Shown here: in pieces, positions 1-48,691 of the stretch
Numbering within the stretch: position 1 is the stretch's first letter
How the letters are laid out: every line of letters starts with the position of its first letter
From: Acidobacteriota bacterium
Lineage (GTDB): Bacteria > Acidobacteriota > Terriglobia > Terriglobales > Acidobacteriaceae
Length of the DNA stretch: 48,691 bases
Direction of reading: 5' to 3'
Assembly: GCA_021779935.1 (NCBI GenBank)
Contig: JAJXZT010000066.1
Coordinates: 1-48,691, forward strand
Made by a program: the position numbers and the translations under genes
The notes under the pieces: model-generated
Database searches by the model: none
What the model was told of the DNA's origin: nothing
What the model saw: the letters and a program-made list of their open reading frames with translations, nothing else

Positions 1-185
1 CTCGGATGGAAATCACAGCCTACAATCATCATCGAAGGCTCCTTCCTTCCAGCGTCTTACTTCCACAACAAAGAAAGACTACCGGAACTCGAAGTGAGCC
101 TTCGCCCTTATCCAATCAATCCTGAGCAACGCGAAGGGTGGGATTTTCGCGACTCGAGTCTCGCGACTATTGACTCGCGACTCCC

Positions 186-635
186 CTAGAACCCCTTCCT
201 CGAATCCACCAATATCGTCACCGGCCCTGTGTTCACCAGCTCCACGTCCATCATTGCCTGGAATTTCCCCGTCTCGCAGCGGACACCTGCCGCGCGGATT
301 TTGTCGACGAAGTATTCGTAGAGCTGACGCGCCTCTTCCGGCCTTGCCGCCGCATCGAACGATGGACGCTTGCCTCGCCGCGCGTCGCCATACAGCGTGA
401 ACTGCGACACCGCCAAGATCGCTCCTCCCGTGTCCACCACGCTCCGGTTCATCTTTCCGTCGCTGTCTTCGAATATCCGCAGCCCGGTGATTTTGTCCGC
501 CAGGTAATCGGCGTCCGCTGTTGTATCGTCCTGCGATACTCCCAGCAATACCAGCAACCCCGCTTCGATTGCTCCTGTCACGGCTCCATCCACCGTGACC
601 TTGGCTCGCGTAACGCGTTGTACCACGGCTCTCAT
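186..635 (-). CDS. dtd: D-aminoacyl-tRNA deacylase
   Basis: This cytoplasmic enzyme hydrolyses D-amino acids from mischarged tRNAs, a chirality proofreading step. The 149-residue product has the normal family length and starts MRAVVQRV, the typical DTD opening. Both active-site motifs are visible: SQFT at residues 77-80 and NTGPVT at 135-140, where the family's Gly-cisPro dipeptide lies. It points leftward, away from the acyl-carrier genes, and no partner gene is visible at its 3' side before the window edge. Nothing is truncated or odd. The identification is firm because both signature motifs and the overall length match. Confidence 0.96.
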
Positions 636-976
636 GCGCTAGAGTATAGAGCGTTTCGCTTTGGGATTGGCCTGTGGACCGCGGCTGTCGTTCAACTCGC
701 GCTCACTTTCCATCCCCGCCGTTGTCACACCCTTCGCGACTGCCCGCTCCACTTTTCTTTTCAGCCACATGACATCTTCCATCGAAAGTTGACCGCGCTG
801 TACCCAGCGGTTAGGATGATGAACTGGTACTGGATGGCCGATTCGGGGTAGATTTCTGCCCGCCGGGTTACGTGCGGTTTGCAGGGCTGTCCCCGTCCAA
901 GTACACTAGGCCGTTCAAGGCCTCCGGTAACTTGGTTGCTGGAGCAGTCAGAATCTCAGCAGGAGGCGCCACTCGT
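636..976. other. Intergenic region upstream of acpP
   Basis: These 341 bases separate the divergent dtd and acpP genes and should hold the promoter of the acpP-fabF cluster. I see no convincing coding frame; a short rightward frame at 618-851 has no family resemblance. A good ribosome-binding site, aggagg, lies at 961-966, ten bases before the acpP start. I could not recognise a specific operator or a strong -35/-10 pair. Confidence 0.5.
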
Positions 977-1222
977 ATGGCATCCGTAGAAGAAAAGGTT
1001 AAGCAGATTATCGTGGATCAATTGGGTGTCGACGAGGCGGAAGTGACCTCAACCGCTTCCTTCGTGGACGACCTCGGCGCCGACTCGCTGGACACCGTCG
1101 AGCTCGTCATGGCCTTCGAGGAGGCCTTTGACATCGAGATCCCCGACGACGATGCGGAGAAGATCCGCACCGTGCAGGATGCCGTCGATTACATTGGCAA
1201 GCACGCCAAGGCGGCAAAGTAA
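977..1222 (+). CDS. acpP: Acyl carrier protein (first copy)
   Basis: This 81-residue acidic protein carries growing acyl chains as thioesters during type II fatty acid synthesis. The phosphopantetheine attachment motif is present as [10 protein letters not shown], with the serine near residue 37. The frame is open further upstream, but the ATG at 977 is chosen because aggagg lies ten bases before it and [10 protein letters not shown] is the standard ACP start. It is the first of two near-identical acpP genes followed by fabF, so it probably opens a fatty-acid operon. Its last residues (KHAKAAK) differ slightly from the second copy, as expected of a diverged duplicate rather than an assembly error. 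Confidence 0.96.
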
Positions 1223-1268
1223 CTCTCTCTGCGCACCCCCGCCTGTCTTCAGGCTAGCGGTGCCGGCC

Positions 1269-1297
1269 GGGTCTCCGGACCCCAAAGTTTTTGTTCT
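1269..1297 (+). terminator. Weak terminator-like hairpin between the two acpP genes
   Basis: A five-base-pair GC-rich stem (gggtc at 1269-1273, gacct-like partner gaccc at 1278-1282) with a four-base loop is followed by caaagtttttgttctt. The stem is short and the T run is offset by five bases, so it may only attenuate read-through from the first acpP into the second. This is weak evidence. Confidence 0.35.
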
Positions 1298-1369
1298 TCC
1301 AGGCTGACCGCATGGTGACGCAAGAAAGCGTCCTCGTCTGTCCTGTCATTGAAAGGAGAAGTTCCCAAC

Positions 1370-1612
1370 ATGGCTTCGGTTGATGAAAAAGTAAAGCAGA
1401 TCGTCGTTGAGCAGCTTGGCGTGGATGAAGGTGAAGTCACGCCGAATGCGTCCTTCGTGGACGACCTCGGCGCCGACTCCCTCGACACTGTGGAACTCGT
1501 CATGGCTTTTGAAGAGGCCTTCGACATCGAAATCCCCGATGAAGACGCCGAGAAGATTCGCACCGTGCAGGATGCCATCAACTACATCGGCTCGCACGCG
1601 AAAGGCAAATAA
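1370..1612 (+). CDS. acpP: Acyl carrier protein (second copy)
   Basis: This is a second 80-residue acyl carrier protein with the same [10 protein letters not shown] phosphopantetheine site as the first copy, which starts 393 bases upstream. The ATG at 1370 is preferred over an in-frame ATG at 1349 because aaaggaga at 1352-1359 is well spaced for it and [10 protein letters not shown] matches the family start. Its stop is only two bases before the fabF start, so the two are probably translationally coupled. Conservation of the two proteins outside the attachment site is very high, which suggests either dosage or chain-specific use; sequence alone cannot separate these. Confidence 0.95.
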
Positions 1613-1614
1613 GC

Positions 1615-2853
1615 TTGGCACGCCGGGTTGTCATCACTGGAATCGGATTGATCTGCGGCGTTGGCAACACCTCTGGCGAGGTGTGGTCGAACATCCTCGC
1701 CGGCAAGAGCGGTGTCGCATCCATCACGCATTTTGATGCGTCCCTCTTTGCCTGCCAGATCGCAGCCGAGGTCAAGAATTTCGACCCCCTCAACTTCATC
1801 GAGAAAAAAGAGCTGAAGAAGATGGGACGCTTCATCCACCTGGCGCTCGCCGCCACCGATGAAGCCATGAAGATGTCCGGTCTGCAGGTTACGCCCGCCA
1901 ACGCCGAGCGCGTCGGCGTCCACATCGGCTCCGGCATCGGCGGGTTTGACGTCATCGAGCGCGAACATCGCAACCTGCTCGAAGGCGGTCCGCGCCGCAT
2001 CTCGCCCTTCTTCATTCCCGCGGCCATCATCAATCTCGCCGCCGGTCATGTCAGCATCCGCTGGGGCGCCAAGGGACCCAACGAAGCCACCGCCACGGCC
2101 TGCACCACCAGTGCCCATGCCATTGGCGACGCCTTCAAGATCATCCAGCGCGGCGATGCCGATGTCATGATCGCTGGCGGCACCGAGGCTGCCATCACTC
2201 CCATGGGAGTTGGCGGATTCGCCTCCATGCGCGCGCTCTCCACGCGCAATGACGATCCCGTGCATTCCAGCCGTCCCTGGGACAAGGATCGCGACGGCTT
2301 CGTCATCGGCGAAGGCTCCGGCATCCTCATTCTCGAAGAGTACGAGATGGCCAAGGCTCGCGGCGCAAACATCCTTGCCGAAATCGTCGGCTATGGCATG
2401 AGCGCGGACGCCTATCACATCACCCAGCCCTCCGAAGACGGCGACGGCGGCTTCCGTGTGATGACCAATGCCATCCGCGACGCGAAGATCACGCCCAACG
2501 ACATTGGCTACGTCAACGCCCACGGCACGTCGACTCCGGTTGGCGATGTCCTGGAAGCGCGCGCCATCCGCCGCTGTTTCGGCGAATACAAGGTTCCTGT
2601 CAGCTCCACCAAGTCCATGACCGGACACCTGCTTGGCGGCGCCGGCGGACTGGAAGCCGGTCTCACCGTCCTCGCCCTGCGCGAGCAAATCCTGCCTCCC
2701 ACCATTAACCTGGAGAGTCAGGACCCCGAGACCGAGGGCATGGACTTCGTTCCCAACCACAGCCGCAAGGCCCGCGTCGACTATGCCTTGTCGAACTCCT
2801 TCGGCTTCGGCGGAACCAACGGCTCGCTCGTCTTCAAGCGCTGGGCAGAATAA
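1615..2853 (+). CDS. fabF: 3-oxoacyl-[acyl-carrier-protein] synthase II
   Basis: This condensing enzyme (KAS II) elongates acyl-ACP with malonyl-ACP in fatty acid synthesis. The 412-residue protein carries the thiolase-fold catalytic set: nucleophile Cys163 in ATACTTSAH, His303 in NAHGTSTPVGD, Lys333, and His338 in MTGHLLGGAGG, plus the C-terminal SFGFGGTNGS loop. The start is a TTG two bases after the acpP stop; the protein from it, ARRVVITGIG, begins exactly where FabF homologues begin. Spacing implies translational coupling to the second acpP. A strong terminator follows the stop, marking the end of the unit. Confidence 0.97.
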   Translation: MARRVVITGIGLICGVGNTSGEVWSNILAGKSGVASITHFDASLFACQIAAEVKNFDPLNFIEKKELKKMGRFIHLALAATDEAMKMSGLQVTPANAERVGVHIGSGIGGFDVIEREHRNLLEGGPRRISPFFIPAAIINLAAGHVSIRWGAKGPNEATATACTTSAHAIGDAFKIIQRGDADVMIAGGTEAAITPMGVGGFASMRALSTRNDDPVHSSRPWDKDRDGFVIGEGSGILILEEYEMAKARGANILAEIVGYGMSADAYHITQPSEDGDGGFRVMTNAIRDAKITPNDIGYVNAHGTSTPVGDVLEARAIRRCFGEYKVPVSSTKSMTGHLLGGAGGLEAGLTVLALREQILPPTINLESQDPETEGMDFVPNHSRKARVDYALSNSFGFGGTNGSLVFKRWAE

Positions 2854-2875
2854 CCCGCGTGCTTTTTGCAATGAG

Positions 2876-2916
2876 GCCCCATTCAGCCGTTTCACTGAGT
2901 GGGGCTTTTGTTTTTG
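2876..2916 (+). terminator. Intrinsic terminator of the acpP-fabF unit
   Basis: An eleven-base-pair stem (gccccattcag at 2876-2886 with ctgagtggggc at 2895-2905, one wobble pair) is followed directly by ttttgttttt. It lies 22 bases after the fabF stop codon. Confidence 0.88.
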
Positions 2917-2990
2917 CTCTTGCCTTCTGTCTTGTCCCAATGTGAACGCTGTATTACTTCCCAGCAATTTTCATTCCTGTGCTGAAACCG

Positions 2991-3019
2991 TTGCGAAATT
3001 TTTTCCAATCGCACACAAT
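2991..3019 (+). promoter_or_regulatory. Possible sigma-70 promoter for the ABC transporter genes
   Basis: TTGCGA at 2991-2996 and CACAAT at 3014-3019 are separated by 17 bases, each matching four of six consensus positions. The pair sits between the fabF terminator and the ABC ATPase start, where a promoter is required. The match is modest. Confidence 0.25.
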
Positions 3020-3126
3020 ACTTCGACTCCCGAACCTCGGCCCATGTCTGTCTTCTACAGTCACGCCACTGCCCAACGCACTCACAACTTGAGCGCGCAG
3101 CAGCTTCGAGGATCAGGCGATTCCTT

Positions 3127-4047
3127 ATGACCAACTCCATTGAATTGCAAGCCGTCAATAAGACCTACGACGGATTTCGTGCCGTCGACAACCTCTCTCT
3201 TGCCATCCCGCAGGGCGCCGTCTTCGGATTGCTCGGCCCCAACGGCGCCGGCAAAACCAGCACCTTGCGCATGATCGTCGGCATCACCATTCCCGACTCC
3301 GGCTCCGTACGCATGTTCGACGAGCCCTTCGGGCGCAACCATCTTGACCGCATCGGCTATCTTCCCGAGGAGCGCGGCCTTTACAAGCGCATGAAGGTGC
3401 AGGAGCTGCTGATCTTCCTCGCGCAGTTAAAGGGTGTGTCGCTCGCCGACGCCACCAGCCGTTCCAAGCACTGGCTCGATCGTCTCGAACTCGGCGGCTG
3501 GGCCACTTCCAAGGTCGAGGAGCTTTCCAAGGGCATGCAGCAGAAGATCCAGTTCATTGCGGCCATTCTCCACGATCCCGCCGTGCTCATCCTCGACGAG
3601 CCGTTCAGCGGCCTCGATCCTTCCAACTCGCTTGAGTTGAAAAACGTCCTGCTTGAGCAGAAGAAGGCCGGCAAAACCATCCTCTTCTCCACCCATCGCA
3701 TGGACACCGTCGAGAAACTCTGCGACTCCATCTGCCTCATCAACCAGGGGCGAAGCGTTCTCCAGGGCGAGCTGAAACAGGTCAAGGCCGGTTACGGCAA
3801 AAGCAGCATCCAGTTCGAATACGAAGGTGACGCGCCCTGGCTCAATGACAAGGCGCTCGTCCAGTCCTACAACAACTACGGCAACTACGTCGAACTGCGT
3901 CTCCAGCCCGGAGCCGATCCGCAGCAGCTTCTCAGGCTCGCCATGCAGTCCGCGCGCATCAACAAGTTCGAACTGGTCGAACCTTCGCTCGAAGAAATCT
4001 TCATCGATGTTGTGGAGTCCTCAAAGGCGGTGACCACCAATGCGTAA
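3127..4047 (+). CDS. ABC transporter ATP-binding protein
   Basis: This is the cytoplasmic ATPase of an ABC-2 type exporter. The 306-residue protein has Walker A GPNGAGKT at residues 37-44, the signature LSKGMQQK near 133, Walker B LILDEP ending at Asp157-Glu158, and the switch histidine in STHRMD. The last 80 or so residues after the nucleotide-binding domain fit the DUF4162-type tail common in this subgroup. It overlaps the next gene, a membrane permease, by eight bases, so the two form one transporter. Similar pairs are named NatA/NatB for Na+ export, but the substrate here is unknown. Confidence 0.93.
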   Translation: MTNSIELQAVNKTYDGFRAVDNLSLAIPQGAVFGLLGPNGAGKTSTLRMIVGITIPDSGSVRMFDEPFGRNHLDRIGYLPEERGLYKRMKVQELLIFLAQLKGVSLADATSRSKHWLDRLELGGWATSKVEELSKGMQQKIQFIAAILHDPAVLILDEPFSGLDPSNSLELKNVLLEQKKAGKTILFSTHRMDTVEKLCDSICLINQGRSVLQGELKQVKAGYGKSSIQFEYEGDAPWLNDKALVQSYNNYGNYVELRLQPGADPQQLLRLAMQSARINKFELVEPSLEEIFIDVVESSKAVTTNA

Positions 4048-5311
4048 TACCTGGCTCATCATTCGTCGCGAGTATCTTGAACGTGTGCGTTCCAAGGCGT
4101 TCATCATTTTTACGATTCTCACCCCGGTCCTTGTCGCCGCTCTGGTCCTTCTTCCGTCCAAGCTCATGATGATGAAGTCCGGCAAGGCGCAGAGCATCGC
4201 CGTGGTCTCGCCTGACCCGGCCATTGCCACGGCCATCCAGCAGCAGCTCGTCCAGCCCAGCAGCACCGGCTCCGATGACGACATGGGTGCGCAGAAGTTC
4301 ACCGTCACGCTCGACGGCGCTCCTTCCGAGCAGTTGCGCACCTCGCTCAACGATCAGGTCAGCGCCGGCAAGCTCGATGGGTACCTCTGGCTCACCCAGG
4401 ACGGCATCGGCAAGCGCACAGTCACCTACGCCACGCGCAACTCGTCCGACCTCATGGGCGCGTCCATCATCCAGAGCGCACTTCGCGCCGCCTTCATCCG
4501 CAACGCGCTCGCTGAAAAGGGAATCGCCGCCACCGACGCCGACTCCATCCTCAGCCGCGTCTCGCTCGACACCATCCGCATCGAGAAGGGCAAGGAGACG
4601 CGCAGCTCCAGCATTGCCGCCTTCATGCTGCCCTTCGTCTTGATGTTCATGATCTATATGACCGTCATCATCTATGGCGTCGCCGTCATGCGCTCCGTCA
4701 TTGAGGAGAAAACGTCGCGCGTTGTCGAGGTCCTGCTCTCCTCCGTGCGTCCCATGGAACTCATGGCCGGCAAGATCATTGGCGTCGGGGCCGTCGGACT
4801 TACGCAAATGCTCATCTGGTGCACCTGCATCGCCGCCCTTGGAACTCCCGGCTTCGTCGCCGCCAAGGCTTATCTCAAGGACGTGCAGATTCCCGCGCCC
4901 GTCTTCATCCTCTTCCCCATCTTCTTCCTGCTCGGATACCTGCTCTACGCCGCGCTCTATGCCGCCGTTGGAGCCATGGTCAACTCCGACGAAGAGGCGC
5001 AGCAGGTGCAGTGGCCCGTGCTTCTGCCGCTCATCGCCTGCACCGTCTTTGCCTCGGCCGTCATCCGGCAGCCCAACGGACAGCTAGCCTTCTGGTTGTC
5101 GCTTTTCCCGCTCACTTCGCCCATCATCATGTTCGTCCGTGTCGCCTCGCAGATGCCGCCGCTCTGGCAGGTTCTCCTGTCCATCGCGCTCCTGGTCGGT
5201 ACCATCTATGCGGTGGTCTTCATCTGTGCCCGCATCTACCGCGTCGGAATCCTCATGTACGGCAAACGTCCCACCCTGCCGGAAATCATCAAGTGGATCA
5301 AGTACGCATAG
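4040..5311 (+). CDS. ABC-2 type permease
   Basis: This is the membrane subunit paired with the preceding ATPase. The 423-residue protein has one membrane segment near residues 22-42, a hydrophilic extracytoplasmic stretch of about 150 residues, and then several hydrophobic segments from about residue 195 to 410. That layout is typical of the NatB/YhaP-like ABC2_membrane_3 family. The conserved EEKTSRVVEVLLSSV segment, seen in this family before the second membrane segment, is present. Its start codon lies inside the end of the ATPase gene. Substrate is not indicated. Multidrug or sodium export are possibilities from family members only. Confidence 0.92.
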   Translation: MRNTWLIIRREYLERVRSKAFIIFTILTPVLVAALVLLPSKLMMMKSGKAQSIAVVSPDPAIATAIQQQLVQPSSTGSDDDMGAQKFTVTLDGAPSEQLRTSLNDQVSAGKLDGYLWLTQDGIGKRTVTYATRNSSDLMGASIIQSALRAAFIRNALAEKGIAATDADSILSRVSLDTIRIEKGKETRSSSIAAFMLPFVLMFMIYMTVIIYGVAVMRSVIEEKTSRVVEVLLSSVRPMELMAGKIIGVGAVGLTQMLIWCTCIAALGTPGFVAAKAYLKDVQIPAPVFILFPIFFLLGYLLYAALYAAVGAMVNSDEEAQQVQWPVLLPLIACTVFASAVIRQPNGQLAFWLSLFPLTSPIIMFVRVASQMPPLWQVLLSIALLVGTIYAVVFICARIYRVGILMYGKRPTLPEIIKWIKYA

Positions 5312-5338
5312 AGTTGGGATTGGATCTGAATAAACTCT

Positions 5339-5383
5339 GGGTGCCCCACGTTCGCGCCCATCTGTTGGGCGATAACGTGGGGG
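5339..5383. repeat. REP-like palindromic extragenic element, copy A
   Basis: The arm CCCCACGTTCGCGCCCA (5344-5360) pairs with TGGGCGATAACGTGGGG (5366-5382) over 17 positions with two internal mismatches. A nearly identical copy is at 9067-9112. The element lies 28 bases after the permease stop and would form a long hairpin in RNA of either strand. Confidence 0.8.
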
Positions 5384-5484
5384 TGATCCCATACAGTTCA
5401 TTTCCAGCGCACGGCGACGACTGCTTACGCAAGCCACGGCCCGCGATTTCAGTCGTGGCAACGCCGTGTGCTACTATCGCCGCC

Positions 5485-6270
5485 ATGTCCCGGAGTTTTC
5501 TTGCGCCTTTTCTGACGTTCTTACTTGCCATCGGTCTTGCCGCCCAAACTTCCTCCGAGCCAACTTCTCAGTACCCCGTCACTCTTCATCAGCGGCTCAA
5601 CCACTCCTGCGAACTGATCCAGCAAGGCACAATGCTTAATTACGGGCAATACGTTGCCGTGGCGCTGGACGGTGAACCCGGCAAAATATACTCGCTCGAA
5701 CTCGGCAAAGGTGACTTTCTGGCGGCTTCACCGACTGTGCCGCGCGAGATGTGGAATTCCGTTCGCGCATCAGGCTTCAAACTGCGATCCGCAACAGACG
5801 TCAATTCCAGTCTTCAGCCAGCGGCTGCCGTCACTGTTGGTCATGATTGTCCGCCCGTGGCACAGGCTGTTCAGTACGCCGCCCAACTTCTCTTGCGGCG
5901 GCGCAAGCAACTGCAAGCCCATCCCTACGCCCCCATGTATCACCCGGGCGTTGGATTCCTGCCCCCCGTCAACATTCCGCAGAAGCAATCGCCGAGCCAG
6001 AATGCTGCCGTTGAGAAGGCGATTCGTGGGACGTTGCGAATCCCGGAGAAGACCACCGTGAAGCTGAGCATTTTGATTGGTGTGGATGGCACGGTGCATC
6101 AGGTCAGGCCGGTGTGGTCGCGTGACTCTCGTCTTATTCAGACTGCGGAGGAGACGGTGCGGCAGTGGCGATTTCAACCCGCACGCGACTTTGGATTGCC
6201 GGTCCCCATGCGTGTCCTTGTAGCGGTGAGCTATCGCCGGTTCCAACCCCAACCTCCAGCTCATAACTGA
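5485..6270 (+). CDS. Secreted TonB C-terminal domain protein
   Basis: This 261-residue protein begins with a signal peptide (SRSFLAPFLTFLLAIGLAAQ) and ends with a TonB-like C-terminal domain covering about the last 75 residues, recognised by KLSILIGVDGTVHQV and VRQWRFQPARDFGLPV. In the family this domain contacts TonB boxes of outer-membrane receptors, but many members in Acidobacteriota have a signal peptide instead of a membrane anchor and their role is unknown. The ATG at 5485 is chosen because the signal sequence begins there, although the frame is open far upstream. It stands alone between repeats, so no operon context helps. Confidence 0.8.
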   Translation: MSRSFLAPFLTFLLAIGLAAQTSSEPTSQYPVTLHQRLNHSCELIQQGTMLNYGQYVAVALDGEPGKIYSLELGKGDFLAASPTVPREMWNSVRASGFKLRSATDVNSSLQPAAAVTVGHDCPPVAQAVQYAAQLLLRRRKQLQAHPYAPMYHPGVGFLPPVNIPQKQSPSQNAAVEKAIRGTLRIPEKTTVKLSILIGVDGTVHQVRPVWSRDSRLIQTAEETVRQWRFQPARDFGLPVPMRVLVAVSYRRFQPQPPAHN

Positions 6271-6296
6271 ACTTTGTGGCCACCGACGGCGAACTC

Positions 6297-6424
6297 CGGG
6301 TGCCCCATTCAGACCGCGTGGAAGAGCTGCAATTCTCAACCCCTCCGCGAACCTCTGCGCCCTCCGCGTTCAGCTTTTGTTTTCCTCCTGTGTTCCCCGG
6401 TGACCTCTGTGGTGATCCTTTTTC
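6297..6424 (+). repeat. Composite dispersed repeat, left flank of the R-M gene
   Basis: The segment starts with cgggtgcccca, the head of the REP-like element without its palindrome. From 6336 it continues into tcaacccctccgcgaacc and the following 'tctgcg...ttcagcttttgttttcc...cctctgtggtgatcc' type sequence. The same order of elements recurs on the other side of the next gene. Stretches like 'cctctgtggtga' are familiar to me as a widespread extragenic repeat of environmental bacteria, from memory. Confidence 0.7.
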
Positions 6425-6544
6425 ATCCGCGTTCAAGCCGAGCGTTCCCGTCCACGGAAGCCATCCCACAGAAAATCCTCTTCAAGTCCGGACTGACAAG
6501 AAAAAAGTAGCCGTGGGCCGCCACCGTAGGCATACTGAATTCTG

Positions 6545-9028
6545 ATGCAGAGTTCTCCGCTAATTGAAAGCGTCGATTTTTTCCGCCTTGACGCAAACCG
6601 TAAGCTTGCCCCAGAACGGCGGTCGGACTTCGGTCAATTCATGACTCCGCCCGCCACCGCTCGGCTGATGGCGTCAATGTTCAAGGCGGAATCCCCCGAG
6701 CTTACCGTGCTCGATGCTGGCGCGGGAGTGGGTTCGCTCACGGCGGCATTTATCAGCGAGATTTGTGGTCGCTCACGCAAACCAACCTCGATCCATTCCA
6801 CTACGTATGAAATTGACCCCGTACTCGTCGACTATCTCAAGGCCACTCTTAGACAGTGCAAGACTACGTGCGAAGACGCTGGCATACGGTTCGAATCAGA
6901 CCTCATAGCGCGAGACTTTATCGACGATGGCGTCCGCATACTGCGTCAGCAGATGTGGGGTGGGGTAAAGGCATTTAACTGTGCCATCCTTAACCCGCCG
7001 TACAAGAAGGTAAACGCGGACTCCGATACCCGGCTCATGCTCAGGGAGATTGGTGTTGAGACTTCCAACCTTTACGCCGGGTTTCTCTCCGTTGTTCTGA
7101 AACTCCTTGCTCCGGGTGGTGAACTCGTCGCCATCACTCCGCGAAGTTTCTGCAACGGGCCGTACTTTAAGCCATTCCGTCAGCTTTTGTTGGAGACGCT
7201 CAGTATTCGTCGTATTCACGTCTTCGAATCAAGGCAACTGGCGTTCAGGGAAGATGAAGTACTTCAGGAGAACGTCATCTTCTACGGGATAAAAGACCCG
7301 GAGCTTCACGATAGTGTGACCGTCTCCTCCAGCACCGGCCCTGAAGACGAGTTCATCAGTGTTCGGGAAATCTCCTATGAGCAGCTTGTGCAGAAAGGTG
7401 ACCCCGATTACTTCATCCATATTGTCCCGGACGGGATTGGCGCATCGGTTGCTGAATCCATGCGCTCGCTCCAGACCCCGCTTGCCGAACTTGGCCTTGA
7501 GGTGTCAACAGGGCGAGTTGTGGACTTCCGGGCTACGGAACTCTTGCGCGAGCATCCGGGCGAAGACACTGTACCTCTTATCTATCCGAGGAATTTTGAG
7601 AACGGATACATAGTGTGGCCGAAGGTTGGAGGCAAGAAGCCTCACGCAATGGCCGTCCTGCCGGGAGCCGAGTCCCTGTTGATTCCCAAAGGTGTCTATG
7701 TCCTCGTCAAGCGATTCTCGGCGAAAGAGGAGAACAAGCGGATAGTAGCGGCGGTCTATGACCCGAATCGCGTCGATGCTGAGCAAGTAGGTTTTGAGAA
7801 CCACACGAACTACTATCACCGCAAGGGTTCCGGTATTCCAATGAACCTTGCGAAGGGGTTGACTGCGTTCCTGAACTCAACACTGGTCGATATGTACTTC
7901 CGCCAGTTCAACGGTCACACACAAGTCAACGCAGCTGACTTACGAAACTTCAAGTATCCAACCCTCGTTCAGCTTGAGGCTGTTGGTGCGCGTATCGAGG
8001 ATGCTTTCCCGGACCAGTATGAGCTGGACGATTACGTGCAACAGGAGATATTCAACTTGGCATCGAAAAAACTCGAACCTGTAAGAGCGAAGAAGAAGAT
8101 TAATGAAGCTCTGGCGATACTGAAGGACTTGGGGGTACCGCGAGAACAGCAGAACGAACGTTCAGCTCTGACGTTGCTATCAATCCTCGATCTCAAGCCG
8201 GGAACACCGTGGCGATTGGCGACAAGCCCCTTCATGGGCATCACCCCCATGATGGATTACTTTGAGAAGCATTACGGCAGAAAGTACGCTCCAAACACTC
8301 GTGAGACCGTTCGACGCCAAACTATTCATCAGTTCCTCGATGCTGGATTTGTCGTCATTAATCCCGATGACCCGGAACGTCCGACTAACAGTCCGAAAGC
8401 GGTCTATCAGATTGAGAGCGGCTTGCTGAAGCTGTTGCGAACTTACGGCGCCCCCGAGTACGAGAAGGGATTGAAGACACATTTGGCTTCAGTCGGGACA
8501 CTAAAGACGAAGTACGCCCGTGAACGCGAAATGAAGCGCATTCCCGTCCAGGTCGCTCCCGGCAACACCATCACATTGTCCCCCGGTGGTCAGAACGTCC
8601 TTGTGGAGAAAATTATCAAGGATTTCTGCGAATGCTTCACGGCTGGCGGGAGACTCGTCTATGTGGGAGATACGGACGAAAAGTGGGCATACTTCGACAA
8701 GGCGTTGCTAAAGAAGCTTGGCGTGACCATCGAATCCCACGGCAAGATGCCGGATGTAGTGGTTTACTTAAAGAAGAAGAGTTGGCTTGTACTTATTGAA
8801 GCTGTGACGAGCCATGGGCCAGTGAACCCGAAAAGGCACGGTGAACTCAAGAATCTGTTCAAAGCATCAAAGGCTGGGTTAGTTTTTGTTACAGCATTCC
8901 TCGACAGACATGCGATGCAGAAATACCTGAGTGACATTTCTTGGGAGACTGAAGTGTGGGTTGCGGATTCTCCAACTCATCTCATTCACTTCAATGGCGA
9001 ACGGTTCCTCGGGCCATATGAAGAATGA
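6545..9028 (+). CDS. PstI/BsuBI-type fused N6-adenine methyltransferase and restriction endonuclease
   Basis: This 827-residue protein joins both halves of a Type II restriction-modification system. The N-terminal half is an N6-adenine methyltransferase: GQFMTP at residues 30-35, SAM motif VLDAGAGVGS at 55-64, and catalytic NPPY at 150-153. The C-terminal part, roughly residues 500-825, matches the BsuBI/PstI endonuclease family, with LSPGGQN near 678, Asp737 in MPDVVVY and Glu752 in LIEAVTSHGP, which is the most conserved stretch of that family. In PstI and BsuBI the two activities are separate genes. The likely target is CTGCAG, inferred from the family. It has no coupled neighbour, a weak ribosome-binding site, and repeats on both sides, consistent with a mobile insert. 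Confidence 0.9.
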   Translation: MQSSPLIESVDFFRLDANRKLAPERRSDFGQFMTPPATARLMASMFKAESPELTVLDAGAGVGSLTAAFISEICGRSRKPTSIHSTTYEIDPVLVDYLKATLRQCKTTCEDAGIRFESDLIARDFIDDGVRILRQQMWGGVKAFNCAILNPPYKKVNADSDTRLMLREIGVETSNLYAGFLSVVLKLLAPGGELVAITPRSFCNGPYFKPFRQLLLETLSIRRIHVFESRQLAFREDEVLQENVIFYGIKDPELHDSVTVSSSTGPEDEFISVREISYEQLVQKGDPDYFIHIVPDGIGASVAESMRSLQTPLAELGLEVSTGRVVDFRATELLREHPGEDTVPLIYPRNFENGYIVWPKVGGKKPHAMAVLPGAESLLIPKGVYVLVKRFSAKEENKRIVAAVYDPNRVDAEQVGFENHTNYYHRKGSGIPMNLAKGLTAFLNSTLVDMYFRQFNGHTQVNAADLRNFKYPTLVQLEAVGARIEDAFPDQYELDDYVQQEIFNLASKKLEPVRAKKKINEALAILKDLGVPREQQNERSALTLLSILDLKPGTPWRLATSPFMGITPMMDYFEKHYGRKYAPNTRETVRRQTIHQFLDAGFVVINPDDPERPTNSPKAVYQIESGLLKLLRTYGAPEYEKGLKTHLASVGTLKTKYAREREMKRIPVQVAPGNTITLSPGGQNVLVEKIIKDFCECFTAGGRLVYVGDTDEKWAYFDKALLKKLGVTIESHGKMPDVVVYLKKKSWLVLIEAVTSHGPVNPKRHGELKNLFKASKAGLVFVTAFLDRHAMQKYLSDISWETEVWVADSPTHLIHFNGERFLGPYEE

Positions 9029-9066
9029 TGGCGGAATCTATCTAACTGCGTGCCCCTGAGCCCATT

Positions 9067-9164
9067 CGGGTGTCCCACGTTCGCGCCCATCCGTTGGGCG
9101 ATAACGTGGGAGGGTAATCGTCAACCCCTTCGCGAACCTCTGCGTTCAGCTTTTGCTTTTCCCC
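9067..9164 (+). repeat. REP-like element copy B and dispersed repeat, right flank of the R-M gene
   Basis: Bases 9067-9112 repeat the palindromic element of 5339-5383, with arms CCCACGTTCGCGCCCA (9074-9089) and TGGGCGATAACGTGGG (9095-9110). Bases 9121-9164 then repeat the dispersed element found at 6336, lacking nine internal bases (ccctccgcg). The order and orientation are the same as on the left flank. Confidence 0.8.
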
Positions 9165-9191
9165 TAGCGCCTAATACCTGGCACCCAGCAC

Positions 9192-10571
9192 CTACTCTTC
9201 CACCACCGCTTCCACCTTCGCCGCAATCGCGCCCTTCGCCACCTGCGCCGTCATCGAATCGCCGGGTTTCAACTGCGCGGCGTTCTTTACCAGGTTTCCT
9301 TCTCCATCGAAGACCAGCGCATATCCGCGTTCCAGAATCGCCACCGGCGAAAGTGCATGGAGTTGCGATGTCAGCCGTTCCAGCCGTGCGCGACGCTTCT
9401 CCATCACGCGACGCGTTGCCGAAGTCAACTCGTTCAGCTTCGCCTGCACCTCGCGTTCGCGCGACTCCAGCCGCGTCCGCAGATCGTGCGAACGCACTCT
9501 CGTCGACGCCACGTCCAGCCGCCGCCGCAACCCGCGCAACGTCTCTCGCAGCGCCATTACCGACCGCGACTGCAACTCGTCGATCTTTTGATCTCGTCGC
9601 GCAATCAGTTCATGCATGCGCGCGAAGGCCCCATGGTGTGCGAGCTGTGTCAGCGTATTGCGCGTGCTCAGCAGTTGGTATCGCACCGCTCGCGACAGCC
9701 GCGTGCGCAAGCCGTTCACGCGGTCTTCCAACTCCTGTTTCGAGCGGATGACGATTTCCGCCGCCGCCGAAGGAGTCGGAGCGCGCAGGTCCGCCACAAA
9801 GTCGCAGATCGTGAAGTCCGTCTCGTGCCCCACGGCCGAGATCACCGGGATCGTGCTCGCCGCCACCGTGCGCGCCAACCCTTCGTCGTTGAACGCCGCC
9901 AGGTCCTCCACCGATCCGCCGCCGCGCGCCACAATAATCACGTCGACGTTCTTCGCCTCGTTGAAGTAGCGCACGCCCGCCGAAACTTCCGTTGCTGCGG
10001 CCTCGCCCTGCACCTGCGCCGGGTAGATCAGGATGTTCACCGACTCGTGCCGGCGCCGCAGCACGTTCAGCATGTCCTGCACCGCCGCGCCCGTTGCCGA
10101 CGTTACGATTCCGATCGTCCGTGGCAGCGCCGGCAGCGGCTTCTTGCGCGATTGCTCAAAGAGTCCCTCCGCCGCCAGCCGCGCCTTCAGTTGCTCGAAC
10201 GCCACTTGCAGAGCGCCCGCACCCATCGGCTCCATGTGCTCGGCCATCAGTTGCAGTTCGCCGCGACCCTCGTAGATCGTGATCCGCCCACGCACCAGCA
10301 CCTGCATCCCGTTCTCGGGACGGAAGCGCAACAGCCGCGCCTGCATGCGGAACATCACGATGCGCAATTGCGCATCGCCATCCTTCAGCGTGAAGTAGAG
10401 ATGTCCCGAAGTCGCCGGGCGATAGTTGGAGATCTCGCCCTCCACCCACGTGTCCGTGAATTCGCGTTCCAGGTGCGTGCGCACCGCCGACACCAGTTCG
10501 CGCACCGGCCATATCCGGCGCTCCGGCTTGGCCAGCGTGAATTCAAAAGCGAATTGAGGTTGATCGGGCAT
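9192..10571 (-). CDS. xseA: Exodeoxyribonuclease VII large subunit
   Basis: This is the catalytic subunit of exonuclease VII, which degrades single-stranded DNA in mismatch repair and recombination. The 459-residue protein has the N-terminal OB fold (WVEGEISNYRPATSGHLYFT and LRIVMFR), the central nuclease domain (IGIVTSATGAAVQDML, IIVARGGGSVEDL, ISAVGHETDFTICDFVAD) and the long C-terminal coiled coil, all in the usual order and length. The start MPDQPQFAFEF at 10571 fits homologues. The small subunit gene xseB is not beside it in this window. A DUF2905 protein lies 43 bases upstream on the same strand and may be co-transcribed. Confidence 0.96.
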   Translation of the reverse strand: MPDQPQFAFEFTLAKPERRIWPVRELVSAVRTHLEREFTDTWVEGEISNYRPATSGHLYFTLKDGDAQLRIVMFRMQARLLRFRPENGMQVLVRGRITIYEGRGELQLMAEHMEPMGAGALQVAFEQLKARLAAEGLFEQSRKKPLPALPRTIGIVTSATGAAVQDMLNVLRRRHESVNILIYPAQVQGEAAATEVSAGVRYFNEAKNVDVIIVARGGGSVEDLAAFNDEGLARTVAASTIPVISAVGHETDFTICDFVADLRAPTPSAAAEIVIRSKQELEDRVNGLRTRLSRAVRYQLLSTRNTLTQLAHHGAFARMHELIARRDQKIDELQSRSVMALRETLRGLRRRLDVASTRVRSHDLRTRLESREREVQAKLNELTSATRRVMEKRRARLERLTSQLHALSPVAILERGYALVFDGEGNLVKNAAQLKPGDSMTAQVAKGAIAAKVEAVVEE

Positions 10572-10614
10572 CGGTCGTAACGGTAGGGACGGGCTTTAGC
10601 CCCTGAGGTACATC

Positions 10615-10845
10615 TTATCGCCGGAACGAATTGACAATCCACATCACCAGCGACAACACCACGCTCAACACGATGCACGTGCCCAGCGGAAAATAGACGC
10701 TCGTGTTCCCGCTCTTGCTCCGCCAACTGATGTCGCCAGGAAGACGCCCAATGGGAATGTGAAGTTTGTCCGCGAACAGGATTGCCGCCCCCACCGCCAC
10801 CAGCAGCAGCCCCAACCCAAGGATCATTTTGCCGAAGTCGGCCAT
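10615..10845 (-). CDS. DUF2905 family small membrane protein
   Basis: This 76-residue protein has two predicted membrane segments (about residues 5-24 and 50-70) separated by KLHIPIGRLPGDI, the conserved loop of DUF2905. The family is widespread and has no established function. It lies just upstream of xseA on the same strand. The short length is normal for the family, so it is not a fragment. Confidence 0.88.
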   Translation of the reverse strand: MADFGKMILGLGLLLVAVGAAILFADKLHIPIGRLPGDISWRSKSGNTSVYFPLGTCIVLSVVLSLVMWIVNSFRR

Positions 10846-10976
10846 GGCGCTATTCTAACCGCCCGCCCGTGGCTTTGCGGTCACCGCCAGGGTACTGAGT
10901 AGTAAATAAGGAGTGTTACTTCCACGCTACTCGTTACTCAATCGCCAAATGACTCCAATTCGTCGTCATGCCTGCA

Positions 10977-11318
10977 TTATTTCTGGGGTTCTTCTGTCGT
11001 TTGAGGTGTTGCCGGCAGCAGCCTCACGGTGTTCGGCGTGCACGTCGTTTCGCTTTTTAATTTTGGCGACTCGCCGCCATTTTTTTCAAAGTTAAACGCG
11101 TGTATGTGAAAGCAGCCGTACTGCTTCATCGTAGGAGCCGTCAGCCTGTACGTATACGTTTGCATCTGCGTCCAGACCGGCTTCTTCAGGTCTTTGGAGT
11201 GCTGCGACAAGTTTGGCGCAACGTTTGTGTTCGGGGCTGGAGCGTTGTCTTGCGGAGCCGCCAGGCACAGTCCACTGGCAGCGAAGAGGAAGAAGGCGGT
11301 CCATTGAGTCCTGCGCAT
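10977..11318 (-). CDS. Secreted protein of unknown function
   Basis: This 113-residue protein begins with a signal peptide (RRTQWTAFFLFAASGLCLAA, cleaved around residue 22). The mature part is polar and Pro/Thr-rich, with two cysteines that could pair (YGCFHIHAF and ETTCTPNTV). The start at 11318 is chosen because a good ggaggt ribosome-binding site precedes it and the signal peptide begins there; the longer upstream frame has neither. I do not recognise the family. It is the last of a series of leftward secreted or anchored proteins. Confidence 0.65.
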   Translation of the reverse strand: MRRTQWTAFFLFAASGLCLAAPQDNAPAPNTNVAPNLSQHSKDLKKPVWTQMQTYTYRLTAPTMKQYGCFHIHAFNFEKNGGESPKLKSETTCTPNTVRLLPATPQTTEEPQK

Positions 11319-11443
11319 GAGAGCACCTCCAAAAGACAGACGAACAATCCTGTCGAATGGTAGCGCCAAAGTGCGGTGCTTTGAACCCAATTCCCATGCG
11401 GCTTCCCGCCAACTTGCGAAATTGGAACTCACTTCCGCACGGA

Positions 11444-11977
11444 TTAATTCTTCTTGTAAACTCGCCAACTGAATGCGCCGTTCGCAACGTATGTGCGAAG
11501 CTGTTGTAATCCGCCGTCGGGAACGTCACTGCACGCCGCCGAGCCGATCATGCGCGGATAGCTCTGAGACATGAATCCCTGCTCGAACACCGCGAGCTCA
11601 CAGAAGTTCACGAGTCCGCCACGTTCAAAAAAAACAAACGTGCGATCTCCTGCGATTCCAGCAAATACAAGCCGGCGGCTGGCGCGGCCCGGTTCGTTAT
11701 ATTGACCGTTGTTAATCTGTTCGCCAGGATTTGCCAGGTCGAAGCGCCCGTCTACCGTGAACCATGAGCGCACCGGAACGGGCAATGGCGCGGTGCTGCG
11801 CACAACTTCAAAATTCGAATCGAGCATGTGTTGCAACACCGTCTGTGTCGGCACTACCTCCGTTTCGGAGACAGGCGACGCAGCGGGCATACTATCGCGG
11901 CGCGCTACAAGTTGCCATCCAACCACGCCGATGGCGACGCCGAAAATCAGGACGACGATGAGGAGCCAGCGAGGCAC
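11444..11977 (-). CDS. Membrane-anchored protein of unknown function
   Basis: This 177-residue protein starts with one membrane segment (RWLLIVVLIFGVAIGVVGW), followed by a short linker and a globular part that is probably extracytoplasmic. The globular part has two cysteines (NFCELAV and AACSDVP). No catalytic motif or known family is evident. It is followed 126 bases later by the small secreted protein gene and preceded by another secreted protein gene, all leftward. That arrangement suggests a loose cell-envelope group but does not give a function. Confidence 0.7.
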   Translation of the reverse strand: MPRWLLIVVLIFGVAIGVVGWQLVARRDSMPAASPVSETEVVPTQTVLQHMLDSNFEVVRSTAPLPVPVRSWFTVDGRFDLANPGEQINNGQYNEPGRASRRLVFAGIAGDRTFVFFERGGLVNFCELAVFEQGFMSQSYPRMIGSAACSDVPDGGLQQLRTYVANGAFSWRVYKKN

Positions 11978-12085
11978 TGTGTTTCACACCAACCCGGAGA
12001 CGGTAAAGTACCACTGATGTTAGCGAATTGTACTGCAACAATGAAGCTGCATCGAGTGAACTATGCTGGTTCTTTTCGCGACGGA

Positions 12086-12754
12086 TTATTGTACCGGGCG
12101 TGTCTGCACGTACTTGTCGAGCGGAATTTCAAAATACATCAGCTCGTTACCGTTGTTGTCTTTTACGCCCGTTACGTAGAGTGTCGCTCCGGAGGCTGCA
12201 TCGGAGAGGTCGCTGACATCGAAGAAAACGAAGCCCGATTGCGTCGCGTGCGGCTCTACGGCCATCGCGGCAAAGCGCGCGGACTCAAGTTCCGCCGCGA
12301 CTTTTTTGGGGACCAATCCCTTTACCTTCTTGTGTCCGGGGAGCGGAAAGGGCAGACGATCGCGGGGCGAGTCGCCGGGAGTCGGAGCCTTGATGCGCGT
12401 CAGACGGCGGTAGATGTCATCGTTACTCAGCGGAGAAAGCTTGGACCGGTCGCGCGTTACCAATTCCAACCGCATGTTGACGAGCGGAACAGCGCCGTCT
12501 CGATCATTGCTCACGACGAGAAAGACCGGAAGAATGCCATGCTCGAGGTAATTGAAGTCGAATGTCTTCAGCTTCTCAGGCGTGTCGTAAGGATCGGCTG
12601 CAATCGTCACCTTCTCGTTTGGATGTTCATCGTGCGCGGGATACGTGCGCGCATGAGAGGCCTTCGGCATGACGAAACTACGCGCGGCCGCCAGCACGGC
12701 GAGCGACATGCAAACGAGTGCAAGCGAAAGAAGTTGTTTTCCCTGTGGACGCAT
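12086..12754 (-). CDS. Secreted protein of unknown function
   Basis: This 222-residue protein has a signal peptide (LLSLALVCMSLAVLAAARS) and a mature region with alternating strand-like segments (PVFLVVSNDRDGAVPLVNM and ATLYVTGVKDNNGNELMYF). The composition and segments suggest an immunoglobulin-like or other beta-sandwich envelope protein, but that is inference. I recognise no named domain. It is downstream of the DUF4382 lipoprotein gene on the same strand, with an intrinsic terminator between them, so it probably has its own promoter in the 100-base gap. Confidence 0.72.
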   Translation of the reverse strand: MRPQGKQLLSLALVCMSLAVLAAARSFVMPKASHARTYPAHDEHPNEKVTIAADPYDTPEKLKTFDFNYLEHGILPVFLVVSNDRDGAVPLVNMRLELVTRDRSKLSPLSNDDIYRRLTRIKAPTPGDSPRDRLPFPLPGHKKVKGLVPKKVAAELESARFAAMAVEPHATQSGFVFFDVSDLSDAASGATLYVTGVKDNNGNELMYFEIPLDKYVQTRPVQ

Positions 12755-12807
12755 AGGGGAATTATCGTCTCCCGGGCGATGATGGGCAACTGGCGCCGTC
12801 CCCTCGA

Positions 12808-12838
12808 TAAAAAAGGGCCGCGTCGAAACGCGACCCTT
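12808..12838 (-). terminator. Intrinsic terminator with UUCG loop
   Basis: Read on the minus strand, a nine-base-pair stem (gggtcgcgt with acgcggccc, one wobble) closes a ttcg tetraloop and is followed by six T residues. The stem occupies 12815-12836. It lies 18 bases past the stop of the leftward DUF4382 lipoprotein gene. Confidence 0.92.
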
Positions 12839-12854
12839 TTGGGAAGGAAAGAAA

Positions 12855-14282
12855 TTAAGGCGCCACGGTACGTCGCGCCACTAATTTGAAGGTGCCCTGG
12901 TCATTAAAGAGGAATCCGCGCACTCGAACCACGGAGCCATTGACGGGCTGAACATCAAGTTCGGCGGTCGCCGGCAACATCACTTGGATGCTGCTGGTGC
13001 CGAGCAACGACGCCATCGCCGAGTCCGACGCAAGCGTGAGGGTGAAAGTTGTGAGGCCACCGCTGGTGCTCAGTCCGGAGACAGTGCCAGAGAATGGCTG
13101 CGCCTTGAGGACCACTTTCTTCGCTGCAAGGGTTCCCGTGGTTTGCGTCCCACTGCTGGTGGTAGTTCCCGAGCCTAGCCCTGAATCGGTGTCGGCTGCC
13201 ACGTTCTGCCCATTGAAGATCGTGGTGCTGTCGAACTGTGGGGTAAATCCAAGCGCGCTTGGGTCTACGCCGTTCCAGTTAATTGCGAATGCAGTCTCTG
13301 ACGAAGTGGTAACCGTGATGGTGCTGCCAGCCATCGAGGAACTGGCTTTGTCGCCATTCGCTTCTTCGACGATAAGGTCGAACTGCAAGTTCGGAGATGA
13401 GCCCGAGAGATTACTGACAATCCCGCGTGCCTCCATGCCGTCTGGCGTGTCGTCGACCGCCTCCACATCCGTGCAAACTAGCGAACCATCCGCCTGTGAC
13501 TTTGCGTTGACCTGCACGATATCTCCATTCTGCAGGCCGCTCAATCCGCTAACACCGTCGAACTTCGTGTTTGCGTCAACCGTACAGGTAAGCGAAAACG
13601 AATTCATACGTCCGGAAACCGTAAGCGTAGTTGCGGTCGTGGAAGTCACAGTGCCTGCAAAGTCCTCCACTTCGCCGCTATCGGGTTTTTCTCCCTCGGA
13701 AGGAGAGATATTCTGGTGCGTCAAAAGGACCTTGGGATTGATTGTGATGGTGCCGGCCACTGGATCAAGCGTGACAGACGTTGCGAGGTTGAAATCAAAA
13801 TTCAGCGAGAGGGCCTGCGTGCCAATGGTGAGTGCAGGGCTGAACGGAATCGTCACGGTTGCGTCGTAGTCAGGCATCTGCCTGGTCACCGTGACACCCA
13901 TTGCATTCACAAACGTGATGCTGGGGTCAGATACGGTGAAAGATGCCGACGTATACGTTCCCTGTGGCACTGATGTGAGCGTAAGCGGCTGTGTGGTGCC
14001 AACGAGATGAGTGAGTTCGATCTCGGTCGGACTGGAGAGCACGGAGACGGTAGAGCCGTCCTGCGCAGTCAGCGAGATTGAATTGATGGTGATTTCAAAA
14101 GAGAGGATGCGATCGGACGGGGCATCCGTCACCGTAACTTGTACAGGCGTGGTTGCGGATGATTTAGGAGTTGGGCTGCCCGTTGTAGATCCGCCTCCCG
14201 TTCCACATCCAACCAGTGACAGGGCTGCTAACAGAGTACCTACAACCAGTAAACCATGCTTGCGAATCAACGTGGAGTTCAT
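12855..14282 (-). CDS. DUF4382/DUF5666 lipoprotein
   Basis: This 475-residue protein has a lipoprotein signal (LAALSLVGC, lipidation Cys near residue 26), then a Thr/Ser-rich linker. Next is a DUF4382 domain beginning VTVTDAPSDRILSFEITIN and running to about residue 190, then beta-rich segments of DUF5666 type (DFAGTVTSTTATTLTVSG, NGDIVQVNAKSQADG, and a second unit near the C terminus ending VVRVRGFLFNDQGTFK). Such proteins are outer-envelope lipoproteins of unknown role and are common in Acidobacteriota. It ends at a strong terminator. The composition (small and polar residues, few charged) suits a surface protein. Confidence 0.85.
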   Translation of the reverse strand: MNSTLIRKHGLLVVGTLLAALSLVGCGTGGGSTTGSPTPKSSATTPVQVTVTDAPSDRILSFEITINSISLTAQDGSTVSVLSSPTEIELTHLVGTTQPLTLTSVPQGTYTSASFTVSDPSITFVNAMGVTVTRQMPDYDATVTIPFSPALTIGTQALSLNFDFNLATSVTLDPVAGTITINPKVLLTHQNISPSEGEKPDSGEVEDFAGTVTSTTATTLTVSGRMNSFSLTCTVDANTKFDGVSGLSGLQNGDIVQVNAKSQADGSLVCTDVEAVDDTPDGMEARGIVSNLSGSSPNLQFDLIVEEANGDKASSSMAGSTITVTTSSETAFAINWNGVDPSALGFTPQFDSTTIFNGQNVAADTDSGLGSGTTTSSGTQTTGTLAAKKVVLKAQPFSGTVSGLSTSGGLTTFTLTLASDSAMASLLGTSSIQVMLPATAELDVQPVNGSVVRVRGFLFNDQGTFKLVARRTVAP

Positions 14283-14467
14283 ATCTTTCCTTCCCGTGGC
14301 GCGCCAGTTAAAAGTGAATCACGCACCCGACCACAAAACAGCGCCTCCTAAGTGCGGTGCCGGATGACGCAAGTACAGGCAGGGTGCGCGCTCTTGTCGC
14401 GCGGAAGATTGACCGGTTGGGCGATGGATACGCCATGCATCCGGCCAAACAAGTACAATGAAGCGCG

Positions 14468-15757
14468 ATGTTCTTGATCTACAGCGCGATACTGGCCGTG
14501 GCGTTGCTGCTGAGCAGCCCGTTCTGGCTCGTGCAGATGATTCGCCTCGGAAAATACCGTGCCGGACTGCGCGAGCGACTGGGCTTTGTGCCGCGGCGCG
14601 TGCAGCGGAGTTCAAGTGGCCCGGTGGTGTGGGTTCATGCGGTTTCGGTTGGTGAAGTGCTGGCGATTGGAACCCTCGTACAGGAACTGCGCGCGCACAT
14701 TACTGCGTCGCGCGTTGTTGTCTCGACTACGACACACACCGGACAGAAGCTGGCGCGCGAACGCTTCGGCGAAGAAGACGTCTTCTATTTTCCGCTCGAT
14801 CTTCCGTTCTGCATTGCCCCGTACATTCGCAAGCTTCGTCCGTCACTCGTTGTGCTGGCGGAGACAGAATTCTGGCCGAACTTCATCCGCATGGCGAGCG
14901 AGTCGGGTGCGCGACTGGCTGTGGTGAATGCGCGTATCAGCGACCGTTCTTATCCTAGATACAAGCGTTTCCGCGGACTGCTGGCGCGCGTGCTTCGTTG
15001 CGTCGACCTCTTCCTGGCGCAGAGCGAAGTGGACGCACAGCGCTTGCGGGAGATTGGCGCACCCTCGGAGCGAGTCCGCGTCAGCGGCAATTTGAAGTTT
15101 GATGTTGCTCCGCCGAAAGAAGTGGCGCTGGTGGAGGAGTTGCGCGCGGAGATCGCGGCCAGCGGCGCGGGGCCAGTGATTGTGGCCGGGAGCACCGTGG
15201 AAGACGAAGAAGAAATGGTGCTGACGGCGTTTCGCGTCCTGCTGCAGAGCTATCCCCGCGCGGTGTTGCTCCTGGCTCCGCGGCACAAAGAACGTTTTGA
15301 AGATGTGGCGCGGTTGCTCTCCGCGAGCGAATTGCCGTGGCGGCGACGCACACTCTTCGAGACGGGCGAGCATGCGCTCGGCGGCGCTGTCCTGCTGCTG
15401 GATTCCATCGGTGAGCTGGCGTCGATTTATGCACTGGGCGACGTGGCCTTTGTCGGCGGAAGTCTGGTGGCGCGCGGCGGCCACAACATTCTTGAACCGG
15501 CGCACTACGGCGTGCCTATCCTCATTGGTCCGAACACGGAAAATTTTCGCGACATCGTAGGGTTGTTCGCGCAGGCGAACGCGCGAATCGTTGTGCTGCC
15601 GGAGACCCTGGGTGAGATCATGCTGGCGTTGCTGGCGCGCGAGGATGAGCGCAAAGCGCTCGGCGAGCGCGGAAGACAAGTGTTGGTGACGCAACGTGGC
15701 GCTACCGCGCGAACGATTGAATCTCTGCAAGGGCTACTGACGGAACCGAGACAATGA
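14468..15757 (+). CDS. waaA: 3-deoxy-D-manno-octulosonic acid transferase
   Basis: This GT-B glycosyltransferase (KdtA) adds Kdo from CMP-Kdo to lipid A precursor at the inner membrane. The 429-residue protein has an N-terminal membrane anchor (about residues 3-25), HAVSVGEV with the family's SVGE motif, ETEFWPN, NARISDRSY and VSGNLKFD in the N-terminal domain, and GGSLVARGGHNILEPA in the C-terminal donor domain. The lpxK start overlaps its stop by four bases (ATGA), so the two lipid A-Kdo genes are coupled. It implies a Gram-negative envelope with Kdo-containing LPS. Confidence 0.95.
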   Translation: MFLIYSAILAVALLLSSPFWLVQMIRLGKYRAGLRERLGFVPRRVQRSSSGPVVWVHAVSVGEVLAIGTLVQELRAHITASRVVVSTTTHTGQKLARERFGEEDVFYFPLDLPFCIAPYIRKLRPSLVVLAETEFWPNFIRMASESGARLAVVNARISDRSYPRYKRFRGLLARVLRCVDLFLAQSEVDAQRLREIGAPSERVRVSGNLKFDVAPPKEVALVEELRAEIAASGAGPVIVAGSTVEDEEEMVLTAFRVLLQSYPRAVLLLAPRHKERFEDVARLLSASELPWRRRTLFETGEHALGGAVLLLDSIGELASIYALGDVAFVGGSLVARGGHNILEPAHYGVPILIGPNTENFRDIVGLFAQANARIVVLPETLGEIMLALLAREDERKALGERGRQVLVTQRGATARTIESLQGLLTEPRQ

Positions 15758-16695
15758 ATCCACTTTCGTCGATCTTTGGCGCGGTGGCAGGCGCACGCAA
15801 TGCGCTCTACGACCGTGGGGTGCTACGGTCGCGACGGCTGTCGTCACCGGTCATCAGCATAGGAAATCTCTCTGCTGGCGGTACCGGCAAAACTCCATTT
15901 ACGATCGCGATGGGCAAGTTGCTGCAAGCACGCGGTATCGAGTTCGACGTGCTTTCACGCGGCTACCGGCGGCAGAGCAAGGGTGTGCTCATTGTTGATC
16001 CGGACGGCGACGTTGCGATGTACGGCGACGAACCCGTGATGATCGCCACGCGGCTCGGAGTACCAGTGGTAGTGGGCGAAGAGCGGTTCCTGGCGGGACG
16101 CGCGGCGGAGGCGAAATTTCCCGGGCGGCTACATTTGCTGGACGATGGCTTCCAACATCGGCAATTGGCGCGCGAGTTTGATATCGTCCTGCTGGCCGCG
16201 GGCGATGAGCAGGACACACTGCTTCCCGTCGGACGATTACGCGAACCGCTTGCGTCATTGAGCCGCGCGGATGCCGTGGTGATTTCGGAAGAGATGCGAT
16301 GCGCCTTGCCGGTGGAAGAGGGCAAAGTGTGGCGTGTCCGGCGGAGGCTGGTACTGCCGGAGCCGCGTCCTCTTCACCCGGTAGCGTTCTGCGGCATCGC
16401 GAAACCAGAGCCATTCTTTGAGCAGTTGCGGGCTCACGGCGTGGACATAGCGGCGAAAATCCTATTTGCGGACCACCATGCATTCTCATTGCGCGATGTG
16501 GCGAAGCTAAAGAAGACTGCGCAGGAATATGGCGCTGACGGTTTTATCTGTACGGAAAAGGATGCGGTGAAGCTGCGCAATTTCAGCCAGCTTGAACCGC
16601 TTGCAGTGGCGCGACTGGTGATGGAAATTGTCGATGGAGAAGCCGTCGTGGATCAAATGCTGCGCAGATTGCGGTTGTGTCCCAAGCCGGCCTGA
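15754..16695 (+). CDS. lpxK: Tetraacyldisaccharide 4'-kinase
   Basis: LpxK phosphorylates the 4' position of the tetraacyldisaccharide lipid A precursor at the cytoplasmic face of the inner membrane. The 313-residue protein carries the P-loop SAGGTGKTPF near residues 41-50 and the conserved LLDDGFQHRQLARE segment containing the DxxFQH motif. The C-terminal FADHHAFSLRDV and ICTEKDAVKL segments also match the family. It overlaps waaA by four bases. It ends 35 bases before the convergent def gene. Confidence 0.95.
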   Translation: MNPLSSIFGAVAGARNALYDRGVLRSRRLSSPVISIGNLSAGGTGKTPFTIAMGKLLQARGIEFDVLSRGYRRQSKGVLIVDPDGDVAMYGDEPVMIATRLGVPVVVGEERFLAGRAAEAKFPGRLHLLDDGFQHRQLAREFDIVLLAAGDEQDTLLPVGRLREPLASLSRADAVVISEEMRCALPVEEGKVWRVRRRLVLPEPRPLHPVAFCGIAKPEPFFEQLRAHGVDIAAKILFADHHAFSLRDVAKLKKTAQEYGADGFICTEKDAVKLRNFSQLEPLAVARLVMEIVDGEAVVDQMLRRLRLCPKPA

Positions 16696-16730
16696 AACGA
16701 TTGTTGGCGCCGTTCGAGGGTTCTACCCTT

Positions 16731-17243
16731 CTACTTCCACTCCCCGAGTTTTTTCAGCTTACGGATCTTGCGCTTGATCAGGTCACGCTTCAGTGCGCTG
16801 ATGTGCGAGATGTAGAGCTTGCCGTCGAGGTGATCGATTTCGTGGACGAAGGCGCGTGCCAGCAGGTCCTCGCCGGTGTACTCGTACCACTCGCCGTTCT
16901 CATTCTGCGCGCGGACCGTGACGCGCTTGGGGCGGGTCACGCTCTCGCGGAAGTCCGGGATGGAGAGGCAGCCTTCGGTGCCGGCCTGCTTACCTTCCAC
17001 CTTGATGATCTTGGGGTTGGCCAGCACGAGCTTCATGCCAGGATCTTCCTTGAAGCTGACATCGATGACGGAAAGGCGCAGCGAGATGCCGATCTGTGGC
17101 GCAGCGAGGCCGACTCCCTGGGCAACATACATCGATTCAAACATGTCTTCGACGAGCTGCTTCAGCTTGTCGTCGAATTCGGTTACAGGTTTTCCCGGCA
17201 TCTCAAGGACAGGATCGCCGAACTTCACGATGGGATAGATCAT
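16731..17243 (-). CDS. def: Peptide deformylase
   Basis: This Fe2+/Zn2+ enzyme removes the formyl group from the initiating methionine of nascent proteins. The 170-residue product from the ATG at 17243 starts MIYPIVKFGDPVL, the standard opening, whereas the longer upstream frame adds 25 unrelated residues. All three motifs are present: GVGLAAPQ, EGCLSIP (metal-binding Cys) and HEIDHLDG (two metal-binding His and catalytic Glu). It follows aroC on the same strand by 50 bases and could be the last gene of a gatB-HAD-aroC-def unit. Confidence 0.96.
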   Translation of the reverse strand: MIYPIVKFGDPVLEMPGKPVTEFDDKLKQLVEDMFESMYVAQGVGLAAPQIGISLRLSVIDVSFKEDPGMKLVLANPKIIKVEGKQAGTEGCLSIPDFRESVTRPKRVTVRAQNENGEWYEYTGEDLLARAFVHEIDHLDGKLYISHISALKRDLIKRKIRKLKKLGEWK

Positions 17244-17293
17244 TGTTCTTTGCAGGGGTATGTGCCGATAAATCGACACATGCCAATCCAATC

Positions 17294-18469
17294 TCAATAG
17301 TTTTTTAACTGCTCGCAATACCCGTGAAAATTGCGCAATGTCTCGAGCATGGAATCGCCGCCGAACTTGTCGAGCGCGGCGGTCGCGATGGCAATTGCCA
17401 CCATGGACTCAGCCGCGACTCCGGCGGCGGGAACGACACAGACATCGGACCGCTCGTAAGCGGCCTTCACCGGTTCGCGCGTCGCGAAGTCCACGGACGC
17501 AAGCGGCCGGCGCAAAGTCGAGATGGGCTTGAGGTAGCCACGCACGATAAGGTCGCAGCCGTTGGATACGCCACCTTCGATTCCGCCAGCGTGATTCGAT
17601 GCGCGCGTGAATCCCGAGAACCCGGAGCCCGTACGTTCGTATCCTATTTCATCATGGATGGACGATCCGGGGGAAGATGCGGCGAGCACACCGTCGCCGA
17701 TTTCAACTGCCTTGACGGCCTGTAATGACATGACGGCGGCTGCCAGGCGCGTATCCAGGCGCTCATCCCACTGGGCATATGTGCCGAGTCCGGGCGGAAT
17801 GTTGTGCACCACGACCTCGAAGATTCCGCCGACCGTGTCGCCGGTGCGAAGCACTGCGTCGACTTCCGCCTTCATCGCCTGTTCGGATTCCGCATCGACG
17901 CAGCCCAGCAGCACTTCATCTTTCGCTGCCAGCGCCACCAGTTCGTCCCACTTCACTGCGCGACGCAGGCGAGCATTGCCAACCTGGATGACGTGGCTGA
18001 GGACCTCGATGCCAAGTTCGCGAAGAAAAAGTTTGGCGATGGAACCAGCGGCGACACGCGCGGTGGACTCTCGCGCCGAGGCACGTTCCAGCACGTAACG
18101 CGCTTCGGGAAGGTTGTACTTCAGAGCGCCGGCCAGGTCTGCGTGTCCAGGCCGAGGCGATTTCACCGCCTTGTGTTTTGCGGGATCACCGGGTTCGACC
18201 GGCAGCGACTCTTCCCAATTCTTCCAGTCGCGGTTGGCGATGAGGATCGCGATGGGCGAGCCGATGGTGTGTCCGTGACGAACGCCGGAAAGAATGTGCG
18301 CCGTGTCGGTCTCAATGCGCATGCGTCCGCCGCGGCCGTATCCCTGTTGCCTGCGCCATAGCTCGCGATCCATGAACGCTTGCTGGATGCCGAGTCCGGC
18401 GGGTAGGCCGGAGAGGTTGGCAACAAGGGCTTCGCCGTGAGATTCGCCTGCGGTGGTGAAACGGAGCAT
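17294..18469 (-). CDS. aroC: Chorismate synthase
   Basis: AroC converts 5-enolpyruvylshikimate 3-phosphate to chorismate with reduced FMN, the last common step to aromatic amino acids. The 391-residue protein begins MLRFTTAGESHGEAL, with the first signature (GESHG), and contains RPGHADLAGALKY, ERASARESTARVAAG and the C-terminal RRPLASVDFATREP with SDVCVVPAAGVAAESM. The length matches the longer bacterial class. It lies 25 bases after the HAD hydrolase gene and 50 before def, all leftward. Confidence 0.97.
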   Translation of the reverse strand: MLRFTTAGESHGEALVANLSGLPAGLGIQQAFMDRELWRRQQGYGRGGRMRIETDTAHILSGVRHGHTIGSPIAILIANRDWKNWEESLPVEPGDPAKHKAVKSPRPGHADLAGALKYNLPEARYVLERASARESTARVAAGSIAKLFLRELGIEVLSHVIQVGNARLRRAVKWDELVALAAKDEVLLGCVDAESEQAMKAEVDAVLRTGDTVGGIFEVVVHNIPPGLGTYAQWDERLDTRLAAAVMSLQAVKAVEIGDGVLAASSPGSSIHDEIGYERTGSGFSGFTRASNHAGGIEGGVSNGCDLIVRGYLKPISTLRRPLASVDFATREPVKAAYERSDVCVVPAAGVAAESMVAIAIATAALDKFGGDSMLETLRNFHGYCEQLKNY

Positions 18470-18494
18470 CTATCGATTGTAGCCGATGAGCCCT

Positions 18495-19190
18495 CTAATT
18501 GCGGATAGCAGCATCCGCAAAGGAACGCAGATCGGCGAAAACCGCGGCGGGTTGTGCCTCGGCCGGAGGCGTGGCGCCATGGCCGGGTTGGCCCAGGCGG
18601 CGGTTGATCCAGACGGACGCAATGCCGAGCTCGCGGGCGGGAACGTGGTCGTGGTAGAGGCTCTGCGCGACGTGCAGGACTTGGTCCCTGGGATGGCCGA
18701 TGCGCGCGAGAGCGTAGTCGAAGTTGCGATGCGAGGGTTTATAGCTGCCAACTTCGTCGGCCGTGATGATCCACGAGAAAGGCTCTCCGAGCTTCCGATT
18801 GCTGGCCTCGAAGAGATCGCGGTCGATGTTGCTGATGACGGCGAGCTTGAAATGTTTGCGCAACAGGTTGAGGGCCGGGACGGTGTCCGGAAACGGCTCC
18901 CAGTGCTGAAGGGAGTCTACGAGGAAGTCCAGTTCTTCGTCGTGGAGAGGAACGTCGAACCGGCGACAAAGGCTCGCGGCGCATTGCGCGAGTACGGAAC
19001 GATATTTCTGATAAGGACCGGCTTCGATGGCAGCTTCGGCTTCGGCGTAGGCCTCGAGAATTTCGTTCGCCGAAGGCTCAACGCGAAAGGGTTCGAAGGC
19101 CTGACGAACCACGTGCACAATACCGCTCTCCCAATCGATAAGCGTGCCGTAGCAGTCGAAGGTCAGGACACGGAAGCGCGAGTAGTCCAT
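18495..19190 (-). CDS. HAD-superfamily hydrolase, haloacid dehalogenase-like
   Basis: This 231-residue cytoplasmic protein has HAD motif I as TFDCYGTLID, with Asp nucleophile near residue 12, motif II AVISNID, a lysine in SYKPSHRNF (motif III), and a late motif IV HVAQSLYHDHVPA. This is the arrangement of the type II L-2-haloacid dehalogenase/phosphatase group, in which FDCYGTL is characteristic. The natural substrate cannot be read from sequence; a small-molecule phosphatase role is as likely as dehalogenation. It sits nine bases after gatB and 25 before aroC, so it is probably co-transcribed. Confidence 0.88.
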   Translation of the reverse strand: MDYSRFRVLTFDCYGTLIDWESGIVHVVRQAFEPFRVEPSANEILEAYAEAEAAIEAGPYQKYRSVLAQCAASLCRRFDVPLHDEELDFLVDSLQHWEPFPDTVPALNLLRKHFKLAVISNIDRDLFEASNRKLGEPFSWIITADEVGSYKPSHRNFDYALARIGHPRDQVLHVAQSLYHDHVPARELGIASVWINRRLGQPGHGATPPAEAQPAAVFADLRSFADAAIRN

Positions 19191-19199
19191 GCAGAGAGA

Positions 19200-20654
19200 T
19201 CAGCCCTCCAGTTTTTTCGGGAGCAGTTCGTTGACCAGCGCGGGATTGGCCTTGCCCTTGGTGGCCTTCATCACGCCGCCGACAAAAAACGCGATCACTG
19301 TCTTCTTTCCGGCGCGGTATTGCTCAACCTGCTTCGGGTTTGCGGCGATCACTTCGTCGATGATTTTCTCCAGTTCGCCGGCGTCGGAAATCTGCTGCGG
19401 CTTTTCCTTCTCGTAGACGGCGGGGAAATCCTCGCGACGCTCGAAACACTTGTCGTATAGATCCTTCAGCATTTTGCTGCTGATGGTGCCGGCTTCCGTG
19501 AGGTCGGCGGAGAGCAGCGCGCCCTCCATGGAGATGGGCGAATCCTCGAGTTCGAGGCCGGCTGCCTTGAGGCGTCCGATCAACTCGGTCTGGATGATGT
19601 TGGCGAGACGTTTCGGATTCGTTGCCTTGTGCGCGGCGGATTCGAATGCATCGGCCATTGCCTTGGTGAGCGTGAGTGTGTGCGCGTCGCCCTCGGTGAG
19701 GCCGTAGTCGGCCATCATGCGTGCGCGACGAGCTTCGGGCAACTCGGGTAAACGGGCGTGGATTTCGTCGCGCCACTTCTGGTCGACGACCAGAGGAAGA
19801 AGGTCCGGCTCGGGGAAGTAGCGGTAGTCGTGTGCGCGCTCCTTGGTGCGCATCGGATAGGTGCGGCCCTCGGACGGATTGTAGAGGCGCGTTTCCTGCA
19901 CGATCTTGCCGCCCGATTCGATAACTTCCTCGTGGCGCTTGATTTCGTATTCGAGCGCCTGCTTGATGAAGCGGAACGAGTTGACGTTCTTGACCTCAGC
20001 CTTGGTGCCGAGTTCTTTCTGGCCGCGCGGACGGATGGAGACGTTGGCGTCGCAACGCAGCGAGCCTTCTTCCATGTTGCAGTCGCTGACGCCGGTATAA
20101 AGGATGATCTCCTTCAGCCGCGTGAGGTACTCGTAGGCTTCGTCCGGTGTAGAGATGTCGGGTTCAGAGACGATCTCGATGAGCGGTACGCCGGAGCGGT
20201 TGAGATCGACGGAGGTGCGGTCATCGGAGGCGTTGACGCCCTCGTGCATGCTCTTGCCGGCATCTTCCTCCACATGGAGGCGAGTGATGCCGATGCGCTT
20301 CTTGCCGCCATCGGCGGTATCGATCTCGATGTGACCGAACTCAGCCAGCGGCTTGTCATACTGCGAGATCTGGTAGCCCTTCGGCAAGTCTGGATAGAAG
20401 TAGTTCTTGCGCGCAAAGATTGAAGTCTCGTTGACGGTGCAATTGAGCGCCTGCGCGGCGAGCACGGCAAATTCCACCACCTGGCGGTTGAGCACCGGAA
20501 GCGCGCCCGGAAGGCCGAGGCAGACAGGGCAGACATTGGAGTTCGGCGGCGCGCCAAACTCGGTGGAACAGGAACAGAAGGCCTTCGTCCGGGTGAGAAG
20601 CTGAACGTGGACTTCAAGTCCAATAACCGGCTCGTACTTGGAAGTGGTGGACAT
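19200..20654 (-). CDS. gatB: Aspartyl/glutamyl-tRNA(Asn/Gln) amidotransferase subunit B
   Basis: GatB is the kinase/tRNA-binding subunit of the GatCAB complex, which makes Gln-tRNA(Gln) and often Asn-tRNA(Asn) by transamidation. The 484-residue protein has the opening YEPVIGLEVHVQLLT, zinc-site cysteines in FCSCST and NVCPVCLGLPG, NLNRSGVPLIEIV-like kinase segments and the C-terminal YqeY-like helical tail that recognises tRNA. It is full length. gatA and gatC are not adjacent here. It is the promoter-proximal gene of the leftward run that includes aroC and def. Confidence 0.97.
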   Translation of the reverse strand: MSTTSKYEPVIGLEVHVQLLTRTKAFCSCSTEFGAPPNSNVCPVCLGLPGALPVLNRQVVEFAVLAAQALNCTVNETSIFARKNYFYPDLPKGYQISQYDKPLAEFGHIEIDTADGGKKRIGITRLHVEEDAGKSMHEGVNASDDRTSVDLNRSGVPLIEIVSEPDISTPDEAYEYLTRLKEIILYTGVSDCNMEEGSLRCDANVSIRPRGQKELGTKAEVKNVNSFRFIKQALEYEIKRHEEVIESGGKIVQETRLYNPSEGRTYPMRTKERAHDYRYFPEPDLLPLVVDQKWRDEIHARLPELPEARRARMMADYGLTEGDAHTLTLTKAMADAFESAAHKATNPKRLANIIQTELIGRLKAAGLELEDSPISMEGALLSADLTEAGTISSKMLKDLYDKCFERREDFPAVYEKEKPQQISDAGELEKIIDEVIAANPKQVEQYRAGKKTVIAFFVGGVMKATKGKANPALVNELLPKKLEG

Positions 20655-20975
20655 AACTTTTCGATTATAGAGAAAAGACCGGGAAATGCGGGAAGGGCGA
20701 AAGCTTCAGGCCTCCTGAGCCTTGCTGGGATGGGTACTCTTCGCGAGGGACTCGTAACCGAAGAACTGCACGTTATAACAGCGAGAGGCGAGCTGCGAGC
20801 CGAGGCCAGGGGCTCCGCACGCCGGTCCGGAGCCCAACCGGGCCGAAAAGTGGGTTGGGCTGGTTGCGGCCACCGCTGGGGTTGTAGAATAGAGAGCCAA
20901 ACAGCCCACGAGCAATCGCGACGGGATGTACCCGCCGGTGTTTCCATGAGCCGGCTGTTGCGAGCCAGGAAACCG

Positions 20976-22160
20976 ATGAAGAGAGTTATTCCCGCACTGC
21001 TTTCCATAGTATTTGCAACCGCGGTGTTCGCCCAGCAGCCGCAGAATGCGCCATCGCCGCAGTTGCCTGCCGCGTCGTCAACGCCGTCGGACGAAACGGT
21101 GGTGGAAGAAATTGTGGCGCGCGTCAATGACTCGATCATCACGATGGCCGACCTGAAGCGCGAACACGAACAGATTGTGCAGGAAGTCCACCAGCAGAAT
21201 CCGCCGGACCCGGATGCAGTGATTGCCCAGCGCGACAAGAACGTGCTGCGCGACCTGATTTCACAGCAGTTGCTGGTGCAGAAGGGCCGCGACCTAGGCA
21301 TCTCGGTTGACACTGACGTCATCCGGCGTCTGGACGAACTGCGCAAGGAAATGCATGCCAATTCGATGGAGGACCTGGAGAAGATCGCCGAGCAGCAGGG
21401 CGTTTCGTTCGAGGACTTCAAGCAGAACCTGAAGAACCAGATATTGAGCCAGAAGGTCATTGCGCAGGAAGTCGGCGGACGCATTCAGATCACGCATGAA
21501 GAGACGCAGAAATGGTACAACGCTCATAAACAGGAGCTCGATCAACCGGAAAGCGTCCGGCTGAGCGAGATACTGGTTGCCACTTCCACGCCACCACCCG
21601 CGGCAGGGACCGACCAGGATGCGAGCGTTACTCCGGCCGATCCAACGCCGGAACAGATCGCTGCGGCCAAGACGAAGGCGGATGCGATCTACAATCAACT
21701 GAAGGCGGGCGCGAAGTTTGCCGACCTGGCCCGCAAGGACTCGAATGGTCCCACGGCAAGCCAGGGCGGGGACCTTGGATATTTCAAGCGCGGAATGCTC
21801 GCGAAGCAACTGGAAGATGCCACCTTCGCAATGAAGGCGGGCCAGTACACGGAACCAATCCGCACCAAGCAGGGATGGGTGATTCTTGAGGTGACGGAAC
21901 ATACAACGGCTGGCGTGCCGCCACTGGACAAGATCGAAAACCAGGTGATGAACGCCGTCTACGAGGAAAAGATCCAGCCGGCGCTGAAGGTTTACCTGAC
22001 CAAGCTGCGCGAGGACGCGTACATCAAAATCATGCCGGGCTACGTGGATACCGGCGCGAGTCCGAACCAGACCGGCCTGATTTACACCACGGCGGAATCG
22101 GCTGCCGAGGCCAATGCCAAGGGTAAGTTGAAAAAGAAGAAGCATTTCATCTTCTTCTAG
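20976..22160 (+). CDS. SurA-like periplasmic peptidyl-prolyl isomerase
   Basis: This exported protein probably chaperones outer-membrane proteins. The 394-residue product begins with a signal peptide (KRVIPALLSIVFATAVFA). It has an N-terminal SurA-type helical domain (VNDSIITMADLKREHEQI, RDLISQQLLVQKGRDLGI) and one parvulin domain, seen as VRLSEILVATS, FADLARKDSNGPTASQGGDLG and EPIRTKQGWVILEV. The ATG at 20976 is chosen for its upstream agga and signal peptide; an in-frame ATG at 20946 is possible. It ends in Lys-rich KGKLKKKKHF and is followed by a terminator. One parvulin domain rather than SurA's two is usual in many phyla. Confidence 0.88.
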   Translation: MKRVIPALLSIVFATAVFAQQPQNAPSPQLPAASSTPSDETVVEEIVARVNDSIITMADLKREHEQIVQEVHQQNPPDPDAVIAQRDKNVLRDLISQQLLVQKGRDLGISVDTDVIRRLDELRKEMHANSMEDLEKIAEQQGVSFEDFKQNLKNQILSQKVIAQEVGGRIQITHEETQKWYNAHKQELDQPESVRLSEILVATSTPPPAAGTDQDASVTPADPTPEQIAAAKTKADAIYNQLKAGAKFADLARKDSNGPTASQGGDLGYFKRGMLAKQLEDATFAMKAGQYTEPIRTKQGWVILEVTEHTTAGVPPLDKIENQVMNAVYEEKIQPALKVYLTKLREDAYIKIMPGYVDTGASPNQTGLIYTTAESAAEANAKGKLKKKKHFIFF

Positions 22161-22180
22161 AACAGGCACAACGGAATGCA

Positions 22181-22212
22181 GGGGCGGCCTGAGGGCTGCC
22201 CCTTTTGTTTAT
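22181..22212 (+). terminator. Intrinsic terminator after the SurA-like gene
   Basis: A nine-base-pair stem (ggggcggcc at 22181-22189 with ggctgcccc at 22194-22202, one wobble) closes a tgag loop and is followed by ttttgttt. It starts 20 bases after the stop codon. Confidence 0.9.
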
Positions 22213-22323
22213 GAAGCTTGCGGTGTTCCCCTTCCCGGGTGTTTCCGTAACAAATCAGATGCCGCGTTGCGATACCATAAGCACTTGGTCTGACCGAAGG
22301 TCATACCCGAGGGGATGGGTTCG

Positions 22324-23304
22324 ATGAAAGAGTTCTACGTGCGGGATTGCGCGAAGGAAGAGAACAAGACAATCACCAGCAGCTTCGTGGTCACGGCGAA
22401 GCAGATCAAATCGAAGAAGTCGGGCGAGCCTTACCTCGACCTCACCCTGGCCGATCGCACGGGACAGATCCAGGCGAAGATGTGGGACAACGTCGACGAA
22501 GTGTCCGGCTCCTTCGAGCAGGACGACATCATTAAGGTCAAGGGACTTATCAATCGCTACAACCAGCGCTGGCAACTCACCATCCACAAGCTGCGGAAAA
22601 TGGAGGAGAGTGAGGCCGAATTCGGCGATTACCTCCCGAAGACATTGAAGGATGTCGATGCAATGTGGGCGGAGCTGGGGGAGTTCGTCGCCAGCATGAA
22701 GGATGAACACCTGCGCAAGCTGATTGAGGTGTTCATGACGGACGAAAAAATCGCCACCGCGTACAAACAGGCTCCCGCGGCCAAGACGCTGCATCACGCA
22801 TTTATCGGCGGACTGCTGGAGCATGTGGTTTCGTTATTTCACTCGTGCGACCTGATTGTGCGCAACTATCCGTTGATCCATCGCGACCTGCTGCTGACGG
22901 GCGCGTTCCTGCACGACATTGGAAAAGTGCACGAGCTTGCCTATGCCCGGTCGTTCGCCTATACCACCGAAGGACAGTTGCTCGGTCACATGATCATCGA
23001 ACTGGAGATGCTTCACGCGAAAATCGCGTTAGTGCCTGGATTCCCGGACGATCTGAAGATTCTGGTGGAACACCTCATCATCAGCCACCACGGGCAATAC
23101 GATTTCGGATCGCCCAAGCTGCCGATGTTCCCCGAGGCGCTGATGCTGCACTACCTCGACGACCTGGATTCGAAGATGGAAGCGATGCGAGCGCAGATGG
23201 AGCGCGATGCAGAACTGGATTCGCCGTGGACGAGTTACAACTCATCGCTGGCGCGGCCGCTGCTGAATACACAGAAGTTCCTGTCAAAGAAGAAAGACGC
23301 CTAG
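22324..23304 (+). CDS. yhaM: YhaM-type 3'-5' exoribonuclease
   Basis: This 326-residue protein combines an N-terminal OB-fold nucleic-acid-binding domain (SKKSGEPYLDLTLADRTGQ and QAKMWD) with a C-terminal HD phosphohydrolase domain (HHAFIGGLLEHVVS and GAFLHDIGK, with metal-binding His and HD pairs). That order is the YhaM/CBF1 family, 3'-5' exonucleases best known from Bacillus. The ATG at 22324 is preferred to the one at 22315 because gagggg at 22309-22314 gives it nine-base spacing. kdsC follows 44 bases later on the same strand. Confidence 0.9.
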   Translation: MKEFYVRDCAKEENKTITSSFVVTAKQIKSKKSGEPYLDLTLADRTGQIQAKMWDNVDEVSGSFEQDDIIKVKGLINRYNQRWQLTIHKLRKMEESEAEFGDYLPKTLKDVDAMWAELGEFVASMKDEHLRKLIEVFMTDEKIATAYKQAPAAKTLHHAFIGGLLEHVVSLFHSCDLIVRNYPLIHRDLLLTGAFLHDIGKVHELAYARSFAYTTEGQLLGHMIIELEMLHAKIALVPGFPDDLKILVEHLIISHHGQYDFGSPKLPMFPEALMLHYLDDLDSKMEAMRAQMERDAELDSPWTSYNSSLARPLLNTQKFLSKKKDA

Positions 23305-23348
23305 CAGGCTGATAAGATTTTTTACCGAATATTCATATGAGGGATCGA

Positions 23349-23981
23349 ATGTCTGAGTCGCGGGCAAAAAAGATCAAGCTCATCCTTTACGACGTGGATG
23401 GCGTGATGACCGATGGAACTATTTTTCTCTTCCCGGCACCGGGTGGCGCGCAATCGGGGGCAACGCACCAGGACCGTCACGACAAGGCTGATGCGGGCGG
23501 CTATGCGATTGCCAGCAACGAAATCGTGGAAGCCAAGGGTTTCAACGCTCATGACGGCACGGCGATTTCCCTGGCGCGCCTGGCGGGACTAAAGCAGGGA
23601 GTGATCACCAAGCGCATTTCGGAGACGGTGCGGTTGCGTGCGCGTGACCTCAAGCTGGAACACGTCTACCAGGGAGCGGCCGACAAGTTAACAGTCTTCC
23701 GGGAAATTCTCGCCAAGGAAAAAATCTCCGCCGACGAAGTGGCATACGTCGGTGACGACATCATCGACCTGCCGGTGATGCGAGTGTGCGGATTGGCGAT
23801 TGCGGTGGGAAATGCCCGCGAGGAAGTAAAGCGCGAGTCACATCATGTTACCGAAAACACAGGCGGACATGGTGCTGTGCGTGACGCGGTGGAGTACATC
23901 CTGAAAGCACAGGGCAAGCTGGAGGCAGCTGTCGAAGCCTATATCTCCCAACGGACGCCGGTGGCGGAAAAGCTCCAATAG
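23349..23981 (+). CDS. kdsC: KdsC-like 3-deoxy-D-manno-octulosonate 8-phosphate phosphatase
   Basis: KdsC removes phosphate from Kdo 8-phosphate before CMP activation. This HAD protein has motif I YDVDGVMTDG with two Asp residues, a C0-type lack of large cap, and YVGDDIIDLPVM as motif IV, matching KdsC. It is about 210 residues, longer than typical KdsC (near 180), because a Gly/His-rich segment is inserted between motif I and KGFNAHDG. The usual TGR after the third strand reads TKR here. The ATG at 23349 has gaggg five bases upstream; an ATG at 23337 is also in frame. The insert and motif change leave some chance of a related sugar phosphatase. Confidence 0.8.
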   Translation: MSESRAKKIKLILYDVDGVMTDGTIFLFPAPGGAQSGATHQDRHDKADAGGYAIASNEIVEAKGFNAHDGTAISLARLAGLKQGVITKRISETVRLRARDLKLEHVYQGAADKLTVFREILAKEKISADEVAYVGDDIIDLPVMRVCGLAIAVGNAREEVKRESHHVTENTGGHGAVRDAVEYILKAQGKLEAAVEAYISQRTPVAEKLQ

Positions 23982-24001
23982 TTTGCTTTGAGGGTATGCA
24001 G

Positions 24002-24031
24002 GCCGGGGCGAGAGCTCCGGCTTTTGCTGTT
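24002..24031 (+). terminator. Intrinsic terminator after kdsC
   Basis: An eight-base-pair stem (gccggggc at 24002-24009 with gctccggc at 24014-24021, one wobble) closes a gaga loop and is followed by ttttgctgttt. It lies 20 bases after the kdsC stop. Confidence 0.8.
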
Positions 24032-24040
24032 TGCCGGGAA

Positions 24041-24074
24041 TAAAAAAACCCACCGATCACGTCGACCGGTGGGT
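24041..24074 (-). terminator. Intrinsic terminator facing the kdsC terminator
   Basis: On the minus strand, an eight-base-pair stem (acccaccg at 24067-24074 with cggtgggt at 24048-24055) is followed by seven T residues. It would end transcripts from the leftward metallopeptidase gene whose stop is at 24246. Confidence 0.85.
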
Positions 24075-24245
24075 CACCGTTTCCCCTGAACAACGAGTCC
24101 GTCTTCAGGAGGCTCTGTGTACTTAGACGCAAATTTGCGGAAAAAGTTGTGAGACGAATGAAATTTTCCGTGAAAAAGAAATGGCGAGGCACAAAAGGGC
24201 CGTTTTCAGTAGTTTCAATACGCAGCGTCTTGGAAATTGTTCAGG

Positions 24246-25694
24246 CTAATTCGGGTAGGTCTGCTTGAGGTAGTCCGCAACTTCCTGGCGAAGTCCAGCG
24301 TAGCCGGAGTGAATGACGGTGCGCATCGCGGCTTCGGGCGAGGACCCATGGCCGATCAAGTCGAGGATCTGCCGGACATCTTCCATCCCGTACGTGTGCG
24401 CAAGGTACTGCACGGTGGCCAGCGATTCGGCGTACGCCACGCTGGCCTGCTGGCTGTTGAGGCCCATGAACGAGGACTCGAGCTGGTTCAGCGGAATCTC
24501 GTGTCCAGACTGGTAGAGCAGGGAAAGCTGGTGCCCATAGCCGTCAAGCGAGCGTGGTTCCATCGCTTCCGCTACGCCTTCATTGAGCCACTGGGGGCAG
24601 CGTCCGCCGGTGATCTCGTTTACGAACGAGTGGGTGAGTTCGTGGCGCAGGACGCGCGACAGTTCCGGAGTAACCGACGTGATTCCCTCGATTGGAATAC
24701 GGATCTTGCCATCGTTGATCGCGCCGGTCCACGATGGTGACTGCGTTACGTCGAAATACGCCCGATTTGTATAAAGAATAACCGCGATGCTGGCGTGAGG
24801 AATTATGTCAAGCTGGCGTACCAGGTCGTTGTAGTGCGACTCAAGCGTCTGCAGTATCGCCTTGCCAAGCGTGGCCGAAGTCTGGCTGCCTTCAAAGCGC
24901 AGGGTAAAATGACCACTCTCGGTTTCGACGAAGCCGGCCTCGACGCTCTGTTCGCGTTCGGCCTTGGCAAGAAGGCTTTGCACCGTTGCATCCGGCCGAA
25001 TGGCCAGTGATCGCTTCCACATGCGTATGGCGTCGCGATTACGGTCGGCGGCAAAGTAAGCGTACCCGGCCAGCGCGAGCGTATCGGCGGAGTTCTCCGC
25101 CAGACTGACTGCTCTTTTGGCAACATCTAATGCTGCGTTTGTGCGTCCAAGCTGTATGAGGATTGCTGCCTGGTGGTCGAGCAACGGCGCGTTATCGGGG
25201 AGGAAAGAAGAAGCGCGCTGGTAGAAGGAGAGAGCCTGTTCGCGATGGCCCATCTGCTGTTCGAACCGTCCAGCGAAGAAGTTGGCGGCGGCAGCATAAT
25301 CGGCTCTTCCGCTGGCTTCGGCGGCCAAGATAGCGTTCCTGTCCACTTCTCCGTCGTGGACAACTTTTGCCCCGAGTTCGGAGGGAAGCGGAAGTGGAGC
25401 GATGGGTGTAAGCTCTGGAGGCGGAGCCGCAAGATGGTCGGCGCTGATGGGCGGTACGGGAAGCTGGGGTGCGGCGGTCTCAACGTGGTCCACTATCGAA
25501 GATGGAATGGCGTAGGAGTTGCCGCCCACTTCGTATTGCACTTGACCGTTTTGGGTGTGCGTGGTGTCTGCATGGATTCGCTTGCCGTTTTTCAGAACGA
25601 TAGTGTCGGCCACTAAGGGCACGGCGAAGGCGGCGACGATTACCAGGATGGAAACGCGCACGAGGCAGATTTTAACAGAGGCCCGGGGTGGCAA
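24246..25694 (-). CDS. Secreted TPR and gluzincin metallopeptidase protein
   Basis: This 482-residue protein has a signal peptide (VRVSILVIVAAFAVPLVA) followed by a short SPOR/SH3-like segment (TIVLKNGKRIHAD). A central block of about 140 residues looks like TPR repeats (RADYAAAANFFAGRF, ALSFYQRASSFLPDN, LDVAKRAVSLAENS). The C-terminal domain is a peptidase MA-like gluzincin: HELTH at residues 351-355 and the third ligand Glu372 in WLNEGVAE. Such proteins act outside the cytoplasm; the substrate is unknown. It is transcribed away from the M1-like peptidase gene across a 105-base shared promoter region. Confidence 0.85.
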   Translation of the reverse strand: MPPRASVKICLVRVSILVIVAAFAVPLVADTIVLKNGKRIHADTTHTQNGQVQYEVGGNSYAIPSSIVDHVETAAPQLPVPPISADHLAAPPPELTPIAPLPLPSELGAKVVHDGEVDRNAILAAEASGRADYAAAANFFAGRFEQQMGHREQALSFYQRASSFLPDNAPLLDHQAAILIQLGRTNAALDVAKRAVSLAENSADTLALAGYAYFAADRNRDAIRMWKRSLAIRPDATVQSLLAKAEREQSVEAGFVETESGHFTLRFEGSQTSATLGKAILQTLESHYNDLVRQLDIIPHASIAVILYTNRAYFDVTQSPSWTGAINDGKIRIPIEGITSVTPELSRVLRHELTHSFVNEITGGRCPQWLNEGVAEAMEPRSLDGYGHQLSLLYQSGHEIPLNQLESSFMGLNSQQASVAYAESLATVQYLAHTYGMEDVRQILDLIGHGSSPEAAMRTVIHSGYAGLRQEVADYLKQTYPN

Positions 25695-25799
25695 GCGTTC
25701 CCCTTAAGTAACCTGTACAACGCAGTTCAGGCGAGAGAAAGAGGGTAGGCAGCGAGATCGGGAACGGGTGAAGAGTTGACAGGTTCCTCGGCAAGGCGA

Positions 25800-28286
25800 A
25801 TGCGGTTCTGGGCCGTGCTGCTGCTGAGCGCGCTGACGGTGCCGTGTGCTGGTGCGCAGCAGACGAGCGCCACTGCCCCTCCGGTGTCGCCCGCAACGGA
25901 GCTCTATCGAGAACTGCGCACCGTCGGTTTGAACACTTCGGTTGGCTACAAGGCTCGTGACATCGTGCTTGATCGGGGCGACCTTCACTTCTATCTTAAC
26001 GATGGGACCATCGCGTTTTTGAAGCCGATCAATGGACATGTCACCGGTGCGTACTTTGAGGGTGACGGCGAGGTTCTGGTGAGACCTCCGAACCAGATGG
26101 AGCGCACCTCGCTCGGGCTGTTTACCGGGCTGGGATACCTTGATGCCCACTTCGCTTCCGCATTCATTCGCTTCAATGACGATACCTATCAACAATTGAT
26201 CGCAAAGATGCAGCCGGACGATGACGGTGCGGCATTTGCCGCCGAGCACGCGGACCTGGTAAGCAAACTCTCCGGGATGGACGCGTTGAGGCTGTTCGCG
26301 ACGTTCACCGATGCTTCCGGCGGCCCCGGAGGCGCGAAGGACGTTTTCTTCCACGCGCGCGTGGTCAGTCAACTCGGGGACTTCGACGCCGTGTATGACT
26401 CCATGGCGAACGAGCAAGTGATGGTAGGTGCTCCCAAGATCACCCCGATGGGAACGGCCTATGACGTCTGGATGTCTTTTCCCGAGCAAAGCGCGAGGCG
26501 CAGCAATGTCGCGAGAATCTACGATCCATGGCGCTCTTCGGAGGCGGTGCATGTAGCAGCGGTCAAGGTGGACGCAAAGCTGGAACTGCCCGAGACGATA
26601 GAAGCGACGGCGGACCTTACACTGGATGTGCATCTGGGCGGACAGCGGGCATTGATGTTCGAACTGTCGCGTTATCTCAAAGTGCAATCCGTTACGGCCA
26701 ACGGGCAGCCAGTCGATTTCATTCAGAACGAGGCAATTGCCGGAACGGATCTCGCCAAGCGCGGCAATGACCTGGTGACAACCGTGCTGCCGCAGCCTCT
26801 CAAACCCGGACAACCGCTGGAGATGCGCTTTGTCTACAAGGGCAACGTGATGACGCAGGCGGGAGCCGGCCTGCTCTACGTTGGCGAGCGAGGCACCTGG
26901 TATCCCAACCGCGGTCCCGACATGACGAAGTTCGATCTGCGATTCCGTTGGCCATCAGAGTGGACGCTGGTTGTCACCGGAAAGCGCACATCGCTGGAGA
27001 CCGATGGCAACGAACTCGTCGGAACGTGGACTTCCGAGGGACTGATTCCGCTCGCCGGATTCAATCTTGGACAATACGAGCGCCGCTCCGCGCAGGCCGG
27101 AAAAGTGACCGTGGAGAGTTTTACGACGGGCGGAGTGGAGCAGGCACTTGTGCAAAGCCAGCAGCCGCAGAAAGTCGTTGTCACCCGGCCAGGAATTCCG
27201 GGCCGCGTTGGCGACACGGAAGCGGTCGTCGTGTTGCCGCCTGTGCAAATGAATCCCACGCAGGAAAGCCAGCAGGTGGCGGATCGCGCGGCAAAGGCGG
27301 TCGAACAGTATAGCCAGTGGTTCGGACCGTATCCCTACAGCACACTTGCGCTGACGCAGTTCCCCGGGCCGACCAGCCAGGGATGGCCGACACTTATCTT
27401 CCTTTCCAGTAAGGCGTTCCTGAACAACGACGAGATGACGCGTTTGAACATGTCGCCGTTCCTGAAAATTCTCTATGGAGAAATCACCGAGGAGCACGAG
27501 ACAGCGCACCAGTGGTGGGGCGATCTTGTTGGGTGGGGCTCCTATCGCGACCAGTGGGTTGATGAGGCATTGGCAAATTACAGTGCGATCATGCTGCTGG
27601 AACAGACCCGCCCGCAGGACGTAAAGACGCTACTTGATGGATATCGAGACGACCTGTTGCAGAAGAATGCGGATGGTCGCCGCTACGCGGATGCAGGGCC
27701 CGTCACGCTGGGGTACAGGCTCTCGTCGTCAGTGTTTCCAGCCGGATATGTTGCCATCAGCTATGGACGAGGCACCTGGCTGCTGCACATGCTGCGCACA
27801 ATGTTCCATGACCTCTCGCCGAAGATGCAGGCAGGCAAACCGGTGAACCAGGACGCACGGTTCCTGGCGGCGCTGCGGGCCATGCGCGACGAATACGCAC
27901 ACAAGGAAATGTCGACGCAGGACATGGAGCGAGTTTTTGAAAAATTCATGCCGCCGGGCGCCGCTTATGAAGAACCCCATTCCCTGCAATGGTTCTTTGA
28001 CGGCTGGATCAACGGCACGTCGATTCCAAAGATTGCACTCGCAAACGTGAAGTTCAGCCGCGGCGGACGAGAATATGCCAACTTCACAATCCGGCAGACC
28101 GAATGTCCCGAAGACCTTGTAACCTCCGTGCCGGTCTATGCCGTGACCGGAGATGGCCAGCAAGTGTACGTAGCGCGTGTTTTTGCCGACGGACACGAAT
28201 CAAAATTCCGCTTGGCCGTGCCTGCTGGAACGAAACGTCTGATACTCGATCCGGAAGACACCGTATTGGCACAAATCGACCGCTAG
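25800..28286 (+). CDS. Secreted M1-family-like aminopeptidase
   Basis: This 828-residue protein has a signal peptide (RFWAVLLLSALTVPCAGA) and a C-terminal M1 catalytic domain with the zinc motif HETAH at residues 566-570 and the third ligand Glu589 exactly 18 residues later (in WVDEALANYSA). The canonical GAMEN exopeptidase motif is not apparent; PGPTSQGWPTLIFLSS occupies that place. It may therefore be an M1-like peptidase of altered specificity. The ATG at 25800 is chosen because the signal peptide starts there. It is divergent from the gluzincin gene. Its stop is 54 bases before a tRNA gene that bounds the accessory island. Confidence 0.9.
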   Translation: MRFWAVLLLSALTVPCAGAQQTSATAPPVSPATELYRELRTVGLNTSVGYKARDIVLDRGDLHFYLNDGTIAFLKPINGHVTGAYFEGDGEVLVRPPNQMERTSLGLFTGLGYLDAHFASAFIRFNDDTYQQLIAKMQPDDDGAAFAAEHADLVSKLSGMDALRLFATFTDASGGPGGAKDVFFHARVVSQLGDFDAVYDSMANEQVMVGAPKITPMGTAYDVWMSFPEQSARRSNVARIYDPWRSSEAVHVAAVKVDAKLELPETIEATADLTLDVHLGGQRALMFELSRYLKVQSVTANGQPVDFIQNEAIAGTDLAKRGNDLVTTVLPQPLKPGQPLEMRFVYKGNVMTQAGAGLLYVGERGTWYPNRGPDMTKFDLRFRWPSEWTLVVTGKRTSLETDGNELVGTWTSEGLIPLAGFNLGQYERRSAQAGKVTVESFTTGGVEQALVQSQQPQKVVVTRPGIPGRVGDTEAVVVLPPVQMNPTQESQQVADRAAKAVEQYSQWFGPYPYSTLALTQFPGPTSQGWPTLIFLSSKAFLNNDEMTRLNMSPFLKILYGEITEEHETAHQWWGDLVGWGSYRDQWVDEALANYSAIMLLEQTRPQDVKTLLDGYRDDLLQKNADGRRYADAGPVTLGYRLSSSVFPAGYVAISYGRGTWLLHMLRTMFHDLSPKMQAGKPVNQDARFLAALRAMRDEYAHKEMSTQDMERVFEKFMPPGAAYEEPHSLQWFFDGWINGTSIPKIALANVKFSRGGREYANFTIRQTECPEDLVTSVPVYAVTGDGQQVYVARVFADGHESKFRLAVPAGTKRLILDPEDTVLAQIDR

Positions 28287-28340
28287 GCGTTCACGAGCGG
28301 CTTCCGCTATAATAAAAAGGCTGCATACCCAACACCTCGC

Positions 28341-28433
28341 GGAGAGGTGGCCGAGTGGCTGAAGGCGGCGGTTTGCTAAACCGTTATACGGTCAAAAGCT
28401 GTATCGGGGGTTCGAATCCCCCCCTCTCCGCCA
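28341..28433 (+). tRNA. tRNA-Ser (anticodon GCU), with encoded CCA
   Basis: The acceptor arms ggagagg (28341-28347) and cctctcc (28423-28429) pair fully. The anticodon loop tttgctaaa puts GCT at 28375-28377. The long variable arm (tacggtcaaaagctgta) marks a class II serine tRNA, and the T loop is ggttcgaatcc. CCA is encoded at 28431-28433. Everything to its right differs in character from the core genes, so it is a plausible integration boundary. Confidence 0.97.
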
Positions 28434-28724
28434 TGTCAATCCCCTTTTCCCAATTTTCTTGCAAAAATCAACATATTCAATAACTTAGAGCGACCCGAAC
28501 AACATGTCGAATTGCCCCACATTCGTCACAATCCCCTCTGATCGAAGGAATTTTCGAGCTAAATCGAGCTAAACGTCGGGAATGTGTGGATGGTTTGCAA
28601 GTGCGTCAGCCTGATCCCGAAGCTTCGAAGAAGAGATCAGAGAATCAGTAGACCTGCTCGAAGCACGCACGCCATGCATCAATTCAACCCGGAAAAACGG
28701 AAAAATGAGGGGCTACGCCCTCGC
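28434..28724. other. Non-coding junction between tRNA-Ser and the island
   Basis: This 291-base stretch has no convincing gene. It contains a short direct repeat, cgagctaaat then cgagctaaac, at about 28555-28574. I find no copy of the tRNA 3' end that would mark an attachment site, and no integrase gene is adjacent. Confidence 0.5.
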
Positions 28725-29414
<690 letters not shown>

Positions 29415-29626
29415 GGGGCTTCTCCGGGCAGGATGGCTAACGACTCCTATGGTAGTTCAGGGCTCGGCAGCCAAGCAGGGGTGCGAGAGGTCGAGAGACT
29501 TTTTGGGCCAAGCTGGCTTGCTAAACCCTTGTTCAGGTCGGTGCGGGACAGCAGCTTCCTTCCGAAAGTTTCGCGTGGCGAACAAAAAGCGAAGATGCTA
29601 AACTCCCAACATAGCGCACTGGGTGC

Positions 29627-29833
29627 GTGAGGTTACAACTCAGGTTCCCCACGGACGAAGGCCGCAAACGTGTTCTGCTGATCGCCGCTTCGATCCTTGC
29701 TGCCCGGAAACTTGCTAATTGGGACGGAAGACCTTCGCCTGCGTTCGAATCAGCAATTGCCGATGCTATAAGCATTGCGGACAGGATCATGCGGCGGATC
29801 GATTCACTGTGTCCCGCTAGACATTCCGGTTAG
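29627..29833 (+). CDS. Small conserved hypothetical protein
   Basis: The GTG at 29627 opens a 68-residue frame with segments LRFPTDEGRKRVLLIAASIL and WDGRPSPAFESAIADAI, followed by an amphipathic helix IADRIMRRID. The pattern resembles small conserved proteins I have seen near mobile genes, but I cannot name the family. It is predicted to be mostly helical. A Cys-rich gene starts 30 bases later in the same direction, so it may lead the rightward operon. Confidence 0.5.
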   Translation: MRLQLRFPTDEGRKRVLLIAASILAARKLANWDGRPSPAFESAIADAISIADRIMRRIDSLCPARHSG

Positions 29834-29862
29834 AATTGCGTGTTCTGGAACAGGTGGCTCAA

Positions 29863-30423
29863 ATGACTGGCGACAGGGATTGGTATGTAGGGGAAAGCAC
29901 CAAACGAGGATTCGACACTCCTCGCTGTCCATTCGCCTCCGTTGATCGATGCCCTCGGTACTATCAAAGTCTTTCGTTGTTGGGCGAGACGGGCAGCACC
30001 AAGCTCTCAAATAAGGAAGACAAGCGACTACTTAAAAGGTGGCGCAAGTCGGACTTGTGGCCCCGCACCGCAGAACAAGAAACGGCAGTGTTCAGTTCGA
30101 ATGGGACGCCCTACCTGTTTGCGAAATTCTGTCCTGAGGTTCTCTTCGAAAGGTTTGGTTGGTTCGCTACATCCCTTGCTGCTTATCCAGATGAAGTGGA
30201 TCGGTCTATGGCACATCGAACGCTCGGAAATTCGAACACTGGAGCGGACGATTGGCGATGGGCTTGGTGGCAAATGACGCCCATGCACTTTTCTGATTGC
30301 CCGATATACTCACCACTCTCACACCCAGTTCAGCAGTCTGGATCGGAAATACTTGGAATGAAGCCGGGCATTTGGGGATTCAGCGTTGACCTCAAAGCAC
30401 TTTGGCGTTGGCTAAGGAAATGA
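29863..30423 (+). CDS. Cysteine-containing protein coupled to the GHKL nuclease gene
   Basis: This 186-residue protein (from the ATG at 29863; TTG at 29836 is also possible) has paired cysteines in CPFASVDRCPRYYQ and later single ones in KFCPEVL and DCPIYSPL, a layout that could bind zinc. It is rich in Trp and aromatic residues near the C terminus (WRWAWWQMTPMHF). I do not recognise a named domain. Its stop codon is one base before the ATG of the GHKL-nuclease gene, so the two are almost certainly translated together and work together. It may be a target-sensing or regulatory partner; that is inference. Confidence 0.72.
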   Translation: MTGDRDWYVGESTKRGFDTPRCPFASVDRCPRYYQSLSLLGETGSTKLSNKEDKRLLKRWRKSDLWPRTAEQETAVFSSNGTPYLFAKFCPEVLFERFGWFATSLAAYPDEVDRSMAHRTLGNSNTGADDWRWAWWQMTPMHFSDCPIYSPLSHPVQQSGSEILGMKPGIWGFSVDLKALWRWLRK

Positions 30424-30424
30424 A

Positions 30425-32410
30425 ATGAAACGAGTCGCTGTATCTGTGCAGAATGATTATTTGGAACGGATGTCGAAGACACGTCCGATCAATGCTGTAG
30501 CTGAACTCGTTTGGAACTCCCTTGATGCTGACGCCGACCTTGTAAAGGTAAAGCTCGTGGAAAACGACATGGGCGGCTTAGAAAAACTTACCGTCAGCGA
30601 TAACGGAAACGGTTTAGAGTACGCCCTCGCTGAACAGGCTTTTGGCAGTCTCGGTGGTTCGTTGAAAAGAGCCGAACAAAAGTCTCGCCGAAAGAAACGC
30701 TTCCTTCATGGTAGACAGGGCAAGGGTAGGTTTAGTGCATTTGCGCTCGGTCAGACGGTGGAATGGAACTCGAAATTCAAGGCAAATGGAGCCTGCTCGA
30801 AATTTTCCGTCCTTGGCAAAAGAGACTCGCTAGGAACTTTTGAAATTGACGACTGCGAGTCAGCGTCCTCAACGAAGCCGGGCATGTCGGTCGTGGTTTC
30901 TGATTTCGACCGCAACTTTCCTTCATTATTGGGCGATGGCGCTGTCCAGACTCTCACAGAGCAGTTTGCCTTATATCTCGCTCAGTATCGTGATGTCGTG
31001 ATCGAGTACGACGGCAAGGTGCTCGATCCATTCTCGATTGTGCAGCACTCGGCGGATTATCCATACACGATTGCTAGAAAGGATGCGCCGGGGGACATTC
31101 ATGTCGTGCTTACTGTTGTGGAATGGAAGGTTGAGACCGAGCGCATCATGTACTTCTGCGATGCTGAAGGATTAACACTGAAGCAGATTTCTCCGGGTCG
31201 AGTTCATGCGCCGGGTTTCTGGTTTACTGCTTACCTTAAATCCGCTTATTTCCGTGAATTGGAACAGAACGGGACAATTGATCTCGACGAGTTGAACCCC
31301 GATCTCGGCAACGTCGTTGAGGTCGCCAGAGTCCGCCTGAGAGATCACTTTAGAAAGCGTGCTGCCGAAACTGCGGTGAACGTAGTTGAAGAGTGGAAGA
31401 AGGCAAAGGTTTATCCGTACGAAGCCGAGCCTCGGAACATACTTGAGCAAACCGAACGTCAGGTCTTCGATGTGGTTGCGTTGAACCTGAATTCGTATTC
31501 TCCCGAATTTGAAAAATCCGATCCGGATACAAAGAAGCTGGTATTGAAGCTCCTCAAGACTGTGCTCGGAACGAATCCTCCCGAGTTGCAGCAGATTCTC
31601 GCAAGTGTTATTGACCTTCCCGATGACAAGCAGAAAGACCTCGCTGAATTGCTGAGCAAGACGACTCTGCAAGCCGTCATCAACGCAGCGAAGGTGGTTA
31701 CCAGCAGGTTGGATTTCCTGAAGGGGATCGAACATCTCATTTTCGATCCGGAAATGAAAGAGCGCCTGCTAGAACGAAAACAGCTTCATCGAATTCTCGC
31801 CGCTGAGCCGTGGATTTTCGGGGAGCATTACCACATTGCGGTAGATGACGAATCCCTGACCAACTTGCTGAAAAAGCATTTGGAGTTGAGCAAGAGGGAG
31901 GTCGATGTTTACGAGCCCGTCCTTAGGGAGGGTGGCAGAGAGGGGATCGTGGATTTAATGCTCTCGAAAATCGTGCCTCTTCCTCGTGGTGATGAACGAG
32001 AGCACTTAGTAATCGAACTCAAGCGCCCCTCTCAGAAAATCGATGCTGAGGTCGCCCAACAAATTAAGAGTTACGCAATGGCGGTTGTCGGTGACGAGAG
32101 GTTCAAGAACACAAAGACGAGATGGGTGTTTTGGGCAATTTCAAATGACCTTACGGCGGAGGTGCGAGAAGAAGCAAGCCAGCGGGACAGACCCGAAGGC
32201 ATTCTCTTCCAGAGCAAGACGGGCGACGTAACCGTGTGGGTGAAGACATGGGCCGAAGTGCTTCAGGAGTGCGAGGGAAGGATGAATTTTTACCGAAGGC
32301 AATTGGAATATACCGCCTCGCAAGCCTCCGGACTCGCTCATCTCAGGGCTACATACGAGAAGTACTTGCCCGACGCCGCTAAAGCATCGAGCACCACTGG
32401 TTCTACGTAG
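30425..32410 (+). CDS. GHKL ATPase fused to a PD-(D/E)xK nuclease domain
   Basis: This 661-residue protein has a Hsp90/MutL-type GHKL ATPase at its N terminus: N-box ELVWNSLDAD at residues 27-36, DNGNG at 59-63, and the lid GRQGKGRFSAFALG at 96-109. The C-terminal region (about 440-630) looks like the Shedu/DUF4263 branch of PD-(D/E)xK nucleases, with Asp510 in GIVDLML, Glu531 and Lys533 in VIELKRP, and a following QQIKSYAMAV helix. The pairing of an ATP-gated clamp with a nuclease suggests an anti-invader role. It starts one base after the preceding Cys-rich gene. Function is inferred from domains only. Confidence 0.85.
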   Translation: MKRVAVSVQNDYLERMSKTRPINAVAELVWNSLDADADLVKVKLVENDMGGLEKLTVSDNGNGLEYALAEQAFGSLGGSLKRAEQKSRRKKRFLHGRQGKGRFSAFALGQTVEWNSKFKANGACSKFSVLGKRDSLGTFEIDDCESASSTKPGMSVVVSDFDRNFPSLLGDGAVQTLTEQFALYLAQYRDVVIEYDGKVLDPFSIVQHSADYPYTIARKDAPGDIHVVLTVVEWKVETERIMYFCDAEGLTLKQISPGRVHAPGFWFTAYLKSAYFRELEQNGTIDLDELNPDLGNVVEVARVRLRDHFRKRAAETAVNVVEEWKKAKVYPYEAEPRNILEQTERQVFDVVALNLNSYSPEFEKSDPDTKKLVLKLLKTVLGTNPPELQQILASVIDLPDDKQKDLAELLSKTTLQAVINAAKVVTSRLDFLKGIEHLIFDPEMKERLLERKQLHRILAAEPWIFGEHYHIAVDDESLTNLLKKHLELSKREVDVYEPVLREGGREGIVDLMLSKIVPLPRGDEREHLVIELKRPSQKIDAEVAQQIKSYAMAVVGDERFKNTKTRWVFWAISNDLTAEVREEASQRDRPEGILFQSKTGDVTVWVKTWAEVLQECEGRMNFYRRQLEYTASQASGLAHLRATYEKYLPDAAKASSTTGST

Positions 32411-32428
32411 GGTGCGGAGGCGACCCGC

Positions 32429-32917
32429 ATGGATGTCGATAATTCGTCGGGGCTTATACAGGATTTCGAGTCAGCATTGCAATCGCTCGGATTGAGATGT
32501 GCGATTCGCCACGAGCATCAGCCTGCCCCGCACAAAGGAAAGGCACTACCAGCCGGGTTATGTGCGGTTTACGTTTTCACACTCTCCTCCACGTATGGCG
32601 CAAAGACGCAGGCCGGAGCGAACCGTGCTCTCAAGGTGGGCAAGGCGGGGATCAATTGCAGTGCCCGGTTTCAGTCGCAGCATTACAGTCCAAAAGCTGC
32701 TCCAAGTACGCTTGCCGCCACGCTGCTGAAGACGAGAGTTCTTTGGCCCTACATCGGCATAAAGTCGCTCGACGAGCTTATTGTTCGTAGCTGGATCGAG
32801 CAAAACACCGACCGTGACAACTTCCTGATACGTGCGGAAGACGGGCACTTGCTCGGCAAACTGGAAACCTATTTGAAGGCAATGCTCGGCCCAGTCTTCG
32901 AGGGCGGCACGGAATAG
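32429..32917 (+). CDS. GIY-YIG-like nuclease domain protein
   Basis: This 162-residue protein has a GIY-YIG-like core. AVYVF near residue 46 stands for the GIY strand, LKVGKAG at 68-74 for the YIG strand, ARF with Arg80 for the catalytic arginine, and KLETYL near 135 offers the metal-binding glutamate. A GxxAR-like QHYSP follows. The fold is plausible but the motifs are divergent, so nuclease activity is uncertain. An upstream ggag precedes the ATG by a suitable distance. It sits 18 bases after the GHKL-nuclease gene and 70 before the helicase, in the same direction. Confidence 0.68.
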   Translation: MDVDNSSGLIQDFESALQSLGLRCAIRHEHQPAPHKGKALPAGLCAVYVFTLSSTYGAKTQAGANRALKVGKAGINCSARFQSQHYSPKAAPSTLAATLLKTRVLWPYIGIKSLDELIVRSWIEQNTDRDNFLIRAEDGHLLGKLETYLKAMLGPVFEGGTE

Positions 32918-32987
32918 TCGCTGCCCGAATCGGCAATACCGCTTCGGCAGCGTTAAATGATAAGTTGTTGATTCACGGAAACCTACA

Positions 32988-35900
32988 TTGCCAAGAATCT
33001 TCGACAATATCGACCTCCGCCTTCATCCGGCTCTAACTGACACTCTGAAGATTTCCGAAAGAGCCGATTTTTGCGTTGGCTATTTCAATCTGCGTGGATG
33101 GAAGCTTGTCGATGAATTCATCGAAGCATGGTCAGGCGGTGAAGGTTCGTGCTGTCGCCTGATCGTCGGGATGACACTGTTGCCGCAAGAGGAACTGCGT
33201 CGGGCGTTCAGTCTCGCATCATTGCCTGACGGACTGGATGCCCAAACCGCACAGCAACTTCGCAAACGGGCAGCCGAAGAGTTCCGGGCTCAACTCGCAT
33301 TGGGCGCACCGAACAACTCCGACGAAGCTGGACTTCGCCGCCTGAGTGCGCAACTGAAGGCGAAGAAGCTGGTGGTAAAGCTCTTCTTGCACTATCCCTT
33401 ACACGCCAAGCTATATCTGATCCATCGAACCGATCCCAACAATCCGGCAACAGGTTTTCTTGGCAGCAGCAATTTGACGTTTCCCGGCTTGTCGAAACAG
33501 GGCGAATTGAACGTTGATGTTCTGGATCAGGACGCCTGCACGAAACTTCAGAAATGGTTCGAGGATCGCTGGACAGATCAGTGGTGCATCGACATCTCGA
33601 ACGAACTGATTCAGATCATCGACGGCAGTTGGGCACGAGAGGAGCCCCTTCCGCCTTATCACATTTATCTCAAGATGGCATACCACCTGTCGCAAGAGGC
33701 GCGGGCAGGGTTGTCGGAGTTTCACGTCCCTCGCGATTTCGGGAACAAGCTCCTCGGTTTCCAAACCGCTGCTGTCAAGATTGCCGCTCAATATTTGAAT
33801 AAGCGTGGTGGGGTGGTCATCGGTGATGTGGTTGGGCTGGGCAAAACTTTGATGGCAGTGGCGTTGGCCCGAATCTTCCAAGACGATCACGGAACCGAGA
33901 CTCTGATCATCTGCCCGAAGAATCTCGTTCCCATGTGGGACGACTACGTCCACCAGTACCGCATGGCAGCGAAGATCATTCCGCTCAGCACCGCCATCCG
34001 AGACCTGCCGGAGTTGCCCCGGTATCGTGTCGTGCTTATCGACGAAAGCCACAATCTACGCAACCGGGAAGGGCGACGGTTCAAGGTCATTCAGGAGTAC
34101 ATCGCAAAAAACACCAGCAAGTGCATCCTCCTGTCGGCTACCCCCTACAACAAGTCCTATATCGATCTGTCTTCGCAGTTGCAGTTGTTTGTTGCCGGGG
34201 ATCAAGACCTCGGAATCAGACCCGAACGGTACATCAAAGAGATCGGCGAAACCGAGTTCATCCGCCGTCATCAGGCACCAGTGCGGTCGCTTGCGGCATT
34301 CGAAAAGAGCGGCTATGCGGACGACTGGCGTGATCTGATGCGCCTCTATCTTATTCGCCGAACCCGAGGTTTCATCAAAGACAACTACGCCAAGTCGGAC
34401 GAAACCACCGGGAGAAAATACCTCACCTTCGACACAGGGGATCGGTTCTATTTCCCCGACCGCCTCCCGAAGACGGTGAAGTTCGACTTCAACGAGAAAG
34501 ACCCGAACGACCCCTATGCTCGGCTCTATTCGAACGGAGTCGTGAATGCAGTTAACGGGCTGACGCTGCCTCGATATGGGCTCGGTAACTACATCGCACC
34601 TTCGCCGCACGATCCACCAACCGACGCCGAGGCGAAGGAATTGGCAAAGCTGTCTCGTGCTGGCAAGCGGCTGATGGGATTCTGCCGGACAAACCTCTTC
34701 AAGAGACTGGAGAGCGGAGGCCCCGCATTCATCCAATCTTTGGAGCGGCACGCTCTCCGGAATTTTGTCTATCTCCACGCTATCGAGAATGGGCTGCCGA
34801 TCCCTATCGGAACCCAAGGCGCTGAGCTTCTGGATGCGAAAGTCGGCGACCGAGACATCGACGACCTCCTCACGGAAGCGGATGACGATCAGGAGAACGG
34901 TGGTGATGTCAACGGTACTGCGGCGGCATTCCTGCGAGATGAGAAGGATTTCCGCAAGCGTGCGCAAGAGGTTTACGAACGGTATTCCACAGAGCTAAAG
35001 AAGCGATTCAAATGGCTTCGTCCTGCCCTCTTCATTTCAGCCTTAAAGCAGGATTTGCTTGACGACTCTAACTCTCTCATCAAGGTTATCAACAAGTGCG
35101 GTGCATGGGACGCAGCCAAAGACGCCAAGCTCAACGCTCTGGAGAAGCTGCTCCACCAGAAGTACGCCGACCAGAAGGTGCTCATCTTCACGCAGTTCGC
35201 CGACACAGCCAATTATCTGAGCGATCAACTGCAACGACGGAAGATCGATCATCTCGAAGGCGTGACTGGAGATTCGGAGAATCCGACCGCAGTGGCATGG
35301 CGCTTCAGTCCCGAGAGCAACAAGAAGAGAGATTCGGTCAAGCCGGATGACGAAGTACGGGTGCTGATCGCAACCGACGTGCTCAGCGAGGGGCAGAACC
35401 TTCAGGACTGTCACGTCATCGTGAACTACGACCTGCCATGGGCGATCATCCGACTGATTCAACGTGCCGGGCGTGTTGATCGAATTGGGCAGAAGGCAGA
35501 CACGATTTACTGCCATTCCTTCATGCCTGCGGACGGCATCGAGAGGATCATCAACCTTCGCCGCCGTGTGCGCCAGAGACTCCGGGAGAACAGTGAGGTC
35601 GTCGGCAGCGACGAGTTGTTCTTCGAAGATGAAACCAACGATCAGCGAGTTCTCGATCTCTACAACGAGAAGGCTGGCATCTTGGAAGAAGCCGACACCG
35701 AGGTCGATCTGGCGTCGTACGCTTATCAGATTTGGAAGAACGCCATCGACCAGAACCCGAAACTCCAGAAGCTCGTCGCCGAACTCCCCGAGGTCGTGTA
35801 CTCGACCAAGCCGCACACCCCGACGGCGGAAGAACCAGCGGGAGCTTTGGTGTACATGCGGACTTCGGAGGGAAATGATTCGTTGGCTTGGATCGATGGT

Positions 35901-36368
35901 GAAGGAAAGAGCGTGACGCAGTCGCAGCTTGCGATCTTGCGTGCCGCCGAGTGTGCGCCGGATACTCCCGCTCTACCACGGCAGGAGAAGCATCACGAAC
36001 TGGTCGAGGCCGGAGTCCGGCACATGGTGAAGGAAGAGAAGTCCGTAGGCGGTCAACTTGGGAGACCATCCGGCGCTCGATTTCGTGTATACGAAGCTCT
36101 CAAGACGTATCTCACGCATATCCAGAACACGCTCTTCGCAACGCAGGAATTGGCAAAGGCAGTTGATGAAATCTATCGGCACCCTCTCCAACAGAGTGCC
36201 GCCGATACCCTAAACCGCCAGTTACGCTCCGGCATCACCGACCAGCAGCTTGCCGATCTCGTCGTCGCCCTCCGTACTGAAGGTCGTCTCTGCCGGATCG
36301 AGGATGAAATCGAGACGCAGGAACCGCAGATTATTTGTTCGCTTGGATTATCGTCGCAGGGGAGTTAA
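32988..36368 (+). CDS. PLD-like nuclease fused to SNF2 helicase
   Basis: This 1126-residue protein begins with a phospholipase D-like domain (His139 and Lys141 in HAKLYLI, GSSN at 159-162; one HKD half, so probably a dimer-forming active site). It is followed by a SNF2 superfamily 2 motor: Walker A GLGKT at 283-287, DESH at 352-355, LLSATPYN, KVLIFTQFAD, and motif VI RAGRVDRIGQ at 826-835. Such proteins translocate on duplex DNA. The TTG start at 32988 is chosen because MPRIFDNI begins the conserved PLD region and nothing upstream fits. The methyltransferase gene starts nine bases after its stop. The closest known parallel is the DrmD-type helicase. Confidence 0.92.
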   Translation: MPRIFDNIDLRLHPALTDTLKISERADFCVGYFNLRGWKLVDEFIEAWSGGEGSCCRLIVGMTLLPQEELRRAFSLASLPDGLDAQTAQQLRKRAAEEFRAQLALGAPNNSDEAGLRRLSAQLKAKKLVVKLFLHYPLHAKLYLIHRTDPNNPATGFLGSSNLTFPGLSKQGELNVDVLDQDACTKLQKWFEDRWTDQWCIDISNELIQIIDGSWAREEPLPPYHIYLKMAYHLSQEARAGLSEFHVPRDFGNKLLGFQTAAVKIAAQYLNKRGGVVIGDVVGLGKTLMAVALARIFQDDHGTETLIICPKNLVPMWDDYVHQYRMAAKIIPLSTAIRDLPELPRYRVVLIDESHNLRNREGRRFKVIQEYIAKNTSKCILLSATPYNKSYIDLSSQLQLFVAGDQDLGIRPERYIKEIGETEFIRRHQAPVRSLAAFEKSGYADDWRDLMRLYLIRRTRGFIKDNYAKSDETTGRKYLTFDTGDRFYFPDRLPKTVKFDFNEKDPNDPYARLYSNGVVNAVNGLTLPRYGLGNYIAPSPHDPPTDAEAKELAKLSRAGKRLMGFCRTNLFKRLESGGPAFIQSLERHALRNFVYLHAIENGLPIPIGTQGAELLDAKVGDRDIDDLLTEADDDQENGGDVNGTAAAFLRDEKDFRKRAQEVYERYSTELKKRFKWLRPALFISALKQDLLDDSNSLIKVINKCGAWDAAKDAKLNALEKLLHQKYADQKVLIFTQFADTANYLSDQLQRRKIDHLEGVTGDSENPTAVAWRFSPESNKKRDSVKPDDEVRVLIATDVLSEGQNLQDCHVIVNYDLPWAIIRLIQRAGRVDRIGQKADTIYCHSFMPADGIERIINLRRRVRQRLRENSEVVGSDELFFEDETNDQRVLDLYNEKAGILEEADTEVDLASYAYQIWKNAIDQNPKLQKLVAELPEVVYSTKPHTPTAEEPAGALVYMRTSEGNDSLAWIDGEGKSVTQSQLAILRAAECAPDTPALPRQEKHHELVEAGVRHMVKEEKSVGGQLGRPSGARFRVYEALKTYLTHIQNTLFATQELAKAVDEIYRHPLQQSAADTLNRQLRSGITDQQLADLVVALRTEGRLCRIEDEIETQEPQIICSLGLSSQGS

Positions 36369-36377
36369 CCAACAAAG

Positions 36378-39300
36378 ATGCGCGCATCTTACTCAAACAT
36401 CCAGAGTCGGTTGAAAGCGTTCGATTTCAAGGGTCTGTTCACGCAAGAGTTGATGTGGAACAACTTTCCAACAAGAGAGTTGGAAGTGCCTGTAGATGGT
36501 GTGACGTATACGCTTCGTCCGGTGGCGCAGCGTGGTATGGCAGTCTTCGAGTGCTTGCCGCCCACCGACAAAGATTTCCCGAAGTATGCAGTTCGACGCA
36601 AGATCGACACGCAGGTTTCAAAATCAGCCAGAGAGCACATCATCGTCTTCCACGACCATGCCAAGAGCGTTCAGGTGTGGCAGTGGGTGAAGCGTGAGGC
36701 AGGCAAGCCGTCCGCCTGCCGTGAGCAAATCTTCTACACCGAGCAGACGGGTGATGCCCTCATTCAAAAGCTGCAAGCCATTGCGTTCAGCTTGGAGGAC
36801 GACGAGAACATCACCGAGACGGTCGGCCGGGTTGGCGCTGCCTTCGATGTTGAGAAAGTCACGAAAAAGTTCTACGAACTCTTCCAGAAAGAGCACGACA
36901 CTTTCCTGAAATTCGTCGATGGCATCCCCGACAAGGAACTGGAGAAGTGGTACGTCTCCGTGATGCTGAACCGCTTGATGTTCATCTACTTCATCCAGAA
37001 GAAGAAATTCCTCGGCGGCGATCAGCAGTACCTCAGCAACAAGCTGGCGGAAAGCAAGAAGCGGGGCAAGAATGAGTTCTATAAGACATTCCTCTGCCCA
37101 CTGTTCTTCGAGGGATTCGCAAAGCGCCCGGAGCAGCGCAGTGCAGCGACGAACCGCCTGCTCGGAGAGGTGCCATACCTCAATGGTGGACTGTTCCTGA
37201 AGCACCAGATCGAGGAACTGTACGGCAAGAACATAGACGCACCGGATAAGGCGTTCGAGCGCATCTTCGACTTCTTCGAACAGTACGACTGGCACTTGGA
37301 CGACCGCCCTACCCGGACTGGACGTGAGATCAACCCGGACGTTCTCGGATACGTCTTCGAAAAGTACATCAACCAGAAGCAAATGGGGGCGTACTACACC
37401 AAAGAGGACATCACCGAGTACATCAGCAAGAACACGATCATCCCGGCGCTCTTCGACATGGCAAGCAAGTCCTGCCGCATTGCATTCGAGGGTGAGCACT
37501 CCATTTGGCGGCTGCTGCAAAGCGATCCCGACCGCTTCATCTATGCGCCCATGCTCCGTGGGATGGAGAAGAAGCTGCCGGACTTCATCGCCGCCGGAAT
37601 TGCTAACGTTGCCAAGCGGGATCGATGGAATGAAGCCGCATCCGTGGAATATGCGCTGCCGACAGAAACGTGGCGTGAAGTCGTCGCCCGTCGCCAGCGG
37701 GTAGAGGAAGTACGAAAGACGTTGTTGTCGGGCGAGATCAAGTCCATCGCCGACCTCATCACCTACAACCTCGACATACGCCGCTTCGCCGAAGAGGTCA
37801 TCGCAACCTGCGAGGGGCCGGAACTTCTTCGGGCGTTCTACAAGGCGATTCGCACCATTTCCGTGCTCGACCCTGCGTGCGGCTCTGGTGCTTTCCTGTT
37901 CGCTGCCCTGAACGTCCTTGAGCGCCTGTACGACACCTGTCTCGTCAGGATGCAGGCGTTCGTCGATGATCTGGATCGCTCCGGCGAAAAGCACAGCCCG
38001 GAAAAGTTCAGAGACTTCCGGCAGACGCTTGAAGAAATGAACGACAAACAGCGTCACCCGAGCCCACGCTACTTCGTCCTGAAGTCGATCATCCTGAATA
38101 ACCTCTATGGCGTGGACATCATGGAGGAGGCGACCGAAATCTGCAAGCTACGGCTCTTTCTCAAGCTGGTCTCCCAAGTGGGCGCACACGAGAAGATCGA
38201 ACCGCTGCCCGACATCGATTTCAATATCCGTGCCGGAAACACTCTTGTCGGATATGCCACAGAAGCGGAAGTCGATAACGGTCTGAGCAGGCTTGGACAC
38301 AGCGACAAGAAAGCCGACATTTCTGAAAAAGCTGAAGCAGCGAGAAAGGCTTTCGAACACTTTAAGGAAAAACAGGTTGTCGGAGACACAGGGTCGGCTG
38401 AGGACATGCGCATATGGAAAGAGGCCGTCCAAAGCAGGCTTGACAAGCTCCGGGATGAGCTAGATGACTACCTCGCTGGCGATTACAACGTCAAGAAAGA
38501 CGATAAAGCACGATTTGTCTCATGGCGAAAGTCACACCAACCATTCCATTGGTTCGTCGAGTTCTACGGAATTATGCGAGCAGGTGGATTCAACGTGGTG
38601 GTAGGAAATCCGCCGTGGAGAGAGTACTCAGCGGTCAAGAAAACCTACACTGTGCGCAACTACAGTACGGAGAAAGCAGGCAATCTCTATGCGCTGTTCG
38701 TCGAGCGCAGCCTCGCTCTGCGTTCACCGCACGGTGCGTTTAGCTTCATCGTGCAGCTTCCGTTGGGGTGTTCTTCTCGGATGGATGTGACACGAACTGT
38801 GCTCCGGGCGAACAGCAGATACCTATATGTGGCAAGTTTCGGTGACCGTCCCGGTAAACTTTTCGAAGGCATGGAGAATTGCAGGGCGGTTATCGTCAAC
38901 TCGCTGTGGCGCTCTCCGAACGCTGAGAGGGTGTTACTGTTCGGTACAAGGTACCATCGGTGGCCGTCTGAAGCACGTCCTGAACTCTTCGCTACGCTGT
39001 CGTACGTTGCTAACCGATCCGGCAACCTTTTCCCTGACAGATTTCCGAAGACCTCTTCTGAAACAATGTCTTCGGTATTCAGATCGGTGGCGAAGCCGGA
39101 AATGCAGCCGCTAGGTTTGGCATTCAGCAACAGTGCGACCGACCACTTTGTTTTCTATCAAGAAGCCACACAATACTGGATCAAGGCAACATTAGGTTTG
39201 CCCTACTACCGTTACAACGGCAAAGTGGGAGCACCACCACACGGGCGCTACCTTTATTTTCACGACGCCTTGTCCGCTCAAGCGGTGTTTGCGATTCTGC

Positions 39301-39683
39301 ACAGCAGTTTGTTTTACGCTTATTTTGTTTGCTACGGGGACTGCTTTCACCTAAGCGACACTCTCGTTTCGGCGTTCCCAATTCCTCCGTCAGCCGTCAA
39401 GGATAAAAGACTGTCCCAACTTGGGCTTCAACTGCTTGAAGAGCTTGTGGCGAACGCCGAAACCAAAGAGATCACAACGAAGTCAAAAGACAAGATTTCT
39501 TACGCTGAGTTCTATGGATGGAAATCGAAGCCTCTGATCGACAAAATTGATGGTGCTCTTCTCTCCCTTTACGAAGTCGGCGGCGAAGAACTTGATGCTG
39601 TGGTTAACTTTGATGCGAAGTTCCGGCTGTCCCAAGTCGATGGCGAAGAACAGGAAACAGGCTCATCAGCAACAGCAGATTGA
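36378..39683 (+). CDS. Large N6-adenine DNA methyltransferase (Eco57I/PglX-like)
   Basis: This 1101-residue protein is a gamma-class N6-adenine methyltransferase. SAM motif I is DPACGSG at residues 498-504 and catalytic NPPW is at 744-747. The N-terminal third has the VMLNRLMFIYFIQKK and LNGGLFLKHQIEELYG segments and the GAYYTKEDITEYIS motif seen in Eco57I-type and PglX enzymes. The C-terminal third probably reads the target sequence. No separate nuclease motif is evident in it. It follows the PLD-SNF2 helicase by nine bases and overlaps the DprA-like gene by 44 bases, giving a tight functional unit. The most likely job is marking self DNA. Confidence 0.92.
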   Translation: MRASYSNIQSRLKAFDFKGLFTQELMWNNFPTRELEVPVDGVTYTLRPVAQRGMAVFECLPPTDKDFPKYAVRRKIDTQVSKSAREHIIVFHDHAKSVQVWQWVKREAGKPSACREQIFYTEQTGDALIQKLQAIAFSLEDDENITETVGRVGAAFDVEKVTKKFYELFQKEHDTFLKFVDGIPDKELEKWYVSVMLNRLMFIYFIQKKKFLGGDQQYLSNKLAESKKRGKNEFYKTFLCPLFFEGFAKRPEQRSAATNRLLGEVPYLNGGLFLKHQIEELYGKNIDAPDKAFERIFDFFEQYDWHLDDRPTRTGREINPDVLGYVFEKYINQKQMGAYYTKEDITEYISKNTIIPALFDMASKSCRIAFEGEHSIWRLLQSDPDRFIYAPMLRGMEKKLPDFIAAGIANVAKRDRWNEAASVEYALPTETWREVVARRQRVEEVRKTLLSGEIKSIADLITYNLDIRRFAEEVIATCEGPELLRAFYKAIRTISVLDPACGSGAFLFAALNVLERLYDTCLVRMQAFVDDLDRSGEKHSPEKFRDFRQTLEEMNDKQRHPSPRYFVLKSIILNNLYGVDIMEEATEICKLRLFLKLVSQVGAHEKIEPLPDIDFNIRAGNTLVGYATEAEVDNGLSRLGHSDKKADISEKAEAARKAFEHFKEKQVVGDTGSAEDMRIWKEAVQSRLDKLRDELDDYLAGDYNVKKDDKARFVSWRKSHQPFHWFVEFYGIMRAGGFNVVVGNPPWREYSAVKKTYTVRNYSTEKAGNLYALFVERSLALRSPHGAFSFIVQLPLGCSSRMDVTRTVLRANSRYLYVASFGDRPGKLFEGMENCRAVIVNSLWRSPNAERVLLFGTRYHRWPSEARPELFATLSYVANRSGNLFPDRFPKTSSETMSSVFRSVAKPEMQPLGLAFSNSATDHFVFYQEATQYWIKATLGLPYYRYNGKVGAPPHGRYLYFHDALSAQAVFAILHSSLFYAYFVCYGDCFHLSDTLVSAFPIPPSAVKDKRLSQLGLQLLEELVANAETKEITTKSKDKISYAEFYGWKSKPLIDKIDGALLSLYEVGGEELDAVVNFDAKFRLSQVDGEEQETGSSATAD

Positions 39684-40260
39684 GACGAAAGCCGGGCTGA
39701 TGTTCGGTCTCGGGCATGCCGACATAGTCGGCTTGAATTCACTCGGACTGATCTGTTCACGCAAGTGTCCCGGCGATGTGATTCTCAAGACCTATGACTT
39801 TGCCCGTTTGATGCAGACCTCCGGAACTGCCATCATCAGCGGCTTTCATTCTCCCATCGAAAAGGACTGCTTGCCGACCCTGCTGCGTGGCACCTGTCCG
39901 ATCATCATCGTTCAGGCGCATCGACTGAGCACTTCGAAGCTTCCGCTGGAATGGCAGAAAGGGATTGAGGAATGCAGGGTGCTTCTGATCTCACCATTCG
40001 GAGAGGCGCAGAAGAGGGTTACCGCCGAACTTGCGTCCGAGCGCAATCGGTTTGTCGCCGAAATCAGCGATGACGTTTTGATCCCGTACGCCCATCCCGG
40101 CAGCAAGACCGAAGCCCTCTCTAAGGAACTACTTTCGTCCGGCAAGAGGGTGTACACCTTCGAGAGCCCGTCCAACGCCGCTCTCACCTCAGCCGGAGCT
40201 ATTGCTGTGGGTTCGGAGTTCTTCTCAACTCCACAGGGAATCTCAGTCCAAATCAGGTGA
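39640..40260 (+). CDS. DprA/SMF-like Rossmann-fold protein
   Basis: This 206-residue protein has a Rossmann-type region resembling the DprA/SMF-LOG superfamily: TAIISGFHSPIEKDCLPTLL near residue 60, CPIIIVQAHRLST, ECRVLLISPFGEAQKRVT and GKRVYTFESPSNAAL. DprA proteins bind single-stranded DNA and load RecA, but many stand-alone members occur in defence loci. The ATG at 39640 overlaps the methyltransferase end by 44 bases; a start at 39700 is an alternative. It lacks the extra N-terminal SAM-like and C-terminal winged-helix domains of transformation DprA. It ends eight bases before the AAA+ gene. Confidence 0.75.
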   Translation: MAKNRKQAHQQQQIETKAGLMFGLGHADIVGLNSLGLICSRKCPGDVILKTYDFARLMQTSGTAIISGFHSPIEKDCLPTLLRGTCPIIIVQAHRLSTSKLPLEWQKGIEECRVLLISPFGEAQKRVTAELASERNRFVAEISDDVLIPYAHPGSKTEALSKELLSSGKRVYTFESPSNAALTSAGAIAVGSEFFSTPQGISVQIR

Positions 40261-40267
40261 GGCTAAT

Positions 40268-41470
40268 ATGCCGATACACGACGACCATTCCAAGAGCACG
40301 CAGCACACGGCAGCGGTCAGCAAGTCGGCCGGAAGCGGCCCTGCGAAAGCTGAACCTCCCCTTTGGTGGGCTGAACAAGTCAACCTGCTCGTTCAGCAGA
40401 AGAAGACTGCAAAAGCCTTGAAGGTGCTCAATCGGCTGCTGGATTACAACGTAGACAGGCACTACGTCCTACTCTACAAAGTGCGGCTGTTGCAGCGGTT
40501 GGGCAGGCTGAAAGAAGCAATTGCGTGGGTGTGTCTGGATGCCGAATTGAATCCTGACGATCCCAAGACTCTGGCTCTCAGAGACGAACTGATGGAGTTC
40601 TACCCGCATAGCCTCTTTGATTTTCGGGCCCCGAACGTTGACCTTCTTGCTGCGTTTCGGACGGTCGATGCCGAATGGCCCGATGTCGCCGGAATGAGCC
40701 AAGTCAAGCTCCAACTTCACACCGACATCATTCTCCCGATCCGGCATCCTGAGCGATTCAAGCGATTCAATGTCGGACTTCCAAATGGTGTCCTCTTCTA
40801 CGGGCCGCCGGGGTGCGGGAAGACGTTCCTTGCAAGGAAGATTGCTGAAAAAGTGAAGTATCAGTTCCGAGAGGTTCGGATGTCGGACGTTGGAAGCAAA
40901 TACATCCATGAGACCGGATCGAAACTGCGGGAGATTTTCGAGGAGGCGGAAGCTCATGCTCCGGCAATCCTCTTTCTCGACGAGATCGATTCATTGGCAT
41001 CCAGTCGTGATGGTCAGGATGCGGCCACATATCGTATCGAAGAGGTCAACGAACTGTTGAAGCTGGTCGATCAATGTAGCCAGCGGGGACTGCTGGTCAT
41101 TGGCGCTTGCAATTCGATAGAGCGGTTGGATTCGGCGATGGTGCGTCCCGGTCGTTTTGACAAGCGCATCTATATCGGGCCGCCAGATGAAGCAGCACGG
41201 TATTCGCTCTTCGAACTGTTCCTCAACAAGAGCCCACATGCAACGAATATCAATCTCTCGGCTCTTGCGGACGCCACAAATGGATACAGTAATGCCGATA
41301 TTGAAGAGGTAGTGAAAGAGGCGTCTCGTTTGGCAGGTGCGGAGGATGCCCCCAAGATCACCAAGCGGCATTTGGAAATGGCTTTGAAAGCCGTTCCTAG
41401 CTCACTGGTGAGTGCTGGAACATCGATTGCGGTTAAGAGAAGGGGTGTTGGGTTCCGACCAGCGGAGTGA
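40268..41470 (+). CDS. TPR-AAA+ ATPase
   Basis: This 400-residue protein has an N-terminal region of about 120 residues resembling TPR repeats (NLLVQQKKTAKALKVLNRLL, LKEAIAWVCLDAELNP). It is followed by a classical AAA domain of the Vps4/FtsH type: Walker A GPPGCGKT at 179-186, Walker B FLDEID with Asp238-Glu239, sensor 1 GACNSIERL, and RPGRFDKR as the arginine-finger region. The ATG at 40268 has gagg five bases upstream. It follows the DprA-like gene by seven bases and so belongs to the helicase-methyltransferase unit. A remodeller or assembly factor for that complex is plausible. Confidence 0.9.
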   Translation: MPIHDDHSKSTQHTAAVSKSAGSGPAKAEPPLWWAEQVNLLVQQKKTAKALKVLNRLLDYNVDRHYVLLYKVRLLQRLGRLKEAIAWVCLDAELNPDDPKTLALRDELMEFYPHSLFDFRAPNVDLLAAFRTVDAEWPDVAGMSQVKLQLHTDIILPIRHPERFKRFNVGLPNGVLFYGPPGCGKTFLARKIAEKVKYQFREVRMSDVGSKYIHETGSKLREIFEEAEAHAPAILFLDEIDSLASSRDGQDAATYRIEEVNELLKLVDQCSQRGLLVIGACNSIERLDSAMVRPGRFDKRIYIGPPDEAARYSLFELFLNKSPHATNINLSALADATNGYSNADIEEVVKEASRLAGAEDAPKITKRHLEMALKAVPSSLVSAGTSIAVKRRGVGFRPAE

Positions 41471-41517
41471 GTAGTGTCAACGAATACCGATAGCCGACCA
41501 ATGAGTTTCCACGAAGA

Positions 41518-42918
41518 TCACAACCTTGAGGAGGCAACTTGCCCGAGCATGTCCGTCAGGGCATTCTCAAAATCACGGGAAACATCGACATATCCGGTCT
41601 TGGCATGGGCGATCTCATGCAACAGCGTGCCTGCAAAGTCCTGCACATTTTTAAGCTGATCTCGGAGGATGATGATGGTATTGGTCGCCTCTTCCCAAAG
41701 TCCCTGCGGCGTGTAGCCGGACATGATGTCGGGGCGCATCGTCTCCGAAATCTTGATCTGCTTGACCTTCCTAGGTATCCCTCCAACCAGACTCGCAATT
41801 TTCTCTCGTTGCTCAAACACCTCTTGCTCGGGCTTGGTTAGCTTTTCAGGATTGACGAATTTGAATTCAAAGCTCTGAGACCACTCCGACTGGAACACCC
41901 CGAGGTCTCGAACAGGGTTGCCCTTGAGATCGGTGATCCCCCGCAGCGAGTTCCTAATGTTCTCGGGAACAGAGACGATCTTGTAGCCGTCATCCTGCGC
42001 ATGATCGATGGTGGCGCGAAAACTCGTCAGATCGCCTGCGGTGACGAACACGACCCGCTTCGAGGCATTGAGAATCTGACACGCATGTACAGCAACGTCC
42101 GTCCATTTCACTTCGTCCCGATTGGTTCCTTGCTCGATTCTTTGCAGGTCTTCCGCCAGAGTCTCGGCAACTGCGTCGGCTTTGGATGCGAGAAGCATCT
42201 GTTTGACCCGGTCGCTGTATGCCGTCCTTCCTACGTTAGTCCTCTCACGGTTTAGTGCCTTACGCATCGTGGCGGTCAGAGACGTGATGTTGTAGGAGAA
42301 TGCGAAATTTTCTTCCTCTGCGACCAGCATGCCCGTGACGTAGATGCGAGATTTCCGTCCCTTGGTCGTTCCGAGGATTTGTCCGTAGGTCGTATCGTCC
42401 AGAACGGCTTGATTCGAGAACTTGAGGAAGAAGTTCTTTGCGGCAGCAATATCGGCATCCGACACGCCAGTCAGGATTACCTCTGTGCCTACCATGTTCG
42501 GATCGGATGCATCATTCACAACTGCGTGAAGTGTGACCACATCGGGGAACCCGTGCTTCGGCGTCTGCCCCAAAGTGATGTCCCCGTATTTCGAGCGGGT
42601 GAGAACATTCACCTTTCGACGGTTCAGGGTGGCGAGTGCATCTTTGAGCCCAACACCGAACTTACCGATCACCTTTGTCGGGTTCTTCAGTTTCTCCTGG
42701 TTCTCGTTTTGCGTCAGATGCTCGTACCGGAGACCACGACCAAAATCACGGATGCGCCAAGCACCTTTCTGATCTTTTGAAATCTCAACGTCCTTTGTGC
42801 TGGTGAGCACTTGCTCGTCCAGTGCATTGGCTATGATCTCCCGCACGGCATGGCAGGTCTCCCAACCTTCGAGAATCTTCTCGATGTTCAGATCGAATCT
42901 GCGTTCGTTGTTCGACAT
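41518..42918 (-). CDS. GHKL ATPase fused to an HExxH zinc metalloprotease domain
   Basis: This 466-residue protein has an N-terminal GHKL ATPase: REIIANALDE at residues 26-35 with Glu27, Asn31 and Asp34, DFGRG at 58-62, and lid GKFGVGLKDAL at 85-95. The C terminus ends with the zincin motif HEIAH at 434-438 and a likely third ligand Glu451 in DVSRDFENALTDMLG, a spacing like ImmA/IrrE-type proteases. The middle 250 residues have no family I can name. An ATP-dependent clamp gating a peptidase would be an unusual effector arrangement. It is the last gene of an eight-gene leftward operon and meets the AAA+ gene tail to tail, 47 bases apart. Confidence 0.82.
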   Translation of the reverse strand: MSNNERRFDLNIEKILEGWETCHAVREIIANALDEQVLTSTKDVEISKDQKGAWRIRDFGRGLRYEHLTQNENQEKLKNPTKVIGKFGVGLKDALATLNRRKVNVLTRSKYGDITLGQTPKHGFPDVVTLHAVVNDASDPNMVGTEVILTGVSDADIAAAKNFFLKFSNQAVLDDTTYGQILGTTKGRKSRIYVTGMLVAEEENFAFSYNITSLTATMRKALNRERTNVGRTAYSDRVKQMLLASKADAVAETLAEDLQRIEQGTNRDEVKWTDVAVHACQILNASKRVVFVTAGDLTSFRATIDHAQDDGYKIVSVPENIRNSLRGITDLKGNPVRDLGVFQSEWSQSFEFKFVNPEKLTKPEQEVFEQREKIASLVGGIPRKVKQIKISETMRPDIMSGYTPQGLWEEATNTIIILRDQLKNVQDFAGTLLHEIAHAKTGYVDVSRDFENALTDMLGQVASSRL

Positions 42919-42936
42919 TCTTCGCTCCGTTCGGGT

Positions 42937-43446
42937 TCACTCACCTTCATGAACAGTGCCGTCTTCGGCAATAGTGATCGTCACCCACTCGTAATGACCC
43001 TTGCTGACGACGCTCTCGACGCTGCGTTGAATCGTCTTCCGTTCTCGGCTTGTTGCTGTGCGGTCAAGCAGGAGCAAGTTCCTGAGCGAATCTGCCTTCA
43101 TGCCGTTGAAGACGATGTAATCCACCGGATGAAAGAGAACCTTTGCATCGTCGGGATTCAGCTTGCGAGGCGTGAACACGGGATCGATGCATTTGACCAG
43201 CTTGGCTGCCTGCTCCCGCCCTTTCTTCCGGGCGGCTTCCCGTAGCTCCTCCTCACGGTCGTCCAATCGTTCCTCAATTCGGTCGAGGCGATCTGATTCG
43301 TGGTCGAGGTTGTCCTTCCAATCACGCTTCGGTTTTGACCTCAGGAAGACCTTGCAGTCGCTAAGCCGGAAGATGTTTCCGGACTTCGGGCAAATGCCAA
43401 AGATGTTTCGCTGTACACGGTAGAATCCAACGAGTTCTTGCTTCAT
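42937..43446 (-). CDS. Holliday-junction-resolvase-like protein without the catalytic lysine
   Basis: This 169-residue protein resembles its neighbour at 43443 in layout: a Cys-containing start (GICPKSGNIFRLSDC), a charged coiled coil of about 50 residues (DRLDRIEERLDDREEELRE), and a nuclease-like core with HPVDYIVFNGM. Where the active paralogue has DIK, this one reads DRT (residues 128-130), so the lysine of the PD-(D/E)xK motif is missing. That suggests a structural or regulatory subunit. Its start overlaps the neighbour's stop by four bases, and the GHKL-zincin gene follows 18 bases later. Confidence 0.8.
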   Translation of the reverse strand: MKQELVGFYRVQRNIFGICPKSGNIFRLSDCKVFLRSKPKRDWKDNLDHESDRLDRIEERLDDREEELREAARKKGREQAAKLVKCIDPVFTPRKLNPDDAKVLFHPVDYIVFNGMKADSLRNLLLLDRTATSRERKTIQRSVESVVSKGHYEWVTITIAEDGTVHEGE

Positions 43447-43946
43447 CGCTTCGCCTCGTAGGTATCAAATTCAACCTTTTTCTGGTTCACCAGATTACGA
43501 ATGTCCTTTTGTCGGTGTGAGAGGGAGCCGTTTCCCGTCTTGATGTCGGCGAAGATGATTCTGGAGACCTTGCCGCTTTGACACAGCCCTTCGAAAATCA
43601 CGTAATCGATAGGATCGAACAGGGATCGGCAATCACTGCACTCGTAATGAAATGTGCTGAGAGACGGCGCAAGCCGTTCGAGGATGAATCCGATGTTGGT
43701 AGCCTTCGCCTGAGTCTCCGACGACCTTGAAATGTGTTTGCGCCTGTCCCGAAGATCGCTTCTTCGCTCCTGTAATTCCAGCTTGTACTGTTCGTAGACC
43801 TCCTGCCCTCTTTCGCTGAAATCGTTCATGTAGAACAACTCGCAATCACTCAGCAGAACAGACTCCTCGCAACATGGGCACTCGGCGTAGAAGCCGCCGT
43901 CCTCCAACGTACGAATGATTTCGTTCGCTAACCGGGCATCGTTCAT
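43443..43946 (-). CDS. Holliday-junction-resolvase-like endonuclease
   Basis: This 167-residue protein fits the Endonuc_Holl-type group (COG4741 in memory), distant relatives of archaeal Holliday junction resolvases. It has an N-terminal zinc-like CPCC (residues 23-26), a coiled-coil stretch (YKLELQERRSDLRDRRK), then RLAPSL and the nuclease core. Catalytic residues visible are Asp114 in DPIDYVIFEG, Asp134-Ile-Lys136 in FADIKTGNG, and Gln146 in SHRQKDI. It may cut branched or replicating DNA. It is followed by a four-base overlap with the inactive-looking paralogue, so a heteromer is plausible. Confidence 0.85.
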   Translation of the reverse strand: MNDARLANEIIRTLEDGGFYAECPCCEESVLLSDCELFYMNDFSERGQEVYEQYKLELQERRSDLRDRRKHISRSSETQAKATNIGFILERLAPSLSTFHYECSDCRSLFDPIDYVIFEGLCQSGKVSRIIFADIKTGNGSLSHRQKDIRNLVNQKKVEFDTYEAKR

Positions 43947-44033
43947 GAGTTATGCCTTTCCGGCTGAGAATAGCCGGATTCGGCTGCAAAGCGAAAGGAC
44001 TTGTGCGCCGAATTCTTTCCCCAAATTGCCGAT

Positions 44034-44462
44034 CTATAGCTCATCGTTGTCCTCCTCCTCCTCGAAGCGTGCGTACAAACACACGTTGCAACGATAGTGC
44101 TCGTCGGTGTCGAGCATTGTGTTCTTCGGAAGGCGCAGCATGTCTTTAATCTGCTTCACGATGTCTTTGCGCTGAAGGATGCACCTATCACCGAGGATTG
44201 TTACTTCGCCCGAAAGCAGATCGTGAATAGTCCTGCCACGTGGATATTGCTCGTACTCCGAGCCCTGAGGCGCACGCCCCTTGCCCTTCAACACTTCCCA
44301 AAGGTCAATGTGATCCGCAGGATGTGTAACCCTGCCGCCATACGGTACGGCACTGGCGAAGGGCACGCTGTCGATCACCAACGTGCCCTCAACAAGCCAG
44401 AAGATGCCGAGCAATGGCTCAGCAGTACTGGACGGCGTTAAGTTTGTGTCTTTCTTCTTCAT
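44034..44462 (-). CDS. Conserved hypothetical protein with C-terminal Cys pair
   Basis: This 142-residue protein contains LGIFWLVEGTLVIDSVPF, THPADHIDLWEVLKGKG, ILGDRCIL and the C-terminal LPKNTMLDTDEHYRCNVC, ending in an acidic tail (EEEEDNDEL). I have seen this pattern in hypothetical proteins of mobile regions of Proteobacteria, but no function is known to me. The ATG at 44462 overlaps the stop of the upstream gene (ATGA), so a longer upstream frame is rejected. It is followed by an 87-base gap before the resolvase-like gene. Confidence 0.7.
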   Translation of the reverse strand: MKKKDTNLTPSSTAEPLLGIFWLVEGTLVIDSVPFASAVPYGGRVTHPADHIDLWEVLKGKGRAPQGSEYEQYPRGRTIHDLLSGEVTILGDRCILQRKDIVKQIKDMLRLPKNTMLDTDEHYRCNVCLYARFEEEEDNDEL

Positions 44463-44896
44463 ATTCGTATCAGTGCTCGTGCCGGATACAGGATGCCGTG
44501 GCGCTTGAACTCCGGGGTCGCCTTGCGGCGGTTTGTCATTCCGAGGGGGTTCCACTCCTGACTGAGGATGTATTCCGGCTTTTGCGTCCATTTGGGGCAC
44601 CGGAGCTTGAAACGTCGGCACAAATAGTCAGCCGTGGCTGCGCAGAGCGCCCTCTGCTGCGCAGTGAATTCTGTCGGCGGTTCGTATCGAAAAAACGACG
44701 CTCTCTTGAAGTAATAGAACTCGTCCAAGAAATTGTGGAATGAGGTCTGGAACGTGTCGTCGTCTTCTACCATCCAGTGGAGGATTTCGAGAAAGTTCGA
44801 TGGACGACTCGATCCGGCCTTTGCTCCACGAGGAGCTTTCTTACGAGCGATGATGCGCCATGCGATCCGGTCGAATTGAGCACGAGTCTTCGGCAT
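44459..44896 (-). CDS. Hypothetical protein, unassigned
   Basis: This 145-residue basic protein starts MPKTRAQFDRIAWR at 44896, four bases after the upstream stop. It contains FLEILHWMVEDDDTFQTSFH, YYFKRASFFRYEPPTEF and WTQKPEYILSQEWNPLGM, and ends with PEFKRHGILYPARALIRI. A final 'PEF(K/R)R' type tail recurs in hypothetical proteins I recall from defence or nucleotidyltransferase contexts, but I cannot name a family. It has no predicted membrane segment. Its stop overlaps the next start, so it is part of the same operon. Confidence 0.62.
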   Translation of the reverse strand: MPKTRAQFDRIAWRIIARKKAPRGAKAGSSRPSNFLEILHWMVEDDDTFQTSFHNFLDEFYYFKRASFFRYEPPTEFTAQQRALCAATADYLCRRFKLRCPKWTQKPEYILSQEWNPLGMTNRRKATPEFKRHGILYPARALIRI

Positions 44897-44900
44897 ATGT

Positions 44901-45293
44901 TCAGTTGTTGTAGAAACCCCAACCAAAATAGAAACTGCACCGCACCAGAACCAGCACGGCAATGATGGTGCCAAAGAAGATCACGGCAGAGGGAATCGGC
45001 CGCTCGACCCGCCGTCCTCTCGCAGCACGCCAGTGTTTCCGACACAGATAAATTAATGTGGTGATCCATGGACTGAGTACTGTCAAGAGGATTTTCGTGA
45101 GCCAGACTTCGTCCGGGCTCATGATGCGTGCGCCCGTGAATAACCAGTTCAAGACGGAGGCTACGAACACGATTGGCAGGACTGCGATGAAGACCAGAAT
45201 CTTGATCCAGTCAGAGAGAATACGAACCGGCGTCGAGATCAGGTGGACTTCATCTGCCATCCGGTTGAGCTTCGATTCGGTCTGATGGTTCAT
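44901..45293 (-). CDS. Small membrane protein, unassigned
   Basis: This 130-residue protein has about three hydrophobic segments (ILVFIAVLPIVFVASVLNWL near residues 30-50, LLTVLSPWITTLIYLC near 70-85, and SAVIFFGTIIAVLVLVRCSF near 103-122). It is an inner-membrane protein of unknown family. Its ATG overlaps the stop of the upstream gene by four bases. In a defence-like operon a small membrane protein may anchor or act as an effector, but nothing in the sequence proves this. Confidence 0.7.
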   Translation of the reverse strand: MNHQTESKLNRMADEVHLISTPVRILSDWIKILVFIAVLPIVFVASVLNWLFTGARIMSPDEVWLTKILLTVLSPWITTLIYLCRKHWRAARGRRVERPIPSAVIFFGTIIAVLVLVRCSFYFGWGFYNN

Positions 45294-45655
45294 TGGTTCT
45301 CCCTGAGTTCTGGTACGTCAATCAGACCTGCGTTGTGCAGAACCTTCATGAGCTTAGAGGGCGAGACCCTGCGCCACCCTTTTAGGGGATCATTTCTCCG
45401 CAACACAGGGTCAATCTTCGCCCAATCTGTCTCGTTCCGATATTCCAGAATGAACTGCGCCAAGTGCCTATCGGACAGAGTTGAGTTGTCATCCACGACG
45501 ATCCAACCGACCCACTCATCACGAGCGGCGATCTGGAGCTTTCCCACAGGCTCCCCGTGGACAAGCGCACGCTCAATCCTGATCTCCGGAATGTAAAAGC
45601 CGTTGAGCTTGAAGCGAAATTCGGGCTTATTCGACTCGTGCATGGCGTGCGTCAC
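45290..45655 (-). CDS. Hypothetical protein, unassigned
   Basis: This 121-residue cytoplasmic protein starts at a GTG (45655) whose second base opens the TGA of the preceding gene. It has beta-rich segments (EFRFKLNGFYIPEIRIERAL and RDEWVGWIVVDDNSTL) and a helical C terminus (SPSKLMKVLHNAGLIDVPEL). I recognise no family and no catalytic motif. It is the second gene of the leftward operon and overlaps the membrane-protein gene by four bases. Confidence 0.65.
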   Translation of the reverse strand: MTHAMHESNKPEFRFKLNGFYIPEIRIERALVHGEPVGKLQIAARDEWVGWIVVDDNSTLSDRHLAQFILEYRNETDWAKIDPVLRRNDPLKGWRRVSPSKLMKVLHNAGLIDVPELRENQ

Positions 45656-45864
45656 TTGCGCCGGATCAACAAACCGGGATCAGAAGTGTTGTTCGAGACC
45701 AGACTGCCATTCGCATCACGGGTCGTTCCAAAGCGTGAACTCGTGGTGCCGAGCAGATGTCCATTCTCATCTCGCACGACGGACTCGTAGGAACCGGAGT
45801 AACCGCTCGTCACGCTTCCGACAATCTTGCCCTTGCCATCACGAACCACTTCCTTCTTCAGCAT
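45652..45864 (-). CDS. Small repeat protein opening the leftward operon
   Basis: This 70-residue protein is built of a repeated unit of about 18-20 residues: VVRDGKGKIVGSVTSGYSG, VVRDENGHLLGTTSSRFG and TTRDANGSLVSNNTSDPG. Each has RDxxGxxxGxxxS-like spacing, suggesting three beta hairpins. No known domain is claimed. Its stop overlaps the next gene by four bases. It is the promoter-proximal gene, 95 bases from the divergent rightward gene at 45960, so its promoter lies in that short gap. Confidence 0.65.
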   Translation of the reverse strand: MLKKEVVRDGKGKIVGSVTSGYSGSYESVVRDENGHLLGTTSSRFGTTRDANGSLVSNNTSDPGLLIRRK

Positions 45865-45959
45865 CGCTGTGCCTCCGACTGCAATATACGAACCGAGGGC
45901 GGAATTTCGCTAGAAGTCCGCCCGATTCCTAGTCGAAATCGGCACCTGCTCTGTATTAC

Positions 45960-46373
45960 TTGGGTGTGGACAAAGATCGACCTCCTATCGAGAGTCTGAT
46001 GGAGATGCAGGAGCGATTGCTTCGGGCGAAGAACCCATTCGCCCGGCGCTTTGGTGCGTTGTTGGCTGCCGGAGCACTCGATAAACACCTATCGGAACTT
46101 CGGGACGAACAGATTGGTCAATTGATCAGCGACGTGGTCGAGCGTGACCTTCGGATCGCCAGTCCGGAGGCGGTTATTTCAAGCCAAGCCAGCAGACGGC
46201 TTCTCCGTTCCGGAGCGGGGAGATTGAAGCAGGACAAGTCGCCGCCTCTCGCTTGCCCCAAATGCGGCAACGACCTGCTGCTTCGGATTGGGATTGATGA
46301 GCCGGACTGCGTGGAGTGCGTTGATCTTGGCTGCGGATACAAGGTCTACATCAGCGATCCGGAGGTGCAATGA
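45960..46373 (+). CDS. Zinc-ribbon protein of unknown function
   Basis: This 137-residue protein has a helical N-terminal part (ESLMEMQERLLRAKNPFARR, ISDVVERDLRIA) and a C-terminal zinc ribbon with LACPKCGNDLLL and CVECVDLGCGYKV. The start may be the TTG at 45960, the GTG at 45966 or the ATG at 45999; the first is taken as the longest consistent frame. I know no family. Its stop overlaps the dual-specificity phosphatase start by four bases (ATGA), so it is the first gene of a rightward operon, divergent from the leftward one. Confidence 0.68.
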   Translation: MGVDKDRPPIESLMEMQERLLRAKNPFARRFGALLAAGALDKHLSELRDEQIGQLISDVVERDLRIASPEAVISSQASRRLLRSGAGRLKQDKSPPLACPKCGNDLLLRIGIDEPDCVECVDLGCGYKVYISDPEVQ

Positions 46374-46771
46374 CCAAGGTGTGGGAGCGGCTGTACATCG
46401 GTAGTTTGCGAGACGCTGAAGCTCTTGCGGGTGCGAACCCGAACTGTGTCACGACGGTCATCACGCTCTGCGACCAGAAGGTGACCCGAAGGGCACAGGG
46501 CACCAACTACCTGCGCTTCCCGGTTGATGATGATCGACCGATTGATGCGGGGCAGTTCGACGCCATTATCGACGCCATCGGCGAAAACATCCGGTGGGGC
46601 ACCGTGCTGGTGCATTGCATTGGCGGATCAAGTCGCAGCCCGATTATGGCTGCCGCATGGATGCACGTGGTCGGGTACCGGAACATCGAGGATGCACTGA
46701 TCGAGATCGGTAAGCGCCGTTCGATTGAACCATCACCCAGTCTGCTGAAGAGCATCAAGGAGCTACTGTGA
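46370..46771 (+). CDS. Dual-specificity protein phosphatase-like protein
   Basis: This 133-residue protein fits the dual-specificity (cysteine-based) phosphatase fold: VITLCDQK, general-acid region PVDDDRP near residues 51-57, and P-loop VHCIGGSSRSP with Cys83 and Arg89 (Cx5R). Removal of phosphate from Ser/Thr/Tyr residues or another phosphoester is expected. It is small but complete for the family. It overlaps the zinc-ribbon gene by four bases and the serine recombinase gene by four bases, a coupling that is unusual for a phosphatase. Confidence 0.88.
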   Translation: MTKVWERLYIGSLRDAEALAGANPNCVTTVITLCDQKVTRRAQGTNYLRFPVDDDRPIDAGQFDAIIDAIGENIRWGTVLVHCIGGSSRSPIMAAAWMHVVGYRNIEDALIEIGKRRSIEPSPSLLKSIKELL

Positions 46772-47373
46772 AACGAGCAGCCCTGTACATTCGAGTCTCG
46801 ACCGTCGATCAGCACCCCGAAACTCAGTTACTCGACCTGAAGCAAATGGCGGCATTTCGTGGGTACGAGATCGTCCGCACATACGAAGACCGGATCAGCG
46901 GAGCCAAGTCAAAGCGTCCGGGATTGGATCAGCTTTTGTCCGACGCACGCAGACGCCGCTTCGATGTGGTCGTCGTGTGGGCGTTCGACCGTGTGGCACG
47001 CTCTGTTCGCCACTTCCTAGAAATCCTCGATGAACTCAACCACTTAGGGATTGAGTTCGTCAGCTTTCGGGAAAACATCGACACTGGCGGGCCTCTCGGT
47101 CGGGCCATGGTCGTTATCGTCGGCGCAATCGCCGAACTCGAACGCAACCTAATTGTCGAGCGCATACGGGCTGGCATGCGCCGGGCAAAGCTAGAAGGCA
47201 TTCAGCTTGGTCGGCAGCCCCTCGACGTTGATCACTGTGCGCTCGTCAGCGACCGTCTTGCTGGCATGAGCCTGACCGCCACAGCGAAAAAGTATGGGGT
47301 ATCCCGTGCATCGGTCGTCAGGTTCGTTCGTGAAGCGAAGACGAAGAACACCGCAGCGGCACCAGTGGCATGA
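46768..47373 (+). CDS. Serine site-specific recombinase (resolvase family)
   Basis: This 201-residue resolvase/invertase catalyses strand exchange through a serine nucleophile, Ser11 in LYIRVSTVDQ. Other family marks are SGAKSKRPGLDQLL, VVWAFDRVARS, GPLGRAMVVIVGAIAELERN and ERIRAGMRR. The C-terminal helix-turn-helix is visible as AGMSLTATAKKYGVSRASVV. It is the normal small resolvase size, not a large serine integrase. Its GTG start overlaps the phosphatase stop, and its stop overlaps the next frame. Targets could be inversion or resolution sites; none were seen by eye. Confidence 0.95.
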   Translation: MKRAALYIRVSTVDQHPETQLLDLKQMAAFRGYEIVRTYEDRISGAKSKRPGLDQLLSDARRRRFDVVVVWAFDRVARSVRHFLEILDELNHLGIEFVSFRENIDTGGPLGRAMVVIVGAIAELERNLIVERIRAGMRRAKLEGIQLGRQPLDVDHCALVSDRLAGMSLTATAKKYGVSRASVVRFVREAKTKNTAAAPVA

Positions 47374-47384
47374 AAGGAAATGGG

Positions 47385-47627
47385 ATGAAACCGAACAAAA
47401 CCTCTGTCGAGTTCCGATTCCGGCACCCGGCTGTCGCTGCCAAGAAGCCGCCATCCCGTGCGATGACCGAAGCTCTCCAGCGATTGAGCGAGGCTGAAGA
47501 AATGCGGCAATTTACCGCAAAAGCGGAGTCTCAGAACCGCACTGTAGTGGTCGAGGTATTCCATTCCGCAGAGGACGGGCACCCGTTGTTGATTCACACT
47601 GCCGCTGTTTCGAGAAAGAGGGCATAG
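47385..47627 (+). CDS. Small hypothetical protein
   Basis: From the ATG at 47385 (with aaggaaatggg upstream) this is an 80-residue protein with segments VEFRFRHPAVAAKKPPSRAM, TEALQRLSEAEEMRQF and VVVEVFHSAEDGHPLL. An in-frame ATG at 47370 overlaps the recombinase stop. It is basic at the start and helical in the middle. I know no family. It lies between the recombinase and another small gene in the same operon. Confidence 0.55.
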   Translation: MKPNKTSVEFRFRHPAVAAKKPPSRAMTEALQRLSEAEEMRQFTAKAESQNRTVVVEVFHSAEDGHPLLIHTAAVSRKRA

Positions 47628-47632
47628 CTAAG

Positions 47633-47908
47633 TTGCCAAGCAGGTTCAATCTCGGTCAGGTCGTCGCCACACCCGGCGCTCTTGCTGCCTTTAACCAATC
47701 TGGTGAAGAGCCGAGTGAGTATCTGCGGCGGCATGCATCCGGCGATTGGGGTGATGTCTGCGAAGAGGATCGGCAGGAAAACGAGTATTCGCTTCTGCAT
47801 GGGTTCCGGTTAGTGTCGGCATACACGTTGGCGAATGGAACTCGTCTGTGGGTTATAACTGAAGCGGACAGGAGTAGCACTTGCCTGTTGCTGCCGGAAG
47901 AATACTGA
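47633..47908 (+). CDS. Small conserved hypothetical protein
   Basis: The TTG at 47633 opens a 91-residue frame that resembles a widespread small family of plasmids and islands, recalled from memory: VVATPGALAAFNQSGEEPSE, HASGDWGDVCEEDRQENEYS, LVSAYTLANGTRLWVITEAD and STCLLLPEEY. No function is known to me. An SD-like sequence is not strong. It ends nine bases before the metallophosphoesterase start and probably shares its operon. Confidence 0.7.
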   Translation: MPSRFNLGQVVATPGALAAFNQSGEEPSEYLRRHASGDWGDVCEEDRQENEYSLLHGFRLVSAYTLANGTRLWVITEADRSSTCLLLPEEY

Positions 47909-47916
47909 GTCAGCCA

Positions 47917-48543
47917 ATGCGAATCGTTTGCATCTCCGACACTCACGAGTTGCACAGAGAACTCGAAGTCCCACCCGGTGACGTGCTCGTCCATGCTGGC
48001 GACTTCACGTTCTTCGGGAAGCGCAAGTCGCAGGTTCAGGACTTCAATGACTGGTTGGGCGAGTTGCTGCACAACTACAAGATTGTGATTCCCGGCAACC
48101 ATGAGTTTCTATTTGAAGCGGAACCGAAGATGCGACAAGCAATCACAAATGCACCGTTGCTGATCAACGAAGGGATCAAGGTCGCTGGTCTGCGGTTTTG
48201 GGGCTCACCGATCACTCCACTATCCGGGGTGGCGTTTGGTGTGGCGAATCCAGCGGAGCGCAGGAAACTTTGGGCACGGATGCCACACGGTTTGGATGTT
48301 CTAGTGACGCACGGCCCACCATACGGGATTCTCGATCTGCCACCGGGATCGAACCAGCATGAGGGATGTCCTGAACTGCTCGAAGCAGTTCGACGGGCGA
48401 AGCCACGACTTCATGTCTTCGGGCACATTCATCAGGCGTACGGAATCGAGCGGACACGGGATACGATCTTCGTCAATGCCGAGATGTATGGCGACGGTGG
48501 GGAGTTGAACAAGCCAATCGTGGTTGAACTGGAGCCACGCTAA
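47917..48543 (+). CDS. Calcineurin-like metallophosphoesterase
   Basis: This 208-residue protein has the two-metal phosphoesterase motifs in order: ISDTHELHREL, DVLVHAGDFT, VIPGNHEFL, VTHGPPYGILDL and HVFGHIHQAYG. These give the D-x-H, GD, GNHE, and two His-containing motifs. It may cleave a nucleotide or phosphorylated small molecule. The ATG at 47917 is preferred because IVCISDTHE begins there. An upstream in-frame start at 47881 would overlap the previous gene. It is the last gene of the operon before the IS element. Confidence 0.88.
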   Translation: MRIVCISDTHELHRELEVPPGDVLVHAGDFTFFGKRKSQVQDFNDWLGELLHNYKIVIPGNHEFLFEAEPKMRQAITNAPLLINEGIKVAGLRFWGSPITPLSGVAFGVANPAERRKLWARMPHGLDVLVTHGPPYGILDLPPGSNQHEGCPELLEAVRRAKPRLHVFGHIHQAYGIERTRDTIFVNAEMYGDGGELNKPIVVELEPR

Positions 48544-48568
48544 GGGGAACCATCATGCACAAGCACTA

Positions 48569-48691
48569 GAACCTGTCTCATAAACATGTGGAGACTGAAA
48601 ATGGTGCATTCTAGGGATGCTCTGTGTGTCTCCGCAAGCGCCGATGGCAGGACGCTGGGAGTTAACCGAGGAACAGTGGGAGGTGGTCGAA
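48569..48691 (+). mobile_element. Left end of an IS5-family-like insertion sequence (truncated by window)
   Basis: A typical IS end, gaacctgtctcataaac, lies at 48569-48585, 26 bases after the metallophosphoesterase stop. A transposase frame follows within 75 bases. The right end and inverted repeat are outside the window, so the boundary and the target duplication cannot be checked. The IS5-like assignment rests on the end sequence and the protein start. Confidence 0.7.
48644..48691 (+). CDS. Transposase, N-terminal fragment only
   Basis: Only 16 codons are inside the window, reading MAGRWELTEEQWEVVE. The pattern 'ELTxEQWxxxE' at the very start is typical of IS5-family (DDE) transposases, which recognise the terminal repeats and catalyse cut-and-paste. 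The DDE residues lie beyond the window edge. It has no interruption in the part visible. Confidence 0.7.
   Translation, partial: MAGRWELTEEQWEVVE

What the first reader, a model, noticed from the sequence alone, without database searches (positions are those of the whole stretch)
32988..41470. PLD-SNF2 helicase, giant adenine methyltransferase, DprA-like protein and TPR-AAA+ ATPase as one unit
Seen: four rightward genes with gaps of 9, -44 and 7 bases. They encode a one-polypeptide PLD-SNF2 motor (HxK, GSSN, GLGKT, DESH), a 1101-residue gamma-class methyltransferase (DPACGSG, NPPW), a Rossmann DprA-like protein and a TPR-AAA+ ATPase. Established: class 1 DISARM, as I recall it, uses a SNF2-type DrmD and an adenine methyltransferase DrmMI, with core DrmA, DrmB and DrmC. 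Inference: here the core is absent and a DprA-like protein plus a AAA+ remodeller replace it, so this may be a distinct anti-phage system with a helicase-nuclease restricting DNA that the methyltransferase has not marked.
Basis: partly seen in the sequence, partly recalled or inferred. Interest (0 to 1): 0.78.

Follow-up and report, generated by a model that had tools for sequence, protein, structure and literature searches.

The report
Helicase-nuclease restriction system with DprA-like partner
These genes look like a widespread but little-described bacterial immune system that marks the cell's own DNA with a methyl group and cuts unmarked DNA with a motor-driven nuclease, often accompanied by a DprA-like protein; the fourth gene of the reported unit is a local add-on.

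Summary
The four genes are real and placed as described, but not one conserved unit. The core is a pair: a PLD-nuclease/SNF2-motor protein (HEL) and an Eco57I-type adenine methyltransferase (MT). MT follows HEL within 2 kb in 74 of 80 related loci; five of the six misses are at contig ends. A DprA-like gene (DPR) is the only other frequent partner: 33 of 80 loci; 27 of 46 with complete HEL, MT and 3 kb downstream. It is absent from the plasmid copies and also occurs alone. The AAA+ gene recurs in 0 of 80.
MT residues 751-1040 are hypervariable and do not track HEL (r 0.09), while the MT core does (r 0.71), so MT probably supplies a swappable recognition domain for modification and restriction. 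A relative on Synechocystis plasmid pSYSX is, by elimination, M.Ssp6803IV, reported to make GA-m6A-GGC.
Best read as ATP-dependent restriction-modification working like Type III/ISP enzymes. It is not DISARM: DrmD cut-off not reached, DrmB-type domain absent genome-wide. DPR's role is unknown; a DNA-binding control subunit is likeliest. New variant of a known kind.

The parts
32988..36368 (+). HEL: N-terminal single-motif PLD (HKD-like) nuclease domain fused to a SNF2-type SF2 motor; predicted restriction subunit
36378..39683 (+). MT: Eco57I/PglX/LlaGI-like N6-adenine methyltransferase; N-terminal domain about 1-150 without a recognisable (D/E)xK nuclease motif; catalytic motifs DPACGSG and NPPW
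38628..39497 (+). Hypervariable, presumed target-recognition region of MT, residues 751-1040, which does not track HEL
39640..40260 (+). DPR: DprA-family Rossmann protein (DprA core only), recurrent third gene
40268..41470 (+). AAA: CDC48/IetA-like AAA+ ATPase with weak TPR signal; local accessory gene, not part of the conserved system

Best explanation
HEL and MT form an ATP-dependent restriction-modification system. MT recognises a short, probably asymmetric DNA site through its C-terminal recognition region and methylates an adenine on one strand of host DNA. On unmodified foreign DNA the same recognition region delivers HEL, whose SNF2 motor moves along the duplex; two HEL molecules meet and their single-motif PLD domains pair and cut both strands, the logic of Type III and Type ISP enzymes (that logic, and pairing of single-motif PLD nucleases, are recalled). 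The DprA-like protein most likely binds single-stranded DNA or DNA ends made during restriction and tunes or limits the reaction. The AAA+ gene is one of many interchangeable neighbours. Shown here: gene pairing, domain content, decoupled recognition region, recurrence of DPR. Inferred: complex formation, translocation, cutting, protection by methylation, the role of DPR. No experiment was run.
For: Pairing: MT within 2 kb downstream of HEL in 74 of 80 genome loci; of the 6 misses, L018, L059 and L066 end within 250 bases of HEL, L047 and L072 end 0.9 and 3.3 kb on, and L089 has a partial MT-like ORF upstream. Also 5 of 5 viral contigs with HEL at 50% identity or more. Co-evolution with a decoupled recognition region: over 48 loci HEL identity tracks the MT core (r 0.71, 0 of 2000 permutations as high) but not MT 751-1040 (r 0.09, 102 of 2000); window against nearest relative L028: HEL 85%, MT core 76%, recognition region 29%. 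Nuclease and methylation go together: the PLD residues are altered in only two ORFs, L008 and L032, and both have a broken MT (truncated to 285 aa; split 545+500). Fold: MT aligns with CamA (Z 15.8, rmsd 3.6, 304 aligned), PglX (12.9, 7.3, 535) and Type ISP LlaGI (11.7, 5.5, 428). Target: M.Ssp6803IV is encoded on pSYSX (PMC6604393, passage) and methylates GA-m6A-GGC (PMC7296061, passage); pSYSX has two annotated DNA methyltransferases, this family's SGL_RS01600 and a type I M gene. DPR in 27 of 46 usable loci, on the MT strand in 32 of 32.
Against: No activity of a HEL of this family was seen in the search listings and passages looked at (searches). The pSYSX assignment is by elimination from an annotation table, and the primary paper was not held. 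In the 31 loci with all three genes (L094 left out) HEL against whole MT is weak (r 0.19, 142 of 2000; over 71 loci r 0.65, 0 of 2000); I put this down to the recognition region but did not re-test that subset. An intact PLD site also occurs with broken MT ORFs (L015, L061; in L053 and L096 HEL is broken too), possibly assembly errors. Against DPR as a regular part: 19 of 46 usable loci have no DPR ORF; no plasmid record matches it although plasmids carry HEL and MT, and the 8 plasmid loci lack it; in the phylum survey 4 of 10 DPR genomes have no HEL or MT beside it (two of these near contig ends) and in a fifth, G235, HEL is on another contig; 2 of 4 viral DPR relatives, the distant ones, lack HEL and MT.
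Confidence: 0.75

Rival explanations
1. MT is an ordinary Type IIG enzyme (nuclease and methyltransferase in one chain, as PADLOC labels it) and HEL is a separate accessory helicase-nuclease.
For: MT matches the Type IIG model PDLC03628 over its whole length (950 bits); an alignment to DrdV (recalled as Type IIL) starts at residue 4 (Z 13.1, rmsd 11.6, 494 aligned).
Against: In 48 sequences the N-terminal domain shows no conserved (D/E)xK nuclease motif; conserved residues are instead P68, R73, K75, K82, E86, H87, W101, W103. HEL is nearly always near MT and tracks its core. The N-terminal domain was not modelled alone.
Confidence: 0.12
2. A degenerate or diverged DISARM (class 1) in which DprA-like and AAA+ proteins replaced DrmA, DrmB and DrmC.
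For: HEL has local similarity to DrmD (108 bits PADLOC, 129 bits NCBIfam) and MT to DrmMI (78 bits).
Against: Below the DrmD cut-off of 610 bits; no MZB/DUF1998 domain found in the genome; the AAA+ protein does not recur; other families score better for both proteins.
Confidence: 0.03
3. A BREX-like, non-cleaving exclusion system: MT works as PglX and HEL only remodels DNA.
For: MT resembles PglX in sequence (76 bits) and fold.
Against: PLD residues are intact in 100 of the 102 HEL ORFs that cover the region; no third large gene family recurs.
Confidence: 0.07
4. DPR is a guard that switches on the neighbouring interchangeable effector genes when restriction fails, as is proposed for DprA-type partners in ShosTA-like systems.
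For: DPR fold is near ShosA (Z 17.1); neighbours include Gabija, short-Argonaute-type TIR, SIR2 and HEC-01-like genes.
Against: The number of co-directional neighbour genes is the same with and without DPR (27 loci, mean 1.44; 19 loci, mean 1.42; P 0.57); no other neighbour family is in more than 8 of 89 loci.
Confidence: 0.1

Closest known systems
BREX-related Type-2 systems (methyltransferase, DUF499, HKD-SNF2 helicase, DUF3780)
   Same: Helicase with an N-terminal HKD/PLD nuclease plus an adenine methyltransferase; proposed restriction-modification logic (PMC12839542 and PMC7641849, passages)
   Different: No DUF499 found in this genome; MT is Eco57I-type with no DUF1156 hit (that COG1743 equals DUF1156 is recalled); HEL scores 155 bits against the 1100-bit cut-off of NCBI's PLD anti-phage helicase model (that this model stands for such systems is recalled)
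Type ISP (LlaGI, LlaBIII) and Type III restriction enzymes
   Same: Motor, methyltransferase and recognition domain act together (recalled); MT aligns to LlaGI from residue 150 (Z 11.7)
   Different: Two genes, a PLD nuclease with a SNF2 motor, and often a DprA-like gene
PbeABCD / CxC ABC-ATPase systems
   Same: HKD nuclease fused to an SF2 helicase, some with a DNA methylase (PMC10853773, passages)
   Different: PbeA match only 39.5 bits; no ABC ATPase or DndE among the 19 window ORFs scanned with Pfam
Class 1 DISARM
   Same: SNF2 helicase plus adenine methyltransferase
   Different: DrmB-type domain not found; DrmD cut-off not reached
DprA and the DprA-type proteins ShosA/PsyrA
   Same: DprA Rossmann core and the conserved RN motif; 51.5 bits to PsyrA
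   Different: Short stand-alone core; frequent partner is a restriction-like pair, not a phosphoribosyltransferase

Membership tests
Class 1 DISARM | DrmD helicase above the curated cut-off | tested here: not met
   128.7 bits against 610
Class 1 DISARM | Core gene DrmB (DUF1998/MZB domain) in the genome | tested here: not met
   PF09369 (MZB; its identity with DUF1998 is recalled): 0 matches in the own genome; controls ring in 8 of 14. The genome is 99% complete, in 72 contigs
Class 1 DISARM | DrmA and DrmC | not tested
   Not sought genome-wide; in the PADLOC scan of 9 window ORFs (best 25 rows shown) DrmA appears only as a 55-bit partial match of HEL to residues 475-629 of the model
BREX-related Type-2 (HKD-helicase, DUF499, COG1743 methyltransferase) | DUF499 ATPase | tested here: not met
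   PF04465: 0 matches in the own genome; controls ring in 1 of 14
BREX-related Type-2 (HKD-helicase, DUF499, COG1743 methyltransferase) | Helicase with N-terminal HKD/PLD nuclease | tested here: met
   PLDc_2 38 bits at residues 24-195, SNF2-rel_dom from 259
BREX-related Type-2 (HKD-helicase, DUF499, COG1743 methyltransferase) | COG1743/DUF1156 methyltransferase | tested here: not met
   Pfam gives Eco57I and MmeI_Mtase, no DUF1156
PADLOC C3a139 (HKD+Snf2) | Full-length match | tested here: inconclusive
   Best PADLOC model for HEL, 163.8 bits in 2 stretches, best 567-867; the diverged L094 helicase matches it over 6-918 with 249 bits; no cut-off is given
Type IIG restriction enzyme | Full-length family match | tested here: met
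   PDLC03628, 950 bits, residues 5-1085
Type IIG restriction enzyme | Nuclease active site in the same chain | tested here: inconclusive
   No conserved (D/E)xK in residues 11-125 of 48 sequences; domain not modelled alone
Type III / Type ISP logic | Restriction and modification share the methyltransferase's recognition domain | tested here: inconclusive
   Recognition region does not track HEL (r 0.09) while the MT core does (r 0.71); indirect
Type III / Type ISP logic | ATP-driven translocation and cutting between convergent sites | not testable with these tools
   Needs biochemistry
Gamma-class N6-adenine methyltransferase | Motifs DPACGSG and NPP(Y/W) | tested here: met
   D498, G502, S503, G504 and G743-P746 invariant in 48 of 48 aligned sequences; 747 is Y in 43 and W in 5
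DprA family | DprA Rossmann fold | tested here: met
   AlphaFold pLDDT 92.7; HpDprA Z 19.0, rmsd 3.0, 188 aligned
DprA equivalog (transformation protein) | Curated score | tested here: not met
   TIGR00732 36.2 bits against 191.15
Hma | HmaA, HmaB (m5C methyltransferase) and HmaC | tested here: inconclusive
   HmaA 82 bits for HEL; only 25 of 37 hits were shown for MT; no HmaC among the 8 hits of AAA
IetAS | IetA ATPase score | tested here: not met
   NF042959 137 bits against 510

The most novel reading that the evidence does not exclude
A distinct class of restriction system with a DprA-family protein as a regular control subunit: it reads single-stranded DNA or ends made by the SNF2-PLD motor and decides whether degradation starts or how far it proceeds, linking a protein known from DNA uptake to restriction.
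Probability: 0.25. Interest if true: 0.75.

Novelty: new variant of a known kind. Interest (0 to 1): 0.52.

Why it matters
If right, a restriction system found in many phyla, on plasmids and in viral contigs has been filed piecemeal (methyltransferase as Type IIG or 'DNA methyltransferase', helicase as 'helicase-related protein') and its restriction partner overlooked. The swappable recognition region offers a family of new m6A specificities readable from methylomes. The recurrent DprA-like gene poses a testable question about why a DNA-uptake protein fold travels with restriction. The Synechocystis copy gives an existing laboratory strain in which to test it.

Tried and rejected
AAA+ as component: rejected (0 of 80 loci; among 396 genomes searched at E 1e-40 no match other than the window's own spans the first 110 residues). 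Upstream genes (HATPase 30425-32410, ORFs 29836-30423 and 32429-32917) as part of the unit: no relatives in the 88 related loci searched; of the other neighbours only the resolvase (4 loci) and the phosphoesterase (1 locus) have relatives there. Mobile-element boundary: no second copy of the tRNA-Ser 3' end in the window. DPR as switch for cargo genes: no difference in cargo number. MT N-terminus as an active nuclease: no motif. Papers: Hagemann 2018 on the Synechocystis methylome is not held; I recall from its abstract that slr6050 is named as the probable M.Ssp6803IV gene and that M.Ssp6803IV was essential, which would fit an active restriction partner; neither was seen here, and a search for slr6050 gave no paper. 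Searches that showed no description of this gene pair: (open-licence papers; listings, and passages of the papers named in the report). One search gave no papers. Families absent from the VIA-align lists are not taken as excluded.

Rows dropped before counts: searches use only genome loci with complete HEL and MT ORFs and at least 3 kb downstream (46 of 80); L014, whose DPR lies upstream by tblastn, counts there as without DPR, so 27 of 46 is slightly low. One search uses 48 loci (window, plasmid and survey loci included) with MT of 1000 aa or more and above 1250 bits, out of 71 with complete HEL and MT. In one search L094 was left out for one set of correlations. L100 appears to be the same contig as L045 (same length and helicase score), so the 103 HEL ORFs and the 71 loci are not all independent; correlations treat loci as independent although they are related by descent. 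Viral loci L108/L112 and L109/L114 are the same contigs. Pfam and PADLOC scans of cargo genes covered 20 and 10 chosen proteins, not all.
Full report
WHAT IS THERE. The window is G000:C70:1-48691 of a 4.49 Mb, 72-contig genome. HEL has a PLD domain (residues 24-195) and a SNF2-type motor. MT has Eco57I and MmeI-type methyltransferase hits. DPR hits the DprA family. AAA is CDC48/IetA-like; its TPR signal is below Pfam's cut-off.

WHAT RECURS. By tblastn MT is found in 74 of 80 loci, within 2 kb downstream of HEL, DPR in 33 of 80 and AAA in 0 of 80. The six loci without an MT match are L018, L059 and L066 (contig ends within 250 bases), L047 and L072 (contig ends 0.9 and 3.3 kb on) and L089 (a partial MT-like ORF upstream). 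Clustering of all ORFs in these 80 loci, 8 plasmid loci and the window puts HEL in 89 of 89, MT in 84 and DPR in 31 loci; the next families are in 8. In genome loci with complete HEL and MT and at least 3 kb downstream, DPR is present in 27 of 46, and DPR is on the MT strand in all 32 loci where both are complete, window and survey loci included. L094, a diverged relative (helicase 472 bits), has the order DPR-MT-HEL. Among viral contigs, 5 hold HEL at 50% identity or more; MT is present in 5 of 5, and DPR in 4 of 5, the fifth being cut inside MT. Of the window's other neighbours only the resolvase (4 loci) and the phosphoesterase (1 locus) have relatives in the related loci.

RESULTS AGAINST DPR AS A REGULAR PART. 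No plasmid record matches DPR although plasmids carry HEL (25 records with 80% coverage) and MT (6 records), and the 8 plasmid loci lack it. In 396 genomes of the phylum HEL is in 14 (E 1e-60), DPR in 10 (E 1e-8), both in 5 (hypergeometric P 6e-6). In four of these five (G000, G217, G051, G021) the two lie within about 6 kb, in G021 both decayed; in G235 they are on different contigs. In a sixth genome, G312, DPR lies beside the diverged HEL and MT of L094. In the other four (G074, G088, G095, G188) no HEL or MT is in the stretch fetched; two of these lie near contig ends, and the neighbours identified are ordinary, such as glycosyltransferases or a peptidase. Of four viral DPR relatives two, the more distant, have no HEL or MT beside them. 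So the association is far above chance but DPR also exists outside this system.

AAA. At E 1e-40 AAA-domain matches occur in 102 of 396 genomes, but apart from the window's own gene none spans the first 110 residues of the query.

THE METHYLTRANSFERASE IS MODULAR. Mean pairwise identity of MT over 30 aligned sequences is 0.41-0.87 for the 50-residue blocks up to residue 750, 0.21-0.37 for 751-1050 and 0.50 for 1051-1100. For 48 loci, HEL identity tracks MT residues 1-640 (Mantel r 0.71, 0 of 2000) and not residues 751-1040 (r 0.09, 102 of 2000); the window and L028 share 85% in HEL, 76% in the MT core and 29% in the recognition region, L023 and L024 91, 87 and 30%; some pairs do share the region (L033/L027 75, 77 and 83%). 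The motor therefore goes with many recognition regions, which suggests that MT provides specificity for both activities. With whole MT, HEL-MT correlation is r 0.65 over 71 loci (0 of 2000) but only 0.19 (142 of 2000) in the 31 loci with DPR and without L094, where HEL-DPR is 0.66 (0 of 2000) and MT-DPR 0.33 (7 of 2000). I put the weak value down to the recognition region but did not re-test that subset.

NUCLEASE. Ten key residues (PLD H139, K141, S160, N162, E173 and motor residues, allowing T or S at 287) are intact in 99 of 103 HEL ORFs; one ORF is a fragment without the region, L107 has the PLD residues but is cut later, and two are altered: L008 and L032. Both have a broken MT (285 aa; 545+500 aa). 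An intact PLD site with a broken MT ORF is seen in L015 and L061; in L053 and L096 both genes are broken. The N-terminal domain of MT shows no conserved (D/E)xK in 48 sequences. The alignment to DrdV starts at MT residue 4 (rmsd 11.6), those to PglX and LlaGI at 158 and 150, so MT has an extra N-terminal domain; its fold alone was not tested. The MT model has mean pLDDT 80.2 and pTM 0.61.

A MEMBER WITH A REPORTED MOTIF. Synechocystis 6803 plasmid pSYSX carries HEL SGL_RS01585 and MT SGL_RS01600, 52% and 44% identical to the window's. A passage of PMC6604393 says that two of the strain's five methyltransferases, M.Ssp6803IV and M.Ssp6803V, are on pSYSX. Passages of PMC7296061 give GA-m6A-GGC for M.Ssp6803IV and assign M.Ssp6803V to a type I system. 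The pSYSX annotation lists two DNA methyltransferases, SGL_RS01600 and the type I gene SGL_RS19530 (the table may be incomplete). By elimination SGL_RS01600 is M.Ssp6803IV. The original paper was not available. An asymmetric site methylated on one strand fits enzymes that need two convergent sites; that step is inference from recalled knowledge of Type III and ISP enzymes.

DPR. The model (pLDDT 92.7) is closest to H. pylori DprA (Z 19.0) and S. pneumoniae DprA (18.6), then ShosA (17.1); R135 and N136 are invariant in 31 sequences and align with DprA's RN motif. DprA proteins are reported as antitoxins and proposed as phage-DNA sensors in related two-gene systems (PMC9122126, passage). Genes near the pair include complete Gabija in L049, GajA in L023, a short-Argonaute-type TIR gene directly after DPR in L028, SIR2 in L026 and HEC-01-like genes in L010 (chosen proteins only). 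Their number does not depend on DPR, so no coupling is shown.

NOT DISARM, NOT A NAMED SYSTEM THAT I COULD FIND. HEL falls well below the DrmD cut-off, MZB/DUF1998 and DUF499 were not found in the genome, and the closest described architectures, BREX-related Type-2 and Pbe, have components not found here (passages). No paper found describes this pair or triad (searches; open-licence papers only). PADLOC has MT as Type IIG and a distant HKD+Snf2 model, C3a139. The verdict is a new variant of ATP-dependent restriction-modification.

Noticed in passing
L109:8715-9905: In a viral contig an ORF between MT and DPR fuses the N-terminal domain of MT (profile 8-211, 125 bits) to what reads by eye like a sigma-factor region; the N-terminal domain may be a mobile docking module.
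   Followed up: partly
L049:17633-21404: A complete Gabija pair (GajA 695 bits, GajB 727 bits) sits between MT and DPR.
   Followed up: partly
L028:14467-17426: In the nearest relative a short-Argonaute-type TIR gene (406 bits) and a 513-aa gene without Pfam hit follow DPR, the place that the AAA gene holds in the window.
   Followed up: partly
window 30425-32410: HATPase_c_3 protein (661 aa) with a C-terminal stretch that may be a nuclease (VIELKRP, by eye), one base after ORF 29836-30423; perhaps a separate defence operon.
   Followed up: partly
window 41518-43946: Leftward HATPase-like protein (466 aa, weak) and two adjacent Endonuc_Holl proteins.
   Followed up: no
window 46768-47373: Serine resolvase (Pfam 151 bits) near the window's end; together with the tRNA-Ser at 28341-28433 it hints at an integrated island, but no second tRNA end was found.
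   Followed up: partly
L002, L004, L009: In three cyanobacterial plasmids a VapC-family toxin gene with a small upstream gene lies between HEL and MT.
   Followed up: no
L002:16924-19545: On pSYSX a multiubiquitin-E2-ThiF-DUF6527 gene set lies beside MT.
   Followed up: no
L008:9001-13209: Dolichospermum plasmid copy with decayed nuclease motif and truncated methyltransferase, a natural loss of both activities.
   Followed up: yes
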